Of a DNA stretch of 64,000 bases, positions 1 to 64,000 are shown in pieces. The notes under the pieces are model-generated. The model was not told the DNA's origin. It saw only the letters and a list, made by a program, of their open reading frames with translations, and ran no database searches. The stretch comes from Rhabdophis nuchalis (taxonomy: Eukaryota; Chordata; Lepidosauria; Squamata; Natricidae): the NCBI GenBank assembly GCA_039707465.1, contig CM077644.1, positions 147,072,962 to 147,136,961 on the forward strand. Reading direction: 5' to 3'. Position 1 is the first letter of the stretch. Each line of letters starts with the position of its first letter. The position numbers were made by a program, and so were the translations under genes.

Positions 1-314
1 AATTCGGTTTACGAACAGAAATTTTCCTCAAAATGTGCTTCGGTTCACGAACTCTGCTTCGGTTCACAAACAGGAACCGTGGCCATTTTTAATGTATTCC
101 TGGCTGTCACATGGTTGTGACTTCCTGTAGGAAGATCGTAGAGAAGAAAATACAGAAAAAAGCCCCAGCACGCACACTGTGAGTACTTTCAGTGACTTTT
201 TTTTTATTTTTGCTATGCTTTTAGCATATGGAAAACTGTGCCTCGGTTCACGAACAATTCGGTTCGCGACCAGAGTCAGTTCACGAATTAAGTTCGTGAA
301 CCGAGGTACCACTG
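1..314. mobile_element. hAT-like nonautonomous element, right part
   Basis: The window opens inside this element. It contains repeated TTCGGTTCACGAAC-type words in both orientations and ends with GAGGTACCACTG, which reads CAGTGGTACCTC on the other strand. That is the usual CAG-type hAT terminus. The left end lies outside the window, so the 8-bp target duplication (candidate TATACTAC, 315-322) cannot be checked. It has no coding capacity. Confidence 0.6.
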
Positions 315-635
315 TATACTACAGATATTCGCCATTACTGCAGGCTTCCAGTACGTAATGATTTCATGGATGATATTTTACTGCCTGCCCCACACAGGAC
401 ATGATATCATCACCTCAAGATGCTTTCTTTAGGAATTTTCTGGAACGTCTGGGTTTATGGATTGCATGCCTTTGCTTCATCTCAAGCTCTTGTTGAGTTT
501 ATAATAACAAATGTCAATGTTATTATCTCCCACCAGATCTCGAATCATCCTGGGAATTCTCAACACACTGTAAGCAGATATGTAAGATCATTCATGAAGG
601 TTAATAATGTTAATTTATTTTAATTCCACAAGTTA
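315..635. other. Unassigned spacer
   Basis: AT-rich single-copy-looking DNA between a hAT-like element and a SINE. I see no gene, RNA or repeat structure in it. Confidence 0.5.
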
Positions 636-836
636 TAGAAATAGCATTTCAATATGCTATTCATACAGCCCTGCCTAAGCAGTTTAGAGAGTTAGCATAT
701 TTCCCCCAATAATCTGAGTCCTCATTTTAGGGAAGGCTGAGTCAACCTTGAGCCGGTAAGAGTCAAACTGCTGGCAGTTGGCAGAATTAGTCTGCAATAC
801 TACATTCTAACCACTGCAGCACCACAGCTCTTCCAC
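636..836 (-). mobile_element. tRNA-derived SINE (family A)
   Basis: On the minus strand it begins with a tRNA-like A box (GGTGCTGCAGTGGTTAGA), continues to a B-box-like stretch, and then has the body shared with the copies at 10895-11140 (plus) and 2975-3090 (minus). The shared body words are TTGACTCAGCCTTCC and CTAAACTGCTTAG. The order of head and body matches a squamate tRNA SINE. It is diverged, and no target duplication is obvious. Confidence 0.65.
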
Positions 837-1350
837 TTCCAATGAAGCTATTCTTTGTATCAATATTTTACTACCTTTCCATATCTTGCTTTTTACCCTC
901 AGAGCCTAAGCTGCAGACCAGTATGGGCAATTTCAACAGTGACTTAGAACCAGGGAAAGGTTTCAAAATTTTTACTACCTATTCTGTGGGTGTGGCGTAT
1001 GTTGTGGGCATGGCTTGGTGGTCATGTGACTGGGTGGGCATGGCCAACTTGATGTCACTCACCAGGAGATGTCATGGATTTGGTAAAATATGGTGAAGTT
1101 CACTTAACAATGCTCTTGCTTAGCAACCAAAATTTTGGGCTCAATTATAGTCATCAGTCAAGGACTATCTCTGCCTTCCTCTGCATAGCAGTCTTGTCCT
1201 AGTAAACTCCTTCTCCTTTCTGGCAATTTTCCTCTCTGTTAGAGGGACCAAAATAATCCAGACAATGTAAGATTTCCTGCTGCAGCAGTAGGTTGGACTA
1301 GATGACATCTGAGTAGACTTCCAGCCCTAAATTGCTGGGCTGTTGTTTTT

Positions 1351-1406
<56 letters not shown>

Positions 1407-1437
1407 TCCTTCCTTCCTTCCTTCCTTCCTTCCTTCT
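1351..1437. repeat. (CTTT)n then (CCTT)n microsatellite
   Basis: About 57 bp of CTTT units grade into about 28 bp of CCTT units inside the 951-1887 hAT-like element. The element at 60893-61271 carries the same kind of tract at the same internal place, so the tract was probably part of the mobilised sequence. Its reverse strand gives a long Lys/Glu/Arg open frame of no meaning. Confidence 0.95.
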
Positions 1438-1520
1438 CCCTTCCCTCTGTGGGAAGCAAACCCCCCCTAAATAACTGCTGAATGTCACTTTGCAAACATG
1501 AACAGCTTTTCAATTTAAAG

Positions 1521-1590
1521 CAGGAGTCCAAAGTTTGCAGCTTTAAGATTTGTGGACTTCAACTCCCAGAATTCCACAGCCAGGCATGCT
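1521..1590 (+). mobile_element. Half copy of palindromic MITE
   Basis: Starts CAGGAGTCC and continues with GCAGCTTTAAGATTTGTGG and TTCAACTCCCAGAATTCC. This is the left arm of the palindromic MITE seen whole at 54488-54622. The right arm is missing. It is nested within the 951-1887 element. Confidence 0.6.
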
Positions 1591-1895
1591 CAGTTCCGAT
1601 TTAAAGTGACAGCATTTGTTTTTCTCCTTTGCTGAATCTGGCAGAAAAGTTAGTTTCTTTCCTTCTTCCTCCCTCCCTCCCTCCCTCTCTGTCTCTCTCT
1701 TTCTCTCTCTTACTTTTTAAAGCTCCCCCTCCCCTTGCCTAAAACTTTGTTTAAAAAAGCTTCTGATGGGAGAACAGGTTCAGGGGCGTGGCCAAGCCAC
1801 CATTTTTACTACAGGTCCTATCTGGTACGCCAGATTTTCACTACCACTTCTGGCATACCAGACCATATAGGAAGGAACCCACCTCTGCTTAGAAC

Positions 1896-2704
1896 TTACA
1901 TGTCCTTCAACTCAGTGATGCATTTTGTCAACTTCCATTTCAAAGAAACAAATGCAATATAAACTCTTCATTTCCATTGTGTTGCTATTCGTGGTACGCA
2001 GAAACACTTTTGTCACATTGTTGTTGGATAGAGCCGATTCTTCCCTCAATTAAGAATATAAAAATGTTTTTCTAGCTCACAACAACATTCCTTTGCCAAG
2101 AGTGATTAGTTAGATATTTCTGCAACTGTTTCCCCAGAACAATCAGCCTGTAAAGGTTGCACTGGCTGGGAGTTATAAAACCCTACAGGGGTTCAGATTG
2201 GGTAAAATTGCTCTGAAGACAAACATTACAGTCTTCATTTCTGATTTCCCTATATCCAAGATAGATAGAGAACTTGTTTGTATGCTGCCTCTATACATGG
2301 AGTTTCTATTTAGGGATCATGTTATATCATAGTTTTTATTTTATCTTTGTTTAATCTTTCCCAGAAAGCTCTTTCAGACAGCAGGCACATCAAGTAAATT
2401 CCTTCATGAGGGGATATGAAAGCCTCCTTCCTTAGTTTGTACATGATCAATTTGCAACCTATCCACAGGGCTAACAACTACATGTTTATCTTCTGGCACA
2501 AGGCACATAGATCACTGTGAAAAACAGCATGTGGGCCTGCACTGAAGAGATGTCTGACAACATACATGAAAAGGGGGACCTTCCCTTCTGGTAAGCAAAA
2601 AATGATTGCCCATAGGTCCTGAAACATATTAATGCAAAGTAGATGTGTGTGTGTACATGCATACACATATGCACCTTCAAATCAGATTTTTGACTTTTGA
2701 ATCA
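1896..2704. other. Unassigned region
   Basis: AT-rich sequence between a hAT-like element and a SINE, with only short chance open frames. I see no recognisable gene or repeat. Confidence 0.5.
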
Positions 2705-2905
2705 GATTCTTGACACTTTGGTGTCAAGACTAATTCTTGCAATATTCCTGTCAAGATTTTTTGGAAGTAGCTTGCCACTGCCTCCTTCCTAGGGCTGTGA
2801 GAGACTGGCCTGACATCACCCAGCAAGGCTAAGGCAGAACTAGAACTCATGTCATGGTCTACCAGTTTTTAACATCTTGCCTTAACCACTGCACCGAGCT
2901 GTCTA
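2705..2905 (-). mobile_element. tRNA-derived SINE, second type
   Basis: The minus strand begins GCTCGGTGCAGTGGTTAAGG, an A-box-like tRNA head. A B-box-like segment around 2838-2850 and a distinct body (CACCCAGCAAGGCTAAGGC on the plus strand) follow. The head resembles family A, but the body differs. Boundaries are approximate. Confidence 0.5.
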
Positions 2906-2974
2906 TGTCGCTCGCTTGCACTCTCTCCACAACCAAGCATTGGTAAGAGGTGAATTCCGATCCTGTGTATTAGC

Positions 2975-3090
2975 AATAGCACTTAGACTTTTATACCACT
3001 TCATAGTGCTTTACAGCCCTCTCTAAGCGGTTTATAGAGTCAGTCTTTTGCCCCCAATCTGGGTCCTCATTTTACCCACCTCAGAAGGAT
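2975..3090 (-). mobile_element. SINE family A, body fragment
   Basis: Contains the body words CACTTAGACTTTTATACC, CTCTCTAAGCGGTTTATAG and GGGTCCTCATTTTACCC in the same order as the family A copies at 636-836 and 10895-11140. The tRNA-like head is absent. Confidence 0.65.
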
Positions 3091-4639
3091 AGAGGGCTGG
3101 GGAAGAGCCTGCATCACGTCAATACAATGTGGGGTCTCACCGCTCTGAGACCTCAGTTGACACTTTTGTCGCCCCTTGGTCCATTCGGACCTAAACCATC
3201 TTGGAGGGATGGCAACGAGGAAGACTAAGCCTTGCTGGTCACAGGGGTACCGCAAAACCCCTGTTTGACCCAAGGGAAGAGCTTCTGCAAGGCGGCAAAC
3301 AGATGGGGCAGCTCTGGAAGGAAGGAAGCTGAAAGGGAAAGTGCGAGACAGGGAAGGTATATTTTTTTCTTTTAAAACATTTTGCTTAAAGAAACTTTTT
3401 TTTTTTAGTAAACTAAAGCTTTTAACCAAGAAATAAGCGGCGGAATTAATCTAATATGTTTTGAACTGGGAGGTGTCCTTTTTTTTCTTATTTTTTTATA
3501 ATTGTGGATTGAAGGTCAGCAACAAGGTTTTTTTTTCCTTTGAAAATGATTAGACTATTTCTTTTCCTTTTATTTTTTGTTACTTAAATTCTTGAATTTG
3601 GGATTATTTTTTATAATTCTTCCTATGACCTACCACTTATTTTTAAAATCTAACAAGAATTATACTCTACTTTTTTTTAATAATAAAGAAGAAGGATGTA
3701 TTAAAAAGTGAAAATCTGCAACACTGCCACTGGGAGGTCAGAGGCTGGTTTTTAGGAAACAAACTATTTTTTTTACTTGGAACAGCTGGTCGAAAGCTGG
3801 TGAAAATTGTTTATTGCAACTCATAGAGCATGAATTGTTTTTAACAGGTGCTCTTTGATAACAGACAGTAATATTTTCCTTTGGAGAACACAACAGGAGC
3901 TGTATTTCAAAGTAACCTAATGAAAAGATAAAATAGGCCCGAGACCAGGATGGCAGTGAGAACTAAGTTTCATCACTTTTTGATTTGTCAACATAGTTCC
4001 ATATCTAGAAGAGGATACTTTAGAATATCAGAAGGCTTGGGCTGGAATCTTAAATCTTTTGGAACAATATGGAAGAAGAATGGATGAATAATTGGATAAA
4101 CTTTTGTCTATCACGCCAAGCTATGAGCAGTTTGAGGCTCCAAAAATTAAAGAGAAAGAAGAAAATGTTGAAGATAAAGAGGTACTCATCTTAGTTGAAG
4201 ATAAAGACATGATAATAGAGAACTTTATTAATGGATCAAATGTGGGAGAAAATAAAAAGAAGGAAATTTTGAAAAGAGAATTTGAGGAATATGAGCCTCA
4301 TCTTTGTCTTCAAGGAAAAGAGGGGGAGAGAATTGAAGATGGATGTAAGAGGAGAAATCGTCCCAGAAATACATCTGATATTTAAAGACAAACAACGTGT
4401 AATGACAGAAACTGGGCAGCGGTATTATTTGAGAGCTATACTGGACAATAAAATGTGAAAAGAAGTCTATAAGAAACCTGGAAAGAAGAATAAAAAGAGA
4501 TTGGAGCCACAAATGGCAAGAGAGATAAGTTCACCTTGCTACTGGAAAGACACTGGTTGATAATGAAAGTTGCCATCCTTTGATGATAAATAAGTAGAAA
4601 CTTAGTATGTCATAGTGTTTTAGATTATCATTGAAGGAC
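3091..4639. other. Unassigned region, possible LINE 5' remnant
   Basis: A moderately CpG-rich block (3100-3350) leads into A/T-rich sequence. A 97-residue open frame at 4092-4385 (plus) is rich in Lys, Glu and Asp and could be the charged N-terminal part of an L1-like ORF1, but I do not recognise a domain. The 120-residue reverse frame at 3067-3429 shows no motif. The order (GC-rich leader, then a charged frame) loosely resembles an L1 5' half. I do not claim it as a gene. Confidence 0.3.
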
Positions 4640-4682
4640 TATAAATAATATATATATATATTATTATATAAATAATATATAT
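4640..4682. repeat. (TA)n tract at PLE 5' truncation point
   Basis: An imperfect TA repeat runs directly into the PLE coding sequence: its last TAT is the Tyr codon of the YVDD motif. TA-rich tracts also border the ribozyme repeats at 6233, 6977 and 47400. Confidence 0.85.
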
Positions 4683-6113
4683 GTAGACGACACCTTCATA
4701 ATCTGGCCACATGGAAAAGATAAACTGGACAACTTCCTCACACACCTCAACAGTCTACACCCCAAAATACAGTTCACCATGGAAACAGAAGCCAATAACC
4801 AACTCCCCTTCCTGGATGTCTTAGTCTATAAGAAATCCAACGGATCCCTAGGACACACCATCTACCAGAAGAAAACACACACAAACCGCTATTTGCATGC
4901 ACTCTCACACCACCACCCAGCACAGATCAACTCTGTAGCCAAGACACTCATCTCCAGAACAAAACGCTTAGCTGACGAACAACACCTAAAAACCGAACTA
5001 CACACTCTCACCAACGTACTAACATCCAACGGATTCCAAAGAAACAAGATCACTAACCTAATCCAAAAAGAAAACCCCACTAAAGTCCAAGACAGTGAAC
5101 AAGAAAACGGCAAAGCCCTCCTCCCATACATAAAAGGCACCACAGACAGAATCAGCAAGATCCTCCACAAACACAACATCAAGACAGCATTCTACACAAA
5201 CCGAAAAATATCCACCATCCTAGGAAACCCCAAAGAGAAAATAGAGTTAGAAAATCAAGGAGTATATGAAATCCCATGCACCACCTGCCCCACCACATAC
5301 ATCGGACAAACCAACAGAAGAATAAAGGCACGCATTGAAGAACACAAAAACTCAGTCAGAAAGGAGGAACCAACTTCTTCCCTGGTCCAACACTTCAAAG
5401 CCACAGGACATGATATAGACTTTAAAAAGACCAGAACTATTGCCAAAATTGAACACTATAACAACAGAATAATCAGAGAAGCTATTGAGATAGAAAAGCG
5501 GCCACACAGCATGAATAAACGAGATGATACCTCCCGCCTACCAGCCATTTGGAAACCTGCCCTCATTGACAAACGAGTCCCTAACACAAAGAATGATATC
5601 AGACCCACACTCACGAAAACCACACAGGATGTCACTATCACACATCCACGCAAAAAGCAAACCCAAACCCACACCAAAGATGACCACAAATCAGAAGCCC
5701 GACCACAAACCAGAAGCCAGACCAAAGCTGCATTATTAGCCACTTTAAACCCCTCCAATCCATACATGAAGCAAACTGATGCCCACCATGGAGATGTGGT
5801 ACGACCACAAACGCGAAGCCAAACAACAGCAATGCAGCTCACCAGGTCAAATTCCTCTGCAACTCAGACTAACACAAGCACAACCAGGCCCCCACCCAAA
5901 CAGAACACGTCCCCATCCAATCAGAGCACAGCCAAACTACCATCCAATCAGAGCACAGCCAAACCCCCTACCAATCAGAACACACCTCCACCCAATCAGA
6001 ATGCAGCCAAGCTCCCATCCAATCAAGTCACACCCCCACTGGCAGTTAAAAAGAGGAACCGGCTGAGATCTCACATTGCTCCTGGAAGCACCAAGCCCGA
6101 AGCACCAGCCTGA
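4680..6113 (+). pseudogene. Penelope-like element: RT end plus GIY-YIG endonuclease (5'-truncated)
   Basis: The frame opens at the catalytic RT motif YVDD (4680-4691). The rest of the palm, the fingers and any upstream part are missing. The first in-frame Met is at 4779, but the true protein began far upstream. RT thumb-type sequence follows, then a GIY-YIG nuclease: GVY at 5259-5267, CTTC, YIG at 5298-5306, and R and EEH residues after it, with the Cys/His pattern typical of PLE nucleases. The C-terminal third (about 5580-6110) is low-complexity Thr/Gln/Pro/Asn with repeated PSNQ-like units. There are no internal stops. In PLEs these two domains copy RNA into nicked DNA. The same protein family is found at 47841-51849. 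Family assignment is secure, activity is lost. Confidence 0.9.
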
Positions 6114-6232
6114 AGATGATGAATGAGATTTCATCGAAACGTCGTGAAGATACTTCCAATTCTACGCGGGAGAAAACCCGAACAACCAAAGACCTACATA
6201 CAAACACCCGCGAAAACCTCAGAAAACAAATA
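6114..6232 (+). mobile_element. PLE 3' end with hairpin
   Basis: The stop codon overlaps a motif CTGAAGAT, then the hairpin GATGAA/TTCATC, then GAAACG. The PLE tails at 51847 and 11605 have the same layout. The tail ends with ACCTACATACAAACACCCG, matching the terminal words ACCTACACCCGTGAAAA found at 7002-7056, 47472-47500 and 47541-47566. A (TA)n tract follows directly. Confidence 0.75.
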
Positions 6233-6250
6233 TATATATATATATATATG

Positions 6251-6612
6251 AATGAAGTGGCTATTTTGTTACAGCTTCCTGTTAGGCCTATTTAAGGGAG
6301 GAGACAAACTTGTCAACCTTCTCTGCCCTTCGACTCAACCTAGAGACCATCCAGACAGAGACCTATTAAATTGCTGCTGTCTTTTTAGATATGTGTTAAA
6401 TTTTTTAAGGGATGATTAATAATTAATTAAGAGACCAGGATGGATCCATTTCGGGCTCCTTAGCCCTTGTCAGCTGGCCATACTTTCCTACAGGGATTTG
6501 AACTGGTGCTTTCCAGCATTCGAAGCAGGCTTCCCTATGCCTTGAGCTAACCAGTTTCCCTGATTACATCATCCTTTCTACAGGACTTTATTGATGAAGT
6601 GGATATTTTGTT
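6251..6612 (-). mobile_element. Ribozyme repeat (346-bp family), left arm of inverted pair
   Basis: A full circularly permuted copy of the 346-bp unit that forms the array at 39871-47304, in the same orientation as the array. It carries tRNA-like boxes and a hammerhead motif (6433-6479) on the minus strand. It joins tail-on to the next copy at about 6612. A few bases differ from the array consensus, so it is an older copy. Confidence 0.9.
6433..6479 (-). ncRNA. Hammerhead ribozyme motif, inactivated core
   Basis: The fold matches the intact copies: stem I GGCCAG/CTGGTC and stem III ATGG-AT-CCAT. The core, however, reads CTGACAA instead of CTGANGA. The changed base is the conserved G8, the general acid of hammerhead cleavage, so this copy should be inactive. 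Confidence 0.75.
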
Positions 6613-6977
6613 AAATCCCTTAAAAAATTTAACACATATCTAAAAAGATAGCAGCAATTTAATAGGTCTCTGTCTGGATGGTCTCTAGGTTGAGTCGAAG
6701 GGCAGAGAAGGTTGACAAGTTTGTCTCCTCCCTTAAATAGGCCTAACAGGAAGCTGTAACAAAATATCCACTTCATCAATAAAGTCCTGTAGAAAGGATG
6801 ATGTAATCAGGGAAACTGGTTAGCTCAAGGCATAGGGAAGCCTGCTTCGAATGCTGGAAAGCACCAGTTCAAATCCCTGTAGGAAAGTATGGCCAGCTGA
6901 CGAGGGCTAAGGAGCCCGAAATGGATCCATCCTGGTCTCTTAATTAATTATTAATCATCCCTTAAAAAATTTAACAT
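6613..6977 (+). mobile_element. Ribozyme repeat (346-bp family), right arm of inverted pair
   Basis: The same unit in opposite orientation, giving a near-palindrome centred near 6612. Reading on the plus strand it has tRNA-like boxes (GGTTAGCTCAAGGCAT near 6817; AGTTCAAATCCC near 6866) and then an intact hammerhead at 6891-6937. It is followed by (TA)n and a PLE terminal fragment on the minus strand, so the pair sits between two converging PLE ends. Confidence 0.9.
6891..6937 (+). ncRNA. Hammerhead ribozyme, minimal type I, intact
   Basis: Stem I is GGCCAG (6891-6896) with CTGGTC (6932-6937), including one G-U pair. Core CTGACGA is at 6897-6903. Stem II is GGGCT-AAGG-AGCCC (6904-6917), then GAAA (6918-6921). 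Stem III is ATGG-AT-CCAT (6921-6930), with predicted cleavage after C6931 (AUC). All conserved core bases are present. The very short stem III is the form known from PLE and retrozyme hammerheads. Confidence 0.85.
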
Positions 6978-7001
6978 ATATATATATATATATATATATA
7001 T

Positions 7002-7056
7002 TTGCTTTCGTAGATTTTCACGGGTGTAGGTATGCTGGTATTGATGTCTTCGGGAA
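7002..7056 (-). mobile_element. PLE terminal fragment
   Basis: The minus strand reads GCATACCTACACCCGTGAAAA, then TCTACGAAAG, the same terminal words that end the PLE tails near 47541. It points toward the PLE ending at 6232, with the inverted ribozyme pair between them. Confidence 0.65.
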
Positions 7057-7129
7057 AATACATTGAAAACATTGAAAACAATTATCTATATATATAATTG
7101 TTTCCACAACACCCTGTTAATATATATAA

Positions 7130-7315
7130 AATTAATTGTCAGCTGATGCAATTGGGAGAGCCAGGCTGGCTGAATGGTTTAAAGGCTCCTGCCTGATATG
7201 CAATACAGCCCTGGTTCGAATCCCAGTAAGAGTATGACTAGCTGATGAGAGCTAAAAAGCTCGAAATAGATCTATCCTAGTCTCTCTGATTTATTTATTG
7301 ATCAGCTCATAATAC
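7130..7315 (+). mobile_element. Diverged ribozyme repeat (type B), plus strand
   Basis: A tRNA-like head (A box TGGCTGAATGGTT 7167-7179; B box GGTTCGAATCC 7213-7223) is followed directly by a hammerhead (7236-7282) and a TTTATTTATTGATCAGCTC tail. The flanking words are shared with the copies at 39321-39655 and 51935-52215. The sequence is quite different from the 346-bp array unit but has identical architecture. Confidence 0.8.
7236..7282 (+). ncRNA. Hammerhead ribozyme, minimal type I, intact
   Basis: Stem I is GACTAG (7236-7241) with CTAGTC (7277-7282), 6 perfect pairs. Core CTGATGA is at 7242-7248. Stem II is GAGCT-AAAA-AGCTC, then GAAA at 7263-7266. Stem III is ATAG-AT-CTAT, and predicted cleavage is after C7276. 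Compared with 6891-6937, all three stems differ by paired changes that keep pairing. Confidence 0.85.
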
Positions 7316-8308
7316 TAACACATATATATGTGCATATGTATGCACGAATGTATGTATGTATGTACATAGGTATGTAAGTATGGGAATGAGTGTATGTTTA
7401 TTAGGTTGGATATAAATAGTAAAAGATTTTCTTAGTTAACTATCAAGGAAAATTAATAGATATTGCTTAATAAAAAGGGGGGGCTAGAAACAACTCAATT
7501 TCTATGCAGAATATGTTTCCATGGTGAAGTACCAGGAGAGATTTTTTTGGAATAGACAATGGATGCCATTATGTGGTTATGTTTAAGTAAGACTTGTCTG
7601 AAGAAGAAGAATATTATGGAATATTAGAGGAGAATTCTGGTCTAGTGATATTAAGACATATAATGAATTTTTTGATTTAAAATCTATGAATTGAGATTAA
7701 TGAGCAATGATGGCTCTAGAACATCATATATTTTAAGAAGGCACTTGGTTGATACCTAGGACGCTGGCAGCAAACCGTATCAACCATCAGCACCAGTCAA
7801 TGGTATTTGTGAGGCATTTTTGAATGTTCAGGTGACTGAGTCTCATGTTTAATGAATAAAGTATTAAATAAATTTAGAATTAAAATAAAATAAAAAGAAC
7901 AATTAGAAAAATTAAAATACAAAGCAGCTTCAAATGTCCAAATGCAAACTTTCAAGTTTAGGCTTCAACAAGTTTGACTTTGTTATGTACCCATTTTGAA
8001 CTAAAGTTTGCCAGGTTCTGCACAAAACTATCCTTACACCTTAACCGTTCTTGTGTAATCATCATTAATTGCTGATACAGAGTACAGGGCATACCATGTC
8101 AGGCTGCATAGGCAATTTATTATGTAAATTACATTAAATGTGCAAATTGGTTGCCCTTTTCTTCAAAACACTTCGTTACTTATTTCATGCATGACCTTTG
8201 AACATTCCTATATACAGGAACATTTTCTCTGGAAAAAAAATTAAACATATTATGAATGGCCCACAGGATCTGAATTTTGGCATACCCTGCATATTTAAGG
8301 CTACATGG
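7316..8308. other. Unassigned region with short microsatellite
   Basis: TATG/TGTA-rich microsatellite at about 7321-7375, then AT-rich sequence that may be part of an old LINE 3' end (a short AATAAA-rich stretch near 7855-7900). I see no intact gene. Confidence 0.35.
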
Positions 8309-8505
8309 CAGTGGTGGGTTTCAATTTTGTTTACTACTGGTTTGCTCATGCACGTACATGCATTTGTGCATGTGCACAACATTTCTGTGTATGCGCAGAA
8401 GCTTCTGCGCATGCACAGAAATGTCCAAGCGGGTGGGCGGAGCCTCCCACTGCCACCACTATCGGTTCGCTCAATCCGGACTGAACCGGTAGCAACCCAC
8501 CACTG
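8309..8505. mobile_element. hAT-like MITE, 197 bp
   Basis: Ends CAGTGGTGGGTTTC and GCAACCCACCACTG form a near-perfect terminal inverted repeat. Inside are the CGCAGAAGCTTCTGCGC-type words and ACCGGT motifs common to this family. The flanking octamers (CTACATGG and CTAGACAA) agree only partly, so the target duplication has decayed. Confidence 0.75.
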
Positions 8506-8944
8506 CTAGACAAGCACTGGTCAAGATGATTTGATTATTATCTAGGATTACAAATTGGATCCGTGAGTATCCATCCCTGCCTTTAAAATAAAACTTTAAG
8601 TTATTGGTGCAATCGACCATACTTCATTATTTTCTCAGAAGATGCAGCTCCTTGCTATTATGCTGTTATATCAATGGTTATTTTATTCTATGCTTGTTCT
8701 TGTTCTTAATTATAAGAGAATAATAAGTACTAATTACTAACTAACTTGGATGAGCTTGGAAAACTAAGGCATTTCAGGCCTGGTTGGTTTTCAGCTGAGA
8801 AACCTCCAAGTAATATTAAATCTGTAGGCTAGATTGGGAAGTTAGAAAAAAATCCAGGATAATGGAATAGCAAACCATGTCTGCGTTGTTTCCATGAATA
8901 CACCCAGTACATGAAGTCATAGGAGTCCAGTTTCAATTTCTCTG

Positions 8945-9396
8945 TAATTTAGTTTGTTTAGTTTTATTCAAATTTATACCCCGCACCTTCTCCAAAAAGG
9001 ACCCAGGGCGGCGCACAGGAAATTTAAAAACATAACAAATATAACAAAAGTACAAAATTTTAAAAAGCTATTAAATCCATACCCTGTGCTAAAATAGTAT
9101 AAAATCCCCCAAATTAAAAACTATCTAAAAAACAGTCAAAACGGGAGGTTATGCTAGGCCGGCTTGTTGGAAAAGGTGCGTCTTAAGACGCTGGCGGAAG
9201 AGGCGGAGGTCTGAGATGATACGTAGTTCGGGGGGTAAGTCGTTCCAGAGGGTAGGGCCCGCCACAGAGAAGGCCCTTCCCCTGGGTGCCGCCAACCGGC
9301 ATTGCCCGGCCGACAGCACCCTGAGATGGCCCTCTCTGTGGGAGCGGATCGGACGAAGGAATGTATGGGGCAGAAGACGGTCTCGCATATAACTCA
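8945..9396 (-). mobile_element. LINE 3' end (L2/CR1-like), C-terminal coding remnant
   Basis: The minus strand encodes 82 residues (9149-9397) including FSVAGPTLWNDLPPELR and FRQRLKTHLFQQ, a C-terminal signature of L2/CR1-like LINE proteins. A 3' UTR with CCTGTGCGCCGCCCTGGG follows. Related tails occur at 18117-18425, 22386-22830, 32100-32395 and 61756-61858. It is 5'-truncated, as is usual for LINE copies. Confidence 0.7.
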
Positions 9397-9580
9397 ATAA
9401 TGGGAATATTTAGTCTACCCCTAAATTGGGAATGGAGTATGGACATGAAATTAAAGCATGAAGTGTTCAAGAAATGCAAGCTAAATAACTACCGGTACTC
9501 CAGGGACACTAGTGGAGGTATTGTGATCAGTGTATTTCTTAAATCCTCTATTTAATATACTTGCAATGTTTGTTGATATG

Positions 9581-9991
9581 CAGGGTTGGTCTGCTGAGGG
9601 TTCGCATGGTTTTGGGCAATCCTCTAGCTAGGATTCTGCCCAGTTCAGTGAACCCCCAAATGCCACCCCTGACTGGCCATGCCTACCCCGCCCGTCCCTG
9701 GAGACTCCATGTGGCCTATTCATCATGCCAGGTAAGAGTAGGGCCTATACGGAGGCTCAGAGATGGGGGGAATGAGCCTACCAGAAGTTCCAGAAGTCCA
9801 GAAATGGGTTCGGGGGAAGCAGTTTTTGCCCTCCCAGAGGCTCAAGGAAAGCCTTTGAAGCCTGGGGAGAGCAAAAAAGCCCCCCCCCCCACTATGGTGC
9901 AGGAGGCTGACTAGGCCACACCCACCATGGCCATGCTCCCCCAGCAACAGGGCAGTGAACCCGTTGCTGCAATTTTTGAAGCGCATCCCTG
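9581..9991. mobile_element. hAT-like element, 411 bp
   Basis: Begins CAGGGTTGG and ends CGCATCCCTG. The flanking octamers TTGATATG (9573-9580) and TTTATATG (9992-9999) match 7 of 8. The interior includes GGCCATGCCTACCCCGCCC-like words related to the 11741 and 16521 elements. Noncoding. Confidence 0.65.
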
Positions 9992-10467
9992 TTTATATGC
10001 CCCCCCTCTTGCTATTGGGAGAGATTCTGGGCAGCTTACAATGCAATGCAAAACTAATGTGCAAGGTTTTTCAACAAATGAATGCCAAGACAGCAGGCTA
10101 AGTCCAGGTTTATAACATCATGCTAGGCCAAGATGTAATAAAAGTTCAAAAGTAAGTCAGAAAGAATTATTTCACAGAAAGGGTAGCGGAAGCTTGGAGC
10201 CAACTTCCAGAGGAGATGGTGGGTCAATCGTTAGTAACTGAGCTTAAACATGCCTAGGATAAACATGTGTCCATCATCTGACAAAAATTTAAATAATGAT
10301 GATGATGATGATGATTAGGAATAATTAAAGGGCAGACTCGATGGATCACTAGGTCTTTTTCTGACCTCAATTTTCTATGTTTCTTAATATGATATAATCA
10401 CTGTGGTTTATCAACATGGTTTACAGTTCATCTGCATACCTGTTAGCAACTCTGGGTTCAGAACCAG
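9992..10467. other. Unassigned region with (GAT)n
   Basis: Contains a short GAT repeat at about 10295-10317. The rest is unrecognised AT-rich sequence, perhaps an old LINE tail (ACTAGGTCTTTTTCTGACCTC at 10350). Confidence 0.35.
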
Positions 10468-10885
10468 TGTCAGAACGCTAATGAATGCGGAATAGTGTAA
10501 TTCACCGGACAGTAATGAGATACGTTGCTGTAAACCACAAACAAACTCTAAAACAGTGATAGTAAGAAAATAAAGTCTTTACTTTGTAGCAACTGAAATG
10601 CTTCTTCCAACTAACTCTTCAAACAATAATAACAACAGTCCTTCACCAAACACAGATACAGTATCTCACAGTGATGCAAAACAATCCTCCTTCTTCTTCA
10701 CAGCTTCAGCACAGGATCACAAGGAATCGAACAGGGAATGAGCTTGTGATTCTGAGCTTCCTTTATAGTAGAACTGTATAATTACAGCCAATGAGATTAT
10801 AAGTCAGTTCTTAAAGCTACACAATTCCTTAAGAACATAAGCTCATATATATTGCCAACCCAATATAAGGCTGAATATCCTAACA
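10468..10885 (-). repeat. Solo-LTR-like repeat, 418 bp
   Basis: On the minus strand it runs from TGTTAGGATATT to TTCTGACA, i.e. TG...CA ends, with a GCAATATATATGAGC TATA-like stretch and a later AACGTATCTCATTACTG segment. The copy at 13689-14123 shares these landmarks in the same order, and 59239-59485 is a partial copy. I see no coding sequence on either side, so it looks like a solo LTR. I could not confirm a target duplication. Confidence 0.5.
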
Positions 10886-10894
10886 ATACCTACC

Positions 10895-11140
10895 TCGAGC
10901 TCCAGTGGTGCAGTGGTTAGACTGCAGTACTGCAGGCTACTTCTGCCAACTGCCTGTAATTTGGCAATTCAAATCTCACCAGGCTCAAGATTGACTCAGC
11001 CTTCCATCCTTCCGAGGCAGGTAAAATGTGGATCCAGATTGTTGGGAGCAATAGGTCAACTCTTTAAACTGCTTAGAGAGGGCTGTAGAGCAGCCCACTG
11101 TAAAGTGGTATGTAAGTCTAAGTGCTATTGCTACCTTCTT
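10895..11140 (+). mobile_element. tRNA-derived SINE (family A)
   Basis: The head GTGGTGCAGTGGTTAGACTG (A box) and AATTCAAATCTCACC (B-box-like) are followed by the family A body: TTGACTCAGCCTTCC and TTAAACTGCTTAGAG, ending near CTAAGTGCTATTGC. This is the best copy of the family in the window. Confidence 0.75.
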
Positions 11141-11600
11141 TTCTTCTTTTGTTATCTCTGGTCTTCTTATCAGGACATGAACATGTTATTCATAACAATA
11201 CACCCGTTTCCTGATATTCTCCATAACAGCAATCTTGTAAAGAAGACTGGGCTGAAAGCAGGTGACTGGCCCAAAGTCCTTCAGCAAGTGGATTTGAATC
11301 TTCAGTTCTACCATCCTAATCCAATAAACTAACTTCTACATCACACTGGCTTTATATATGAATCAGTTTACTGTGGCTTATTTTGAAAAGCCATAGCTAA
11401 AGAAAACTCAACAATTGTTCCTTTGCCCTAGTGACTGCCTGACCAAGATGCTGGTTGTGACCAGTGCCTTTCAAATAAGGCTTGTTGGGCTGCTCTCCCT
11501 CCCCTTAAATTCTAGCCAGCATATTTTTCTTTCTCATGTTGGTGTTTTAGGTTGCTCCACCTTATAGTGCCCTGTATAGGGCACTAATATACATATGGCA
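11141..11600. other. Unassigned region
   Basis: No gene or repeat that I recognise between the SINE and the PLE-like tail. Confidence 0.4.
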
Positions 11601-11680
11601 GTGATGATGTTACCTAGATAGGTAATGAAAGATCTGCAAGAAAACAACTGAGCTCAGAGAGTACCAAGAACCCAATTTGT
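11601..11680 (+). mobile_element. PLE-like 3' tail fragment
   Basis: Reads GTGATGATG, a hairpin TTACCT/AGGTAA, GAAAGATCTGCAAG, then CTCAGAGAGTACCAAG. The same order ends the PLE fragment at 17165-17660. It belongs to a different PLE subfamily from the two large copies. Confidence 0.5.
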
Positions 11681-11740
11681 GCCTAGTATCCCAATATCAA
11701 CTTGTGCCTGACTTATCTGTGTAGAAGCTCTCTATCACTA

Positions 11741-12025
11741 CACTGGTGGGGTTCAAAATTTTTTACTACCAGTTCTATGGGTGTGGCTTGGTGGGCATGG
11801 TGGGCGTGGCAGGGGAAGGATACTGTAAAATCCTGGTTCCCTCTCCACTCCAGGGGAAAGATATTGCAAAATCCCCATTCCCTCCCAATCAGCTGGGACT
11901 CGGGAGGCAGAGAATAGATGGGGCCGGGGCCAGTCAGAGGTGGTATTTATCGGTTCTCTGAACTACTCAAAATTTCTGCTACCGGTTCTCCAGAACTGGT
12001 CAGAACCTGCTGAATTCCACCTCTG
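11741..12025. mobile_element. hAT-like MITE, 285 bp
   Basis: Starts CACTGGTGGGGTTC and ends GAATTCCACCTCTG. The 7-bp repeat ATCACTA flanks both sides (11734-11740 and 12026-12032), consistent with an 8-bp duplication that lost one base. The interior has GGTGTGGCTTGGTGGGC and the ACCGGTTCTCCAGAAC words shared with 16521-16803. Confidence 0.8.
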
Positions 12026-13688
12026 ATCACTATCTAGACATAGAGAGAGAAAGCACACACAGAGAAGGCATAAAAACGTAAACTTGTGTGGTCATTAGTA
12101 GAGTGTATTCAATTCTGAGCAAAGATGGACTCTCAGTCAGGGAAAGAAGAAGATTGGGAAAAATAGCAGATGTGGAAAGCAATTCTTTCCGTAATCATCT
12201 TTGTTCCAAAGTGTTACGGTATATAGAAGGCACAAATAGTATGCCTGCTGGGATGCACAGGATCTAATTACCCTGGCAATATAGGAATTGAAATGAGATC
12301 TACGTAACGGGGTTAACACCATGGGGGGGGAGGGGGGACGGACATTAAGTCAGAGACAGGTGGATGCCAGTGAAACCTGTGGTCAGTGCTCTTGACTCAC
12401 CTTGCTTGACAGGTTGGGCTCTCTGGAAGGGTTTTTAGCCTGCCCAACCTGTTCTAAATCTGTTGGTTATTTTTCAGGAGTTAAGGGGTGATTTATTGCT
12501 TAATTAGGCAGTAAGAACATCATAAAAATAAATGTGTGGATGTCTATTGAGATTTTGCAGACGCTCCAAATCATGTTTTAATTGGGAAAGGAAACATTCT
12601 GATAGGTCTCCCAGAGACACCCGCATACAGCCCCATTGTGCTACGCTAAGTCTCCCGTGCAAATGGTTAATGAAAATCCATCACCGGCTGGCTCGCTTGG
12701 AACCACTGTTTATTTCAAGAAGAAACATGCATTTGAAAATACGAAATGCCTATCAGGCAGAAGTTTCAAACTTGGAAAAGCAAAGGAGTTCTGCTAATGA
12801 TGATTTGTATTGACAGTGTACACTTCATTATAAATTTAAGTGTGTTCGGCTACATTGTTACAGCACATGCACAGTAAGAGGAAATCCTTCTCTCTCTCAC
12901 TCACATGCATGGGGACTTCTGTCAGAGCAGAAACTGATCCAAATTCCTGATATCCTGCAAACAAATTAAAAAGCTCGGCTGAGATGAAGCCCCATTTTTG
13001 GCTTTTAACTCTTACCAAAAAAAAAAAAAAGCAGTTGTCATCGTTTTCCCAAAAGATGCTGAATCATTTTACTCCAGGATGTGAAGAATAGGGCAATCAG
13101 GAAAAGATCTTAATCTATTTGGAAAGAGGGCTGTTGATCTTTTTCAAAATCCCGGCCCTACTAAAAAAGAGAAGAAAAGGAAGGAATATGTGACTATTCT
13201 TATGTACTGATAAATATGTAAATATTGCCATCTTCCAGCACGCAGATGAGTCTGAAAAACATTTTAAAGGACCTTTTCAAAGCAGCACACCAAGGACTTT
13301 CTTTCCGTAATAAAAGATACCCTTCAAAATGTTAAATGTCAAAAAATGGGAAGTGTGTGTGTGTGTGTTAACCTGAAACAGCAACAGAACAGTTAAAAAG
13401 AAATAACATATTTACGGAACTTACTTTCTGCATTGGACACTGGATTTAAGTAAAGATCTCAACACCTGTACAGTGAATCTTAGGGGAAAAAATATGGAAG
13501 AGCATGGGGTAGATGCCTCCCTCCCTTTTAGCAGACATTAAATAAATAATGATTATTACAGCCAAAAGCCCAATTAAGATACAGAACGAATTGTGGAGTC
13601 TTCCCCTTCCAGGTTTTTATTTTTTTCATGTTCATCTGGTGACTCATAGACAGGTCCAGGTTGTGGTCTTGGCAACAAGTTGTGAAGG
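12026..13688. other. Unassigned region
   Basis: 1.66 kb without a recognisable repeat or gene, with a short (GT)n near 13354. Some stretches (12530-12830, 12840-13020) give short open frames on opposite strands without motifs. This may be genuinely single-copy DNA. Confidence 0.4.
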
Positions 13689-14123
13689 TGTTAGGACTAA
13701 AATCCTAGTGTTGGATTGGCAATATATATATAAGCCATGATTGCAATTGGCATCTATTACTTTAAATACTACAGTGGAATGTAATTGGCTGCTGCTTCCT
13801 AACTCAGCCATAAGAGGAAGCCAGAAGCACTGTTAGTTTGCTGGTCATTTGAATGGAGACTCTGAATATTGGGTTTAGATCAGCAGAACAAGGAGGTTTG
13901 TTGATTGAACGACTGTAAGCTAACTGTTTGAGTTAAAAACTGTATTTTTGATTCAAGACTAATTATCACTGTTTGTGAAGAAGTAGTTTATTTTTCCACC
14001 ACAAGTAGTCTACTTGTTTTTACCATCACTGTTTGTGACTTTTAGTGTGACTTCTAGCAACGTATCTCTTGCTGCAAATTCCATTGCACAACTCTCTGTC
14101 TCCTAAAGGAGATATCCCCAACA
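13689..14123 (+). repeat. Solo-LTR-like repeat, 435 bp, with long flanking direct repeat
   Basis: Runs from TGTTAGGACTAAAATCC to TATCCCCAACA, with GGCAATATATATATAAGCC (TATA-like) about 35 bases in and GCAACGTATCTCTTGCTG near the end. It is the same family as 10468-10885. The 17-mer GTGGTCTTGGCAACAAG occurs on both sides (13663-13679 and 14124-14140), and similarity extends several bases further. That is far longer than the usual 4-6 bp duplication of LTR elements. Confidence 0.5.
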
Positions 14124-14140
14124 GTGGTCTTGGCAACAAG

Positions 14141-14807
14141 ATGCAAAGGGTTGGCTATTGACTCAGGGGTGAAATCAACTTACCTTTGCTACCAGTTCAC
14201 AAATGTGAGCGTGCGCAGATTGGAGGGTATGGAGGGGAAACATCCCATACTTTGAAAAAAACTATCCAACAATGCCTATCAATATTCTAAGCCGAAAGTT
14301 TAAAATGTCAGTTTCCAAAGTTTTGTTATTCTTTGCTGATTCTCAGTACTGAAGAAAACGTGCATTAATTAACATCATCACCAAGGCAGCAAAATTTCCT
14401 AAAGTACTCATCACTCATTGGTAGCTGGTATTGTAATAGACTTGATATTTATATCTTATATGTTTTTTCTCTGTGCTATTCTATCCACTTGTGCTAAAAA
14501 TAAACCAGTCATAAAGGCCTGTCTTCCCACACTTATGACAGCTCAGTGATGTTTCTGCTTTGCTGTTTCTGATTTCAGCAACCAAGTGCAAACAGCTGAT
14601 TCTTGTCCAGGTGTTGAATTAGCTTGTTCCCATAATGCAGTGACTTGTATTTTTTTCATCAGTGTCCATACCTTTGAACAGAGAGTATGATAGAAAGATA
14701 ATATCATTACTAGTAAAATCACTGCTGTATTCAAGCAAGTCCTCATCGCTATATTATATTGCCTTGTCTGAATAATATTATTTGACTGAATAACGTCCAG
14801 AAGCTAT
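14141..14807. other. Unassigned region with hAT-like end
   Basis: At 14164 the words CAGGGGTGAAATC and GCTACCAGTTCAC look like the left end of a decayed hAT-like MITE, but no right end is visible. The rest is unassigned. Confidence 0.35.
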
Positions 14808-15920
14808 CTACATGGTGCTGAGAAAACAACTTGCATTTAAACACCAGCAAGACAAGGGAGATAATGCTGGACTTCCAGAAGCAGAGAGAGGAAAGGAGGG
14901 AGCTTTGTAGAGAGGGTTTCCTCTTTCAAATTCCTGGGAGTGCACCAGGGGTATGTTCCTGAACCAGTTAGTACCGGTTTGTTGTCCATACACCTTTTGC
15001 ACGTGCCGGCCATGTGTTGCTTGCACATGCGCCTTTGACTTAAAATTTCTCTGCGCATGCGCAGAACCATGCCAACAGTGGCAGAAGACACCGGAGAACC
15101 AGTTCAGGGATCTGTCAGGCCTGCGTTGCTGCCAGTTCTGCGACCCAGGCCTGAATTCTACTACCAGTTCGACTGAATTGGGCTGAACCGGCAGTAACTC
15201 ACCTCTGGAGTGCACCTTAGCCAAGATCTTATCTGGAAAAATAACATGTCCCAGATGGTCAGAAAGGCTCAACAGAGACTCCATTTCCTTACGCCCTTGT
15301 GGAAAAATCAGGTGGAACAACAACTGATGACTTCCTTTTACCGGTCTATGATAGAAAGCATCCTCACATATTGTGTTATGGTATTGACAGCCACGGACAG
15401 AAAGGCATTACAGAGGGTAATGAGCACAGCACAAAAAATCATGGGCTGCCCCCTGACCCCACTGGATGAAATCACCAGGACCCGCTGCCTCAGCAGAGTG
15501 AGGAAAATCTTCAGGATGATTCACACTCTGGTCAGCACTTCTTTACTCTCCTACCATCAGCAGGAAATATAGAAGCATAGCCAGCCAAACGAATAGTATG
15601 AAAAATAGCTTTTATCCTTGGGCTGTCACACTTCTAAACGCAACATAACACCACAAGTCTAATATGATAGACTTGCAAGGCCAACCTAACATGCAACATG
15701 TTTATACCAGTGTAATATAGTGGTATATACGTATGTGTATTTGGGAATGTGTGCTAGTTATTACTTAGTTGAGTTTAGGGATTTCTTTTTTCTTTTATTT
15801 ATTGAGTTATTGAGATGTAGTCTGTGTTTTTGGGGTGGGTGCACCAAGGGAGGTTCATTCAATTTTATTGTACACATGTTGTGCATTGACAATAAAGGTT
15901 TGATTTGATTTAATTTGATT
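14808..15920 (+). mobile_element. L2-like LINE fragment split by a hAT-like MITE
   Basis: Coding remnants run across the MITE at 14946-15207. The upstream part ends in a frame encoding FKFLGVHLSQDL-like sequence; downstream (15210-15572) it reads on through KAQQRLHFL, YRSMIESILTYC and TDRKALQRVMSTAQKI. These words are typical of the region after the RT domain in L2-clade LINEs. The element ends with ACAATAAAGGTTTGATTTGA, an L2-like 3' tail with short tandem repeats. It is a 5'-truncated, disrupted copy. Confidence 0.7.
14946..15207. mobile_element. hAT-like MITE, 262 bp, exact 8-bp TSD
   Basis: Starts CAGGGGTATG and ends AACTCACCTCTG. GAGTGCAC is duplicated exactly (14938-14945 and 15208-15215). 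It interrupts the L2-like coding sequence, so it is younger than that LINE copy. Inside are GCGCATGCGCAGAACC and TTGCACATGCGCC words. Confidence 0.9.
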
Positions 15921-16520
15921 GGAGTATTTATTGTAGGTTTAAAATAAGAAAGAGAAAACTAGTTTAGCGTCTTACTTATTACCTATATTTACTGGAAGAT
16001 GAAATATTTTGAGAGAAAGAAAAAAAATCAGTATTTCTAATTTTCCTCCACATTATGAATGTGAATTGCAAGTTTATCTGAGCTACGTTTCCGGTAAGCC
16101 TGAGTAGCTACATGTCAAATACAAAATCTCCCACTGTCAATTGCTAAATACTTATCAGTATGAAAGCTGAAATTAATTCATCCCATATTTTTTCCTTAAA
16201 GACCATCAATTTTGATAGTGAATATAGGCAGTGGTTAGAAATAGAGATATTCTGTGGTTAGGCAATAATTAACATTGACATTCATAATCCCCAATTTTTA
16301 CAACAGGGGAAAAACTCATTTGACAATATAGAATGTAACAACTTTGTCAGGATTTAATCATATCCGATACATAACCGTCTCAATATGTGTTATTGGACAA
16401 ATTAATAAATCACTAGACATGATAATGCTTAACAGCTGAAATTTCATTTTCAGTTGTTTTGTCAGGACGCAAATGCCAGACAATATTTGATAGGCAGCAT
16501 CCACCATCAGGTATTGAAGT
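15921..16520. other. Unassigned region
   Basis: AT-rich sequence with no recognisable gene or repeat. Confidence 0.45.
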
Positions 16521-16803
16521 CAGAGGTGGTATTCAGCAGGCTCTAACCAGTTCTAGAGAACCGGTAGTGGAGATTCTGAGTAGTTCAGAGAACCGGTAAA
16601 TCCCATCTCTTACTGGCCCCGCCCCCATCTATTCTCTGCCTCTTGAGTCCCAGCTGACCAAGAGAAAATGGATTTTGCAGTAACCTTCCCCTGGAGTGAG
16701 CTGGGAATGGAGTATGCTTCCCCTGCCATGCCCACCAAGCATGCCACGCCCAGCAAGTCACACCCATAGAACCAGTAGTAAAAAAAATTGGATCCCACCA
16801 CTG
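16521..16803. mobile_element. hAT-like MITE, 283 bp
   Basis: Starts CAGAGGTGGTATTC and ends GGATCCCACCACTG. The flanking octamers ATTGAAGT and ATTGAGAT agree at 6 of 8. It is a reverse-oriented relative of 11741-12025 (shared TTCTAGAGAACCGGTAG and CCCGCCCCCATCTATTCTC). Confidence 0.8.
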
Positions 16804-17164
16804 ATTGAGATAGCAACTGCCGTGGTGTGGTGGTGAAGGGATTCAGACTGGAAAAATCCAGGCTAATGTTCACTTTCAGGCATGGAAGTTCACTAGATTG
16901 GGGACAGGTTTTTTCTTGCAACCTAAACTAGCTTACCAGGTTGTTATGATCCAAAACTAAAGGTGAGTGTGTGTTCTCCCTGGAGCTCTGAAAGGAAAGA
17001 TGAATATGAGTAGTCCTAGGCTTAAAACCACAATGGGGACCAGAACATTTGCCAATAAGCAGTATGGTTGTTAAGTGAAGCATCACATGACTGTACCTAA
17101 TTTTACAACCTTCTTTTGCTGTCAAGTAAGAAGTCATCATATGGAAGTCAGAAGAATTATTTAA
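16804..17164. other. Unassigned region
   Basis: Contains TTGTTAAGTGAAGCATCAC and TTTACAACC words near 17070-17110, decayed pieces of a repeat built on TTAAGTGA/ACTTACGAC motifs (see 52439). Otherwise unassigned. Confidence 0.35.
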
Positions 17165-17660
17165 TTTCACAACATATAGACAAATGTAACCATAGTTTCA
17201 ATTGGGAAAATGTGACAACCTTAGATCAGGCCAAGTCCAAAAACGCCAGGGGATTTCTAGAAGCCTGGCGCTCTGGCAAATCAGCCATCAATAGACACAT
17301 AGACATCAACAACATCTATAGACTATGCAAAAGAGACAATCAACCAGCTCAAAAGACAACAAAAAGATTCCACCACCTCTCTACCAGTAATCAGCACCCA
17401 GATCATCATAGACTAACTCCAACAATTTTCAGACCAACCATCAAGTAAACAATACCCTAATCAAGAAACTGCCAAACAGCCCAACCAAAGAATCTCTAAG
17501 ACCGCCCCCACCCACCCAGACAGGCAAGTCACCAGAATATAAACTTACAGCAAACAACACTCATTAGTAACACTAATGATGTTACTTGGTTAGGGTAATG
17601 AAATGTCTGAAAGAAAACAAGCAAACTCAGAGAGCACCCAGGATCCTTGAAGACATCATA
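17165..17660 (+). pseudogene. Penelope-like element C-terminal fragment and tail
   Basis: The frame reads HSFNWENVTTLDQAKSKNAR, then LEAWRSGKSAINRHIDIN, matching the end of the GIY-YIG nuclease domain in a second PLE subfamily (an H-x-F-x-W block followed by an INRHxDIN block). The frame ends at 17448. The tail contains AATGATGTTACTTGGTTAGG, then GTAATGAAATGTCTG and CTCAGAGAGCACC, the hairpin-GAAA motif shared with 11601-11680. The RT and most of the nuclease are missing. Confidence 0.6.
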
Positions 17661-17925
17661 TGGTCATCATTTGCAACCTTCCCTGCCAGCTTCCCCATTT
17701 GACTCTGCTTGTCAGAAGTCAGTTGACACGATGGCAATTAAATGATAGCCTGGAATTCTGCAACCATTGTCAATACAGGCTAGTTGCCAACCCCCGGAAT
17801 CGCAAGCAGGTAACAATTGCTGTGTAAAGTCCAGTCATAAGTCACTTTTTTCAGCGCTGCCATACCTTTAAATGGTCACGAAATGAACAGTCCTAAATCA
17901 AGGTCTATTTGTATCTGACAAATAG
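17661..17925 (-). repeat. Decayed ACTTACGAC-type repeat
   Basis: Contains GCAACCTTCCCTGCCAGCTT, TTTGACTCTGCTTGTCAGAAG and CATAAGTCACTTTTTTCAGC, words of a dispersed repeat also present at 52439-52738 and 59028-59178. It is probably nonautonomous and ancient, and its ends are not clear. Confidence 0.45.
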
Positions 17926-18090
17926 ACGAATAATATGATGGTGAGTGGAACTACATATTGCCTGCCACTAACAAACGATCCACGTGAAGGAAGTTAGCAC
18001 CCACCCCTCTACCAGAAAAATGAAATATCCTAGGAAATATTAAAAAGGCAGAATATTATATTTCCCTAGATGAAAAAGGGAGAAACATGA

Positions 18091-18116
18091 TTATTATTAT
18101 TATTATTATTATTAAT
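18091..18116. repeat. (TTA)n microsatellite
   Basis: About eight ATT/TTA units at the 3' (tail) side of the LINE end that follows, as is common for LINE tails. Confidence 0.9.
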
Positions 18117-18425
18117 TTAATTTGTATACCACCCTCTCTCCCGTTGGGACTCAGGGCAGTGCACAGGGATAATAAAAGATACAATACATATAAATACAAT
18201 CAATAGATAAATTTAAAATTAAATTAAATAAATTTAACCCGTGCTAAAATATTAAGAAACCCTATTAAAACGATGGTAAAACAAACTATGCCAGGCCGGC
18301 CGCATGAAAGAAGTAAGTCTTTAATGCTCAACGGAAGAGGTGAAGGTCCCAAGGTCCCCCGCGCGACCGCATTCTGCACTAACTGGAGCCTTCGGGTGCA
18401 CCTCAAGGGAAGCCCCATGTAAAGC
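18117..18425 (-). mobile_element. LINE 3' end (L2/CR1-like)
   Basis: Shares TATACCACCCTCTCTCCC, GGGACTCAGGGCAGTGCACA and GCCAGGCCGGCCGCATG words with the LINE tails at 8945-9396 and 31870-31930. The tail points to the TTA repeat at 18091. Coding remnants are heavily decayed. Confidence 0.6.
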
Positions 18426-18758
18426 AGCTCCCTGCACCCACCTTCAAATCTTGGATGATGGGATTAAGACATGGCCCTCAGACACATGATAAGATTAGCC
18501 CTAAACCCATCTAGCAACAGAACTCACCACATGGCACCTGGGGAGATTGCATCAAGATCCAACCAGGCCTGGGACACAGACAGCCTACAATGTTAGCTAA
18601 GACCCCCACCCGCTGGGAGCCTGATAGCCGATGGGATATATTTCTTACACAGGAACAGGAAGTGCTAAAGTGGGACCCAACAGAGGGTGTAAATCTATCC
18701 CTCGCTCCACTCCATGTGTCTTTTTGCTCAGGACCTCAAGCCATGTGGTCCTGCCCAC

Positions 18759-18927
18759 CACAGGTGGGTTTCTGCCGGTTTGCCCCAGATCGGGTGAACT
18801 GGTAGTGGTGGTGGCAGGAGGCTCCACCCACCTGCCTGGACACCTCTGCACATGCGCAGAAGTGTTGCACGGGCGTGCGCACACACACGAGCAAGCCGGT
18901 AATAAAATAAATTGAAACCCACCATTG
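18759..18927. mobile_element. hAT-like MITE, 169 bp
   Basis: Starts CACAGGTGGGTTTC and ends GAAACCCACCATTG. The flanks CTGCCCAC (18751-18758) and CTGACCAC (18928-18935) match 7 of 8. It carries CACATGCGCAGAAGTG and CCACCCACCTGCC family words. Confidence 0.85.
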
Positions 18928-19329
18928 CTGACCACCATTAAAACCATATTATTTTGTTTTGATCTTTGAAGCGTACAGTGCAGGCATTACAGCTTTTACT
19001 TGCTTTTCTGCTCACTCCTTCAGTTTGTCTGGCTACATTGGGTGGGGAGGGCCTTTGGATAAACAGCAGAAGTTTTCAGAGAAGTCCTGCTATTATAAAA
19101 GATGGTTTTGTGCCTTTCAAAACAACACAGGAATTTTCAGGAGAAAATGTTTTTAGCTCTCTGACCCAATTACCTGCTTTTTCCTGCTTGAAGCAGGACA
19201 AAATACAATAAATCTGCTGGGAATAAAACATATACATAATGTACTCATGCTTTTTTCCCCTGGGATACATAAATATGTGCTAAAAGAATCTGAGGGGGCC
19301 CAATGTCAAAAGTAGCCTGTGTGTTAAAA
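18928..19329. other. Unassigned region
   Basis: No recognisable gene or repeat. Two overlapping short open frames in the 18959-19211 stretch show no motif. Confidence 0.4.
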
Positions 19330-19945
19330 TGGTTTAAGACAGGTACAATTCAAGGTGATGATTATCACCTATAAAACTCTATGTGGGACCAGTTATTTGA
19401 AGAACCATTTATCGCTCATGGTTTCTGTCTTTCCAGTATGACCTAACAGAGGGCATACTCTAGATTCCCTCAATTAAACAATGTCCTATTCTGGGATCAA
19501 GAATCTCATCTTCTCTTTTGCAGTGCTTCCCCCTCAAATGAGGTTCCCTTTGAGATTTGGCTAGATGTCACCTTGATGACATTCTAGAAGACTTTGAAAA
19601 CTGGGCTTTTCTCCCAGACCTTGGGCTGGGGTGTTTGAGGTGTTGACTGGATTGTCATCTTTTAACTGCCTCATCTTCTTTGTTTGGATTGTTCTTCATG
19701 AAATTTCTATTTACTTTTTTTATATTGTTCTGTGTTTTGCGAGCCCTGCAGAGTTAGCTGGGTTAGTTTGTGGGTTTTGCTAGTTTGTGGGTTTTGCCCT
19801 ACATTATTGAATTATTTTTAGACTGGGTTGTCTGCTTGATTCAATGTTTGTAGCTGTTTTTATATTTTTCCTAGTTTTGTATACCACCCAGAGTCCATTG
19901 AAGATGGGAGATCAATAAATGTAAATTAATAAATCATACTGTCTA
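19330..19945 (+). mobile_element. Old LINE 3' end
   Basis: Decayed coding words (CACCTATAAAACTCTATGTG, GACTTTGAAAACTGGGC) are followed by a 3' UTR ending TTTGTATACCACCCAGAGTC and ATCAATAAATGTAAATTAAT. This layout fits the end of a LINE of the L2/CR1 superfamily, more diverged than the 22386 copy. Confidence 0.5.
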
Positions 19946-19976
19946 CAGGACTATTGAACTGGGGTGCAGGATTTCC

Positions 19977-20111
19977 CAACCTTAGCAGCTTTAAGATACA
20001 TGAACTTCAACTCCCAGAATTCTCCAGCCAGCACAGAGCATGCTCTGTAAAGGACAACATGGCTGGCTAGGGAATTCTGGGAGCTGAAGTCCACAAGGTT
20101 GGGAAACTCTG
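19977..20111. mobile_element. Palindromic MITE, 135 bp, diverged
   Basis: Starts CAGGATTTCCCAACC and ends GGTTGGGAAACTCTG, with arms containing TTCAACTCCCAGAATTC and GAATTCTGGGAGCTGAAG. It belongs to the family of 54488-54622. The flanks do not show a clear duplication. Confidence 0.7.
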
Positions 20112-20450
20112 CATAAGAGGGAGGGAGCATTTAAACAAGCAAAGATGTTGGACATATCCATGCAATTGAAGCTCCATCCCTTTTACATGTACCCTGTGTG
20201 CAATGCATACTTCAGTTGGACAACTGCAGGCACCATTTTTAGAAAAGTTTTTACCTATAAATAATCTGTCTATCTCTTTTGCTTTCACACCCCACCAATC
20301 TAATTAATGATTCTTCTTTGTTTGGATTATTCTTTATGAAATTTTAGTATAATATCCTTCTGTTGAATTGCCCAATTCTGAAGATTCAGTGTTTATGTCT
20401 AAATTTAGAATGGTATGTGATATTGAGCATTGACGTGCTTTAAGACATGT
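20112..20450. other. Unassigned region
   Basis: AT-rich sequence with no recognised feature. Confidence 0.4.
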
Positions 20451-20458
20451 GGATAGAT

Positions 20459-20531
20459 CAGGGGTGGGCAAACCTTGCAACTTTAAGTCTGAAGGACTTC
20501 AGACTTAAAGTTGCAAAGTTTGCCCACCCCG
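20459..20531. mobile_element. Short palindromic MITE, 73 bp
   Basis: Nearly all of it is one hairpin: CAGGGGTGGGCAAACC, GCAACTTTAAGTCTGAAG, then the reverse complement. Flanks GGATAGAT (20451-20458) and GGACAGAT (20532-20539) match 7 of 8 if one terminal base was lost. It is an internally shortened relative of 60157-60291. Confidence 0.75.
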
Positions 20532-21065
20532 GGACAGATGCTAAGAAAATACACTTATACTGTAAGCTGTTCTGAATTATTATGATTGTTTCTAAATCCC
20601 CCCCCCCTCTTTTTAAAAATGCTTCGCTAGATGGTATTGTTTTGCTTTTGAACAACTCATCCAGCTTCACTGCAAGGCTGTGGAGGAATGACAGAGGACC
20701 TGTTCAAAGAAAGACTCGAAAACTATACTTAATTTACAGACACAGCCTTGGTTGATGTTCCATACACAAGCAATTCTACATCACGCTTTTCAATCCCATG
20801 AATGGCTGTAAATGAAATAGCCAGATAATGAAAAATAACATAAGCAAATAGAATGGTTTATGGCAATTGCCTTTAAAAGTAACAGTGATACTATTTTTGT
20901 ATTGCTCCCCTGAGTATTTGCTCTCAGCTCAAGATGACGCCGGGGTTTGGCAATTTTCCAGCTTAAACGCTTCTGCACTGAAGGTCTCATAAATTGCTCC
21001 TGTGAGATTCATTTATAGATTTCCATAAAGCGAATCTGGTCTTCAGCTAGGTGGATTACATTCGC
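20532..21065. other. Unassigned region
   Basis: No gene or repeat that I recognise. Confidence 0.4.
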
Positions 21066-21073
21066 ATCCTGTC

Positions 21074-21301
21074 CAGGCATGAAAGCCTCTTAACTTTGCT
21101 ACCAGTTCGGAACCTGGAATGCACACGTACACTTGCTTTGCTTGTGGGTAGCACTTCTGCGCATGTGCAGAACATTCTGCACATATGCAGTGTCTGTGCA
21201 GCTGTGCAGGTGGGCAGTGTCCGGGCAGGTGGGCGGTGTCTCCCACTGCCTCCACTACCGATTCGCCCGAACCGGGGCAAACCGGCAGAACACCACCTCT
21301 A
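21074..21301. mobile_element. hAT-like MITE, 228 bp, exact 8-bp TSD
   Basis: Starts CAGGCATGAAAG and ends GAACACCACCTCTA, with family words GCGCATGTGCAGAAC and CCCGAACCGGGGC. ATCCTGTC is duplicated exactly (21066-21073 and 21302-21309). The termini have mutated but the duplication fixes the boundaries. Confidence 0.8.
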
Positions 21302-21324
21302 ATCCTGTCTCATTCCATCAGGTG

Positions 21325-21480
21325 CAGAGCTGGGTTGCTCCCGGTTTGACGCGGATTAGGTGAACCAGTAGTAGCAGCGGTGGGAGACTCTGCTCACCTG
21401 CCCAGATGCTTCTGCGCATGCGCAAGGCTGTGCACATGCACGAGGGAACCGGTAGTAAAAAAAATGGAAATCCACCATTG
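21325..21480. mobile_element. hAT-like MITE, 156 bp
   Basis: Starts CAGAGCTGGGTTGC and ends GGAAATCCACCATTG, with TTCTGCGCATGCGCAAGG inside. Flanks ATCAGGTG and ATCAGACG agree at 6 of 8. It lies only 23 bp from the previous element. Confidence 0.7.
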
Positions 21481-21540
21481 ATCAGACGGTTTATGACCTT
21501 CTTCAACTTCTGTATCCCATCTGTTGTATTACAAAACTAT

Positions 21541-21619
21541 GGAGGAAAACTACTTGGTGAACTTTGAAAAACCTACTACGACAAAAGCTGTACAAATCAA
21601 ACTCCCATCTAGCCCACAG
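21541..21619 (+). other. Possible single host exon (unconfirmed)
   Basis: A frame encoding ENYLVNFEKPTTTKAVQIKL and a few more residues is followed exactly by CAG|GTAAGG, a strong 5' splice site (cut after 21619). A pyrimidine-rich stretch lies upstream at about 21500-21525, but there is no well-placed acceptor AG. The peptide looks like folded-domain sequence (a beta-strand-rich NFEKPxTxKAVxI pattern), unlike the chance frames nearby. No family is recognised. This is the only place in the window where a host exon seems plausible. Confidence 0.25.
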
Positions 21620-22385
21620 GTAAGGAGCCAATTCATTTTTGTGGTGTGTCTCTTAAGTTACATTGATGTCCGAAACACAAAAGAGGAAGGGGGACAAGTT
21701 TCTCAGTGGGAAAGTAGAGAGAAAGCATCATATCTAAGAACAACCTTATTCGGGGTTCATAATGAGTGTGTGCTTTATTTTTGGTATTGTTGTAAAATTT
21801 CAATTAAATTAGAAGATGTGAAATCGTTTGAATACTGGGCAGCTCTATGGAACTGTTAAGCAATATGCTCTTTGACACATTCTAGTTTTGCTTGACCCAA
21901 TCTTGGAAAGATGGTAGGACTAGGCTAATGAAGGGTGGGAACTGCTTAGAGATTGACACATTGACTGCCCATTAATGTAGCAATCCCAAATTATTTCACA
22001 TCCATTTGGCCTTGAAACCAAATGATGTAGGAGATGACCAGGCTCGACAGAAGGGTCAAATGCATCATCAGTCACGAGTTTCTTCATGCCCACAAGAGAT
22101 CTAAGTCCAGCCCACCTTGAATTCCTTATCTACCACCAAATTGCTCTGACTATTAGTAAGTTCAGAGTCTTGTAGAGCACTTAAGCTTGCAATTAATCTT
22201 TTTATCCATTTGAACTGCCTGGATTTCCTGATTTCCCTGGTGCTTGACAAGTACATGGTGGGGCCAGCCAGGACAAAAACTACTTCTGATTCACTTTCAT
22301 TCATTTTTAAATATCACTGAAAGTAAAAATAGATAACATCACCAGTAATTCAGTCATGTCTTCAATATTTCCTCATTTACATTAC
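21620..22385. other. Unassigned region
   Basis: Probably non-repetitive DNA; if 21541-21619 is an exon, this would be intron. No other signals. Confidence 0.35.
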
Positions 22386-22830
22386 ATAGAACATAACATC
22401 CCATACATCCCTTCGCCCGATCCGCTCTCACAGAGAGGGTCTTCTCCGGGTGCCGTCGGCAGGGCAATGCCGGTTGGCAACGCCCAGGGGAAGGGCCTTC
22501 TCTGTGGCAGGCCCAACCCTATGGAACGACCTACCCCCCCGACCTACGCACTACCTCGGACCTCAGCCTCTTCCGCCAACATCTTAAGACATATCTATTC
22601 CAACAAGCTGGCCTGGCATAGCCCCCCGTTTCTGACTTTTTATATATAAATTGTAATTTGCAGGGTTTAAAATGGGTTTTTAGCACGGGTTTAATAATTT
22701 AATATGTTTTTAATGATGTATATTGTTTTTTGTTATGGTTTTAATAATGCCTGTGCGCCGCCCTGGGTCCTAACAAGGAGAAGGGTGGGGTATAAATCCA
22801 AAAATAAAATAAAAAAATAAAAAATAACGA
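22386..22830 (+). mobile_element. LINE 3' end (L2/CR1-like)
   Basis: Coding remnant words match 9149-9397 in reverse (GGGTCTTCTCCGGGTGCC, GAAGGGCCTTCTCTG, TATTCCAACAAGCTGGCC). The 3' UTR has CTGTGCGCCGCCCTGGGTCC and a tail of AAATAAAA units. The coding frame is close to intact over 97 residues, so it is younger than the other tails here. Confidence 0.7.
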
Positions 22831-23549
22831 TGTAATTACTTTTAAAGCAATAATTAGAACATTAAAAATAGTTACTTTTACAGGGTTTAAGGGCATAATA
22901 CTTCAAGTAGAGCCCCTGAAGTTGATGAAGCTACATAGGAATATATCTGATCAATATTAGGAGACATTTAGAAAGTAGGAAAAGTAACAAAGGCAAAAAA
23001 TTGTGAGTGATGGATTCAGCAAGACTTCGTGAGTTACTGGCATTAGTGGTGATATGTCATTTGACTTAATTTCAACCATCAAAATATTTTGGACCTAATA
23101 AGAAGTGAGCACTTCATAATGATCATTAAAATTCAATCATCATAAGAATAGTTTCATATAATAATAGGTCCCAAGAGTGACAGAAAGAGAAATTTATCCT
23201 TCTTTTATCCTAAATCCTTATACAAATTCAGGTTCTCCACATTAAACATGAATATTTAAAATAAATGTAATTGCAAACTGTGAGCAACATATTGTCAAAA
23301 AAATAATTCAATGAAACAGAAGAAATGAGACAATCATATAAAACCTAACTCCTCATTCTAATATGAGGATATTTTATACTTTCTTATAGAAATTTGTGGC
23401 AGGTGAAAATTTAGCCTATCTATTGGTGCTAGTAGAGTTCTTATTTGACAAATAGTAAATGAATTACCTCTCCCTCAAATAACAGGTTTTATATTTGTTG
23501 GGAGATGATAAGCATACATTCCTGCTGTGGAAGATATTCTAACTATCTG
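22831..23549. other. Unassigned region
   Basis: AT-rich sequence with no recognised feature. Confidence 0.4.
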
Positions 23550-24315
23550 GGTAGTTGGGAGGTGGACTCTGATTGGGCAAGTCCATTGGGGTGATTGGAG
23601 CTCAGTCTTGTGGGGTTCTGAGATAAATTTGAATTAGTAACTCTTGAAAAAGTGGATAGGATTTTCCAAAATGTTTTTACCCAGGTCCATGCTGGATGGT
23701 TAAAGCCACAAGAGTAAATGCAGTGGACTCAACTTCTTTGAGAGAGTAAAGCAAAGCTTCAGCCTTGGAGAAAGCTGTGGTCCACTCCTTCCTCAAATTT
23801 GGGTAATTACTGCCTTGTTTCCAACTTTTCCTTTCCAACAATAGTTATAGAGAATCCTGGAGGAAGCAAATTTTCCAGATTCGTTTGATCATACCCATTA
23901 TATAGCTTGATTCTGAGACAGCCAAGTAGGATGTCATGTCCTGCCTCAGTATCACTGCAGGTTTAGATGAAGAGAAACAGAATCTGGCTCAATCCACCAA
24001 GACTGAATACTGCAAATATTAGGGGCCTCTGGATCTGATCATGCCCCATCTTTAGCCGCTGATCGGTTTGCTGTTCTGCATTCAAGTGGTCCTTAAAATG
24101 AGTATTGTGTTAGATCCACAGCTTCTGTTCAAGAGCAGGTGGCTGCTGTGGCCAAGAAGGCTTTGTTCAATTACACCTTATGCACCAGTTGTGCCCGTTC
24201 CTAGATCTGTAGGCCCTTCAGATGGTCATTTACATCCTTGTCAGCATAAAGTTGAAGTGTTGCAATGTGTTCTACAAGGGTCTACTCTCAAAACCATTCA
24301 GAAGCTACAACTGAT
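23550..24315 (+). pseudogene. Decayed LINE RT fragment
   Basis: Around 23800-23870 the translation includes a VSNFSFPTIVIE-like stretch, resembling the RT motif NYRPVSNLPFLSKVIE of L2-type LINEs. Later parts match the region leading to the C-terminal fragment at 24389-24780. Many stops and shifts are present. Boundaries are approximate. Confidence 0.4.
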
Positions 24316-24317
24316 TT

Positions 24318-24370
24318 AATTTAATTATTAGACTTATAAACCGCCCCCTCTCCCCGAAGGGACTCCCCGA
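24318..24370 (-). mobile_element. LINE 3' UTR fragment
   Basis: Short piece with TTATAAACCGCCCCCTCTCC and GAAGGGACTCCCC, a match to the 3' UTR words of 18117-18425. It lies inside the older LINE remnant and points the other way. Confidence 0.4.
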
Positions 24371-24386
24371 ACTGATACCAAATGCA

Positions 24387-24914
24387 ATGGTACAGGTAAG
24401 GATGAGTGTGTCTCAGTGTGCCCATGCTTCACTTTTCTGCAAGGCGTACTGGAAACCAATACATTTTCAGTTCCTATTCAAGGTAATGCTTATTACCTAT
24501 AAAGCTTTTCATGGCATAGAACCTGGCTATCTGAAGGTCCCTTTATCTCCCAGGTTCTGTTTCTATCCAGTAAAAGTTGATGCACTGAGTGCCCCATCTA
24601 TTAAGCAATGCCATCTATTGGAATCAAGGAAGCATGCTTTCTCTATCATGGCACCTACCCTTTGGAATAATGACTGTCCAGAAATCTGTCTGGCTCTCAT
24701 CATACTGGTATTCCAGAATTCCTTGAAAATCTATCCTAGACTCTGGAGTTGGGCGTCTGTTGAATCTCTCCAACTTGTGATTTGTATACTTTTTAGATCT
24801 AATGTTCAGAATGAATCTGAGACCTTCTACCTTGAGTGTTTAATTTTTTTTCTGATATATCTGCCTTTTTGTAACTCTTTTCAATCTCAGGTCATGGCAA
24901 CTTTGCTTTGTTAA
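24387..24914 (+). pseudogene. LINE ORF2 C-terminal fragment (L2/CR1-like)
   Basis: A 175-codon open frame includes KPIHFQFLFKVMLITYKAFH and RKHAFSIMAPTLWNN, the conserved tail of L2/CR1-like LINE ORF2 proteins (a WxPxxxRxxFKxLxxxYKAxHG block, then AFSxxAPxLWN). The RT domain is missing upstream or decayed (23550-24315). The start codon of this frame has no meaning. Confidence 0.65.
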
Positions 24915-25154
24915 GAAGAATATGTTGATTCTGTGCAGTTCTGAAGGTAAATACTCCCTTAGGTTGAGCTCAGTTGCTGGTGACTATGCAGACATACCAT
25001 TGTATGGAAGTGGCTGGAAATTGCTTTTTTCCAAGACATCTCAACCCTGCAGTCTGGTCTACAGTTGGAGTTTGTGGTTGGACATGAAAAGCCCAACCCT
25101 ATTCAGATGTTTTTTCAACCAGCCAAGGACAGCAAGGTGCTGTTAAGGGCTCCC

Positions 25155-25519
25155 TGTCAGTCTCGCGAGTTCCTGCTTCGCTGTCATGGAAACGGGGAGG
25201 GTGGGGGTTTGGGATGAGTGTGTTCTGCTGGTGGACAATGTTGATGTTCGTGTTATCTCCTGTGTAACGGACCTGCATTCCAGGATGGTGAAGACCTGCC
25301 CACCTGATGTTGGAGATGAAAGCATATTGGACAATGCATAGGGGGGGTTTGGGGATTGGGTTGGGCTTAAGCTTAATACTTTCTGTTCGCGCCTAAACTA
25401 ATCATTCTCAGCTTTACTTGGTCTGTACGCTATCGTAACTTAGTAAAAGAAGCCTTTAACATTTCAAAAAAATGTCTAAGTGTGGTCTTTCCTGAGACAA
25501 CGAAGAAGCAGGCCTGACA
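25155..25519 (+). repeat. 5' LTR
   Basis: 365 bp, TGTCAGTCTCGCGAG to GCAGGCCTGACA, with 6-bp inverted ends (TGTCAG/CTGACA). By the self-priming match, transcription should begin at about A25404, giving U3 25155-25403. GCTTAATAC about 30 bases upstream could serve as the TATA-like element. A short upstream ATG at 25472 opens an 8-codon frame ending in TGA before the Gag start. Confidence 0.95.
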
Positions 25520-25532
25520 TTAAGCTGAGAAT
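25404..25532 (+). promoter_or_regulatory. Self-priming pair: R start and primer-binding site
   Basis: ATTCTCAGCTT in the LTR (25404-25414) is the exact complement of AAGCTGAGAAT just inside the element (25522-25532), 2 nt after the LTR. No TGG-type tRNA primer site follows the LTR. In Tf1 and its vertebrate sushi relatives, the first 11 nt of the RNA fold back on the priming site and are cut to prime reverse transcription. The length and position here match that scheme. Confidence 0.8.
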
Positions 25533-25557
25533 CACAAAAAACCAAAAACCTGCCCTG

Positions 25558-28500
25558 ATGTCGGACCCTTCACAAGAGGAGCCTCCGTTGGTAGAGGTCC
25601 TGCCTGAAAACATTTTGGGAGCTGAAGCATCGCATCCTCCTGTTCAAACTGAAGGGATCAGGTCAGTGATGGAAGGTTTGGCTGGCCTAGATCTAAATCT
25701 GGCAGCCGAAGAATCAGTCAAACCTAAACGTTGGTCTGAAGGGGTAGGAATGAGTGGGGTAAACGTCTCCAGACGACGACTTTCCCCAAAGAAAGTCATT
25801 CCGGAGCTCCAAAGAGAGGAGAATGAATTAAGGGAGATGGCTCAGGACTTACTCCGTCAGGCAGATGAGAAGAAATTAGCCCTGGAAAAAATCTGGGGGA
25901 GGGAGGCGGAACGCCAACAGGCAAGAGGTTCACAGGCAGCTCCGGGGGGGCGAAGCAGGGTTTCAACACCCTCCCCCCCTCCTCAAGCCGGCAGGGAATT
26001 ACGGAGAGAGACAGCTTCTGCCAGGCAAAGCAGGAGAGCAACGCCCTCCCCCCCCCCTCAGGCTGGAAGGGAAGCCAACCCCATTAACCCCCGCCGACTT
26101 GCTAAACTGCCTCCTTTGGGTGTGAAATATAATGGAAGTGCCGACAAACTGGCGTTTTTTCTAATTCACGTCGATAATTTCATGCAGTTTTACGCAGCTG
26201 ATATGGATGATGAAATCAAAATCAGAATTGTATCTATGACCTTAGAAGATCAAGCTTCTGATTGGTTGGTTTCTTTGCATAATTGCCATTCACCAGCATT
26301 GCGTGACTTTGATCGCTTTATGAATGCTCTTAGAAGGCGTTTTGAAGACCCCCGTGTGCAGAGGAAAGCAAAAATGAAACTAAAATGTTTGCAACAGGGG
26401 GACATGTCTATTCAGGCTTACACTCAGATTTTTCAACAGCTATCAGTGTTTATGACTGGTTATTCTGAACAAGCCCTGATGGATATTTATGTTGATGGGC
26501 TGAATAAGGATATTTATCAAACATGTGTGAACAGATTTCGTCCAGAGACTTTGAATGACTGGATAGATTTAGCTTCGGATGTTGAATTGGATCAAGCACA
26601 TTTACAAGATCCAGGCCGCTTGGAGAGAAAAACACAGGAAGATAGCCCCAAATCTCACCCACCTGCGAGGGAGAAAAGCATTCAAAAGGGGGAGGGGAGA
26701 CCAACCCAACCTCGTTCAGGCAGCTGTTATCGCTGTGGCAAGGAGGGGCACTGGGCAGACAAATGCCGGTCAAAACCAATTCCACGCCCACCTTCTTCTT
26801 CGGACCGGAAACAGCCCAAGACACCAACTGTGCGCGCCAGGCCGGCTATGAGTGGAATGGAGCCCATCAATCTTCCTGTTGACCAGCCCTCCCCGGAACC
26901 CGATGATTGGGAAGCGTCTTCAGACTCTTCTGACGACAACTTGGTGAGTCATCACTCCGGGCCCCTTTATATTAATTTAATGCTTTTAGCTCCATCTACT
27001 GGGCGTACATGCAATGTGCAGGCTCTCATTGATTCTGGGTGTTCGAAAACTCTCATAAGCCAAGACATAGTGGATAAAATGGGTTTCCACCTTAAACCCT
27101 TAAAAACTCCCATAGCCTTTTGCCAAATGGATGGTTCTGTAGCTGGGGGTACCCCAGCATCTTTTATCACCGAACCAATTCATGTCTCTATAGGCACGGG
27201 CCATACTGAGACCATCAACTTTATTGTAACTGCCATTGCCGATAATGATGTAATTTTGGGGGTCAATTGGCTTCGCAAATGGAATCCTATTATAAACTGG
27301 AAGGAAAGTTGGGTACGCATACCTTTAACCCTACCAGAACACACCTCTCTTCCATCAGAAGTTGATCAACCACCCCCCCATGTTGAATCTGCTGCACCTT
27401 TATTGGGTTTCCCATCACCCGAATCCATACCAGGCGAGGAGAAAATTCCCAAAGAATATTGGGACCTAAAGGATGCTTTCAGTGAAAGATCTTGTGATTC
27501 CCTTCCTCCTCATAGGGCTACTGACTGTTCAATTGATTTTCTTCCTGGGGTTCAATTACCCAAACCTCGTATATACTCCATGACCCCGCGGGAGATGGAG
27601 GAATTACGTAAATTCATCGATAAAAACCTTCAAAGAGGTTTCATTGAACCGGCTAGGCCCCGTGTGGCCGCACCGGTTATGTTTAGAGAAAAAAAAGATG
27701 GTACTCTACGATTGATACAGGACTATTCATATCTCAACACCATTTGTGAACACAATATTTACCCCCTTCCGCTCATGAAAGACATGCTGGCTCACCTGGC
27801 TACCGGTAAGATTTTTACAAAATTGGACTTACGTGAAGCCTATTACAGAGTCAGGATTAAAGAGGGGGACGAATGGAAAACAGCTTTTAACTGTCCACTC
27901 GGGTGTTTCCAATTCAAAGTCCTACCTTTCGGTCTTCAAGGTGCTCCTTCGGTGTTCATGCAATTAATAAACGAGGTTCTCCACGAGCACCTTTACAAGG
28001 GAGTAATTGTTTACATTGATGACATAGTCGTCTACTCGCAAACACATGACGAGCACATTAAACTGGTGCGCTCCGTGTTAAACAAGTTGCGTTCCGCTGA
28101 ACTTTATGCCAAACTTTCTAAGTGTGAGTTTCACCAGGACAGAATTGACTATTTAGGTTACCGCATCTCCTCTGAGGGAATAGAAATGGATCCTGCTAAA
28201 GTCAAGGCGGTAACGGAGTGGGCCCCTCCCCGTACCCGTAAACAATTGCAAAGTTTTTTGGGATTTGCAAATTTTTACCGCCAATTTATTCCGTCATTCG
28301 CTGATATTGCCTTGCCCATTACGAACCTTCTGAAAACAAAAGGAGAAGGCAAACCTCGTCCAGGAACCCCTCTCAAATGGACGATGGAGTGTCAAGCCGC
28401 TTTCGAAAAGCTAAAAAGGTTGTTTGCGGCTGAGCCTGTTCTCAAACACCCCGATGTGAATTCCCCATTTGTAATTCAGGCAGATGCAAGTGATGTCGCG

Positions 28501-30354
28501 GTGGGAGCAGTCCTTTTACAGCTCAATCAGCAAGGCCAATTACAACCATGCGCTTACACCTCTCGGAAACTCACTGCGTCCGAACGTGGTTGGGCGATTT
28601 GGGAAAAAGAAGCTTTTGCTGTTCGGTGGGCTCTCATGACTTGGCGTCATTTTCTTGAGGGTGCCCCGCATCCTTTCGAGGTCTGGACAGACCATAAAAA
28701 CTTGGAAGCTCTTACCTCCTCTCGGAAATTGTCCCCAAGGCAACTTCGTTGGGCTCACTTTTTCCATCGTTTCAATTTCCACCTCAAATACATCCCTGGG
28801 GGCAAAAACTTCATGGCTGATGCGCTTTCCAGATTGCCTCAGTATGATGTCTCTAAACTCACCGTTGTACAACCCATCATGCCACTCACTTTACCTGCTT
28901 CTCCGGTGTCTACTTTAACCCAAACTACTGTTCAAACTACTCCACCTGCTGACCTGATTGCTCGTATAAAGGAGGAATTACTTACTGATGATTGGTATTC
29001 GACTCACTCAGGTGATTGTACTACCAGAGATGATCTTCCCTGGATTGGCTCGAAGATCTATGTTCCTGCTACTTTGCGTCCTTTTGTCTTGCAACGCGCA
29101 CACGACTCACGTTTGGCTGGCCATTTCGGTTTCGTTAAGACTATTCATCTTGTCAAGAGACAATTCTGGTGGCCTTCAATGAAGAAAGATGTCGAATCGT
29201 ATATTGCCAGTTGCCCTGTATGTGCGGTTTCAAAACGGGCGCCGGGCAAGCCTCAGGGTCTTCTCCAGTCTGTAGCTGCGCCGGAAAGGCCTTGGAAGGA
29301 AATTTCAATGGACTTTATAGTTGATCTTCCACCCAGTCAGGGTTATACCGTTATCTGGGTAGTTACCGATCTCTTTTCTAAACAAGTTCATTTTGTCCCC
29401 TGTACTAAAATTCCTTCTTCTAAAACTCTAGCCCGCCTGTTCGTTTCTCATATCTATCGTTCTCATGGCGTCCCGCAACGCATCATCTCCGATAGAGGAA
29501 CACAATTTACTTCCCATTTTTGGAAGGAGTTTTTGAGACTGATTGGCTCCGCCCAGAGCTTAAGCTCCGCCTACCACCCTCAGACGAATGGATCTTGTGA
29601 AAGGGTTAATTCCGTTCTCGAACAATACTTACGTTGTTTTATTAATTTTCAACAAGATGATTGGGCTGATCTTCTCGTACATGCCGAGGTGGCGTATAAT
29701 AACTCTGTTCACTCTAGTACGAATATGACCCCCTTTAAAATCATCTACGGACAGGACTTTGTACCCATTCCCGAACTGCCTCACGACTCGACGACAGTTC
29801 CCTCTTTAGCTGACTGGTCCTCTAGACTGTCCTCTGTTTGGCCGGTTCTCCGAAAAACTTTGAATGATGCCCATGATTCGCACAAGTTGTACGCTGACAG
29901 GAAACGGGCAGTACCTCCATCCTACAAAGTTGGTGATCAGGTTTATGTGTCTACCAAAAATTTGGATAGTCCCCAAAAATGCAAGAAGCTGGGTCCTAAA
30001 TTTGTTGGTCCTTTCACGATCACAAAAATTATCAGCTCTGTGTCGGTCCGTTTGGATCTCCCCAAGACCTACCGACGACTGTACCCTGTATTCCATGTTC
30101 ATTTACTGAAGCCTGCTCGTACCTCCCATCTTCGCAAAAGATTACCTGCTGCTCCTACACCTACCATGGTTGATGGTCATCAGCATTATGAGGTCCGGGA
30201 CATTTTGGACTCCAGAATCCGCAGAAATAAAACACAGTTCCTGGTCATGTGGAAAGATTTTCCCCCTTCTCATAACGAATGGGTGGATAAAGAGCATCTC
30301 AAAGCTCCTAAACTGGTACGCCAGTTTTATGCCAAATATCCACACAAACCCTGA
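25558..30354 (+). CDS. gag-pol: Gag-Pol polyprotein with C-terminal chromodomain
   Basis: 1,598 residues from the ATG at 25558; the frame is open back to a GTG at 25480 inside the LTR, which I do not accept as the start. Domains in order: Gag with basic/Pro-rich linkers (residues 1-385); CCHC knuckle CYRCGKEGHWADKC (390-403); aspartic protease with DSG (492-494); RT with LDL (D757) and YIDD (819-822); RNase H (QADAS, D976); integrase zinc-binding HHCC domain (from H1182); catalytic D1252, D1312, E1348 (DD35E spacing); chromodomain (about 1544-1598, Y, W and acidic residues present). All catalytic residues are intact. Gag and Pol are in one frame, as in Tf1, so Gag excess must come from processing or turnover rather than frameshifting. 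The chromodomain likely guides integration to marked chromatin. Confidence 0.96.
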   Translation: MSDPSQEEPPLVEVLPENILGAEASHPPVQTEGIRSVMEGLAGLDLNLAAEESVKPKRWSEGVGMSGVNVSRRRLSPKKVIPELQREENELREMAQDLLRQADEKKLALEKIWGREAERQQARGSQAAPGGRSRVSTPSPPPQAGRELRRETASARQSRRATPSPPPQAGREANPINPRRLAKLPPLGVKYNGSADKLAFFLIHVDNFMQFYAADMDDEIKIRIVSMTLEDQASDWLVSLHNCHSPALRDFDRFMNALRRRFEDPRVQRKAKMKLKCLQQGDMSIQAYTQIFQQLSVFMTGYSEQALMDIYVDGLNKDIYQTCVNRFRPETLNDWIDLASDVELDQAHLQDPGRLERKTQEDSPKSHPPAREKSIQKGEGRPTQPRSGSCYRCGKEGHWADKCRSKPIPRPPSSSDRKQPKTPTVRARPAMSGMEPINLPVDQPSPEPDDWEASSDSSDDNLVSHHSGPLYINLMLLAPSTGRTCNVQALIDSGCSKTLISQDIVDKMGFHLKPLKTPIAFCQMDGSVAGGTPASFITEPIHVSIGTGHTETINFIVTAIADNDVILGVNWLRKWNPIINWKESWVRIPLTLPEHTSLPSEVDQPPPHVESAAPLLGFPSPESIPGEEKIPKEYWDLKDAFSERSCDSLPPHRATDCSIDFLPGVQLPKPRIYSMTPREMEELRKFIDKNLQRGFIEPARPRVAAPVMFREKKDGTLRLIQDYSYLNTICEHNIYPLPLMKDMLAHLATGKIFTKLDLREAYYRVRIKEGDEWKTAFNCPLGCFQFKVLPFGLQGAPSVFMQLINEVLHEHLYKGVIVYIDDIVVYSQTHDEHIKLVRSVLNKLRSAELYAKLSKCEFHQDRIDYLGYRISSEGIEMDPAKVKAVTEWAPPRTRKQLQSFLGFANFYRQFIPSFADIALPITNLLKTKGEGKPRPGTPLKWTMECQAAFEKLKRLFAAEPVLKHPDVNSPFVIQADASDVAVGAVLLQLNQQGQLQPCAYTSRKLTASERGWAIWEKEAFAVRWALMTWRHFLEGAPHPFEVWTDHKNLEALTSSRKLSPRQLRWAHFFHRFNFHLKYIPGGKNFMADALSRLPQYDVSKLTVVQPIMPLTLPASPVSTLTQTTVQTTPPADLIARIKEELLTDDWYSTHSGDCTTRDDLPWIGSKIYVPATLRPFVLQRAHDSRLAGHFGFVKTIHLVKRQFWWPSMKKDVESYIASCPVCAVSKRAPGKPQGLLQSVAAPERPWKEISMDFIVDLPPSQGYTVIWVVTDLFSKQVHFVPCTKIPSSKTLARLFVSHIYRSHGVPQRIISDRGTQFTSHFWKEFLRLIGSAQSLSSAYHPQTNGSCERVNSVLEQYLRCFINFQQDDWADLLVHAEVAYNNSVHSSTNMTPFKIIYGQDFVPIPELPHDSTTVPSLADWSSRLSSVWPVLRKTLNDAHDSHKLYADRKRAVPPSYKVGDQVYVSTKNLDSPQKCKKLGPKFVGPFTITKIISSVSVRLDLPKTYRRLYPVFHVHLLKPARTSHLRKRLPAAPTPTMVDGHQHYEVRDILDSRIRRNKTQFLVMWKDFPPSHNEWVDKEHLKAPKLVRQFYAKYPHKP

Positions 30355-30456
30355 CTCTTTTTTCCTTCTCCTCTCTGTTGTTTTGTCTCTCCTTTCTTGT
30401 TTTTCAGGTATAGCCTCTCGTGTGCCTATTGCTGCCCTATATTTCCCGCTGTTCCT

Positions 30457-30470
30457 GGAGGAGGTCCGGA
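30457..30470 (+). promoter_or_regulatory. Polypurine tract candidate
   Basis: GGAGGAGGTCCGGA lies directly before the 3' LTR. It is purine-rich with a two-base interruption, in the right place to prime plus-strand DNA synthesis. Confidence 0.6.
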
Positions 30471-30835
30471 TGTCAGTCTCGCGAGTTCCTGCTTCGCTGT
30501 CATGGAAACGGGGAGGGTGGGGGTTTGGGATGAGTGTGTTCTGCTGGTGGACAATGTTGATGTTCGTGTTATCTCCTGTGTAACGGACCTGCATTCCAGG
30601 ATGGTGAAGACCTGCCCACCTGATGTTGGAGATGAAAGCATATTGGACAATGCATAGGGGGGGTTTGGGGATTGGGTTGGGCTTAAGCTTAATACTTTCT
30701 GTTCGCGCCTAAACTAATCATTCTCAGCTTTACTTGGTCTGTACGCTATCGTAACTTAGTAAAAGAAGCCTTTAACATTTCAAAAAAATGTCTAAGTGTG
30801 GTCTTTCCTGAGACAACGAAGAAGCAGGCCTGACA
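30471..30835 (+). repeat. 3' LTR
   Basis: 365 bp and, by direct reading, identical to the 5' LTR. It is followed by the target duplication CTCCC at 30836-30840. Confidence 0.95.
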
Positions 30836-30840
30836 CTCCC

Positions 30841-31869
30841 ACACATCTGTGAATTGTTTCTGAAATGAGTGAAGAAGATGAAGGGGAGAGCAAAAATCTG
30901 GCTATGTTTACCCATGAACTTTCTTTCAGATTATGTAGTCGTTTTTCTATTTCTTTCCTTTCTTTTCCTTGTAGTGGTTTGTGGAACTGCAATATGCTGC
31001 GGAACCCACATTTCTGTCAAGTGATTTATTGTCATGAAATCTTGACATATTTCACATCTTGGCAGGATGTACTTCAGCGTCTGTAGATTTGAGTCACTAG
31101 CTTCAACCTTTCTTCCCACGCCTAGTTAACGCCTCCATACCGCACAGCAGAAATTCTGAGCATGTACACAAATGGTTCACACATTATCCACAAGCACTAG
31201 GTTGTCTAACTGGAATTTCACAACCACCAGTTATCTCTAAGCCACCTCTCCTTTACTGCACCCTTCCACAATAATATTTTATCTTTTTTTAATTTTCTAA
31301 ACATGAAAAACTATATTATTTGCAAAGTGATCTTTAATTACAGGCTTGCTTAATTCAACAGAGTTCTTCAATGCGTAAAAAATGGTCCTGTGAGATTTTA
31401 TTTGCTAAAAGCTTGGCAATAGCCTTATGTATCCATGTGCTCTTTTTAGAATTGGTGTTTTCATACAAACATCTCTTTCTCTTTAAAAATGCAGAACACT
31501 AATTTACAAACAGATCATTTGTGGATGATGAAGGAAAATAAACATGAAGGAGAGTAAACGTTTGGTTGTAAAAGTGAAAACATCAATGTGGTTTTCTCTT
31601 TTGAAAACCAAACAAACAACATTCCAATGTACAACTGTATGTACAGTTGTTAGTTGTTCAATTTCCAGATGTTCTAGGAAAGGAACTGGGAAAAAGAAGA
31701 AGGGAGGATAAAGAACAGGGAGTTTGAACTCCTTGTTCAAAACTCATAAAACATCACTGAACAAAGACAATAGAAAATTCGCATCTGGAGAGATCTGACC
31801 TTTTGTTACAAGACTTCCAGTTAATGTTAAGAGAAAAAATGAGCATTAAAATATTATATATATATATTC
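30841..31869. other. Unassigned region
   Basis: AT-rich sequence with short chance frames; nothing recognised. Confidence 0.4.
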
Positions 31870-31930
31870 CCATTTCTATACCGCACCTATCTCCCCAATG
31901 AGACTCAGGGTGGTGCACAGAAGAATTAAA
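31870..31930 (-). mobile_element. LINE 3' UTR fragment
   Basis: Has TTCTATACCGCACCTATCTC and GAGACTCAGGGTGGTGCACA next to an (AT)n tail at 31855, matching the 3' UTR of 18117-18425. Confidence 0.55.
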
Positions 31931-32099
31931 AACACACTCTACAACAATAGAGGTATGAATGCACCTCTTTCTCTTCTGCATTTATCATTGAACTTCTAGT
32001 GAAGATATTCACAGTATAAGAACCAATACTATATTAGTATTTGTATTAATCTTACTCAACATAAATTACTCTGTACACATTAAGTTTGATTTCAATTCT

Positions 32100-32395
32100 A
32101 ACCCCCGAATTACACACTATCTCAGACCTCCACCTTTTCCGCCAGCGTCTTAAAAAGCACCTATTTCAACAAGCCTAGTATAACCTCCCGTTTATGACTG
32201 TTATTAGCTGTAAATTTTAATTAGGGGGATTTTAAATTGTTTTAGCACAGGGTATGGGTTTAATAGGTTTTTAATAATGGTATTTTGTATATTTGTATTG
32301 TTTTTAAATTTTCCTGTGCGCCGCCCTGGGTCCTTTTTTAGGAGAAGGTGCGGGTTATAAATTCGATAAAATAATAAATAAATAAATAAACCCAG
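32100..32395 (+). mobile_element. LINE 3' end (L2/CR1-like)
   Basis: Coding remnant CTCAGACCTCCACCTTTTCC and TATTTCAACAAGCCTAG, then CCTGTGCGCCGCCCTGGG and AAATAAATAAATAAA. Same family as 22386-22830. Confidence 0.65.
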
Positions 32396-34600
32396 TAAGA
32401 ACAACACCCGAAGTTGCAAAGGTTTTTTTTAAATTTCCTGAAATATCAGTCCTGATGATAAAAAGGAACAAAATGGTTTTTCCCCCCTCCTTATTATTCT
32501 TAACAGCCAGCTTACAGCAGAAAATTCATGGGCTTTCAGGATTGCAGTTCGTTGTTTTTTTCTCTTTTAAATACCTTGGAATGTTAATAGCAAAAAAGCT
32601 GGAACAATTAGCCTTGAGAAATTCTAATTTGCTTGTGAGAAAAAAAAATCAAATGAGACTTTGACAGGCAGAGAACAATTAAATCTATCACTCCTAGATA
32701 AAGCTATAATACAAATTACAATCCTTCCTTGCTTGCCCCCCTTCTCCTCCCATTTCAATGTATTCTCATTATGCTCTCCAATGAGAAACTCAAACCCTGT
32801 TAATCTCTTATGGAAACATTTATCAGCCAAGGCAAAATGTTTCCAATTTCTAATGTAGTTAAATATTGGGGTGAGGCTGGTGTGTACACATACACTCGCC
32901 TCACCCCAATATTAAACTACATTAGAGTTAAATATTAAATTTGGGGCACAGTTTTGGTCATAAGTCAAGGACTTCCTGTACTGTATGACTTTGGACTGTG
33001 GCATTTTTAGTCCTCACATGTGGTTTCCTTTAAATTCCTTTTGCATTCATTGTATGCCAAGGAGTCCTTCCTTCAATCAGCCAAGTGGAAGATGGTACTT
33101 GAAAGTATTATCTAATCATTTTCAGGTTAAACAGTCAATCCTCTTTATTTATGGATGGCTTCTTTCCAATATGGGCCTTACAGTGTTTTATAAAGGTTTG
33201 GTTTCTTTTCTTTAAAAACAAACACTGCATTTCACATTTGCTGTAACGGATAAATGGACTCTTAAGGCAGACATCAATTGCTTGAAAGCTTAATAGGACA
33301 AGATTTGTGGAAACTGAAGTTTACTTCTCCTCATTCCAAAAAGCTTTCCTGTGCTCCATGGAGCAGAGAAAGTAAGTATTGCTATTTTATGTTTTTTTGA
33401 TCATTCTTAAGATATATACAATTTTAATTACTATTTGGGTCAACTTTAAGTCGCTGTATTTTGACTTCTAATTCCATTTGAATTTGGGTGTCAGACCTGG
33501 AAGCCATCTTTTACCTTTTGGATTTTAGGCCTGCCACATTTTCTACTGTGGGACAATGGGAAGGGGGATTATACAGAGTGTGGGTGATATGTAGCCATAA
33601 CAACATTCTTTCTCAGAAAGTCAAGGTCAACTGGCCCTGCAGGTGTGATGAGATGACTGGGAGATAAGTCCTGGTTTGGATGGTGTCTGATTGGATCATG
33701 TGATGAATATGGGGCTGCTGGGCAGGGGCTTGAACTTTCTTTTGGTGAGGAAAACCTGGAAGCTTTCAGATGTGCCAATATGTCATCTCTAATAAAATGG
33801 AACTTTGAGGAAACTCAAGTCTTGGAGTCTTCTTTCCTTAAGGGCATTACTTGGAACCCTGACATTAACAATGTACAATCTACAATGGCAATGTAACTTT
33901 AGTGCTCGGGAGAAAATCTAGATATATAGCTTCCAATTTGGATATCCCCTAGAAATAGCTTTGGTTACCCTCCATAGGGACAATGTTGGCAGAGAGCTTC
34001 TATGTTGATTCTTCTAGACAGATCAACTACTAACTATGCAATATGCATATATGAACTTGTTGGGTTGAAATTGGTGTTGCCATGTTCTGTTCTTACATCA
34101 GGAGAATATCAGTAGAAATTTACTGTCTGGCTCCATGGCATTTGGTGGGAGGGGGGGTTGTCTCATAGGGTTCCATTCTTTCTTCCCTGCTGTTCAACAT
34201 GTGCTTCTATATGAAGTAACTTGGGGAAGTCCTCTGAAGATTTGAATAGGTGTCCTCCAATCCATATGAAACAGGGGCAGGGAATTGTGACGTTTCTTGA
34301 TAATTCCCAGAAGCAGGAATGGATTGAAAGAAGGCCAACTAACTAAAGGTGAATTCAAATATAATGGAGTTATTGTGAATGGGAAGTGTTTATATTTGGA
34401 ATATTTCAATTCTGTTTAAAGAAAGTTTATCTTATCTACTGCCTTTTTTAAAAAGAACTGAATAGTAGTTCCTGGATTTTGATACTCAGAGAGATACTAC
34501 ATGTAGCTTGTGAATTAGTAAAGGAGAACAAATTGCCCAGTAGTTTTGACTGTCAAACTACTGTATTTTTCCCTCTCTCTCTTTCTATCCCGCTACCTAC
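32396..34600. other. Unassigned region with one hairpin
   Basis: Mostly unrecognised AT-rich DNA. A hairpin lies at 32850-32925: 28-bp arms with one mismatch and a 20-base spacer. After it, TTTTGGTCATAAGTCAAGGAC is a scrap of the ACTTACGAC-type repeat. Confidence 0.4.
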
Positions 34601-34612
34601 CTACCTACCATG

Positions 34613-34855
34613 CAGCCTCCTGGGGGCCAAAAATGGGCCACCTGGGAGTGTGCTACCCTCCATGCCTAGTTTTGGGCCTAGTAGGCATCCATACAGCCTC
34701 CTGGGACCAAAAATGGACCACCTGGGAGTGTGTCACCCCCCCAGGCTTAGTTTTGGGCCTAGTAGGCATCTATACAGCCTCCTGGGACCAAAAATGGGCC
34801 ACCTGGGAGTGTGTCATCCCCCATGCCTAGTTTTGGGCCTAGCAGGCCTTCATGC
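34613..34855 (+). repeat. 81-bp minisatellite, 3 copies
   Basis: Units start at 34613, 34694 and 34775 with CAGCCTCCTGGG and include ATGGGCCACCTGGGAGTGTG and TAGTTTTGGGCCTAG. Because 81 is a multiple of 3 it leaves long open frames in more than one phase, which are not genes. Confidence 0.9.
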
Positions 34856-35563
34856 AGTGTGGCAATGTTGGAAGCTTATTCAGTTGCTAAGGAAACGACT
34901 GTTGGAAATGTGAGGGGCATGTGCATGATGCATCATAAGAAGCAGCCGGGTTGGAGGAGCTACAGGGAGGTGAAAACCTGAGAAGTGCGTACCTTTTACA
35001 TTTGTACTGCTTGCACATGACACACGTGTGCCAACCACACAAAAGGTACGTATGATTGCATCGGAAGTCCTTGGGAACATTGTGTGAAAAGTTGGTGTCG
35101 ATCGGTGAAGTCCTTTCTGAAATTAGTGGCTTTGCACAAACTATTTTACATTTTTATTTATATAGATTATTTCCTTTTTGGATTATTACTTTGTTCATTG
35201 TGGCTATCATCTGAATGAATCCTGCTAGCTAGCTAGCTATTAATTTTGGCTACCATGAGGAAAGCATAATCCTGATTTAGGCAGATTAGGGGATTTCATG
35301 GTTTGTTTATTTGTTTTTCATTCCCACTTTCTACAGGCCGTTCTTGCACAATGTCAAACAGTGTTTTGATTTACTAAACAAATAAGCAAAAGTTGTTCAT
35401 GGCAAAACCATAAAATTGGATACCTATTAAAGGAATATGAAATAAAATTACATGTGAATTTATCACACAACTAGGGATACTAATCTGTGTAGTAGAAATC
35501 CAGATGACCATTAGATGGCAGCAAATATTTATAATGTTGATATCTTCACTTGATCATCTAGGG
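34856..35563. other. Unassigned region
   Basis: No gene or repeat recognised; a CTAG-rich short stretch lies near 35224. Confidence 0.4.
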
Positions 35564-35710
35564 CACGGGTGTCAAACTCACAGTGTCACATTGCTGTCAT
35601 GTGTTATTTTTCAATGTTTTTCCGCTCATGGAGTTCCGCTCATGGAGTCCTGGTGGGCATGGCCTGTGCATGGCACTTCCAGCCCGCAGGCCACCAGTTT
35701 GATGCCCCTG
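35564..35710. mobile_element. hAT-like MITE (CAGGGGTGTCAAACTC family), 147 bp
   Basis: Starts CACGGGTGTCAAACTC and ends AGTTTGATGCCCCTG. Flanks ATCTAGGG (35556-35563) and ATCTACAG (35711-35718) agree at 6 of 8. The same family is seen at 53493-53850. Confidence 0.75.
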
Positions 35711-35940
35711 ATCTACAGGTCTGCAACCCAAATCTTCTGGCTGGAATACTTTTGGATCAGACAAATTCAACAATAACTATCTATATAGCAGGAAAAAGTT
35801 TGCCACTAAGACAACAAAATAATTTTGTTCTCCAATTGTTGTTTCCTGTGTTGAAACCCAAAATATCTCTAGTCGAGGGGGGGGAAACAGAGCGTAAGGA
35901 AAGGAAAACTGATTTGTTTTTGTCTCATTTTTGGCTGCTA
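35711..35940. other. Spacer
   Basis: Short unassigned sequence before the L1 5' UTR insertion. Confidence 0.4.
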
Positions 35941-35956
35941 AGAAATACTTTAAAGA

Positions 35957-36406
35957 GGCTTCCGGTTCCACCTTCCAGCGGCGACGGACGAGTCTTGGGG
36001 CTTGTCCGCCGCTTTGCTCTTTTTTCTGCCCCCCCATGGGGGCGAGACGCCCCTCCTTGGGGGTCTCCCATAGGGCTGGCTTGCCTGGGTCGGTCCCTCC
36101 CTGCGGCAGCGGGGAAACGGCCCTTGTCTTCGGTCTAGGTGAAGAAGGACATGCTGCGGGGGGTTTCCCCTTCGCCAATGGAGGTCGGTAACGTATGGTG
36201 AATATGGAGAGAGCTGGACGTTCGGGTCGGAAGGCTCTCCGGGACTTTGGCGGCGAGGTGAAGAGTGAGTGATTTTAAATATATTTTTGCTGTCAGCCTG
36301 GACTGAAATAACTTGGAGGGGGGTGTTTGTTGTCAAAACCCCCCTCGGATTCAAAGCGGCGCTTGGAAATGGCTCCTCGTTACGAGGAAGCGGATATCTT
36401 AAACCC
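35957..36406 (+). mobile_element. L1 5'-UTR-only insertion with 16-bp TSD
   Basis: 450 bp, starting GGCTTCCGGTTCC and ending GGATATCTTAAACCC. It aligns with the first half of the 5' UTR of the L1-like element at 37326-39305 (shared words GACATGCTGCGGGGGG, CCCTTGTCTTCGG, GAAGCGGA). It is flanked by an exact 16-bp duplication AGAAATACTTTAAAGA (35941-35956 and 36407-36422). It has no ORF, no poly(A) and no LINE 3' end, yet the duplication shows it entered by target-primed reverse transcription. Its left edge is the true 5' end of the L1. Confidence 0.85.
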
Positions 36407-36611
36407 AGAAATACTTTAAAGAAACAATATATTTCCATTACTCCTTTCCTTGCCAAACCTCACCTCCAACTGATAATCTAATCCCAAACAAACCAATGCA
36501 TATCTTAGATAATGGAATCAAGCAGTAAAAACAGAATGAGTTTCACATGACTTGGCCAGAATCATTGGCTTGATATTTCTCCACCTCTTAATACTAAAGA
36601 ACACAGAGAAG

Positions 36612-36688
36612 GAAGGAAGGAAGGAAGGAAGGAAGGAAGGAAGGAAGGAAGGAAGGAAGGAAGGAAGGAAGGAAGGAAGGAAGGAAGA
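36612..36688. repeat. (GGAA)n microsatellite
   Basis: About 19 perfect GGAA/AAGG units. Long open frames on both strands here are repeat artefacts. Confidence 0.97.
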
Positions 36689-37271
36689 AATTTTCAAGCA
36701 AGATGGTAATATTATGTCCAATAAGACACAAATCAAACCAGATAATTTTGCCACGCTAATAGTAATACAGACATTTCATACTTTTTGCTCACAATACTCT
36801 ATGCATTATAAAGTGACAGCTAAGGTAAACATACATGATGGTATATTTAGAAACCAAACTCCCTGACATAGCAGTAAAATACTTTTAGTACTTTCCAATT
36901 CACTCGGTCGAATCCAACAAAACCCACAGTATAAGAACATAATAACGTTTCACTTTTTTAATTACTCCCACTGAGCATTTTGTCTGAAATGCTTCATCTT
37001 GTATATGAGTGAGGCCTCCAGTGGTACATTCTAGACCAGTCCTTCTGCTAATGAAATCCATCCATACTGCTACAAGGGGACAATAAATTACAAATATTGA
37101 TTTGAGAGCGACAAAAGTTTCCAAATGCTTATTGGCCTGTAATTCTGGTTCTTTGCAACACTTTTGATGCCAGTTGAGCATACAATTTATCTAAGTACCA
37201 ACTGATGTCAGTGCTAGTATAATAGCATCATTGTCTCCAGATGCTGCCCGTGCAATGAAGCTAAGATAACA

Positions 37272-37273
<2 letters not shown>
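36689..37273. other. Unassigned region
   Basis: No recognisable feature apart from chance open frames. Confidence 0.4.

Positions 37274-37320
<47 letters not shown>
37274..37320. repeat. (GT)n microsatellite
   Basis: About 23 GT units. The target site of the next element lies at its end. Confidence 0.97.
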
Positions 37321-37323
<3 letters not shown>

Positions 37324-37598
37324 GGTTTTTTTTTTTTATATTGAAAAAGTTTTATTGGTTTTACATTTTTCCATAGGATGGGGTAAGGGATACAAAGAAA
37401 TTTTGAGAGCGTTCACGTCAAAGTCGTCGGCCCTTCCGGGACTTCAAAATACATTGATAACAATAAAAAACATTTTCCGTAACACTACAAAGTGAAAGCA
37501 AGTACATATACCTAAGTTCTCAGTTCTATGCTGTCAGTCATTTACAAAAATCCAAATACAGATATTATGCAATATTATTCAGAAAAATCAAGGCAAAG

Positions 37599-38447
37599 TT
37601 ATTTTTTAGATCTACGTCTCTTGGCAATTGTGTCTTCAACCTCTTCCTCCAGGCCCCCAGCGGGCGGGGCCGTGGCCCCCCCTGCCCCCCCTGAATCTTC
37701 CCCCAGGACAGAGGAGTGTTTTTTGAAAAAGGCTTCCGCCTCGGCAACTGTTTTAATCCTCACTCTTCCTCCTTCCCAGAACACCAGCATCCCTTCGGGT
37801 GTCACCCACTTGAACCAAATCCCGTGATCAAACAATGTTTTAGACAAGAAGGAAAATTTCCTTCTTGCATCTCTAATCTTTCTTGGGATCTGCTTCAAGA
37901 TAGCAACCTCTTTTTGTTGGTAAATTAACGGACTTCCTCTCTGCACTTTCAGGATTTCCTCTCTGGTTGACCTTCTAACAAATTTCACATGTATCTCTCT
38001 AGGTACTTCATTTATCCTGGCATATGCTGAGTTTATTCTGTAGGCTAGGTCAATGTCCCCCCTGATCTCATCCTTAGGTTTATGTAAATAGTCTGCTATA
38101 ATTGTGCTCATGAGATCAGGGAGGCATTCACCAGGTTCCTCAAAAACATTCTGAAATCTCAAAAAATATGTCATTCTTTCCATATCCATCCTAGACACAT
38201 GCCCGTTTATTTCCACAACCTCATTAGTAACATTTTTAATCTCTCCCTTAGCCCCCACCAGCCCCCCTTCCAATTCTTCATTCTTCTTTGTGTTTTCCAG
38301 CACTTGTTTTCATGTGTCCAATAACTCCTTCTTAAAGTTAATATTTTCTGCCCTCTGGGCCTTAATTTCTTGTACCAACGTTTGTATAACAGATTCAAGA
38401 GAAGCCATCCTTTGTTCTAAGCTTGCCAGTGCTGTTTCTTGTGCCAT
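37599..38447 (-). pseudogene. L1 ORF1p-like RNA-binding protein, one premature stop
   Basis: 282 codons from the ATG at 38447. An N-terminal coiled-coil-like part (LASLEQRMASLESVIQTLVQ) is followed by the L1 ORF1p RRM-type region (FLRFQNVFEEPGECLPDLM) and the C-terminal domain (REIHVKFVRRSTREEILK; TPEGMLVFWEGGRVRIK). It ends with an unusual Gly/Ala/Pro tail and a basic RRRSKK. The only break is a TGA at codon 46 (38310-38312), in the coiled coil. ORF1p trimers package L1 RNA. Fold assignment is confident. Whether the stop is specific to this copy is unknown. Confidence 0.85.
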
Positions 38448-39305
38448 GATTAGCTGTTAAAATCAATGCCACTAAAATGGCGTTTTCTGGGTGAGGCTGA
38501 TGAGGCAGATCAGGAGCCAAAAGTTCCGTTCAGGGTTGTAAAGTTGCAAAGTTCAGGAACCAAGAGAGAAACAATTTTCCAACTCAATAAGTATAATAGC
38601 GAAGGTACTCCAGAAAAGAAATCACAAATCCAAAAAGAAAAAATTCTTCATTAATAACCAGAGGAAGTCCAAATTGCAAAGAGACGCTGGGAATTTTCCA
38701 TAAGTGAAATAGTCAGTCAGGAACAAAGAGAAGCCATCTTCCACGCCCAAGCTCAAAGCCCGAAGGAGAGAGTGGTAAAATAAATTGTTTCAGCCAGACC
38801 TAGAAACATTGTTGCAAGCAAACTGCAGATCACTTTCCCTTGCTGCAAACAGTCAGGATTAAAGATTTCCGCTTCCTCGCCGCGAGGAGCCATTTTCAAG
38901 TGCCGCTTGAGTCCGAGGGGGGGGGTTTACAAACAAACACCCCCCTCCCAGTCCTTTCAGCCCGGCTGACAGCAGAAAAAAAAGTTTTAAATCACTCACT
39001 CTCCCCGTCGCAGCTGAAGCCCCGAGAAGCCTTCCGACTCATTAGATCAGCTCTCTTCATGATCGCGAATGGCGCCGTCTGCATTTGGCGAAGGGAAAAC
39101 CCCCCGCAGCATGTTCTCCTTCACCTAAGCCGAAGACAAGGGTCGCTTCCCCCACCGCCGTGGGGGGGAGCGTCCCAGGCGAGCCGGCTTTACGGGAGAC
39201 CCCCAAAAAAGGGGCGTCTCGCCCCCGGGGGGGGCAGAAAAAACAACAAAACGGCGAGCGAGCGCTAGGCTTGCCCGTCACCGCTGGAGCCGGAACCGGA
39301 AGTCC
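38448..39305 (-). promoter_or_regulatory. L1 5' UTR / internal promoter region
   Basis: 858 bp leader. The distal 450 bp is GC- and CpG-rich with CTTCCGGTTCCGG at the very 5' end (GGAA/ETS-like motifs) and poly-C/poly-G runs. It is expected to hold the internal RNA polymerase II promoter that L1 elements use. The same sequence is found alone at 35957-36406. Confidence 0.6.
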
Positions 39306-39348
39306 TGTGTGTGTTAGGTTTTGAGCTGATAAATAAATAAACAAGGGA

Positions 39349-39395
39349 GACTAGGATAGATCTATTTCGAGCTATTTAGCTCTCATCAGCTAGCC
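39349..39395 (-). ncRNA. Hammerhead ribozyme, minimal type I, intact
   Basis: Read on the minus strand: stem I GGCTAG/CTAGTC (one G-U), core CTGATGA, stem II GAGCT-AAAT-AGCTC, GAAA, stem III ATAG-AT-CTAT, cleavage after AUC. All conserved bases are present. Confidence 0.85.
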
Positions 39396-39570
39396 ATACC
39401 CTTACTGGGATTCGAACCAGGGAAGTATTACATGTGAGGCAGTTGTAATTGCCACAAGCATATACTTATTCCCCTGTCTCTCAGCTGATCAGGATAGAAC
39501 CAGTGGTCTAGTGGCAATTACAACTGCCTCACATATAATACTTCCCTGGTTCGAATCCCAGTAAGGGTGT

Positions 39571-39617
39571 GGCTAGCTGATGAGAGCTAAATAGCTGGAA
39601 ATAGATCTATCCTAGTC
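39571..39617 (+). ncRNA. Hammerhead ribozyme, stem II mismatch
   Basis: Same as its partner at 39349-39395 except that stem II reads GAGCT-AAAT-AGCTG, so the base pair next to the core is G-G. The catalytic core bases are intact. Activity is probably reduced. Confidence 0.8.
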
Positions 39618-39788
39618 TCCCCTGTTTGTTTATTTATCAGCTCAAAATCTAAAACACATGTAAACAAAAGACACAACGAAACTAATAGCTTTCTGTCTGC
39701 ATGGTCTCTTGTGATGAGCCAAAAGACAGAAAAGGAAAGCAGTATGCTTCCTCCATTAATTGGGGCTTACCAGGGTGTTGTGACACAA

Positions 39789-39790
<2 letters not shown>

Positions 39791-39871
<81 letters not shown>
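39791..39871. repeat. (AT)n(GT)n at array border
   Basis: About 17 AT units followed by about 22 GT units, ending at the first base of the tandem array. Confidence 0.97.
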
Positions 39872-39874
<3 letters not shown>

Positions 39875-39912
39875 AATTTCTTTAAGGGATGATTAGTAAT
39901 AATTAATTAAGA

Positions 39913-39959
39913 GACCAGGATGGATCCATTTCGGGCTCCTTAGCCCTCGTCAGCTGGCC
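39913..39959 (-). ncRNA. Hammerhead ribozyme of array (first of 22)
   Basis: Minus strand: stem I GGCCAG/CTGGTC, core CTGACGA, stem II GGGCT-AAGG-AGCCC, GAAA, stem III ATGG-AT-CCAT, cleavage after AUC. The motif recurs every 346 bp up to about 47180-47226. A few units have CTGATGA, also a valid core. One unit (near 45455) has a G-U pair in stem III. I found no array copy with a broken conserved core base. Confidence 0.9.
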
Positions 39960-39972
39960 ATACTTCCCTACA

Positions 39973-40030
39973 GGGATTTGAACTGGTGCTCTCCAGCATT
40001 CGAAGCAGGCTTCTCTATGCCTTGAGCTAA
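39973..40030 (-). promoter_or_regulatory. tRNA-like Pol III boxes of array unit (first unit)
   Basis: On the minus strand the A-box-like TTAGCTCAAGGC (40030-40019) is followed by the B-box-like AGTTCAAATCCC (39984-39973), just upstream of the hammerhead. The spacing is tRNA-like. By analogy with tRNA SINEs these boxes may drive RNA polymerase III. The other copies (7167-7223; 39513-39571; 52018-52080) keep a better B box, GGTTCGAATCC. Confidence 0.7.
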
Positions 40031-43000
40031 CCAGTTTCCCTGATTACATCATCCTTTCTACAGGACTTTATTGATGAAGTGGATATATTGTTACAGCTTC
40101 CTGTTAGGCCTATTTAAGGGAGGAGACAAACTTGTCATCCTTCTCTGTCCTTCGACTCAACCTAGAGACCATCCAGACAGAGACCTATTAAATTGCTGCT
40201 GTCTTTTTAGATATGTGTTAAATTTCTTTAAGGGATGATTAGTAATAATTAATTAAGAGACCAGGATGGATCCATTTCGGGCTCCTTAGCCCTCGTCAGC
40301 TGGCCATACTTCCCTACAGGGATTTGAACTGGTGCTCTCCAGCATTCGAAGCAGGCTTCTCTATGCCTTGAGCTAACCAGTTTCCCTGATTACATCATCC
40401 TTTCTACAGGACTTTATTGATGAAGTGGATATATTGTTACAGCTTCCTGTTAGGCCTATTTAAGGGAGGAGACAAACTTGTCATCCTTCTCTGTCCTTCG
40501 ACTCAACCTAGAGACCATCCAGACAGAGACCTATTAAATTGCTGCTGTCTTTTTAGATATGTGTTAAATTTCTTTAAGGGATGATTAGTAATAATTAATT
40601 AAGAGACCAGGATGGATCCATTTCGGGCTCCTTAGCCCTCGTCAGCTGGCCATACTTCCCTACAGGGATTTGAACTGGTGCTCTCCAGCATTCGAAGCAG
40701 GCTTCTCTATGCCTTGAGCTAACCAGTTTCCCTGATTACATCATCCTTTCTACAGGACTTTATTGATGAAGTGGATATATTGTTACAGCTTCCTGTTAGG
40801 CCTATTTAAGGGAGGAGACAAACTTGTCATCCTTCTCTGTCCTTCGACTCAACCTAGAGACCATCCAGACAGAGACCTATTAAATTGCTGCTGTCTTTTT
40901 AGATATGTGTTAAATTTCTTTAAGGGATGATTAGTAATAATTAATTAAGAGACCAGGATGGATCCATTTCGGGCTCCTTAGCCCTCATCAGCTGGCCATA
41001 CTTCCCTACAGGGATTTGAACTGGTGCTCTCCAGCATTCGAAGCAGGCTTCTCTATGCCTTGAGCTAACCAGTTTCCCTGATTACATCATCCTTTCTACA
41101 GGACTTTATTGATGAAGTGGATATATTGTTACAGCTTCCTGTTAGGCCTATTTAAGGGAGGAGACAAACTTGTCATCCTTCTCTGTCCTTCGACTCAACC
41201 TAGAGACCATCCAGACAGAGACCTATTAAATTGCTGCTGTCTTTTTAGATATGTGTTAAATTTCTTTAAGGGATGATTAGTAATAATTAATTAAGAGACC
41301 AGGATGGATCCATTTCGGGCTCCTTAGCCCTCGTCAGCTGGCCATACTTCCCTACAGGGATTTGAACTGGTGCTCTCCAGCATTCGAAGCAGGCTTCTCT
41401 ATGCCTTGAGCTAACCAGTTTCCCTGATTACATCATCCTTTCTACAGGACTTTATTGATGAAGTGGATATATTGTTACAGCTTCCTGTTAGGCCTATTTA
41501 AGGGAGGAGACAAACTTGTCATCCTTCTCTGTCCTTCGACTCAACCTAGAGACCATCCAGACAGAGACCTATTAAATTGCTGCTGTCTTTTTAGATATGT
41601 GTTAAATTTCTTTAAGGGATGATTAGTAATAATTAATTAAGAGACCAGGATGGATCCATTTCGGGCTCCTTAGCCCTCGTCAGCTGGCCATACTTCCCTA
41701 CAGGGATTTGAACTGGTGCTCTCCAGCATTCGAAGCAGGCTTCTCTATGCCTTGAGCTAACCAGTTTCCCTGATTACATCATCCTTTCTACAGGACTTTA
41801 TTGATGAAGTGGATATATTGTTACAGCTTCCTGTTAGGCCTATTTAAGGGAGGAGACAAACTTGTCATCCTTCTCTGTCCTTCGACTCAACCTAGAGACC
41901 ATCCAGACAGAGACCTATTAAATTGCTGCTGTCTTTTTAGATATGTGTTAAATTTCTTTAAGGGATGATTAGTAATAATTAATTAAGAGACCAGGATGGA
42001 TCCATTTCGGGCTCCTTAGCCCTCATCAGCTGGCCATACTTCCCTACAGGGATTTGAACTGGTGCTCTCCAGCATTCGAAGCAGGCTTCTCTATGCCTTG
42101 AGCTAACCAGTTTCCCTGATTACATCATCCTTTCTACAGGACTTTATTGATGAAGTGGATATATTGTTACAGCTTCCTGTTAGGCCTATTTAAGCGAGGA
42201 GACAAACTTGTCATCCTTCTCTGTCCTTCGACTCAACCTAGAGACCATCCAGACAGAGACCTATTAAATTGCTGCTGTCTTTTTAGATATGTGTTAAATT
42301 TCTTTAAGGGATGATTAGTAATAATTAATTAAGAGACCAGGATGGATCCATTTCGGGCTCCTTAGCCCTCGTCAGCTGGCCATACTTCCCTACAGGGATT
42401 TGAACTGGTGCTCTCCAGCATTCAAAGCAGGCTTCCCTATGCCTTGAGCTAACCAGTTTCCCTGATTACATCATCCTTTCTACAGGACTTTATTGATGAA
42501 GTGGATATATTGTTACAGCTTCCTGTTAGGCCTATTTAAGGGAGGAGACAAACTTGTTATCCTTCTCTGTCCTTCGACTCAACCTAGAGACCATCCAGAC
42601 AGAGACCTATTAAATTGCTGCTGTCTTTTTAGATATGTGTTAAATTTCTTTAAGGGATGATTAGTAATAATTAATTAAGAGACCAGGATGGATCCATTTC
42701 GGGCTCCTTAGCCCTCGTCAGCTGGCCATACTTCCCTACAGGGATTTGAACTGGTGCTCTCCAGCATTCGAAGCAGGCTTCTCTATGCCTTGAGCTAACC
42801 AGTTTCCCTGATTACATCATCCTTTCTACAGGACTTTATTGATGAAGTGGATATATTGTTACAGCTTCCTGTTAGGCCTATTTAAGGGAGGAGACAAACT
42901 TGTCATCCTTCACTGTCCTTCGACTCAACCTAGAGACCATCCAGACAGAGACCTATTAAATTGCTGCTGTCTTTTTAGATATGTGTTAAATTTCTTTAAG

Positions 43001-46000
43001 GGATGATTAGTAATAATTAATTAAGAGACCAGGATGGATCCATTTCGGGCTCCTTAGCCCTCGTCAGCTGGCCATACTTCCCTACAGGGATTTGAACTGG
43101 TGCTCTCCAGCATTCGAAGCAGGCTTCTTTATGCCTTGAGCTAACCAGTTTCCCTGATTACATCATCCTTTCTACAGGACTTTATTGATGAAGTGGATAT
43201 ATTGTTACAGCTTCCTGTTAGGCCTATTTAAGGGAGGAGACAAACTTGTCATCCTTCTCTGTCCTTCGACTCAACCTAGAGACCATCCAGACAGAGACCT
43301 ATTAAATTGCTGCTGTCTTTTTAGATATGTGTTAAATTTCTTTAAGGGATGATTAGTAATAATTAATTAAGAGACCAGGATGGATCCATTTCGGGCTCCT
43401 TAGCCCTCGTCAGCTGGCCATACTTCCCTACAGGGATTTGAACTGGTGCTCTCCAGCATTCGAAGCAGGCTTCCCTATGCCTTGAGCTAACCAGTTTCCC
43501 TGATTACATCATCCTTTCTACAGGACTTTATTGATGAAGTGGATATATTGTTACAGCTTCCTGTTAGGCCTATTTAAGGGAGGAGACAAACTTGTCATCC
43601 TTCTCTGTCCTTCGACTCAACCTAGAGACCATCCAGACAGAGACCTATTAAATTGCTGCTGTCTTTTTAGATATGTGTTAAATTTCTTTAAGGGATGATT
43701 AGTAATAATTAATTAAGAGACCAGGATGGATCCATTTCGGGCTCCTTAGCCCTCATCAGCTGGCCATACTTCCCTACAGGGATTTGAACTGGTGCTCTCC
43801 AGCATTCGAAGCAGGCTTCTCTATGCCTTGAGCTAACCAGTTTCCCTGATTACATCATCCTTTCTACAGGACTTTATTGATGAAGTGGATATATTGTTAC
43901 AGCTTCCTGTTAGGCCTATTTAAGGGAGGAGACAAACTTGTCATCCTTCTCTGTCCTTCGACTCAACCTAGAGACCATCCAGACAGAGACCTATTAAATT
44001 GCTGCTGTCTTTTTAGATATGTGTTAAATTTCTTTAAGGGATGATTAGTAATAATTAATTAAGAGACCAGGATGGATCCATTTCGGGCTCCTTAGCCCTC
44101 GTCAGCTGGCCATACTTCCCTACAGGGATTTGAACTGGTGCTCTCCAGCATTCGAAGCAGGCTTCTCTATGCCTTGAGCTAACCAGTTTCCCTGATTACA
44201 TCATCCTTTCTACAGGACTTTATTGATGAAGTGGATATATTGTTACAGCTTCCTGTTAGGCCTATTTAAGGGAGGAGACAAACTTGTCATCCTTCTCTGT
44301 CCTTCGACTCAACCTAGAGACCATCCAGACAGAGACCTATTAAATTGCTGCTGTCTTTTTAGATATGTGTTAAATTTCTTTAAGGGATGATTAGTAATAA
44401 TTAATTAAGAGACCAGGATGGATCCATTTCGGGCTCCTTAGCCCTCGTCAGCTGGCCATACTTCCCTACAGGGATTTGAACTGGTGCTCTCCAGCATTCG
44501 AAGCAGGCTTCTCTATGCCTTGAGCTAACCAGTTTCCCTGATTACATCATCCTTTCTACAGGACTTTATTGATGAAGTGGATATATTGTTACAGCTTCCT
44601 GTTAGGCCTATTTAAGGGAGGAGACAAACTTGTCATCCTTCTCTGTCCTTGACTCAACCTAGAGACCATCCAGACAGAGACCTATTAAATTGCTGCTGTC
44701 TTTTTAGATATGTGTTAAATTTCTTTAAGGGATGATTAGTAATAATTAATTAAGAGACCAGGATGGATCCATTTCGGGCTCCTTAGCCCTCGTCAGCTGG
44801 CCATACTTCCCTACAGGGATTTGAACTGGTGCTCTCCAGCATTCGAAGCAGGCTTCTCTATGCCTTGAGCTAACCAGTTTCCCTGATTACATCATCCTTT
44901 CTACAGGACTTTATTGATGAAGTGGATATATTGTTACAGCTTCCTGTTAGGCCTATTTAAGGGAGGAGACAAACTTGTTATCCTTCTCTGTCCTTCGACT
45001 CAACCTAGAGACCATCCAGACAGAGACCTATTAAATTGCTGCTGTCTTTTTAGATATGTGTTAAATTTCTTTAAGGGATGATTAGTAATAATTAATTAAG
45101 AGACCAGGATGGATCCATTTCGGGCTCCTTAGCCCTCGTCAGCTGGCCATACTTCCCTACAGGGATTTGAACTGGTGCTCTCCAGCATTCGAAGCAGGCT
45201 TCTCTATGCCTTGAGCTAACCAGTTTCCCTGATTACATCATCCTTTCTACAGGACTTTATTGATGAAGTGGATATATTGTTACAGCTTCCTGTTAGGCCT
45301 ATTTAAGGGAGGAGACAAACTTGTCATCCTTCTCTGTCCTTCGACTCAACCTAGAGACCATCCAGACAGAGACCTATTAAATTGCTGCTGTCTTTTTAGA
45401 TATGTGTTAAATTTCTTTAAGGGATGATTAGTAATAATTAATTAAGAGACCAGGATAGATCCATTTCGGGCTCCTTAGCCCTCGTCAGCTGGCCATACTT
45501 CCCTACAGGGATTTGAACTGGTGCTCTCCAGCATTCGAAGCAGGCTTCCCTATGCCTTGAGCTAACCAGTTTCCCTGATTACATCATCCTTTCTACAGGA
45601 CTTTATTGATGAAGTGGATATATTGTTACAGCTTCCTGTTAGGCCTATTTAAGGGAGGAGACAAACTTGTCATCCTTCTCTGTCCTTCGACTCAACCTAG
45701 AGACCATCCAGACAGAGACCTATTAAATTGCTGCTGTCTTTTTAGATATGTGTTAAATTTCTTTAAGGGATGATTAGTAATAATTAATTAAGAGACCAGG
45801 ATGGATCCATTTCGGGCTCCTTAGCCCTCGTCAGCTGGCCATACTTCCCTACAGGGATTTGAACTGGTGCTCTCCAGCATTCGAAGCAGGCTTCTCTATG
45901 CCTTGAGCTAACCAGTTTCCCTGATTACATCATCCTTTCTACAGGACTTTATTGATGAAGTGGATATATTGTTACAGCTTCCTGTTAGGCCTATTTAAGG

Positions 46001-47304
46001 GAGGAGACAAACTTGTCATCCTTCTCTGTCCTTCGACTCAACCTAGAGACCATCCAGACAGAGACCTATTAAATTGCTGCTGTCTTTTTAGATATGTGTT
46101 AAATTTCTTTAAGGGATGATTAGTAATAATTAATTAAGAGACCAGGATGGATCCATTTCGGGCTCCTTAGCCCTCGTCAGCTGGCCATACTTCCCTACAG
46201 GGATTTGAACTGGTGCTCTCCAGCATTCGAAGCAGGCTTCTCTATGCCTTGAGCTAACCAGTTTCCCTGATTACATCATCCTTTCTACAGGACTTTATTG
46301 ATGAAGTGGATATATTGTTACAGCTTCCTGTTAGGCCTATTTAAGGGAGGAGACAAACTTGTCATCCTTCTCTGTCCTTCGACTCAACCTAGAGACCATC
46401 CAGACAGAGACCTATTAAATTGCTGCTGTCTTTTTAGATATGTGTTAAATTTCTTTAAGGGATGATTAGTAATAATTAATTAAGAGACCAGGATGGATCC
46501 ATTTCGGGCTCCTTAGCCCTCGTCAGCTGGCCATACTTCCCTACAGGGATTTGAACTGGTGCTCTCCAGCATTCGAAGCAGGCTTCTCTATGCCTTGAGC
46601 TAACCAGTTTCCCTGATTACATCATCCTTTCTACAGGACTTTATTGATGAAGTGGATATATTGTTACAGCTTCCTGTTAGGCCTATTTAAGGGAGGAGAC
46701 AAACTTGTCATCCTTCTCTGTCCTTCGACTCAACCTAGAGACCATCCAGACAGAGACCTATTAAATTGCTGCTGTCTTTTTAGATATGTGTTAAATTTCT
46801 TTAAGGGATGATTAGTAATAATTAATTAAGAGACCAGGATGGATCCATTTCGGGCTCCTTAGCCCTCGTCAGCTGGCCATACTTTCCTACAGGGATTTGA
46901 ACTGGTGCTCTCCAGCATTCGAAGCAGGCTTCTCTATGCCTTGAGCTAACCAGTTTCCCTGATTACATCATCCTTTCTACAGGACTTTATTGATGAAGTG
47001 GATATATTGTTACAGCTTCCTGTTAGGCCTATTTAAGGGAGGAGACAAACTTGTTATCCTTCTCTGTCCTTCGACTCAACCTAGAGACCATCCAGACAGA
47101 GACCTATTAAATTGCTGCTGTCTTTTTAGATATGTGTTAAATTTCTTTAAGGGATGATTAGTAATAATTAATTAAGAGACCAGGATGGATCCATTTCGGG
47201 CTCCTTAGCCCTCGTCAGCTGGCCATACTTCCCTACAGGGATTTGAACTGGTGCTCTCCAGCATTCGAAGCAGGCTTCTCTATGCCTTGAGCTAACCAGT
47301 TTCC

Positions 47305-47395
47305 GAGCCCGAAATGGATCCATCCTGGTCTCTTAATTAATTATTACTAATCATCCCTTAAAGAAATTTAACACATATCTAAAAAGACAGCAGCA

Positions 47396-47399
<4 letters not shown>
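47305..47399 (+). repeat. Inverted partial array unit
   Basis: The last unit stops inside the tRNA-like part (CCAGTTTCC) and joins an inverted 95-bp piece running from stem II (GAGCCCGAAATGG) through the AT-rich segment to CAGCAGCAATTTA. It holds only the 3' half of a hammerhead. The array thus ends in a fold-back, as does the isolated pair at 6251-6977. Confidence 0.9.

Positions 47400-47471
<72 letters not shown>
47397..47471. repeat. (TA)n tract
   Basis: About 37 TA units between the array and a PLE terminal fragment. Confidence 0.97.
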
Positions 47472-47475
<4 letters not shown>

Positions 47476-47499
47476 ACACCCGTGAAAATATACAAAAAC

Positions 47500-47500
<1 letters not shown>
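47472..47500 (+). mobile_element. PLE terminal fragment
   Basis: ACCTACACCCGTGAAAATAT then ACAAAAAC, the last bases of a PLE 3' end. The reverse complement occurs at 47541-47566 across a TA/TG repeat, forming a small inverted repeat. Confidence 0.7.
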
Positions 47501-47540
<40 letters not shown>

Positions 47541-47541
<1 letters not shown>

Positions 47542-47840
47542 TTTCGTATATTTTCACGGGTGTAGGTATGCTGGCATAGCTGGCTTCGGGGATTTTCCTG
47601 TGTATAAGGCATAGAAAAGTTGTTGCAACGTTTCGACAAGATCTCACTTGTCATCATCAGGCAGGCTTGTGTCTGTGAGTGTGACTGCGGAGGCATCGCC
47701 CCTCTTTAAATCTTGGTGGGGGGGGTGGAGTGCTGACTATTGTTGTGAGTGGGTTGATTGGCTGTGCAGTTGCATCGCGACTGGTAGATTGATGCTGATT
47801 GGTCTCATTTGTATGTTTCTCCTTGTTTTGAATTTCAACG
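47541..47840 (-). mobile_element. Inverted PLE 3' end before PLE 2
   Basis: This is the reverse complement of the PLE 2 3' region (51662-51930), including about the last 60 codons, the stop, the CTGATGAT-hairpin-GAAACG motif and the terminal words. It joins the 5' edge of PLE 2 head to head at about 47840. Inverted partial copies next to the 5' end are known from Penelope insertions. Confidence 0.85.
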
Positions 47841-48782
47841 GCTTCACCCAAGTGCCTATAAAAGAAGCCTTGACAGCCATCCAGAACAAATACAACCCCC
47901 CCCAAGCACATCCTGGATCTGACCAACCACTGTCTAACCAACACATACTTCATTCACAATAACCAAAGATACAAACAGATAGAAGGAGCACCCATGGGAT
48001 CACCCCTCTCACCGGTCATCGCAAACTTATATATGGAACACTTTGAAACCAACGCCCTAGACAAATCTGAACACAAACCCAAACTCTGGCTCAGATATGT
48101 AGATGACACTTTTGTAATTTGGCCACATGGGAAAGAAAAACTGGACAACTTCCTCACACACCTCAACTCCCTACACCCCAAAATACAATTCACCATGGAA
48201 ATAGAAGCCAACAACCAACTCCCTTTTCTAGACGTCCTAATCTACAAAAAACCTAATGGCTCCCTAGGACACACCATCTACCGGAAAAAAACACACACTA
48301 ACCGCTACCTAAATGCACAATCCCATCACCACCCTGCACAGATAAACTCTGTAGCCAAAACCCTCATACACAGAACCAAACGCCTAGCTGACAAAGACCA
48401 TCTGAAAACCGAAATACACTTCCTCACAAATACATTAATATCCAACGGATTCCGAAGAAAAACAATCACCAAACTAATCCAACAAGAAACACCCCCCAGG
48501 AACCAAGACAAAGAACAGGAAAATGGCATTGCCCTCATCCCATACATTAAAGGTACCACAGACAAAATCAGCAAAATTCTCCACAAGCACAACATCAAGA
48601 CAGCCTTCAACACCGACCAAAAAATAACCAATATCCTAAGGAACCCAAAAGACAAGATCCAGCTAGAAAACCAAGGAGTCTACAAAATTCCATGTAAAAG
48701 CTGCCCTGCCACTTACATAGGACCAGGGGTGGGTTTCAAAATTTTTGGAACAGGTTCTGTGGGTGTGGCCTGCTTTGTGGGA

Positions 48783-48932
48783 GTGGCTTGCCGGCCATGT
48801 GACCGGGTGGGAGTGGCTTGCCGGCCATGTGACCGGGTGGGAGTGGCTTGCCGGCCATGTGACCGGGTGGGAGTGGCTTGTCGGCCATGTGACCGGGTGG
48901 GAGTGGCTTGCCGGCCATGTGACCGGGTGGGA
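48783..48932 (+). repeat. 30-bp minisatellite, 5 copies
   Basis: Units of GTGGCTTGCCGGCCATGTGA plus CCGGGTGGGA. A single-copy version of the same words (GTGGCTTGG, CATGTGAC, GGGTGGGC) is found in the related elements at 951 and 60893, so the expansion occurred inside this element. The unit length keeps a reading frame open (VGVACRPCDR repeats) without coding meaning. Confidence 0.95.
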
Positions 48933-48939
48933 ATGTTAG

Positions 48940-49870
48940 CAGCTGCTGGAATTATGTTTGTACAACAGTGGAAAAACAGATATGAAAATGAATAAATACT
49001 ACAATGTGCAGGAATAAATAAAGTGACAATTAAAATCAAGAAGGCTTTGAATATTTTTTCACATGGGATTTGTTTTAGCAATTGCTAAGTAACAGAAACA
49101 GAAAATAGAAATCCAAAAGTATGAAAGACAACACCAATTATGTAAGGAAAGGTCACTAAAATGCACCAACCTGGCAGCCCATAGAAAAGCAGCCACTTTA
49201 TAAACCTGGTCTGAACACTTAAAAGCAACATTTGCAAAAAGGAATAACATTTCATGTAGTAAATATATTTTATAAACAATTAAAAAATAGAAATTCCCTA
49301 AAATAATGTAAAAAAAAGATATTCTATAAGGTTGATACAGGTTGTTGCCAACATCCTAGGTATCAATTACATCCTCAATTACCATTCTTAAACTTGTAAG
49401 TGAAGTTGAGCTCCACTGCTTATGATGTGTGTGGCACATCCCTATAGTTTACTTGGCAGCATTACAGAAGTGGTTGTCACTGTTTTATTTTATTTTTTTA
49501 ATTGCCTAGCCACTTATAGGCCTGTTCTTTTGTAGTGACTTCCCAATCAAGTACTAATCAAATGCAACTTACATTTTTTCACATCAGCCAAGGGCCACTG
49601 ATTTCCAGATAAAAAGTGATTTCTTATGCATACATATACCTTTAACAGTCTATTTTTAAGAAAATATATGTAGAAAAATACTCTGAAAATTTACCCTGAA
49701 AAAGGTCAACATAGTTTCCACTGAATAAATATTTTATGATTTTATAATTAATTGTGTTATCCCAAGCAACAATATTTTATTGGGCAAAGAAATATAAAAT
49801 AACATCAGAAAGGTGTTAGATTATGTATATAAAGTCATAATAAACTATAAGCCACCCAGAGTCACTGCAT
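48940..49870. other. AT-rich interior of the hAT-like element
   Basis: Unassigned AT-rich sequence. It might be captured genomic DNA or decayed element body. No transposase motifs were found in six frames of the region. Confidence 0.45.
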
Positions 49871-49872
49871 CA

Positions 49873-50601
<729 letters not shown>

Positions 50602-50649
50602 ACCGGTGACTGAGATGGAGGGAAAGGAAACTCAGCATCTTTCCAAACG

Positions 50650-51250
50650 CTCCCACTTGGAACCTTTCTAAGCCAGTCCGGTGCAGAGGAAGGAAAACTA
50701 CAATTCCCAGCAGCCTCCGGGAAACACTGTTGCTAAGAGACCGGAGGCGGGGAGTCCAACTGTCCGCAGCCGGATTTTTCTCGGCATCGCAGCGCAGGGA
50801 GCGCCGCGCGGGGCTGCTGGAGGGCACTGGCTCCAGAGGTGGGGGGGGCGGCTTCTCCTGCAAGAGGCGGGGGGAGCTGTGGCTGGCATGCACCCAAAGT
50901 AGGGAGCAGTTCGCGTGCATTTGGGGGGGGATCGTGGTCCTTCTGGGCGGTGGGAGCTGGGAGCGCCATTCCCTGGGCTTGGAAGGATGGAGGGGGGCTA
51001 TTGAGGGAGGGGGCTCAGTTGCTGGTGACACGTGGATTTTGCATTGCCCCCCACTCCACCCGGGACTGGAATCGAGATGCCTGGCATTGCAATTTCTTAT
51101 TCGTAACAACCCTGCGAGGTAAACTCGCTAAACTCGCTGGTCAGTGGTGGGAAGCAGTTGCGAAGAGGCACGGGCCTCTCTGCAACTTCTTCCCACCACT
51201 GGCCAGCGAGTTTAGCGCTGGCTAGGCGGTGGTGGGGAGGGGCGTGGACA
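50650..51250. promoter_or_regulatory. GC-rich, CpG-island-like block inside the hAT-like element
   Basis: CpG-rich sequence with promoter-like words: ACTACAATTCCCAGCAGCC (50698-50716) resembles the ZNF143/SBF site and GTTGCTAAGAGAC (50729-50741) resembles an RFX half-site. It might be a captured host promoter fragment. The first word also resembles the CTTCAACTCCCAG core of the palindromic MITE, so chance or repeat origin is possible. A 44-bp-arm hairpin (51126-51169 / 51174-51217) follows. Confidence 0.4.
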
Positions 51251-51849
51251 TGCGCGGGGGGGGCATACTTACTTCCGGGTCCACCGGTCCAAAGGGATCG
51301 CTCAGGATTGGGAAATTTGACGAAAAGCCTCGCGGGAGCCCGTGCGAACCCTTAGAAACCCACCCCTGCATAGGACAAACCAACAGAAGGATTAGTGCAC
51401 GTATTGCTGAACATAAAAATGCTTTAAAAAATCATCTTAATACCTCATCTCTCTATCAACATTTCAAAACTACAGGACGTGACATTGACTTTCAAGGAAC
51501 TAAAATGATCTCCAAGGCGGAACAGCTCAACAGGAGAATAATCAGAGAAGCCATTGAAATAGAGAAACAATCTAGCAGCATGAACAAACGTGATGATACC
51601 TCCCGCTTACCAGATATCTGGAAGCCAGCATTGACCAGCAGACGAGCCCCACCCTCCAGCCAAGCCGTTGAAATTCAAAACAAGGAGAAACATACAAATG
51701 AAACCAATCAGCATCAATCTACCAGTCATGATGCAACTGCACAGCCAATCAACCCACTCACAACAATAGTCAGCACTCCACCACCCCCACCAAGATTTAA
51801 AGAGGGGCGATGCCTCCGCAGTCACACTCACAGACACAAGCCTGCCTGA

Positions 51850-51931
51850 TGATGACAAGTGAGATCTTGTCGAAACGTTGCAACAACTTTTCTATGCCTT
51901 ATACACGGGGAAATCCCCGAAGCCAGCTATT
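51850..51931 (+). mobile_element. PLE 2 3' end
   Basis: The stop overlaps CTGATGAT, then a hairpin GACAAG/CTTGTC with loop TGAGAT, then GAAACGTTGC, TCTATGCCTTATACAC and CCCCGAAGCCAGC. The copy ends near 51931 and the next ribozyme repeat begins at once. Confidence 0.8.
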
Positions 51932-51934
51932 AGT

Positions 51935-52215
51935 TTTTATAAGCTGATCAATAAATTTAAATTTGAGAGACCAAGATAGATCTATTTCGAGCTTATTAGC
52001 TCTCATCAGTTGGTCACACCCCACTGGGATTCGAACCGGGGCTGTAATGAATCCAAGGCAGAAGCCTAGCACTCCAGCCTAATCGGTTCTACCCTGTTTC
52101 ATCAGCTAATCCAGGAGTATTTAGTATAGATAATTGTTTCCACAACTTCCTGTAAGGGCCCCAATTAAGGGAGGAGACATGCTGTTTCCCTCTCTTTCCC
52201 TCTATTTCCCTCTGT
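51935..52215 (-). mobile_element. Ribozyme repeat, intermediate type
   Basis: The minus strand has a tRNA-like B box (GGTTCGAATCCCAGTGGGG), an intact hammerhead (51969-52015), and a tail AAATTTATTGATCAGC. Its far end shares CTTCCTGTAAGGGCC and TTAAGGGAGGAGACA with the 346-bp array unit, so it links type B to the array family. It abuts the PLE 2 3' end. Confidence 0.85.
51969..52015 (-). ncRNA. Hammerhead ribozyme, minimal type I, intact
   Basis: Minus strand: stem I GACCAA/TTGGTC (6 perfect pairs), core CTGATGA, stem II GAGCT-AATA-AGCTC, GAAA, stem III ATAG-AT-CTAT, cleavage after AUC. Stem I differs from the other copies by compensating changes. Confidence 0.85.
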
Positions 52216-52438
52216 TCGAAACAGTCCTATGCTAAAATCCAAATTAAAATCCCCAATTATTAATCCCCAATATTAAAATGTGATGTGTTTTTTTTTGTTA
52301 TTTCCATCTTTTGTACTACAAATGTTTTCGATCCAGGATACAAAACTTGTAAAACGAAGAAACCAATGAACGTGTAATTTGAACTTATTTTTCAGTGAGT
52401 ATATGGATTCATGCTTATAAATTACAAGTATATATAAT
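52216..52438. other. Unassigned spacer
   Basis: AT-rich sequence with no recognised feature. Confidence 0.4.
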
Positions 52439-52738
52439 CCTTGACTTACAACAGTTTTTTTAGTGACTGTACTAAGTTACAACGGCACTGGGAAAAAAGG
52501 GACTTATCATCCCTTGTATCTGGCTCATATTTATGATAGTTGCAGGAGGTCATGTGATTCCCTTTTGGACCATCTGACAAGCAAAGTCAATGGAGAAGGC
52601 AGATTCATTGTTACTAACTTCACAACTGCAGTGATTCGCTTAACAACTGTGGTGAGTTGTTATAAAATGAGGCAAAACTCACTTAGCAACAGTCTCGCAT
52701 AGGCACAGAAATGTGGTGCTCAATTGTGATTGTAAGGC
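52439..52738 (+). repeat. ACTTACGAC-type dispersed repeat
   Basis: Begins with CCTTGACTTACAACAG and has TGACAAGCAAAGTCAATGG, AACTGCAGTGATTCGCTTAA and AACTCACTTAGCAACAG. Parts recur at 1080-1150, 17661-17925, 54960-55135 and 59028-59178. The start at 59028 (CAGGCAGTCCTTGACTT) suggests a hAT-like terminus. Confidence 0.55.
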
Positions 52739-53484
52739 ATCTAAAAAAAAACAACTACCAATGAAATAGCGACTCATTCCATCCTTGTGGAAAGGCTAAG
52801 ACCACTGAAATCCCTCTTCTCCTTGGCAGTGGTTCTTTATCTTTAAAGCAGACTTGGATCAGGCTGAGAGGATCACTTTAGCTAGAAAATTGCTCTTAAA
52901 CCCTATTTGGGAGTTGCTGAGGCTAAAACTGAGAAGCGGCCATTTGGACAGAGAGCACTAAGCCATTCTCTCTGGCCCTGATTCAATCCTACGGATAAAG
53001 TCTCCAACTTGGCTTCTGATTCTTGTCCAAGCACTGCATTTGTCATCTGCCTTGGCACATGGACCTTCCTGCCTGCAGTTTCTGCCCATTCATGAAGGTG
53101 ACCTTAAACGAGCCTCACGCAGGAAGCAGTCCCAAGCCTCCCCAGTTTAAGGGATCCTTTTCCTAAGGAGGGCACAATCAAGTCGGCATCATCCTTGCTT
53201 TTCCATAAGCGATTCATCCTTGCTGTTCAGTGGGTGGCTTGCTTGCTACATGACACGATTTCTAAATAGGGCCCTTTGAGTGGATTCCCAGGTAGGAAAC
53301 CATATGCTCAAGAGCTTGGCTTTCTGAAAAGAAATGCTGTTCCCCTTGCCTCCTCTGGAAAAAATAATAGGGTAAACCATAGTCCTTTGCCTGAAAATGA
53401 CTGAAAATGGCTTAGCTGGGCACAATCTCCTTATGGCCATCCAGATGAAAATGTTGATGTATTGACATTTATGAATAAAAGAGC
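52739..53484. other. Unassigned region
   Basis: No recognisable gene or repeat. Confidence 0.4.
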
Positions 53485-53492
53485 CATTATAA

Positions 53493-53850
53493 CAGGGGTG
53501 TCAAACTCAAGGCTTAGATCTGGCCTGGGGGTGCATCCTGAAAACAGCAAAGGACCATCCTGTGGTTCTTTGGCCCAGCCCAGCCCGACTAGGCGCTGAT
53601 CTACAAGCTGGTGGCAGCCATTTTGCTTGGAGAGTGCTATAGGAGGCCATCGCAGCCAAAAACAGAGCTCAGGAGGACAAGGGTTTGCCCTCTCCCTGGC
53701 CTCGCCTTCCTCTTCTGGAGACAATGGATTCCCCCAGCCGTGTCTGGGCCACCACAGATCCCCCCAACATGAGTGGCATTGAGCTGACCATGCCCACCTC
53801 AGCCACACCCACTGATGCGGCCCGCAATGAAATTGAGTTTGGCACCCCTG
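53493..53850. mobile_element. hAT-like element (CAGGGGTGTCAAACTC family), 358 bp
   Basis: Starts CAGGGGTGTCAAACTC and ends GAGTTTGGCACCCCTG, near-perfect inverted repeats. The flanking octamers (CATTATAA and ATTTAAAG) do not match cleanly. Noncoding. It shares ends with 35564-35710 and with the partial copy at 59486-59601. Confidence 0.8.
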
Positions 53851-53886
53851 ATTTAAAGGAAAACTTACCTTCAATCCCAGAAAGTT

Positions 53887-54225
53887 AAAGTAAAGGTAAA
53901 GGTCCCCCTCGCACACATGTGCTAGACATTCCTGACTCTATGGGGCAGTGTTTCAAAGCTGAACAGTCAGTGCTCTCCGAATACATCTCCGTGGTCATGT
54001 GGCATAAACACCGAAAGTGCATGTTGTTACCTTCCCACCAAAGGTGGTTCCTATTTTTCTACTTGCATTTTTATGTGCTTTCGAACTGCTAGGTTGGCAG
54101 AAGCTGGGACAAGTAATGGGAGCTCATCCTGTTACGCGGAACTAGGAATTCGAACCGCCGAACTGCTGGCCTCTCAATCGACAAGCTCAGCATCTTAGCC
54201 ATTAAGCCACTGTGTCCCTCATGGA
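53887..54225 (-). mobile_element. Sauria-type tRNA SINE with BovB-like tail
   Basis: The minus strand begins with a tRNA-like head (GTGGCTTAATGGCTAAGATG A box; GGTTCGAATTCC B box). The Sauria body follows (GCTTCTGCCAACCTAGCAG; AAAAATAGGAACCACC) and it ends in ACATGTGTGCGAGGGG and CTTTACCTTTACTTTA. Sauria SINEs share their 3' tail with BovB LINEs, which supply the reverse transcriptase. This is good evidence for a squamate genome. Confidence 0.85.
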
Positions 54226-54479
54226 ACGATACTTACTGCTTTTACCATTATTCCTTCATGCCGTTTTCCCAGAAATTCGTAAGCCACTTCACATTGAGGT
54301 CAATACTGCAACCCAGCAAAGCAAAAAAATATATATATTAAGATTTCAGCTGTTTGATATGATTTTAGATGCAGAATTCCAATGAACCATATAAAGGCAC
54401 CAGAATGTGTACTATGCCCATAGGAGAGAACAAACCAAGTATTTTTGGAATTGTTGTATTATGTTCTTGTGTATGTTTA
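54226..54479. other. Unassigned spacer
   Basis: AT-rich sequence with no recognised feature. Confidence 0.4.
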
Positions 54480-54487
54480 TCCTAAGT

Positions 54488-54622
54488 CAGGGATGTCCAA
54501 ACTTGGGAACTTTAAGACTTGTGGACTTCAACTCCCAGAATTCCCCAGCCAGCATAGCTGGCTGGGGAATTCTGGGAGTTGAAGTCCACAAGTCTTAAAG
54601 TTCCCAAGTTTGGACATCCCTG
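54488..54622. mobile_element. Palindromic MITE, 135 bp, exact 8-bp TSD
   Basis: Two arms of about 65 bp are near-perfect reverse complements (CAGGGATGTCCAAACTTGGG ... CCCAAGTTTGGACATCCCTG), meeting at CAGCATAGCTG. TCCTAAGT is duplicated exactly (54480-54487 and 54623-54630). The 8-bp duplication and CAG ends place it in hAT. The RNA would be one long hairpin. Confidence 0.95.
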
Positions 54623-55495
54623 TCCTAAGTTCTCTTGGTTGTCTATACAGTAGATCCAGGGAGGGAGGGGAAATTACCTCAAGCATGTACACTTTTACCC
54701 ATGAGGCAGGAAGATTGGTCACCTTGCTGTCACAGCCCTCAGCAGTATATTGGGATGCACAGCAACAACAGCAACTGATAAATTCAATTCAGCTAAGAGG
54801 ACAGCCTCTGGCAGCCAAATTAGCCTTTGTTTCAGAGGCATCCTAAAATCAAGGAGCAAAATATGGAAGAACGAAATGCTATGACATGCGGGGGTGGCAG
54901 GAATACTTGTATGTTCTTTAAAATGCCCTCTAACCTTTTAAGGTCGTGATACCTTTCATACTTTCAGGATGGAAGGTGGACCTCATTATAGGGAGTTACG
55001 ACCACAGCTGAGGCCAAAATGTCTGTTGCTAAGCAAGGCAGTTGTTCAGTGAGTTTTGCTCCATCTTTACAACCTTTCTTGCCGCATCCATTAAGGGAAT
55101 CATTAGAAGAGCTCCAAGGTCTTTTCCAATCTTGTTATTCTATTATATGTTCTCTATGAAAGGGAGCCATGGCACAATTATCCAAAGCAACGGCATCAGA
55201 GAGGTTGGGAAATTTCTTAACCTCCCTTAGCTAGTTTCAGTACCCCCTTGCAAAGCTGAATTTGTTAGCAAGTCACTATTTAAACCAATGGGTTTAGCCC
55301 TCATCAGACCCTACCTTGTTGGCCACAGAATTGATTCACCAAATTTTGAAGTCAGACATAGCATCAAGAGTGGGGAACTGTGTGGATATGAGGCAAATCC
55401 TGCTGTCCAGAGATTTCCTGGCTATCACTTCCCATCCCTTCCGGATACATTGAAAGGAATAGGCTATCCCAGCTTACCACTATTATCTTCTTCTT
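54623..55495. other. Mostly unassigned; decayed ACTTACGAC-type repeat at 54960-55135
   Basis: 54960-55135 contains AGTTACGACCACAGCTGAGG and TTACAACCTTTCTTGCC words of the dispersed repeat. The remainder is unrecognised. Confidence 0.4.
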
Positions 55496-56088
55496 TCTAT
55501 ATATAAAAATGGCTGTGTATGTATGTTCCAGCATAACTCCGGAATATCTCAAGCAATTTCAACCAAACATGGTACACAGATAACTCACTCTCTATGAATA
55601 AATACTGTATGGGTAACACACCCCTAACACCCCTCAGGGTGTATGTTCTGTTAAAATGCAGCCTGTTGTGCCTTCAAATAGCTTCTACCATACTGCTGTA
55701 AAATGGCTTTTACTGTACAGCACAGTGAAGTTGTTATGGTAACGGCTTCACAGTTCTCCACAAGGGGGTAAGAACAGGACCCCCCGATGGAAGCGAATGG
55801 CGGCACCATGTGGATCAACTGAGGCACCGCCTTCCACTGGAGGCCTTTCCTCAATCAGGCCTCTCCTCCCTGGCCGCCACTGTGGGGCCAACCTGTTCCA
55901 GTTCCTCAAGCTGCAGTTCCACCGGGCTTAAACAGACTGCATGAGGCCTTTCCCCAGCCAGGCCTCTCCTACCCAGTTACCACCTGCCGGCAGACTAATC
56001 CAGTGTCACATCCGTCCGCCGCACCACCCGGCCCAGACTCACCATGAACACAACGATTTTATTGAATACAACCCAAGCAGAACTATAT

Positions 56089-57592
56089 TCACAGTACAAT
56101 ACAGTACAATACAATAGCAGAGTTGGAAGGGACCTTGTAGGTCTTCTAGTGGGCAGGAGCCTTATACCATTTCAGACAAATGGCTATCTAACATCTTTTT
56201 AAAGACTTCCAGGGTTGGGGCATTCACAACTTCTGGAGGCAAGCTGTTCCAGAGGTTAATTGTTCTAACTGTCAGGAAATTTCTCCTTAGTTCTAAGTTG
56301 CTTCTCTTCTTGATTAGTTTCCACCCATTGCTTCTTGTCCTGCCCCCAGGTGCCTTGGAGAATAGTTTGGCTCTCTCTTCTTTGTGGCACTCTCTGAGAT
56401 ATCGGAACACTGCTATCATGTCTCCCCTGGTCCTTCTCTTCATCAAACTAGACATACCCAGCTCCTGCAACCGTTCTTCATATGTTTTAGTCTCCAGTTC
56501 CCTAATCATCTTTGTTGCTCTTCTCTGCACTCTTTCCAGAGTCTCCACGTCTTTTCTACATCGTGGCGACCAAAACTGTATGCAGTATTCCAAGTGTGGC
56601 CTTACCAAGGCACTATACAGTGGCATTAACACTTCACGTGATCTAGATTCTATCCCTCTGTTTATGCAGCCTAGAACTGTGTTGGCTTTTTTGGCAGCTG
56701 CTGCACACTGCTGACTCATATTTAAATGGTTGTCCACTAAGATTCCTAGTTCCCTCTCACAGTTGCTACTATTGAGCAAGGTACCACCTATACTGTACTT
56801 GTGCATTTTGTTTTTCTTGCCTAAATGTAGAACCTTACTTTTTTCACAATTGAATTTCATTTTATTAGATAGTGCCCAATGTTCAAGTTTGTCTAGATCC
56901 TTCTGTATCTTAAGCCTATCTTCTGGAGTGTTGGCTATTCCTGCCAGCTTGGTGTCGTCTGCAAATTTGATGAGTTCCCCATTTATCCCCTCATCCAAAT
57001 CGTTGATGAAGATGTTAAAGAGTACTGGGCCTAAAACAGAGCCTTGGGGGACTCCACTGCATACTTCCTTCCATGTAGATGCAGTTCCATTGAGGACTAC
57101 ACGTTGAGTGCGGTTGGTCAGCCAGTTGCGAATCAATTTGGTGGTGGTGCTGTCTAACCCACAATTTTCTACTTTATCTAATAGTAGGTTATGGTCTACT
57201 TTATCAAATGCCTTACTGAAGTCCAAGTAAATTATATCGACAGCATTCCTCTGGTCCACTGATTTTGTCACTTTGTCAAAGAATGCAATTAGATTAGTCT
57301 GGCATGATCTGTTTTTGACAAACCCATGTTGGCTTTTGGCTATTACTTTGTTTGCTTCTAGGTGTTCACTTATTTGTTGTTTAATTATCTTTTCCAGAAT
57401 CTTTCCTGGTATTGAGGTCAGGCTGATGGGTCTATAGTTTCCTGGATCTGTTTTTTTTCCTTTTTTGAAGATGGGAACCACATCAGCTCTTTTCCAGTCT
57501 TCTGGCAATTCCCCGGTGCTCCAGGATCTCTGAAAGATATAGTTCAGTGGTTCTGAGATCTCGTCTGCCAGTTCCTTCAGAAGAGACCAGGT
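56089..57592 (-). mobile_element. CR1 LINE, 5'-truncated
   Basis: Minus strand. The 5' break is near 57592, inside ORF2 upstream of the RT domain. The 3' UTR (56161-56114) is short, with CTACAAGGTCCCTTCCAACT and CTGCTATTGTATTGTACTG, ending in short ATTGTACTGT repeats as CR1 tails do. It is inserted in the Helitron. Confidence 0.85.
56162..57592 (-). pseudogene. CR1 ORF2 reverse transcriptase, truncated but open
   Basis: The open frame runs 57679-56162 (505 codons); CR1-derived sequence begins at about LLKELADEISEPL. RT motifs in order: WKRADVVPIFKKG, NYRPISLTS, KSQHGFVKNRSC, YLDFSKAFDKVDH, GVPQGSVLGPVLFNIFINDL and FADDTKL (catalytic, 56965-56954). The C-terminal block LWNSLPPEVV and MLDSHL follows. 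The endonuclease domain is lost by truncation. No internal stop in about 475 codons suggests a fairly recent insertion. Confidence 0.92.
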
Positions 57593-57593
57593 C

Positions 57594-57638
57594 CTCCCTG
57601 CCTGACAGCTATTTATACACGAGCTGTCAGGCAGGGAG
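57594..57638. repeat. 17-bp-arm hairpin at CR1 5' junction
   Basis: CTCCCTGCCTGACAGCT and its exact reverse complement are separated by an 11-base loop (57611-57621). The left arm coincides with the point where CR1 homology stops. It may be part of the Helitron body or a product of the CR1 insertion. Confidence 0.8.
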
Positions 57639-57738
57639 CTAGCTGTCATTCGTAGAGTCGAGGACTTGTGGCCGATCATAAGTCAAGGACTTTGGGACTG
57701 GTCGCAAGTCGAGGACTTCAACAGATTCCAACATTAGA

Positions 57739-57918
57739 AATTACATTTTGTCCAGACATTTTCAACAAGGCTTTGATTATTAAGCATTCCAAATGATCAT
57801 GGATCAGCTAGCAAAACAACAAGGTGGTATCACTTTCCTTGACACTTCTGGGGGCACAGGGAAAACATTTGCAACTAATTTAATTGTCCCCAAAATCAGG
57901 GCTTCTCCTGTTTAATAC
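57739..57918 (+). pseudogene. Helitron helicase fragment (Walker A)
   Basis: The piece QGGITFLDTSGGTGKTFATN plus LIVPKIRAS is the ATP-binding loop of the Helitron Rep-helicase (GGTGKT, with FLD before and LIxxKIR after). Upstream PDIFNKALIIKHSK-like sequence is in another frame. Only about 60 codons remain. Confidence 0.75.
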
Positions 57919-57965
57919 AGGATTAAGATAAATAAATACCTGGGCAACGCCGGGTTATCAGATAG

Positions 57966-59027
57966 TAAGACTATAAAAATCGGGATGTACCTTCTGGAGA
58001 AACAAACACCATTTAAGAGGAAAACCTCAGAAATATACAAGGGGTAACACTTTGCAGTCTAATCCAAGGCCTGGGGGAAACGCCAGAGTTAAGGATTTCT
58101 TTAATAAGGCCTTGGGGGAGGGGAGTGAGAGCTTAAAAGCCATTTGAAAGCCCTTTCCCTTCTTCACACCATTTCATTTGGCCCTTATCAAGGTGTGAAC
58201 CGCACAATTATTGCTGGGGTTTAGGAATTGGTTTCTTTGGAAATTAGCTGAACAGAGAGCTTCAGCCTCTGAAAGGCAGATAATTTGCATATCTGCATTG
58301 TGCCGTTTCTCTCGTTTTTTCTCTCTTTCTTTGGCAAAAAAACAGGGACCTTTCAGGCATTGGTGATAAATATAGAGAATTATTTATAAGTCATTTGAAA
58401 ATAAATGCTACTGAAGAAACTGCAGAGGCTGCTTCACAGTCTATTCAAACATTCTGAAACTGCCAAAGAGATTTGGGTTTTGTGCCATTGTGATGCAAAG
58501 TATCCTCAGACCAGAGTGTTGACGCATACAGGGCAGTGGGCTCCTATATGGAAATGAATGCATGAATGTTACTTTTTTATTCCAGTTTAATTGTATTCTA
58601 CACTTGCTTCAAGATGCTACAACTGACAAAACTCTTGGAATAGCCTAGACTAAACAGCCTTTGGGATATTATTGTGTTTCATGTGAATCCTTCAAGTTCA
58701 ACCCAGATGAACTGCAAATAGGTTTGGGATATGTCGAAAACAGGTGTACAGTCCAATCCTACTGATATTCTTTTGTTCAGATTTATACCCATAGAAAGGA
58801 AGTCTACAATCAACTACGTTCCTTACATGCTTAAGTGCTGAAGCAGAATTAAATATTGAGTTAATAAGGCAAGCTTTACATTTGGCTTAATATCATCAAG
58901 GTAATTAGCTGTTAGGCTCCTTTTCCCTTACTTTTGGATTTTTACACTGTCTATGATGTTGTGTAGACTTGAAGCATCATGAAAAATTTCCTACTGTGTC
59001 CCCAGAAGAACACTATATGCTATAATA
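57966..59027. other. Unassigned region
   Basis: About 1 kb of AT-rich DNA with no recognised feature. Confidence 0.4.
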
Positions 59028-59178
59028 CAGGCAGTCCTTGACTTGACAACCATTCATTTAATGACCATTTGAAGTTATAATAGCACTGTCAAAAGTGATT
59101 TATGACTGTTTTTCACCTTTACGACTGTTGCCATTTCCCCATGGTCATGTGATCAAAATTCTGGTTCATAAGTTTGTT
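59028..59178 (+). repeat. ACTTACGAC-type dispersed repeat
   Basis: CAGGCAGTCCTTGACTTGAC at the start, then TTAATGACCATTTGAAGTTA and CATGGTCATGTGATCAAAAT. It is related to 52439-52738. Confidence 0.55.
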
Positions 59179-59190
59179 GGTTGCACTAGA

Positions 59191-59238
59191 TCAGGGGTGT
59201 CCAAACTTGGGAACTTTAAGGCTTGTGGACTTCAACTT
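59191..59238 (+). mobile_element. Half palindromic MITE
   Basis: CAGGGGTGTCCAAACTTGGG and GGCTTGTGGACTTCAAC: the left arm of the 54488-type MITE. It is cut off by the LTR-like fragment. Confidence 0.65.
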
Positions 59239-59485
59239 CAAACACAGAGTTATCTTACAGTAATTCAAAACAATACTTCTTCAGACTTCAGCTTCTTCCT
59301 CAGTGGCAAACAGTAAGCAAAGGAAAGCAAAAGGGAATGAACTGTGTTCTCAGCTACCTTTTATGGTTGAGCGGGGAAGCACAGCCAATCAGATTCCACA
59401 TAGTTCTTAAAGTTACATTTACTCTTTAAGAATCCTGACTTATATATATTGTCAACCCAACATCAGGATAAATATCCTAATAGGT
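59239..59485 (-). repeat. LTR-like fragment
   Basis: The minus strand reads GGATATTTATCCTGATGTTG, TATATATAAGTCAGGATTC, then AGCCAATC-type words in reverse (CACAGCCAATCAGATTCC on plus). This matches the order in 10468-10885. One end is truncated. Confidence 0.45.
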
Positions 59486-59601
59486 ATCAAACTCACCTCG
59501 TCACAGCAGCATCATGTAACGTTTTCCCCTTCGCTAAAATGGGGGTGGGGGGGCAGTGTATGAAGCATCTGACCCACAGGCTGCGAGTTTAACAGCCCTG
59601 C
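59486..59601. mobile_element. Partial hAT-like MITE (TCAAACTC family)
   Basis: Starts at TATCAAACTCACC and ends GCGAGTTTAACAGCCCTG, matching the termini of 53493-53850 with the left CAGGGG lost. Confidence 0.5.
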
Positions 59602-60148
59602 TGTAGTGCATGAGAAAACTTGATCATTTCGAAATATATCATCAAATCTTGCCACGTTTGCATCCTGGACTCTTAATGGCACAGTAATCTATCTGTAAAT
59701 CATTCCCTATGGCAAAGAGTGCCTTTCTTTTTATGAAGACCAAGTCTATTAAAGAATCAAATGCATCATATTAGAATCAGAATCAAAGGATTAGATTGAT
59801 AGCGCCCATGAATAAGTCATTAAAGTATTTTTACACCAATACACAAATACTTCTCTGTAAAGCAGCTGCTCACCAGTTTAGCTGAGATAAGCAAGAGGGG
59901 GTGGGCATTCTACACTTCTCTGGGTGTTTTTACCCTTTCTCTGGGCTCTGGGTGTTTTTACCCTTTCAACCTGTTTACCTATAATAAATATTTCATGCTG
60001 TGTTCATTGGAAGGGCTTCACGTTAGTCATGGACTGATAACTATCCTTCAAAATTATAAGAGTGTCAGTCTTTCATGCATGCTTAAGAAATAGTGGTAAG
60101 AGTAAAATGAGGTTCTGCTGAAGTTCCAAAGGTGCTTTTTCGAAAGGC
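59602..60148. other. Unassigned region
   Basis: Includes a short tandem duplication near 59918-59970 (CTCTGGGTGTTTTTACCCTT). Nothing else was recognised. Confidence 0.4.
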
Positions 60149-60156
60149 AACTAGAC

Positions 60157-60291
60157 CAGGGGTCTCCAACCTTTGCAACTTTAAGTCTGAAGGACTTCAG
60201 CTCCCAGACTTCTCCAGCCAGCTTTGCTGGCTGGAGAATTCTGGGAACTGAAGTCCTTCAGACTTAAAGTTGCAAAGGTTGGGGACCCCTG
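60157..60291. mobile_element. Palindromic MITE, 135 bp
   Basis: CAGGGGTCTCCAACCTTTGC arm and its reverse complement ending GGTTGGGGACCCCTG, with the centre CAGCTTTGCTG. Flanks AACTAGAC (60149-60156) and AATTAGAC (60292-60299) match 7 of 8. Confidence 0.9.
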
Positions 60292-60299
60292 AATTAGAC

Positions 60300-60884
60300 A
60301 AAGAAAGTCCAGTTTCTTTATTTTGAAAAAGCACCTTTGGGACAACCATGACCTGGATGACTGAGAATCTCCATAGACATTTAGTTCCTCTGAAGACCTT
60401 CCGGGTTCAGGGGAATAGGGGGCAAATGTTCTTGCAAAAGATGAGAGAACAACCACAGGAATCTGTGCCAGGAATATGCAATAGGGTCACTCAAAGTGTG
60501 AAGGTCACCCTAGCTGCCCAACTAAAACAAGCAGGCAGTGTGTTGAGCAGCAGTGATATAGCAAGTTGCTGAAGGCAGATCGGGGTATGATCCTACTGGC
60601 TTAACAACTGTTTCTCAGAGTGCGCACTTTGTGCATGCATGCTCGCTTCAGTCACCTATCATGCCTGATGTGCCTGCATGTATGTGCTCAGTTCACAGGA
60701 AAACAGCTGAGGCACAGCAATCAAATCTGCAATTAAATCAATTAAAACAAGGAAATATACATAGGTATAGCCCAGGAGCAGGCGGGCGGGCCCACCAGAA
60801 GGTTGGAGTAAACCAGTTCGCTCTCAGCTGATCTTTGGAACTACCAGTTTGCCTAAACTGGGCCAAAAGGGTAGAATCCCATCC
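60300..60884. other. Unassigned region with hAT-like scraps
   Basis: GTGCGCACTTTGTGCATGC and AACCAGTTCGCTCTCAGC near 60620-60880 look like a decayed hAT-like MITE. No termini were identified. Confidence 0.35.
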
Positions 60885-60892
60885 CTGCAGAT

Positions 60893-61271
60893 CAGTGGTG
60901 GGTTTCAAATTTTTTAGAACCTACTCTGTAGATGTGGCCTATTTTGTGGGCGTGGCTTGGCAGTCATGTGACAGGGTGGGCGTGGCCACCTTTTAAAATG
61001 TGGTGAAACTCATTTAACAACGCTCTTGCTTAGCAACCAAAATTTTGGACTCAATTGTGATGATAAATTCTTTCTTTCTTTCTTTCTTTCTTTCCTTCCT
61101 TCCTTCCTTCCTTCATTCCTTCCTTCCTTTCCTTTCCTTCCCGTTGGGTCACTGGCAGCGGCGGGCCAGATTTACTTCCAGGTACGCCGGTGGAACCCCC
61201 TCTCACCGGTTCTCTAAATTTCACCAACCGGCTCTCGCGAGTAGGTGCGAGCCTACAGAAACCCACCACTG
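60893..61271. mobile_element. hAT-like element, 379 bp, exact 8-bp TSD
   Basis: Terminal repeats CAGTGGTGGGTTTC / GAAACCCACCACTG are perfect over 14 bp. CTGCAGAT is duplicated exactly (60885-60892 and 61272-61279). It contains the GTGACAGGGTGGGCGTGGCC module, a CTTT/CCTT tract (61067-61140) and the ACCGGTTCTCTAAATTTCAC right end. It is the best short reference for the family of 951-1887 and 48724-51368. Confidence 0.95.
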
Positions 61272-61279
61272 CTGCAGAT

Positions 61280-61755
61280 GATCGCTTGAGTGACAAAGGC
61301 AGAAACACGAATTCATACTGCACAAGAAAAGGCAAAATGAATTTTTGGTAAGAAACCCATATGGATATAAGCTGATTGAAGACAGTGTTGGGCTCCTCAG
61401 GTCAGATGGCACTCAACATGCTACTGAGCAAGAGCCAGAAATGGTTGGGATGGCAGATACATTCCTAAGACAGCAAGGAGCACAGATTGCATTTAGTGCT
61501 GATAAGTCTGAATCTTTGGTGATAAGTGAATGTTTAAATAATTTTCATCTGGCAGAAAGATTGTACTAATACGTTTCCATTTTAAAAATGGAATGCATTA
61601 CCCTGGGAAGAATCAATCAGTATTTAGAGCAGCCTTCCGAAATATACACAGCTATCACAAAAATAGGTTGGAGGGAAGGGATCGGACAATCTGATATGAT
61701 TTATGGGCACAAAAAACTGCTGACATCAACAAAAGCAAACAGATGTAACCATAGG
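61280..61755. other. Unassigned region
   Basis: No recognised gene or repeat; short open frames only. Confidence 0.4.
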
Positions 61756-61858
61756 CCTACGACCGACTCGCTCCCACGGAGAGGGTCTTCTCCGGGTGCC
61801 GTCGACCGGGCAATGCCGGTCGGCGGCTCCCAGGGGAAGGGCCTTCTCTGGGGTTTTT
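61756..61858 (+). mobile_element. LINE coding fragment (L2/CR1-like)
   Basis: GAGAGGGTCTTCTCCGGGTG, GGCAATGCCGGTCGGCGG and GGGGAAGGGCCTTCTCTG match 22430-22505. It is about 100 bp only, truncated on both sides. Confidence 0.65.
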
Positions 61859-62189
61859 TAATCTCTTTCCCCCCACCCTTTCAAATGAACCCAGACAAGC
61901 ATCTTGGAGTGAGGTGTTGAGATACCCAATGGGATTCCTGACACAGAAGAAATGACACATTGATATGGAGACGCCTAAATTGTCCATGGCTTCTTTTTTC
62001 AGCCGGAGCAGGAAAAGAGCAAATACTGTTAGTAATTCAACCCTTGAATTTTGGATATTTTGTTTGGATATTTTGGGAATTGGTGTCACGTTTGGTTTTG
62101 GAGCTGCCACCAAGAATGCCACTTTTACAATCACCTCAATAAAAACTTTTCCATTTCCTAATGGCCCAATGTTACCTCATCAGTCTAGA
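61859..62189. other. Unassigned region
   Basis: A short region without recognised features. Confidence 0.4.
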
Positions 62190-62197
62190 CTCCAGAG

Positions 62198-62333
62198 CAG
62201 TGTTTATCAACCTTGTCAACTTGAAGATGTCTGGACTTCAACTCCCAGGATTCCCCAGCCAACATTTGCTGGCTAGGGAATTCTGGGAGTTGAAGTCCAG
62301 ACATCTTCAAGTTGACAAGGTTGAGAAACACTG
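62198..62333. mobile_element. Palindromic MITE, 136 bp
   Basis: CAGTGTTTATCAACCTTGTC arm and its reverse complement ending GGTTGAGAAACACTG. Flanks CTCCAGAG (62190-62197) and CTCTAGAG (62334-62341) match 7 of 8. Confidence 0.9.
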
Positions 62334-62410
62334 CTCTAGAGAATCCTGATAGCCACACTAGATATTAACACTATCAGGGCTAGTTCTAGTTCTGGGCTTC
62401 AACTAAAGTA

Positions 62411-62746
62411 GACTTAAAGGTAAAGATACCCCTCGCATACATGTGCTAGTCGCTCCCGACTCTAGGAGGCGGTGCTCATCTCCATTTCAAAGCTGAAGGG
62501 ACAGCACTGTCCAAAGACATCTCCATGGTCATGTGGCTGTCATGATTAAATGCCGAAGGCTGTTACCTTCCCACCAAAGGTGGTTCCTATTTTTCTACTT
62601 GCATTTTTTACATACTTTCGAACTGCTAGGTTGGCAGAAGCTGGGAGCTCACTTCATTACGCGGCACTAGGGATTCGACCCGCTGAAGTGCCGACCTTTC
62701 TGATCGACAAGCTCAGCATCTTAGCCACTGAACCACCACGTCTCTT
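62411..62746 (-). mobile_element. Sauria-type tRNA SINE with BovB-like tail
   Basis: Same organisation as 53887-54225: tRNA-like head on the minus strand (GTGGTTCAGTGGCTAAGATG), body (TTCTGCCAACCTAGCAG), tail ACATGTATGCGAGGGG and CTTTACCTTTAAG. Confidence 0.85.
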
Positions 62747-63774
62747 ACATTGCCCGTAATCCTTAGAATTGCAGAATGATCTGTTGGAAGAAAAATCTGG
62801 TCCGGTTACAAGCCAGGAGAAAGGAGTGGGAAATAAAATGGAAGCTGGCTGGTTGCAAGGAAAGAAGATGAGCCAAAGCAACAATAGCATTTAGTTCTGG
62901 GACAGCTGACAATGTGGTTTGATGAGTACATGGATTTTTATAGAGTTCTGGGATTTTGTGATTGAGATATTGTGAGGGGTTGTGCCTTCTGTCTTTTGCT
63001 ATTCTAATGGTGATGGGTTAATCCTTTTATAACCTAAAGGCCTGTTTTTAGAATTTGGGTGGGGGAATGTAAATTCTTAATCCCATCACCTGGAACTGAA
63101 GGTGTTTTGTTTCTGAATAAATTGGCCTGGTTTTCTTAATGGGCACAAAATATCCATCTCTAAGGACTTCAGGCATCTGCTGGAGGGTGTTTTGCTATGC
63201 AGGAAGCTCCATTTCTCATTTGGGAAAATATAATATTCTGCCTCATTTAATATTTCATTCTCTGGAGGTGGGGGGGCGGGGGGCTTCTTACAGAACTTTT
63301 TCAATCTAAAATAGAAACCATTGATTTTATTTAATTTTTTGGGGTCCAGCAACTTTATTGCGCACACCACTCTGCTTTGTTTTGGCTTTTTTGCAAGGGA
63401 AAATTGAACTATACTTAATGTTTGATATTAAAATGATGAAAAACATTTGACAGGTCTATATTTTAAACCTATATTTCAAGCATTCTTTGCCAGAGGGGAT
63501 TGTACACTACATTAAAGCATAGTAACATTAGATTACAAATAAAATCATGAAGCTCATAGGATAAATCAGAGATGAAGTATATTAAAGTTAATCTTTCCAA
63601 AGCCAGTTTGGTTATATAAATTTTACGCAAAATGCGATCCACTGATTTAAGACAAAGGGAATCATCATTTCAAGAGATTCTGTCTCGGAAGGTTTGTCAG
63701 CCAATCTAGATAAAAAGCAAGCAATTGCACAATAAGAAATAGAATTCCAAACACAGTTCATTCCAACAGTTGTT
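62747..63774. other. Unassigned region
   Basis: About 1 kb with no recognised gene or repeat. Confidence 0.4.
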
Positions 63775-63960
63775 TATGTTATCAGCCACCTGATATTTTG
63801 GGTACCAGGAACCACTTCCATGGAGAGAGGGTTTTTTCTGTGGAGTGGAGGGGGTATGCCTGCACCCCTTGAAAGGGGCTTTGCTAGTTTGTGCAGACTA
63901 GTTTTTGGTATGCCATGGACTGGTACTGGTCCCCAGACTGGAGCTTAGAAACCCCTGATT
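63775..63960. mobile_element. Decayed hAT-like MITE
   Basis: GGGTACCAGGAACCACTTCC and ATGGACTGGTACTGGTCCCC resemble a common vertebrate hAT MITE, with AGAAACCCCTG as a possible right end. The left terminus is not clear. Confidence 0.45.
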
Positions 63961-64000
63961 TATTGATTAAGCAACAAAATGACCACGTGCCCAAATATTA

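Follow-up and report, generated by a model that had tools for sequence, protein, structure and literature searches.

By its description in parts of PMC7229834, the retrozyme family of salamanders that includes newt satellite 2 (~330-353 bp) consists of non-coding tandem repeats close in unit length to the snake element analysed here, and the two are also alike in a type I hammerhead with a short helix III, a palindromic tetraloop and co-resident Penelope elements. Penelope was proposed there as a candidate partner from the common hammerheads, the tandem copies and the co-occurrence, and the main text makes no mention of 'SINE' or 'RNA polymerase III' (PMC7229834). In passages of a 2020 review, retrozymes seem to be without promoters and metazoan ones without a motif pointing to a mobilising element (PMC7761336). 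The snake element differs from the salamander retrozymes in having a tRNA-like head, a Penelope-type insertion signature and an amniote host. SmAlpha (W36.2) of Schistosoma mansoni carries pol III boxes. It is similar in being a SINE-like 335-bp element with a type I hammerhead, both tandem and dispersed, and differs in its very distant host and in that the relevant parts of the source do not mention Penelope-type insertion anatomy (PMC8490949).

Penelope-like elements (Poseidon of Anolis, bdelloid and Drosophila Penelope) share head-to-head inverted arms, AT-rich simple targets, a hammerhead motif and a tail that may or may not be present at one of two 3' ends, as described in parts of PMC11167929 and PMC3846280. 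Unlike the non-coding 346-nt element they are autonomous, encoding a reverse transcriptase (RT) and a GIY-YIG endonuclease. Sections of PMC11167929 report that both strands of AT-rich DNA are cut by the Anolis protein and extended by it, and that copying begins at two sites within the RNA, which define the 'tail'; in vitro the start sites were the same on both strands. Penelope copies are described with head-to-head inverted pLTRs, a tail that is optional on one of them and AT-rich targets, and the authors attribute the head-to-head repeats to self-priming on antisense RNA and not to two-ended priming (PMC3846280, in part).

Tandem repeats with a tRNA-like part are also found among the squamate SINE-derived satellites (sSat3, Squam3) and the amphibian PolIII/TAN (parts of PMC10702118). 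By description the tRNA-like tandem unit of newt PolIII/TAN (~360 nt) is near 346, whereas snake sSat3 is set apart by a 67-nt unit running from box B to the body of Squam3; the main text mentions neither 'ribozyme' nor 'Penelope' (PMC10702118). The intronic amniote hammerheads (Rfam HH9) are the closest Rfam family, at a sub-threshold score, and differ in being isolated in conserved introns and not a mobile repeat; passages of PMC3088659 suggest that they derive from a mobile hammerhead element. With SmAlpha and newt PolIII/TAN as precedents (PMC8490949 and PMC10702118, each in part), a hybrid of hammerhead and SINE is less unusual than an earlier reading, made from sequence only, had supposed.

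The array and its hammerheads

We analysed 64,000 nucleotides of the Rhabdophis nuchalis assembly (contig CM077644.1), called the window here. The array and its surroundings comprise:

39868..47304, minus strand: tandem array, 21.5 units of 346 bp (TRF, unit mapping)
47305..47400, plus strand: inverted 96-nt arm, u282 to u31, running into (TA)37 (unit mapping)
39791..39872, no strand: (AT)n(TG)n tract bordering the array on its RNA-3' side (TRF)
47399..47472, no strand: (TA)37 tract bordering the inverted arm on its RNA-3' side (TRF)
40258..40316, minus strand: example type I hammerhead, one of 22 in the array, core CTGA from 40299, predicted cut between 40265 and 40264
40320..40375, minus strand: tRNA-like head, shown for one unit; read downwards, its A box starts at 40375 (u191) and its B box at 40330 (u236)

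The unit was numbered with u1 = AACACATATC. TRF returned a period of 346 bp with 21.5 copies and 99% matches, and all 22 hammerhead cores of the array lie on the minus strand and keep CUGANGA...GAAA, so that the near-identical units and intact cores counted by the sequence-only reading were recovered. Its extent for the array, 39871 to 47399, holds for the array itself but not for the right end, where the inverted arm meets the array head-to-head with 0 bases between. In RNA sense, which is the minus strand, the array begins with u181 at 47304 and finishes with u6 at 39868. Hammerheads are spaced by 346 in 20 of 21 intervals and by 345 in one, and 12 distinct sequences occur among the 21 full units. 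G164A, A286G and C5T are found repeatedly in units that are not neighbours; C5T falls on the free N7 position of the core. As that reading had also stated, no protein frame (at least 120 aa) was found within the array, and the 346-nt element is non-autonomous, without an RT or GIY-YIG endonuclease of its own.

Allowing up to 3 mismatches, the hammerhead motif was found 28 times in the window and never in 100 shuffles, 22 times in the array and six times dispersed (6431 minus, 6897 plus, 7242 plus, 39347 minus, 39577 plus and 51967 minus). No Rfam hammerhead model reached its gathering score anywhere in the window. The best sub-threshold matches were HH9 with 33.2 bits (cut-off 52) at 7228-7296 and Hammerhead_1 with 29.8 (cut-off 34) at 39571-39617, and array units scored 25.2-28.0 with HH9, also sub-threshold. 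Matches to miRNA and similar Rfam models at the E-value threshold were discarded; they lay mostly on dinucleotide tracts. Formally the Rfam result goes against the sequence-only reading, which had looked to a model hit above threshold; we override it because of covariation and genome-wide counts. Across nine aligned rows, three of them near-identical array variants, the 17 hammerhead pairs were paired in 99.3% of 153 cells and no slid control exceeded 50.3%. Six pairs were changed on both sides, equalled in 1 of 500 shuffles, and compensatory changes were found in all four helices (stems Ib, I, II and III); further pair types showed no excess (9 against 11.2 in shuffles). Stem II had more paired changes among 149 hammerheads of 38 fetched loci, and stem III with its loop was palindromic in 146 of these 149. 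The same structure scan found no hammerheads in shuffled loci or in 12 control loci. Genome-wide there were 12,279 exact motif matches and none of the reversed pattern, and viral contigs held 0 motifs. In the predicted ensemble of a circular monomer, stem I forms in only about a quarter and stem II in less than half, which counts against the ribozyme reading. Compensatory changes and genome-wide counts establish, on sequence grounds, that this is a real ribozyme family. It has the type I hammerhead, intact core and conserved helices of metazoan retrozymes, at scores below the Rfam cut-offs, and its non-coding, tandem 346-bp unit lies within their range of ~170-400 nt, in which they occur as dimers to multimers.

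The tRNA-like head

A and B boxes both lie directly 5' of the ribozyme in each array unit, where the sequence-only reading had placed them. Those of the array itself are imperfect, with 3 mismatches in total, and 6 of 2000 shuffles were equally good. Among 72 distinct upstream sequences, 57 had a B box with no more than 1 mismatch and the best B box lay 28-32 nt before the core in 62; an A box within the same limit was present in 46, as in ~16% of shuffles. At default settings ARAGORN found no tRNA in the window. At its 80% threshold five of seven heads were called in 226-nt extracts and two of seven in trimmed 91-nt heads, calls that count for little because 7 to 27 of 500 shuffles were called too and because of the drop on trimming. 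The lack of the pol III terminator TTTT was rejected as a signal, 572 of 1000 shuffles also being without it. The element shares pol III A and B boxes in a 5' head with tRNA-derived SINEs, but its 5' ends are scattered round the unit instead of being fixed at the tRNA, and 'head' therefore means upstream of the ribozyme.

Insertion anatomy and Penelope elements

Insertions were mapped as 75 segments of at least 95% identity from 37 of the 38 fetched loci; locus L039 (87% identity) gave no such segment, and one of 76 segments was dropped because it was cut by the locus end. RNA-3' ends fell at two sites ~140 nt apart on the 346-nt unit, S1 near u1-12 (33 ends) and S2 at u146 (32 ends), together 65 of 75 with 10 elsewhere, whereas only 9 of 75 5' ends were in the S1/S2 bins. 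Dinucleotide tracts flank 45 of 75 3' ends as against 8 of 75 5' ends. Segments were 0.06-5.4 turns long, so that amplification as a satellite, proposed by the sequence-only reading, describes the tandem array but not these insertions with preferred RNA-3' ends. The dispersed copies of the window were:

6252..6613, minus strand: u127 to u146 (one turn + 20 nt), ending at S2 in (TA)n (unit mapping); hammerhead G8 mutated (CTGACAA)
6615..6976, plus strand: u330, full turn, to S1, ending in (TA)n; head-to-head partner of 6252-6613
7183..7312, plus strand: divergent subfamily copy, own tRNA-like head with perfect A and B boxes, hammerhead at 7242
39310..39480, minus strand: divergent subfamily copy, core at 39389, 5' boundary approximate, A box truncated; inverted partner of 39490-39785
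39490..39785, plus strand: divergent subfamily copy, core at 39577, 5' boundary approximate, ending in (AT)n; closing pair of stem II broken
51937..52310, minus strand: divergent subfamily copy, core at 52009, boundaries approximate; 3' side directly adjoins a Penelope 3' region

The cleavage site is spanned by 60 of 75 segments, and this copying through the cut requires a circular or multimeric RNA template. Within 3 nt of the predicted cut lay one of 75 5' ends and none of 75 3' ends, and with the 60 spanning segments this led us to reject a linear cleaved monomer as the sole template. The 5' ends were not uniform round the unit (KS p 0.015). In a post hoc observation, 21 of 75 lay just 3' of the predicted cut (u302-346), where 9.8 would be expected (P 0.001 in a location-free scan); run-off at 5' ends left by hammerhead cleavage would produce this pattern. 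The excess points to some linear templates and not circles alone, with cut linear oligomers as candidates. It also argues against the hammerhead being an inactive passenger in an element that depends on its tRNA head and priming sites alone, as do the compensatory changes in the four stems and the further stem II changes among the 149 copies. The sub-threshold Rfam scores and the damaged core or stem II in two of the six dispersed window copies would suit a passenger, which we nonetheless consider unlikely.

There were 26 head-to-head pairs in 22 loci, together with 5 tail-to-tail adjacencies among the mapped segments. After 8 of the 26 pairs with an end outside S1/S2 were left out, S1 on one arm was combined with S2 on the other in 15 of 18 classifiable pairs (p 0.004), or in 13 of 16 with one pair per locus (p 0.011). 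Among entries into TA runs, 104 of 178 read CA|TATATA. A satellite made and homogenised at the DNA level, by unequal exchange or rolling-circle DNA and with no retrotransposition, would not yield the two end sites, the mainly 3' dinucleotide flanks or the inverted pairs; recurrence of variants in non-adjacent array units fits it, and SINE-derived satellites are known in squamates (PMC10702118, in part), but we regard it as very improbable. Unit exchange may still have lengthened the window array alone; its 21.5 units are the longest copy mapped, and recombination possibly added to its growth.

Penelope-like sequences were located in the window as follows:

4635..6229, plus strand: element P1, RT-to-endonuclease frame; 3' end at 6229 enters (TA)n, minimal hammerhead-like motif at 6110
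7002..7054, minus strand: Penelope 3' end, facing copy 6615-6976 across (TA)n
47542..48995, both strands: element P2, minus 3' arm 47542-47844 and plus RT frame 47874-48995 (RVT_1)
51226..51930, plus strand: Penelope 3' portion, endonuclease-like (YIGQTNRRI), minimal hammerhead-like motif at 51846

The endonuclease-like sequence in 51226-51930 had no match in Pfam; within this portion, 51662-51930 and 47576-47844 agree at 98% identity. Of 10,029 candidate Penelope copies, the best 87 matched the window's frame at 94-100% identity; 70 of these 87 had no stop in the matched part, and open frames reached 1011 aa. After one of 58 matches was dropped at a locus end, Penelope 3' ends had two main sites per family, 28 nt apart as against ~140 nt for S1 and S2, which held 40 of 57 ends, and head-to-head Penelope pairs had one arm per end class in 10 of 10, one arm (in locus L038) ending 11 nt short of the usual site. 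Penelope elements of these loci also have TA tracts as targets. The snake element likewise has head-to-head inverted arms in AT-rich simple DNA and two RNA 3' end sites, one per inverted arm. No sequence common to S1/S2 and the Penelope end sites was found beyond CA at the ends, and a BLAST search of the window with the 346-bp unit matched Penelope only in dinucleotide runs. Locus L038 holds a same-strand fusion of Penelope and the hammerhead element with a 2-nt overlap. The junction in L011 was not counted as a second chimera, a short TA stretch lying between, and junction rows such as 'P1 -1589..-1544' were ignored as dinucleotide matches. Of 89 TA runs, 80 lay at most 30 bp from a Penelope or hammerhead-element match. 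Penelope 3' region matches were present in 23 of 38 loci and in none of 12 random loci, but these controls (the first 12 of 20 random places, on 11 of 348 contigs) were without a long TA run, and the co-location could therefore mean a shared target and not a shared enzyme.

A conventional tRNA SINE, mobilised by a LINE of CR1, L1 or Bov-B type with (TA)n as tails or chance targets, would account for the frequent B boxes, and a CR1-like LINE frame is present in the window. The alternative 3' ends, one per arm, the head-to-head joints and the circular permutation speak against it, and are seen in Penelope copies of the same loci. To our knowledge such two-site, head-to-head, circularly permuted scars are not typical of LINEs or SINEs, and on this insertion pattern we find the origin improbable.

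A candidate route of copying

Dispersal of the family, covariation in its hammerheads and copying of insertions across the cut bear out the sequence-only reading of a mobile, non-coding, retrozyme-like element with a tRNA-like head. The Penelope connection was absent from that reading, and what is new here is the manner of insertion. We consider it likely from these patterns that this is a retrozyme with a pol III head, and that a Penelope-type RT inserts its RNA, as circles or multimers, by priming at the two ends of a break in a (TA)n tract. At sequence level the support consists of covarying ribozyme helices, a preference of RNA-3' ends for two sites with 5' ends scattered, head-to-head joints, one site per arm, passage through the cut site and Penelope-like scars.

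Tandem copies of these ~346-nt non-coding retroelements, in which an extended type I hammerhead comes after a tRNA-like head of pol III type, would be transcribed and the RNA cut by the hammerheads, probably as dimers formed through the palindromic stem III. The pieces would be circularised, at least in part. The RT/endonuclease of co-resident Penelope-like elements would then cut (TA)n/(CA)n DNA on both strands, and each new DNA 3' end would prime on one of the two internal RNA sites, S1 or S2. The two cDNA arms would be extended variably, from <0.1 turn to several turns, before being joined head-to-head, multi-turn copying giving tandem units.

The main rival keeps the Penelope-made insertions but takes linear multimeric RNA, uncleaved or rarely cut, as template, circles having no role in transposition. 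In parts of PMC11167929, Anolis Penelope in vitro used unprocessed RNA, with insertion independent of hammerhead cleavage. Multimers explain passage through the cut site equally well, the 21 5' ends just past the cut fit cut linear oligomers, and L033 holds two unit types in one copy. Against this, variants common to all full units of both arms in L031 (4/4) and L022 (5/5) are the pattern predicted by one circle, copies reach several turns, and units differed by a mean of 2.0 within and 5.1 between loci (11 loci). L033, an older plus unit in L016, which inflates the opposite-arm mean, and one unit of L020 differing at position 169 are exceptions; the 7 units of L020 make up two neighbouring inverted pairs. 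We hold the linear template as a tentative, less probable reading.

Priming of a circular or multimeric RNA by a Penelope-type enzyme would make this, in an interpretation towards which we lean, the first SINE-like element partnered by a Penelope-like element and not by a LINE: a self-cleaving tRNA-promoted circle, primed at two sites by the two ends left by a break in one (TA)n tract, would write both head-to-head arms. Genomic scars matching those of Penelope suggest which enzyme does the copying here. The family extends tandem retrozymes to a snake and supplies a promoter-like head and a quantitative insertion signature, common with Penelope, that is checkable in any genome with both. Penelope, whose transposition steps are poorly known, gains a natural candidate substrate of 346 nt whose hammerhead has ~12,000 matches in the genome. 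If the reading is true, the enzyme partner of animal retrozymes would be identified, in an amniote.

The 346-bp array and its hammerhead

Using TRF, we found 21.5 tandem units with a period of 346 bp at 39868-47304, with the RNA sense on the minus strand. On this strand each unit runs from a tRNA-like stretch through a type I hammerhead to an AT-rich remainder; unit positions (u) were numbered from AACACATATC (u1). The 22 array hammerheads were spaced at 346 in 20 of 21 intervals and at 345 in one, and the array interior held no frame of at least 120 aa. These results agree with the sequence-only reading, which had described about 21.5 units of 346 bp with 22 hammerheads and no protein frame. 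Its right end of the array was incorrect, as 47305-47399 is an inverted arm.

Features of the array
39868-47304, minus strand (RNA sense): tandem array (TRF)
u191 and u236, minus strand: A box and B box in the tRNA-like stretch of the array unit
u267, minus strand: hammerhead core of the array unit, with the predicted cut after u301
47305-47399: inverted arm of 96 nt, u282 to u31, running into (TA)37

Twelve of the 21 full array units were distinct in sequence. Variants G164A, A286G and C5T recurred in non-adjacent units, indicating that some unit-to-unit exchange or recurrent mutation had occurred.

An Rfam search, proposed as a check by the sequence-only reading, returned no family at gathering score in the window but did return sub-threshold matches to HH9 (33.2 bits, cut-off 52) and Hammerhead_1 (29.8, cut-off 34). 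Covariation was assessed in 9 window hammerheads using a 17-pair model of an extended stem Ib, stem I, stem II and a 3-bp stem III. Pairing was present in 99.3% of 153 cells, and 6 pairs were changed on both sides, compared with 3.1 on average after shuffling (only 1 in 500 shuffles reached as many), with 3 of the 9 rows being near-identical array variants that lower the effective depth of the alignment. Further pair types (9) were not above shuffles (11.2). When the partner was slid by 1-3 columns as a control, pairing fell to 32.7-50.3%.

Loci outside the window were picked among the listed places of a unit search (167 matches, 57 candidates, 40 of these scored), giving 38 fetched loci. A structure scan detected 149 hammerheads in these loci and none in shuffled loci or in 12 random loci. 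Stem III with its loop was palindromic in 146 of the 149; axolotl hammerheads are described as having a palindromic tetraloop and better activity as dimers (PMC7229834). Across the 1.92-Gb assembly an exact 34-place hammerhead motif matched 12,279 times and the reversed motif 0 times. Covariation and these genome-wide counts bear out the hammerheads first read from the window, and show that the ribozyme family is real though below Rfam cut-offs.

The tRNA-like head

We surveyed 72 distinct sequences upstream of the hammerhead from the 38 loci and the window. Allowing a single mismatch, 57 of 72 heads contained a B box (0.5% of shuffles) and 46 of 72 an A box (about 16% of shuffles). The best B box began 28-32 nt 5' of the core in 62 of 72. 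Both boxes are imperfect in the array itself; dispersed copies at 7242 and 39577 carry perfect A and B boxes (0 of 2000 shuffles each). ARAGORN at default settings reported no tRNA. Heads vary among subfamilies, including the anticodon-like triplet (CGA, TGG, GAT, CAC and others in the array and dispersed copies), which is flanked as TGCYY-NNN-A in 43 of the 72. The sequence evidence thus gives good support to a tRNA-like ancestry for the head, and we infer that it may have pol III activity.

Insertion anatomy resembling that of Penelope elements

Ends of this hammerhead-bearing family (the HHR element) were mapped in 37 loci, which contained 75 segments with identity of 95% or more. RNA-3' ends fell at two preferred sites, S1 (u346-16; 33 of 75) and S2 (u140-150; 32 of 75), with 10 elsewhere, and 9 of 75 5' ends lay inside these bins. 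The 20-bin entropy was 1.86 for 3' ends and 4.00 for 5' ends (uniform expectation 4.12). Dinucleotide tracts flanked the 3' side in 45 of 75 and the 5' side in 8 of 75. Segments measured 0.06 to 5.4 turns and 60 of 75 crossed the cleavage site; a single 5' end lay within 3 nt of this site, and no 3' end did. Head-to-head pairs numbered 26 in 22 loci, and among pairs with both ends classifiable 15 of 18 combined S1 on one arm with S2 on the other (p 0.004), or 13 of 16 when limited to one per locus (p 0.011). Five tail-to-tail adjacencies were counted. The window pair has the same anatomy, each arm being one turn plus about 20 nt. Two loci (L016, L030) have internal jumps from about u25-31 to u122-130, a loss of about u32-u121 that may reflect switching from one priming region to the other.

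Window pair and Penelope motifs
6252-6613 (-) and 6615-6976 (+): head-to-head pair, u127 to u146 versus u330 to S1
6110 (+), 51846 (+) and 47660 (-): minimal hammerhead-like motifs in Penelope pieces

Penelope pieces adjoin all three HHR-element clusters (6252-7312, 39310-47400, 51937-52310), and all 6 window TA runs of at least 14 bp lie at or within Penelope or HHR elements. In the 38 loci, 80 of 89 TA runs of at least 16 bp lay within 30 bp of a match to either, and the sequence at the entry into a TA run was CA|TATATA in 104 of 178 cases. The 140-nt Penelope 3' regions gave 58 matches in 23 of 38 loci versus 0 of 12 random loci (Fisher p 0.00015), controls that had no TA run of at least 16 bp and hence were unmatched for TA tracts. 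Each Penelope family had two main 3'-end sites, accounting for 40 of 57 ends with the rest scattered: position 111 (8) and 139-140 (13) for the family of the element at 4635-6229 (P1), and 114 (6) and 142 (13) for the family of that at 47542-48995 (P2). All 10 Penelope head-to-head pairs had one tail-less arm (108-116) and one tailed arm (130 or more), the latter ending at 139-142 in nine and at 131 in one. In one locus a Penelope 3' region and an HHR element lie fused on the same strand, overlapping by 2 nt (L038:1336-1783), possibly by a template switch.

Among 10,029 Penelope candidates, the 87 with the highest scores were 94-100% identical to the window frame, and 70 of them had no stop within the matched part, with open frames up to 1011 aa; the family therefore looks recently active. 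Several of the 87 were in tandem or had inverted neighbours. By identity, the closest named matches of this frame (among the best 120 listed of 520) were squamate: Ahaetulla prasina at 88% (57% of query), Vipera latastei at 85% (31%) and Podarcis at 66% (78%). Short tandem repeats occupy 5877-6039 in the 3' part of the P1 frame, and the P2 frame reads through a 30-bp repeat of 5.2 copies (48777-48932); sequence around 48721-48818 matches 942-1044 and 60890-60986. The window also holds a Ty3/gypsy-type open frame of 1624 aa (25480-30354, +) matching gag, RT, RNase H, integrase and chromodomain, and a CR1-like LINE reverse transcriptase frame of 506 aa (56162-57682, -) with a top identity of 74% in the snake Erythrolamprus, among 120 matches listed of 7676.

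Template form and mobilisation

The 5' ends were unevenly spread round the unit (KS p 0.015), with 21 of 75 in u302-346, the 45 nt just past the predicted cut, versus 9.8 expected, an excess spotted post hoc. Location-free scanning gave P 0.001 for a 45-nt window, and a 15-nt scan found 12 ends in u305-319 (P 0.015). The excess fits cDNA run-off at hammerhead-made 5' ends with a few bases lost. Eight of 12 copies with a 5' end in u302-321 exceeded one turn, which would make their templates cut oligomers and not monomers. A linear cleaved monomer as sole template was excluded, since copying would halt at u302. The remaining templates are circles and multimers, perhaps both. One circle per insertion would give units sharing variants, as with G317A, del55-58 and del169 at L031, present in each of the 4 full units across the two arms, G218A in 5/5 units at L022, ins54AAA in 7/7 units of two neighbouring pairs at L020, and variants common to 3/3 units at L015 and 2/2 at L026. 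Units differed by a mean of 2.0 within and 5.1 between loci (11 loci). At L033 two types of unit occur together, which argues against a single circle there.

The Anolis Penelope protein is described as cleaving and extending both strands of AT-rich DNA and as having two internal RNA start sites, the stretch between being the 'tail' (PMC11167929). Bdelloid and other Penelopes are described with head-to-head inverted pLTRs, the tail optional on one, and AT-rich simple targets; for the inverted form the authors prefer self-priming on antisense RNA (PMC3846280). HHR and Penelope elements bear the same kind of insertion scars, and BLAST of the HHR unit against the window gave no Penelope match apart from dinucleotides. 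The simplest reading is that one machinery would serve both. Salamanders have tandem type I hammerhead repeats with circular RNAs (PMC7229834), their units being 330-350 bp compared with 346 bp here; from this case and the excess past the cut we infer that the hammerhead would make unit-length RNA and circles.

The sequence-only reading had considered a tRNA-promoter SINE/retrozyme hybrid amplified as a satellite unusual. SmAlpha, described as joining a hammerhead and SINE-like features (PMC8490949), is a precedent for the combination, and newts are described with tRNA-like tandem repeats (PMC10702118). A literature search covering few subscription journals found no report of a tRNA promoter in a retrozyme, nor of a squamate retrozyme or a Penelope-mobilised SINE. 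The mechanism proposed for the HHR element is unusually testable.
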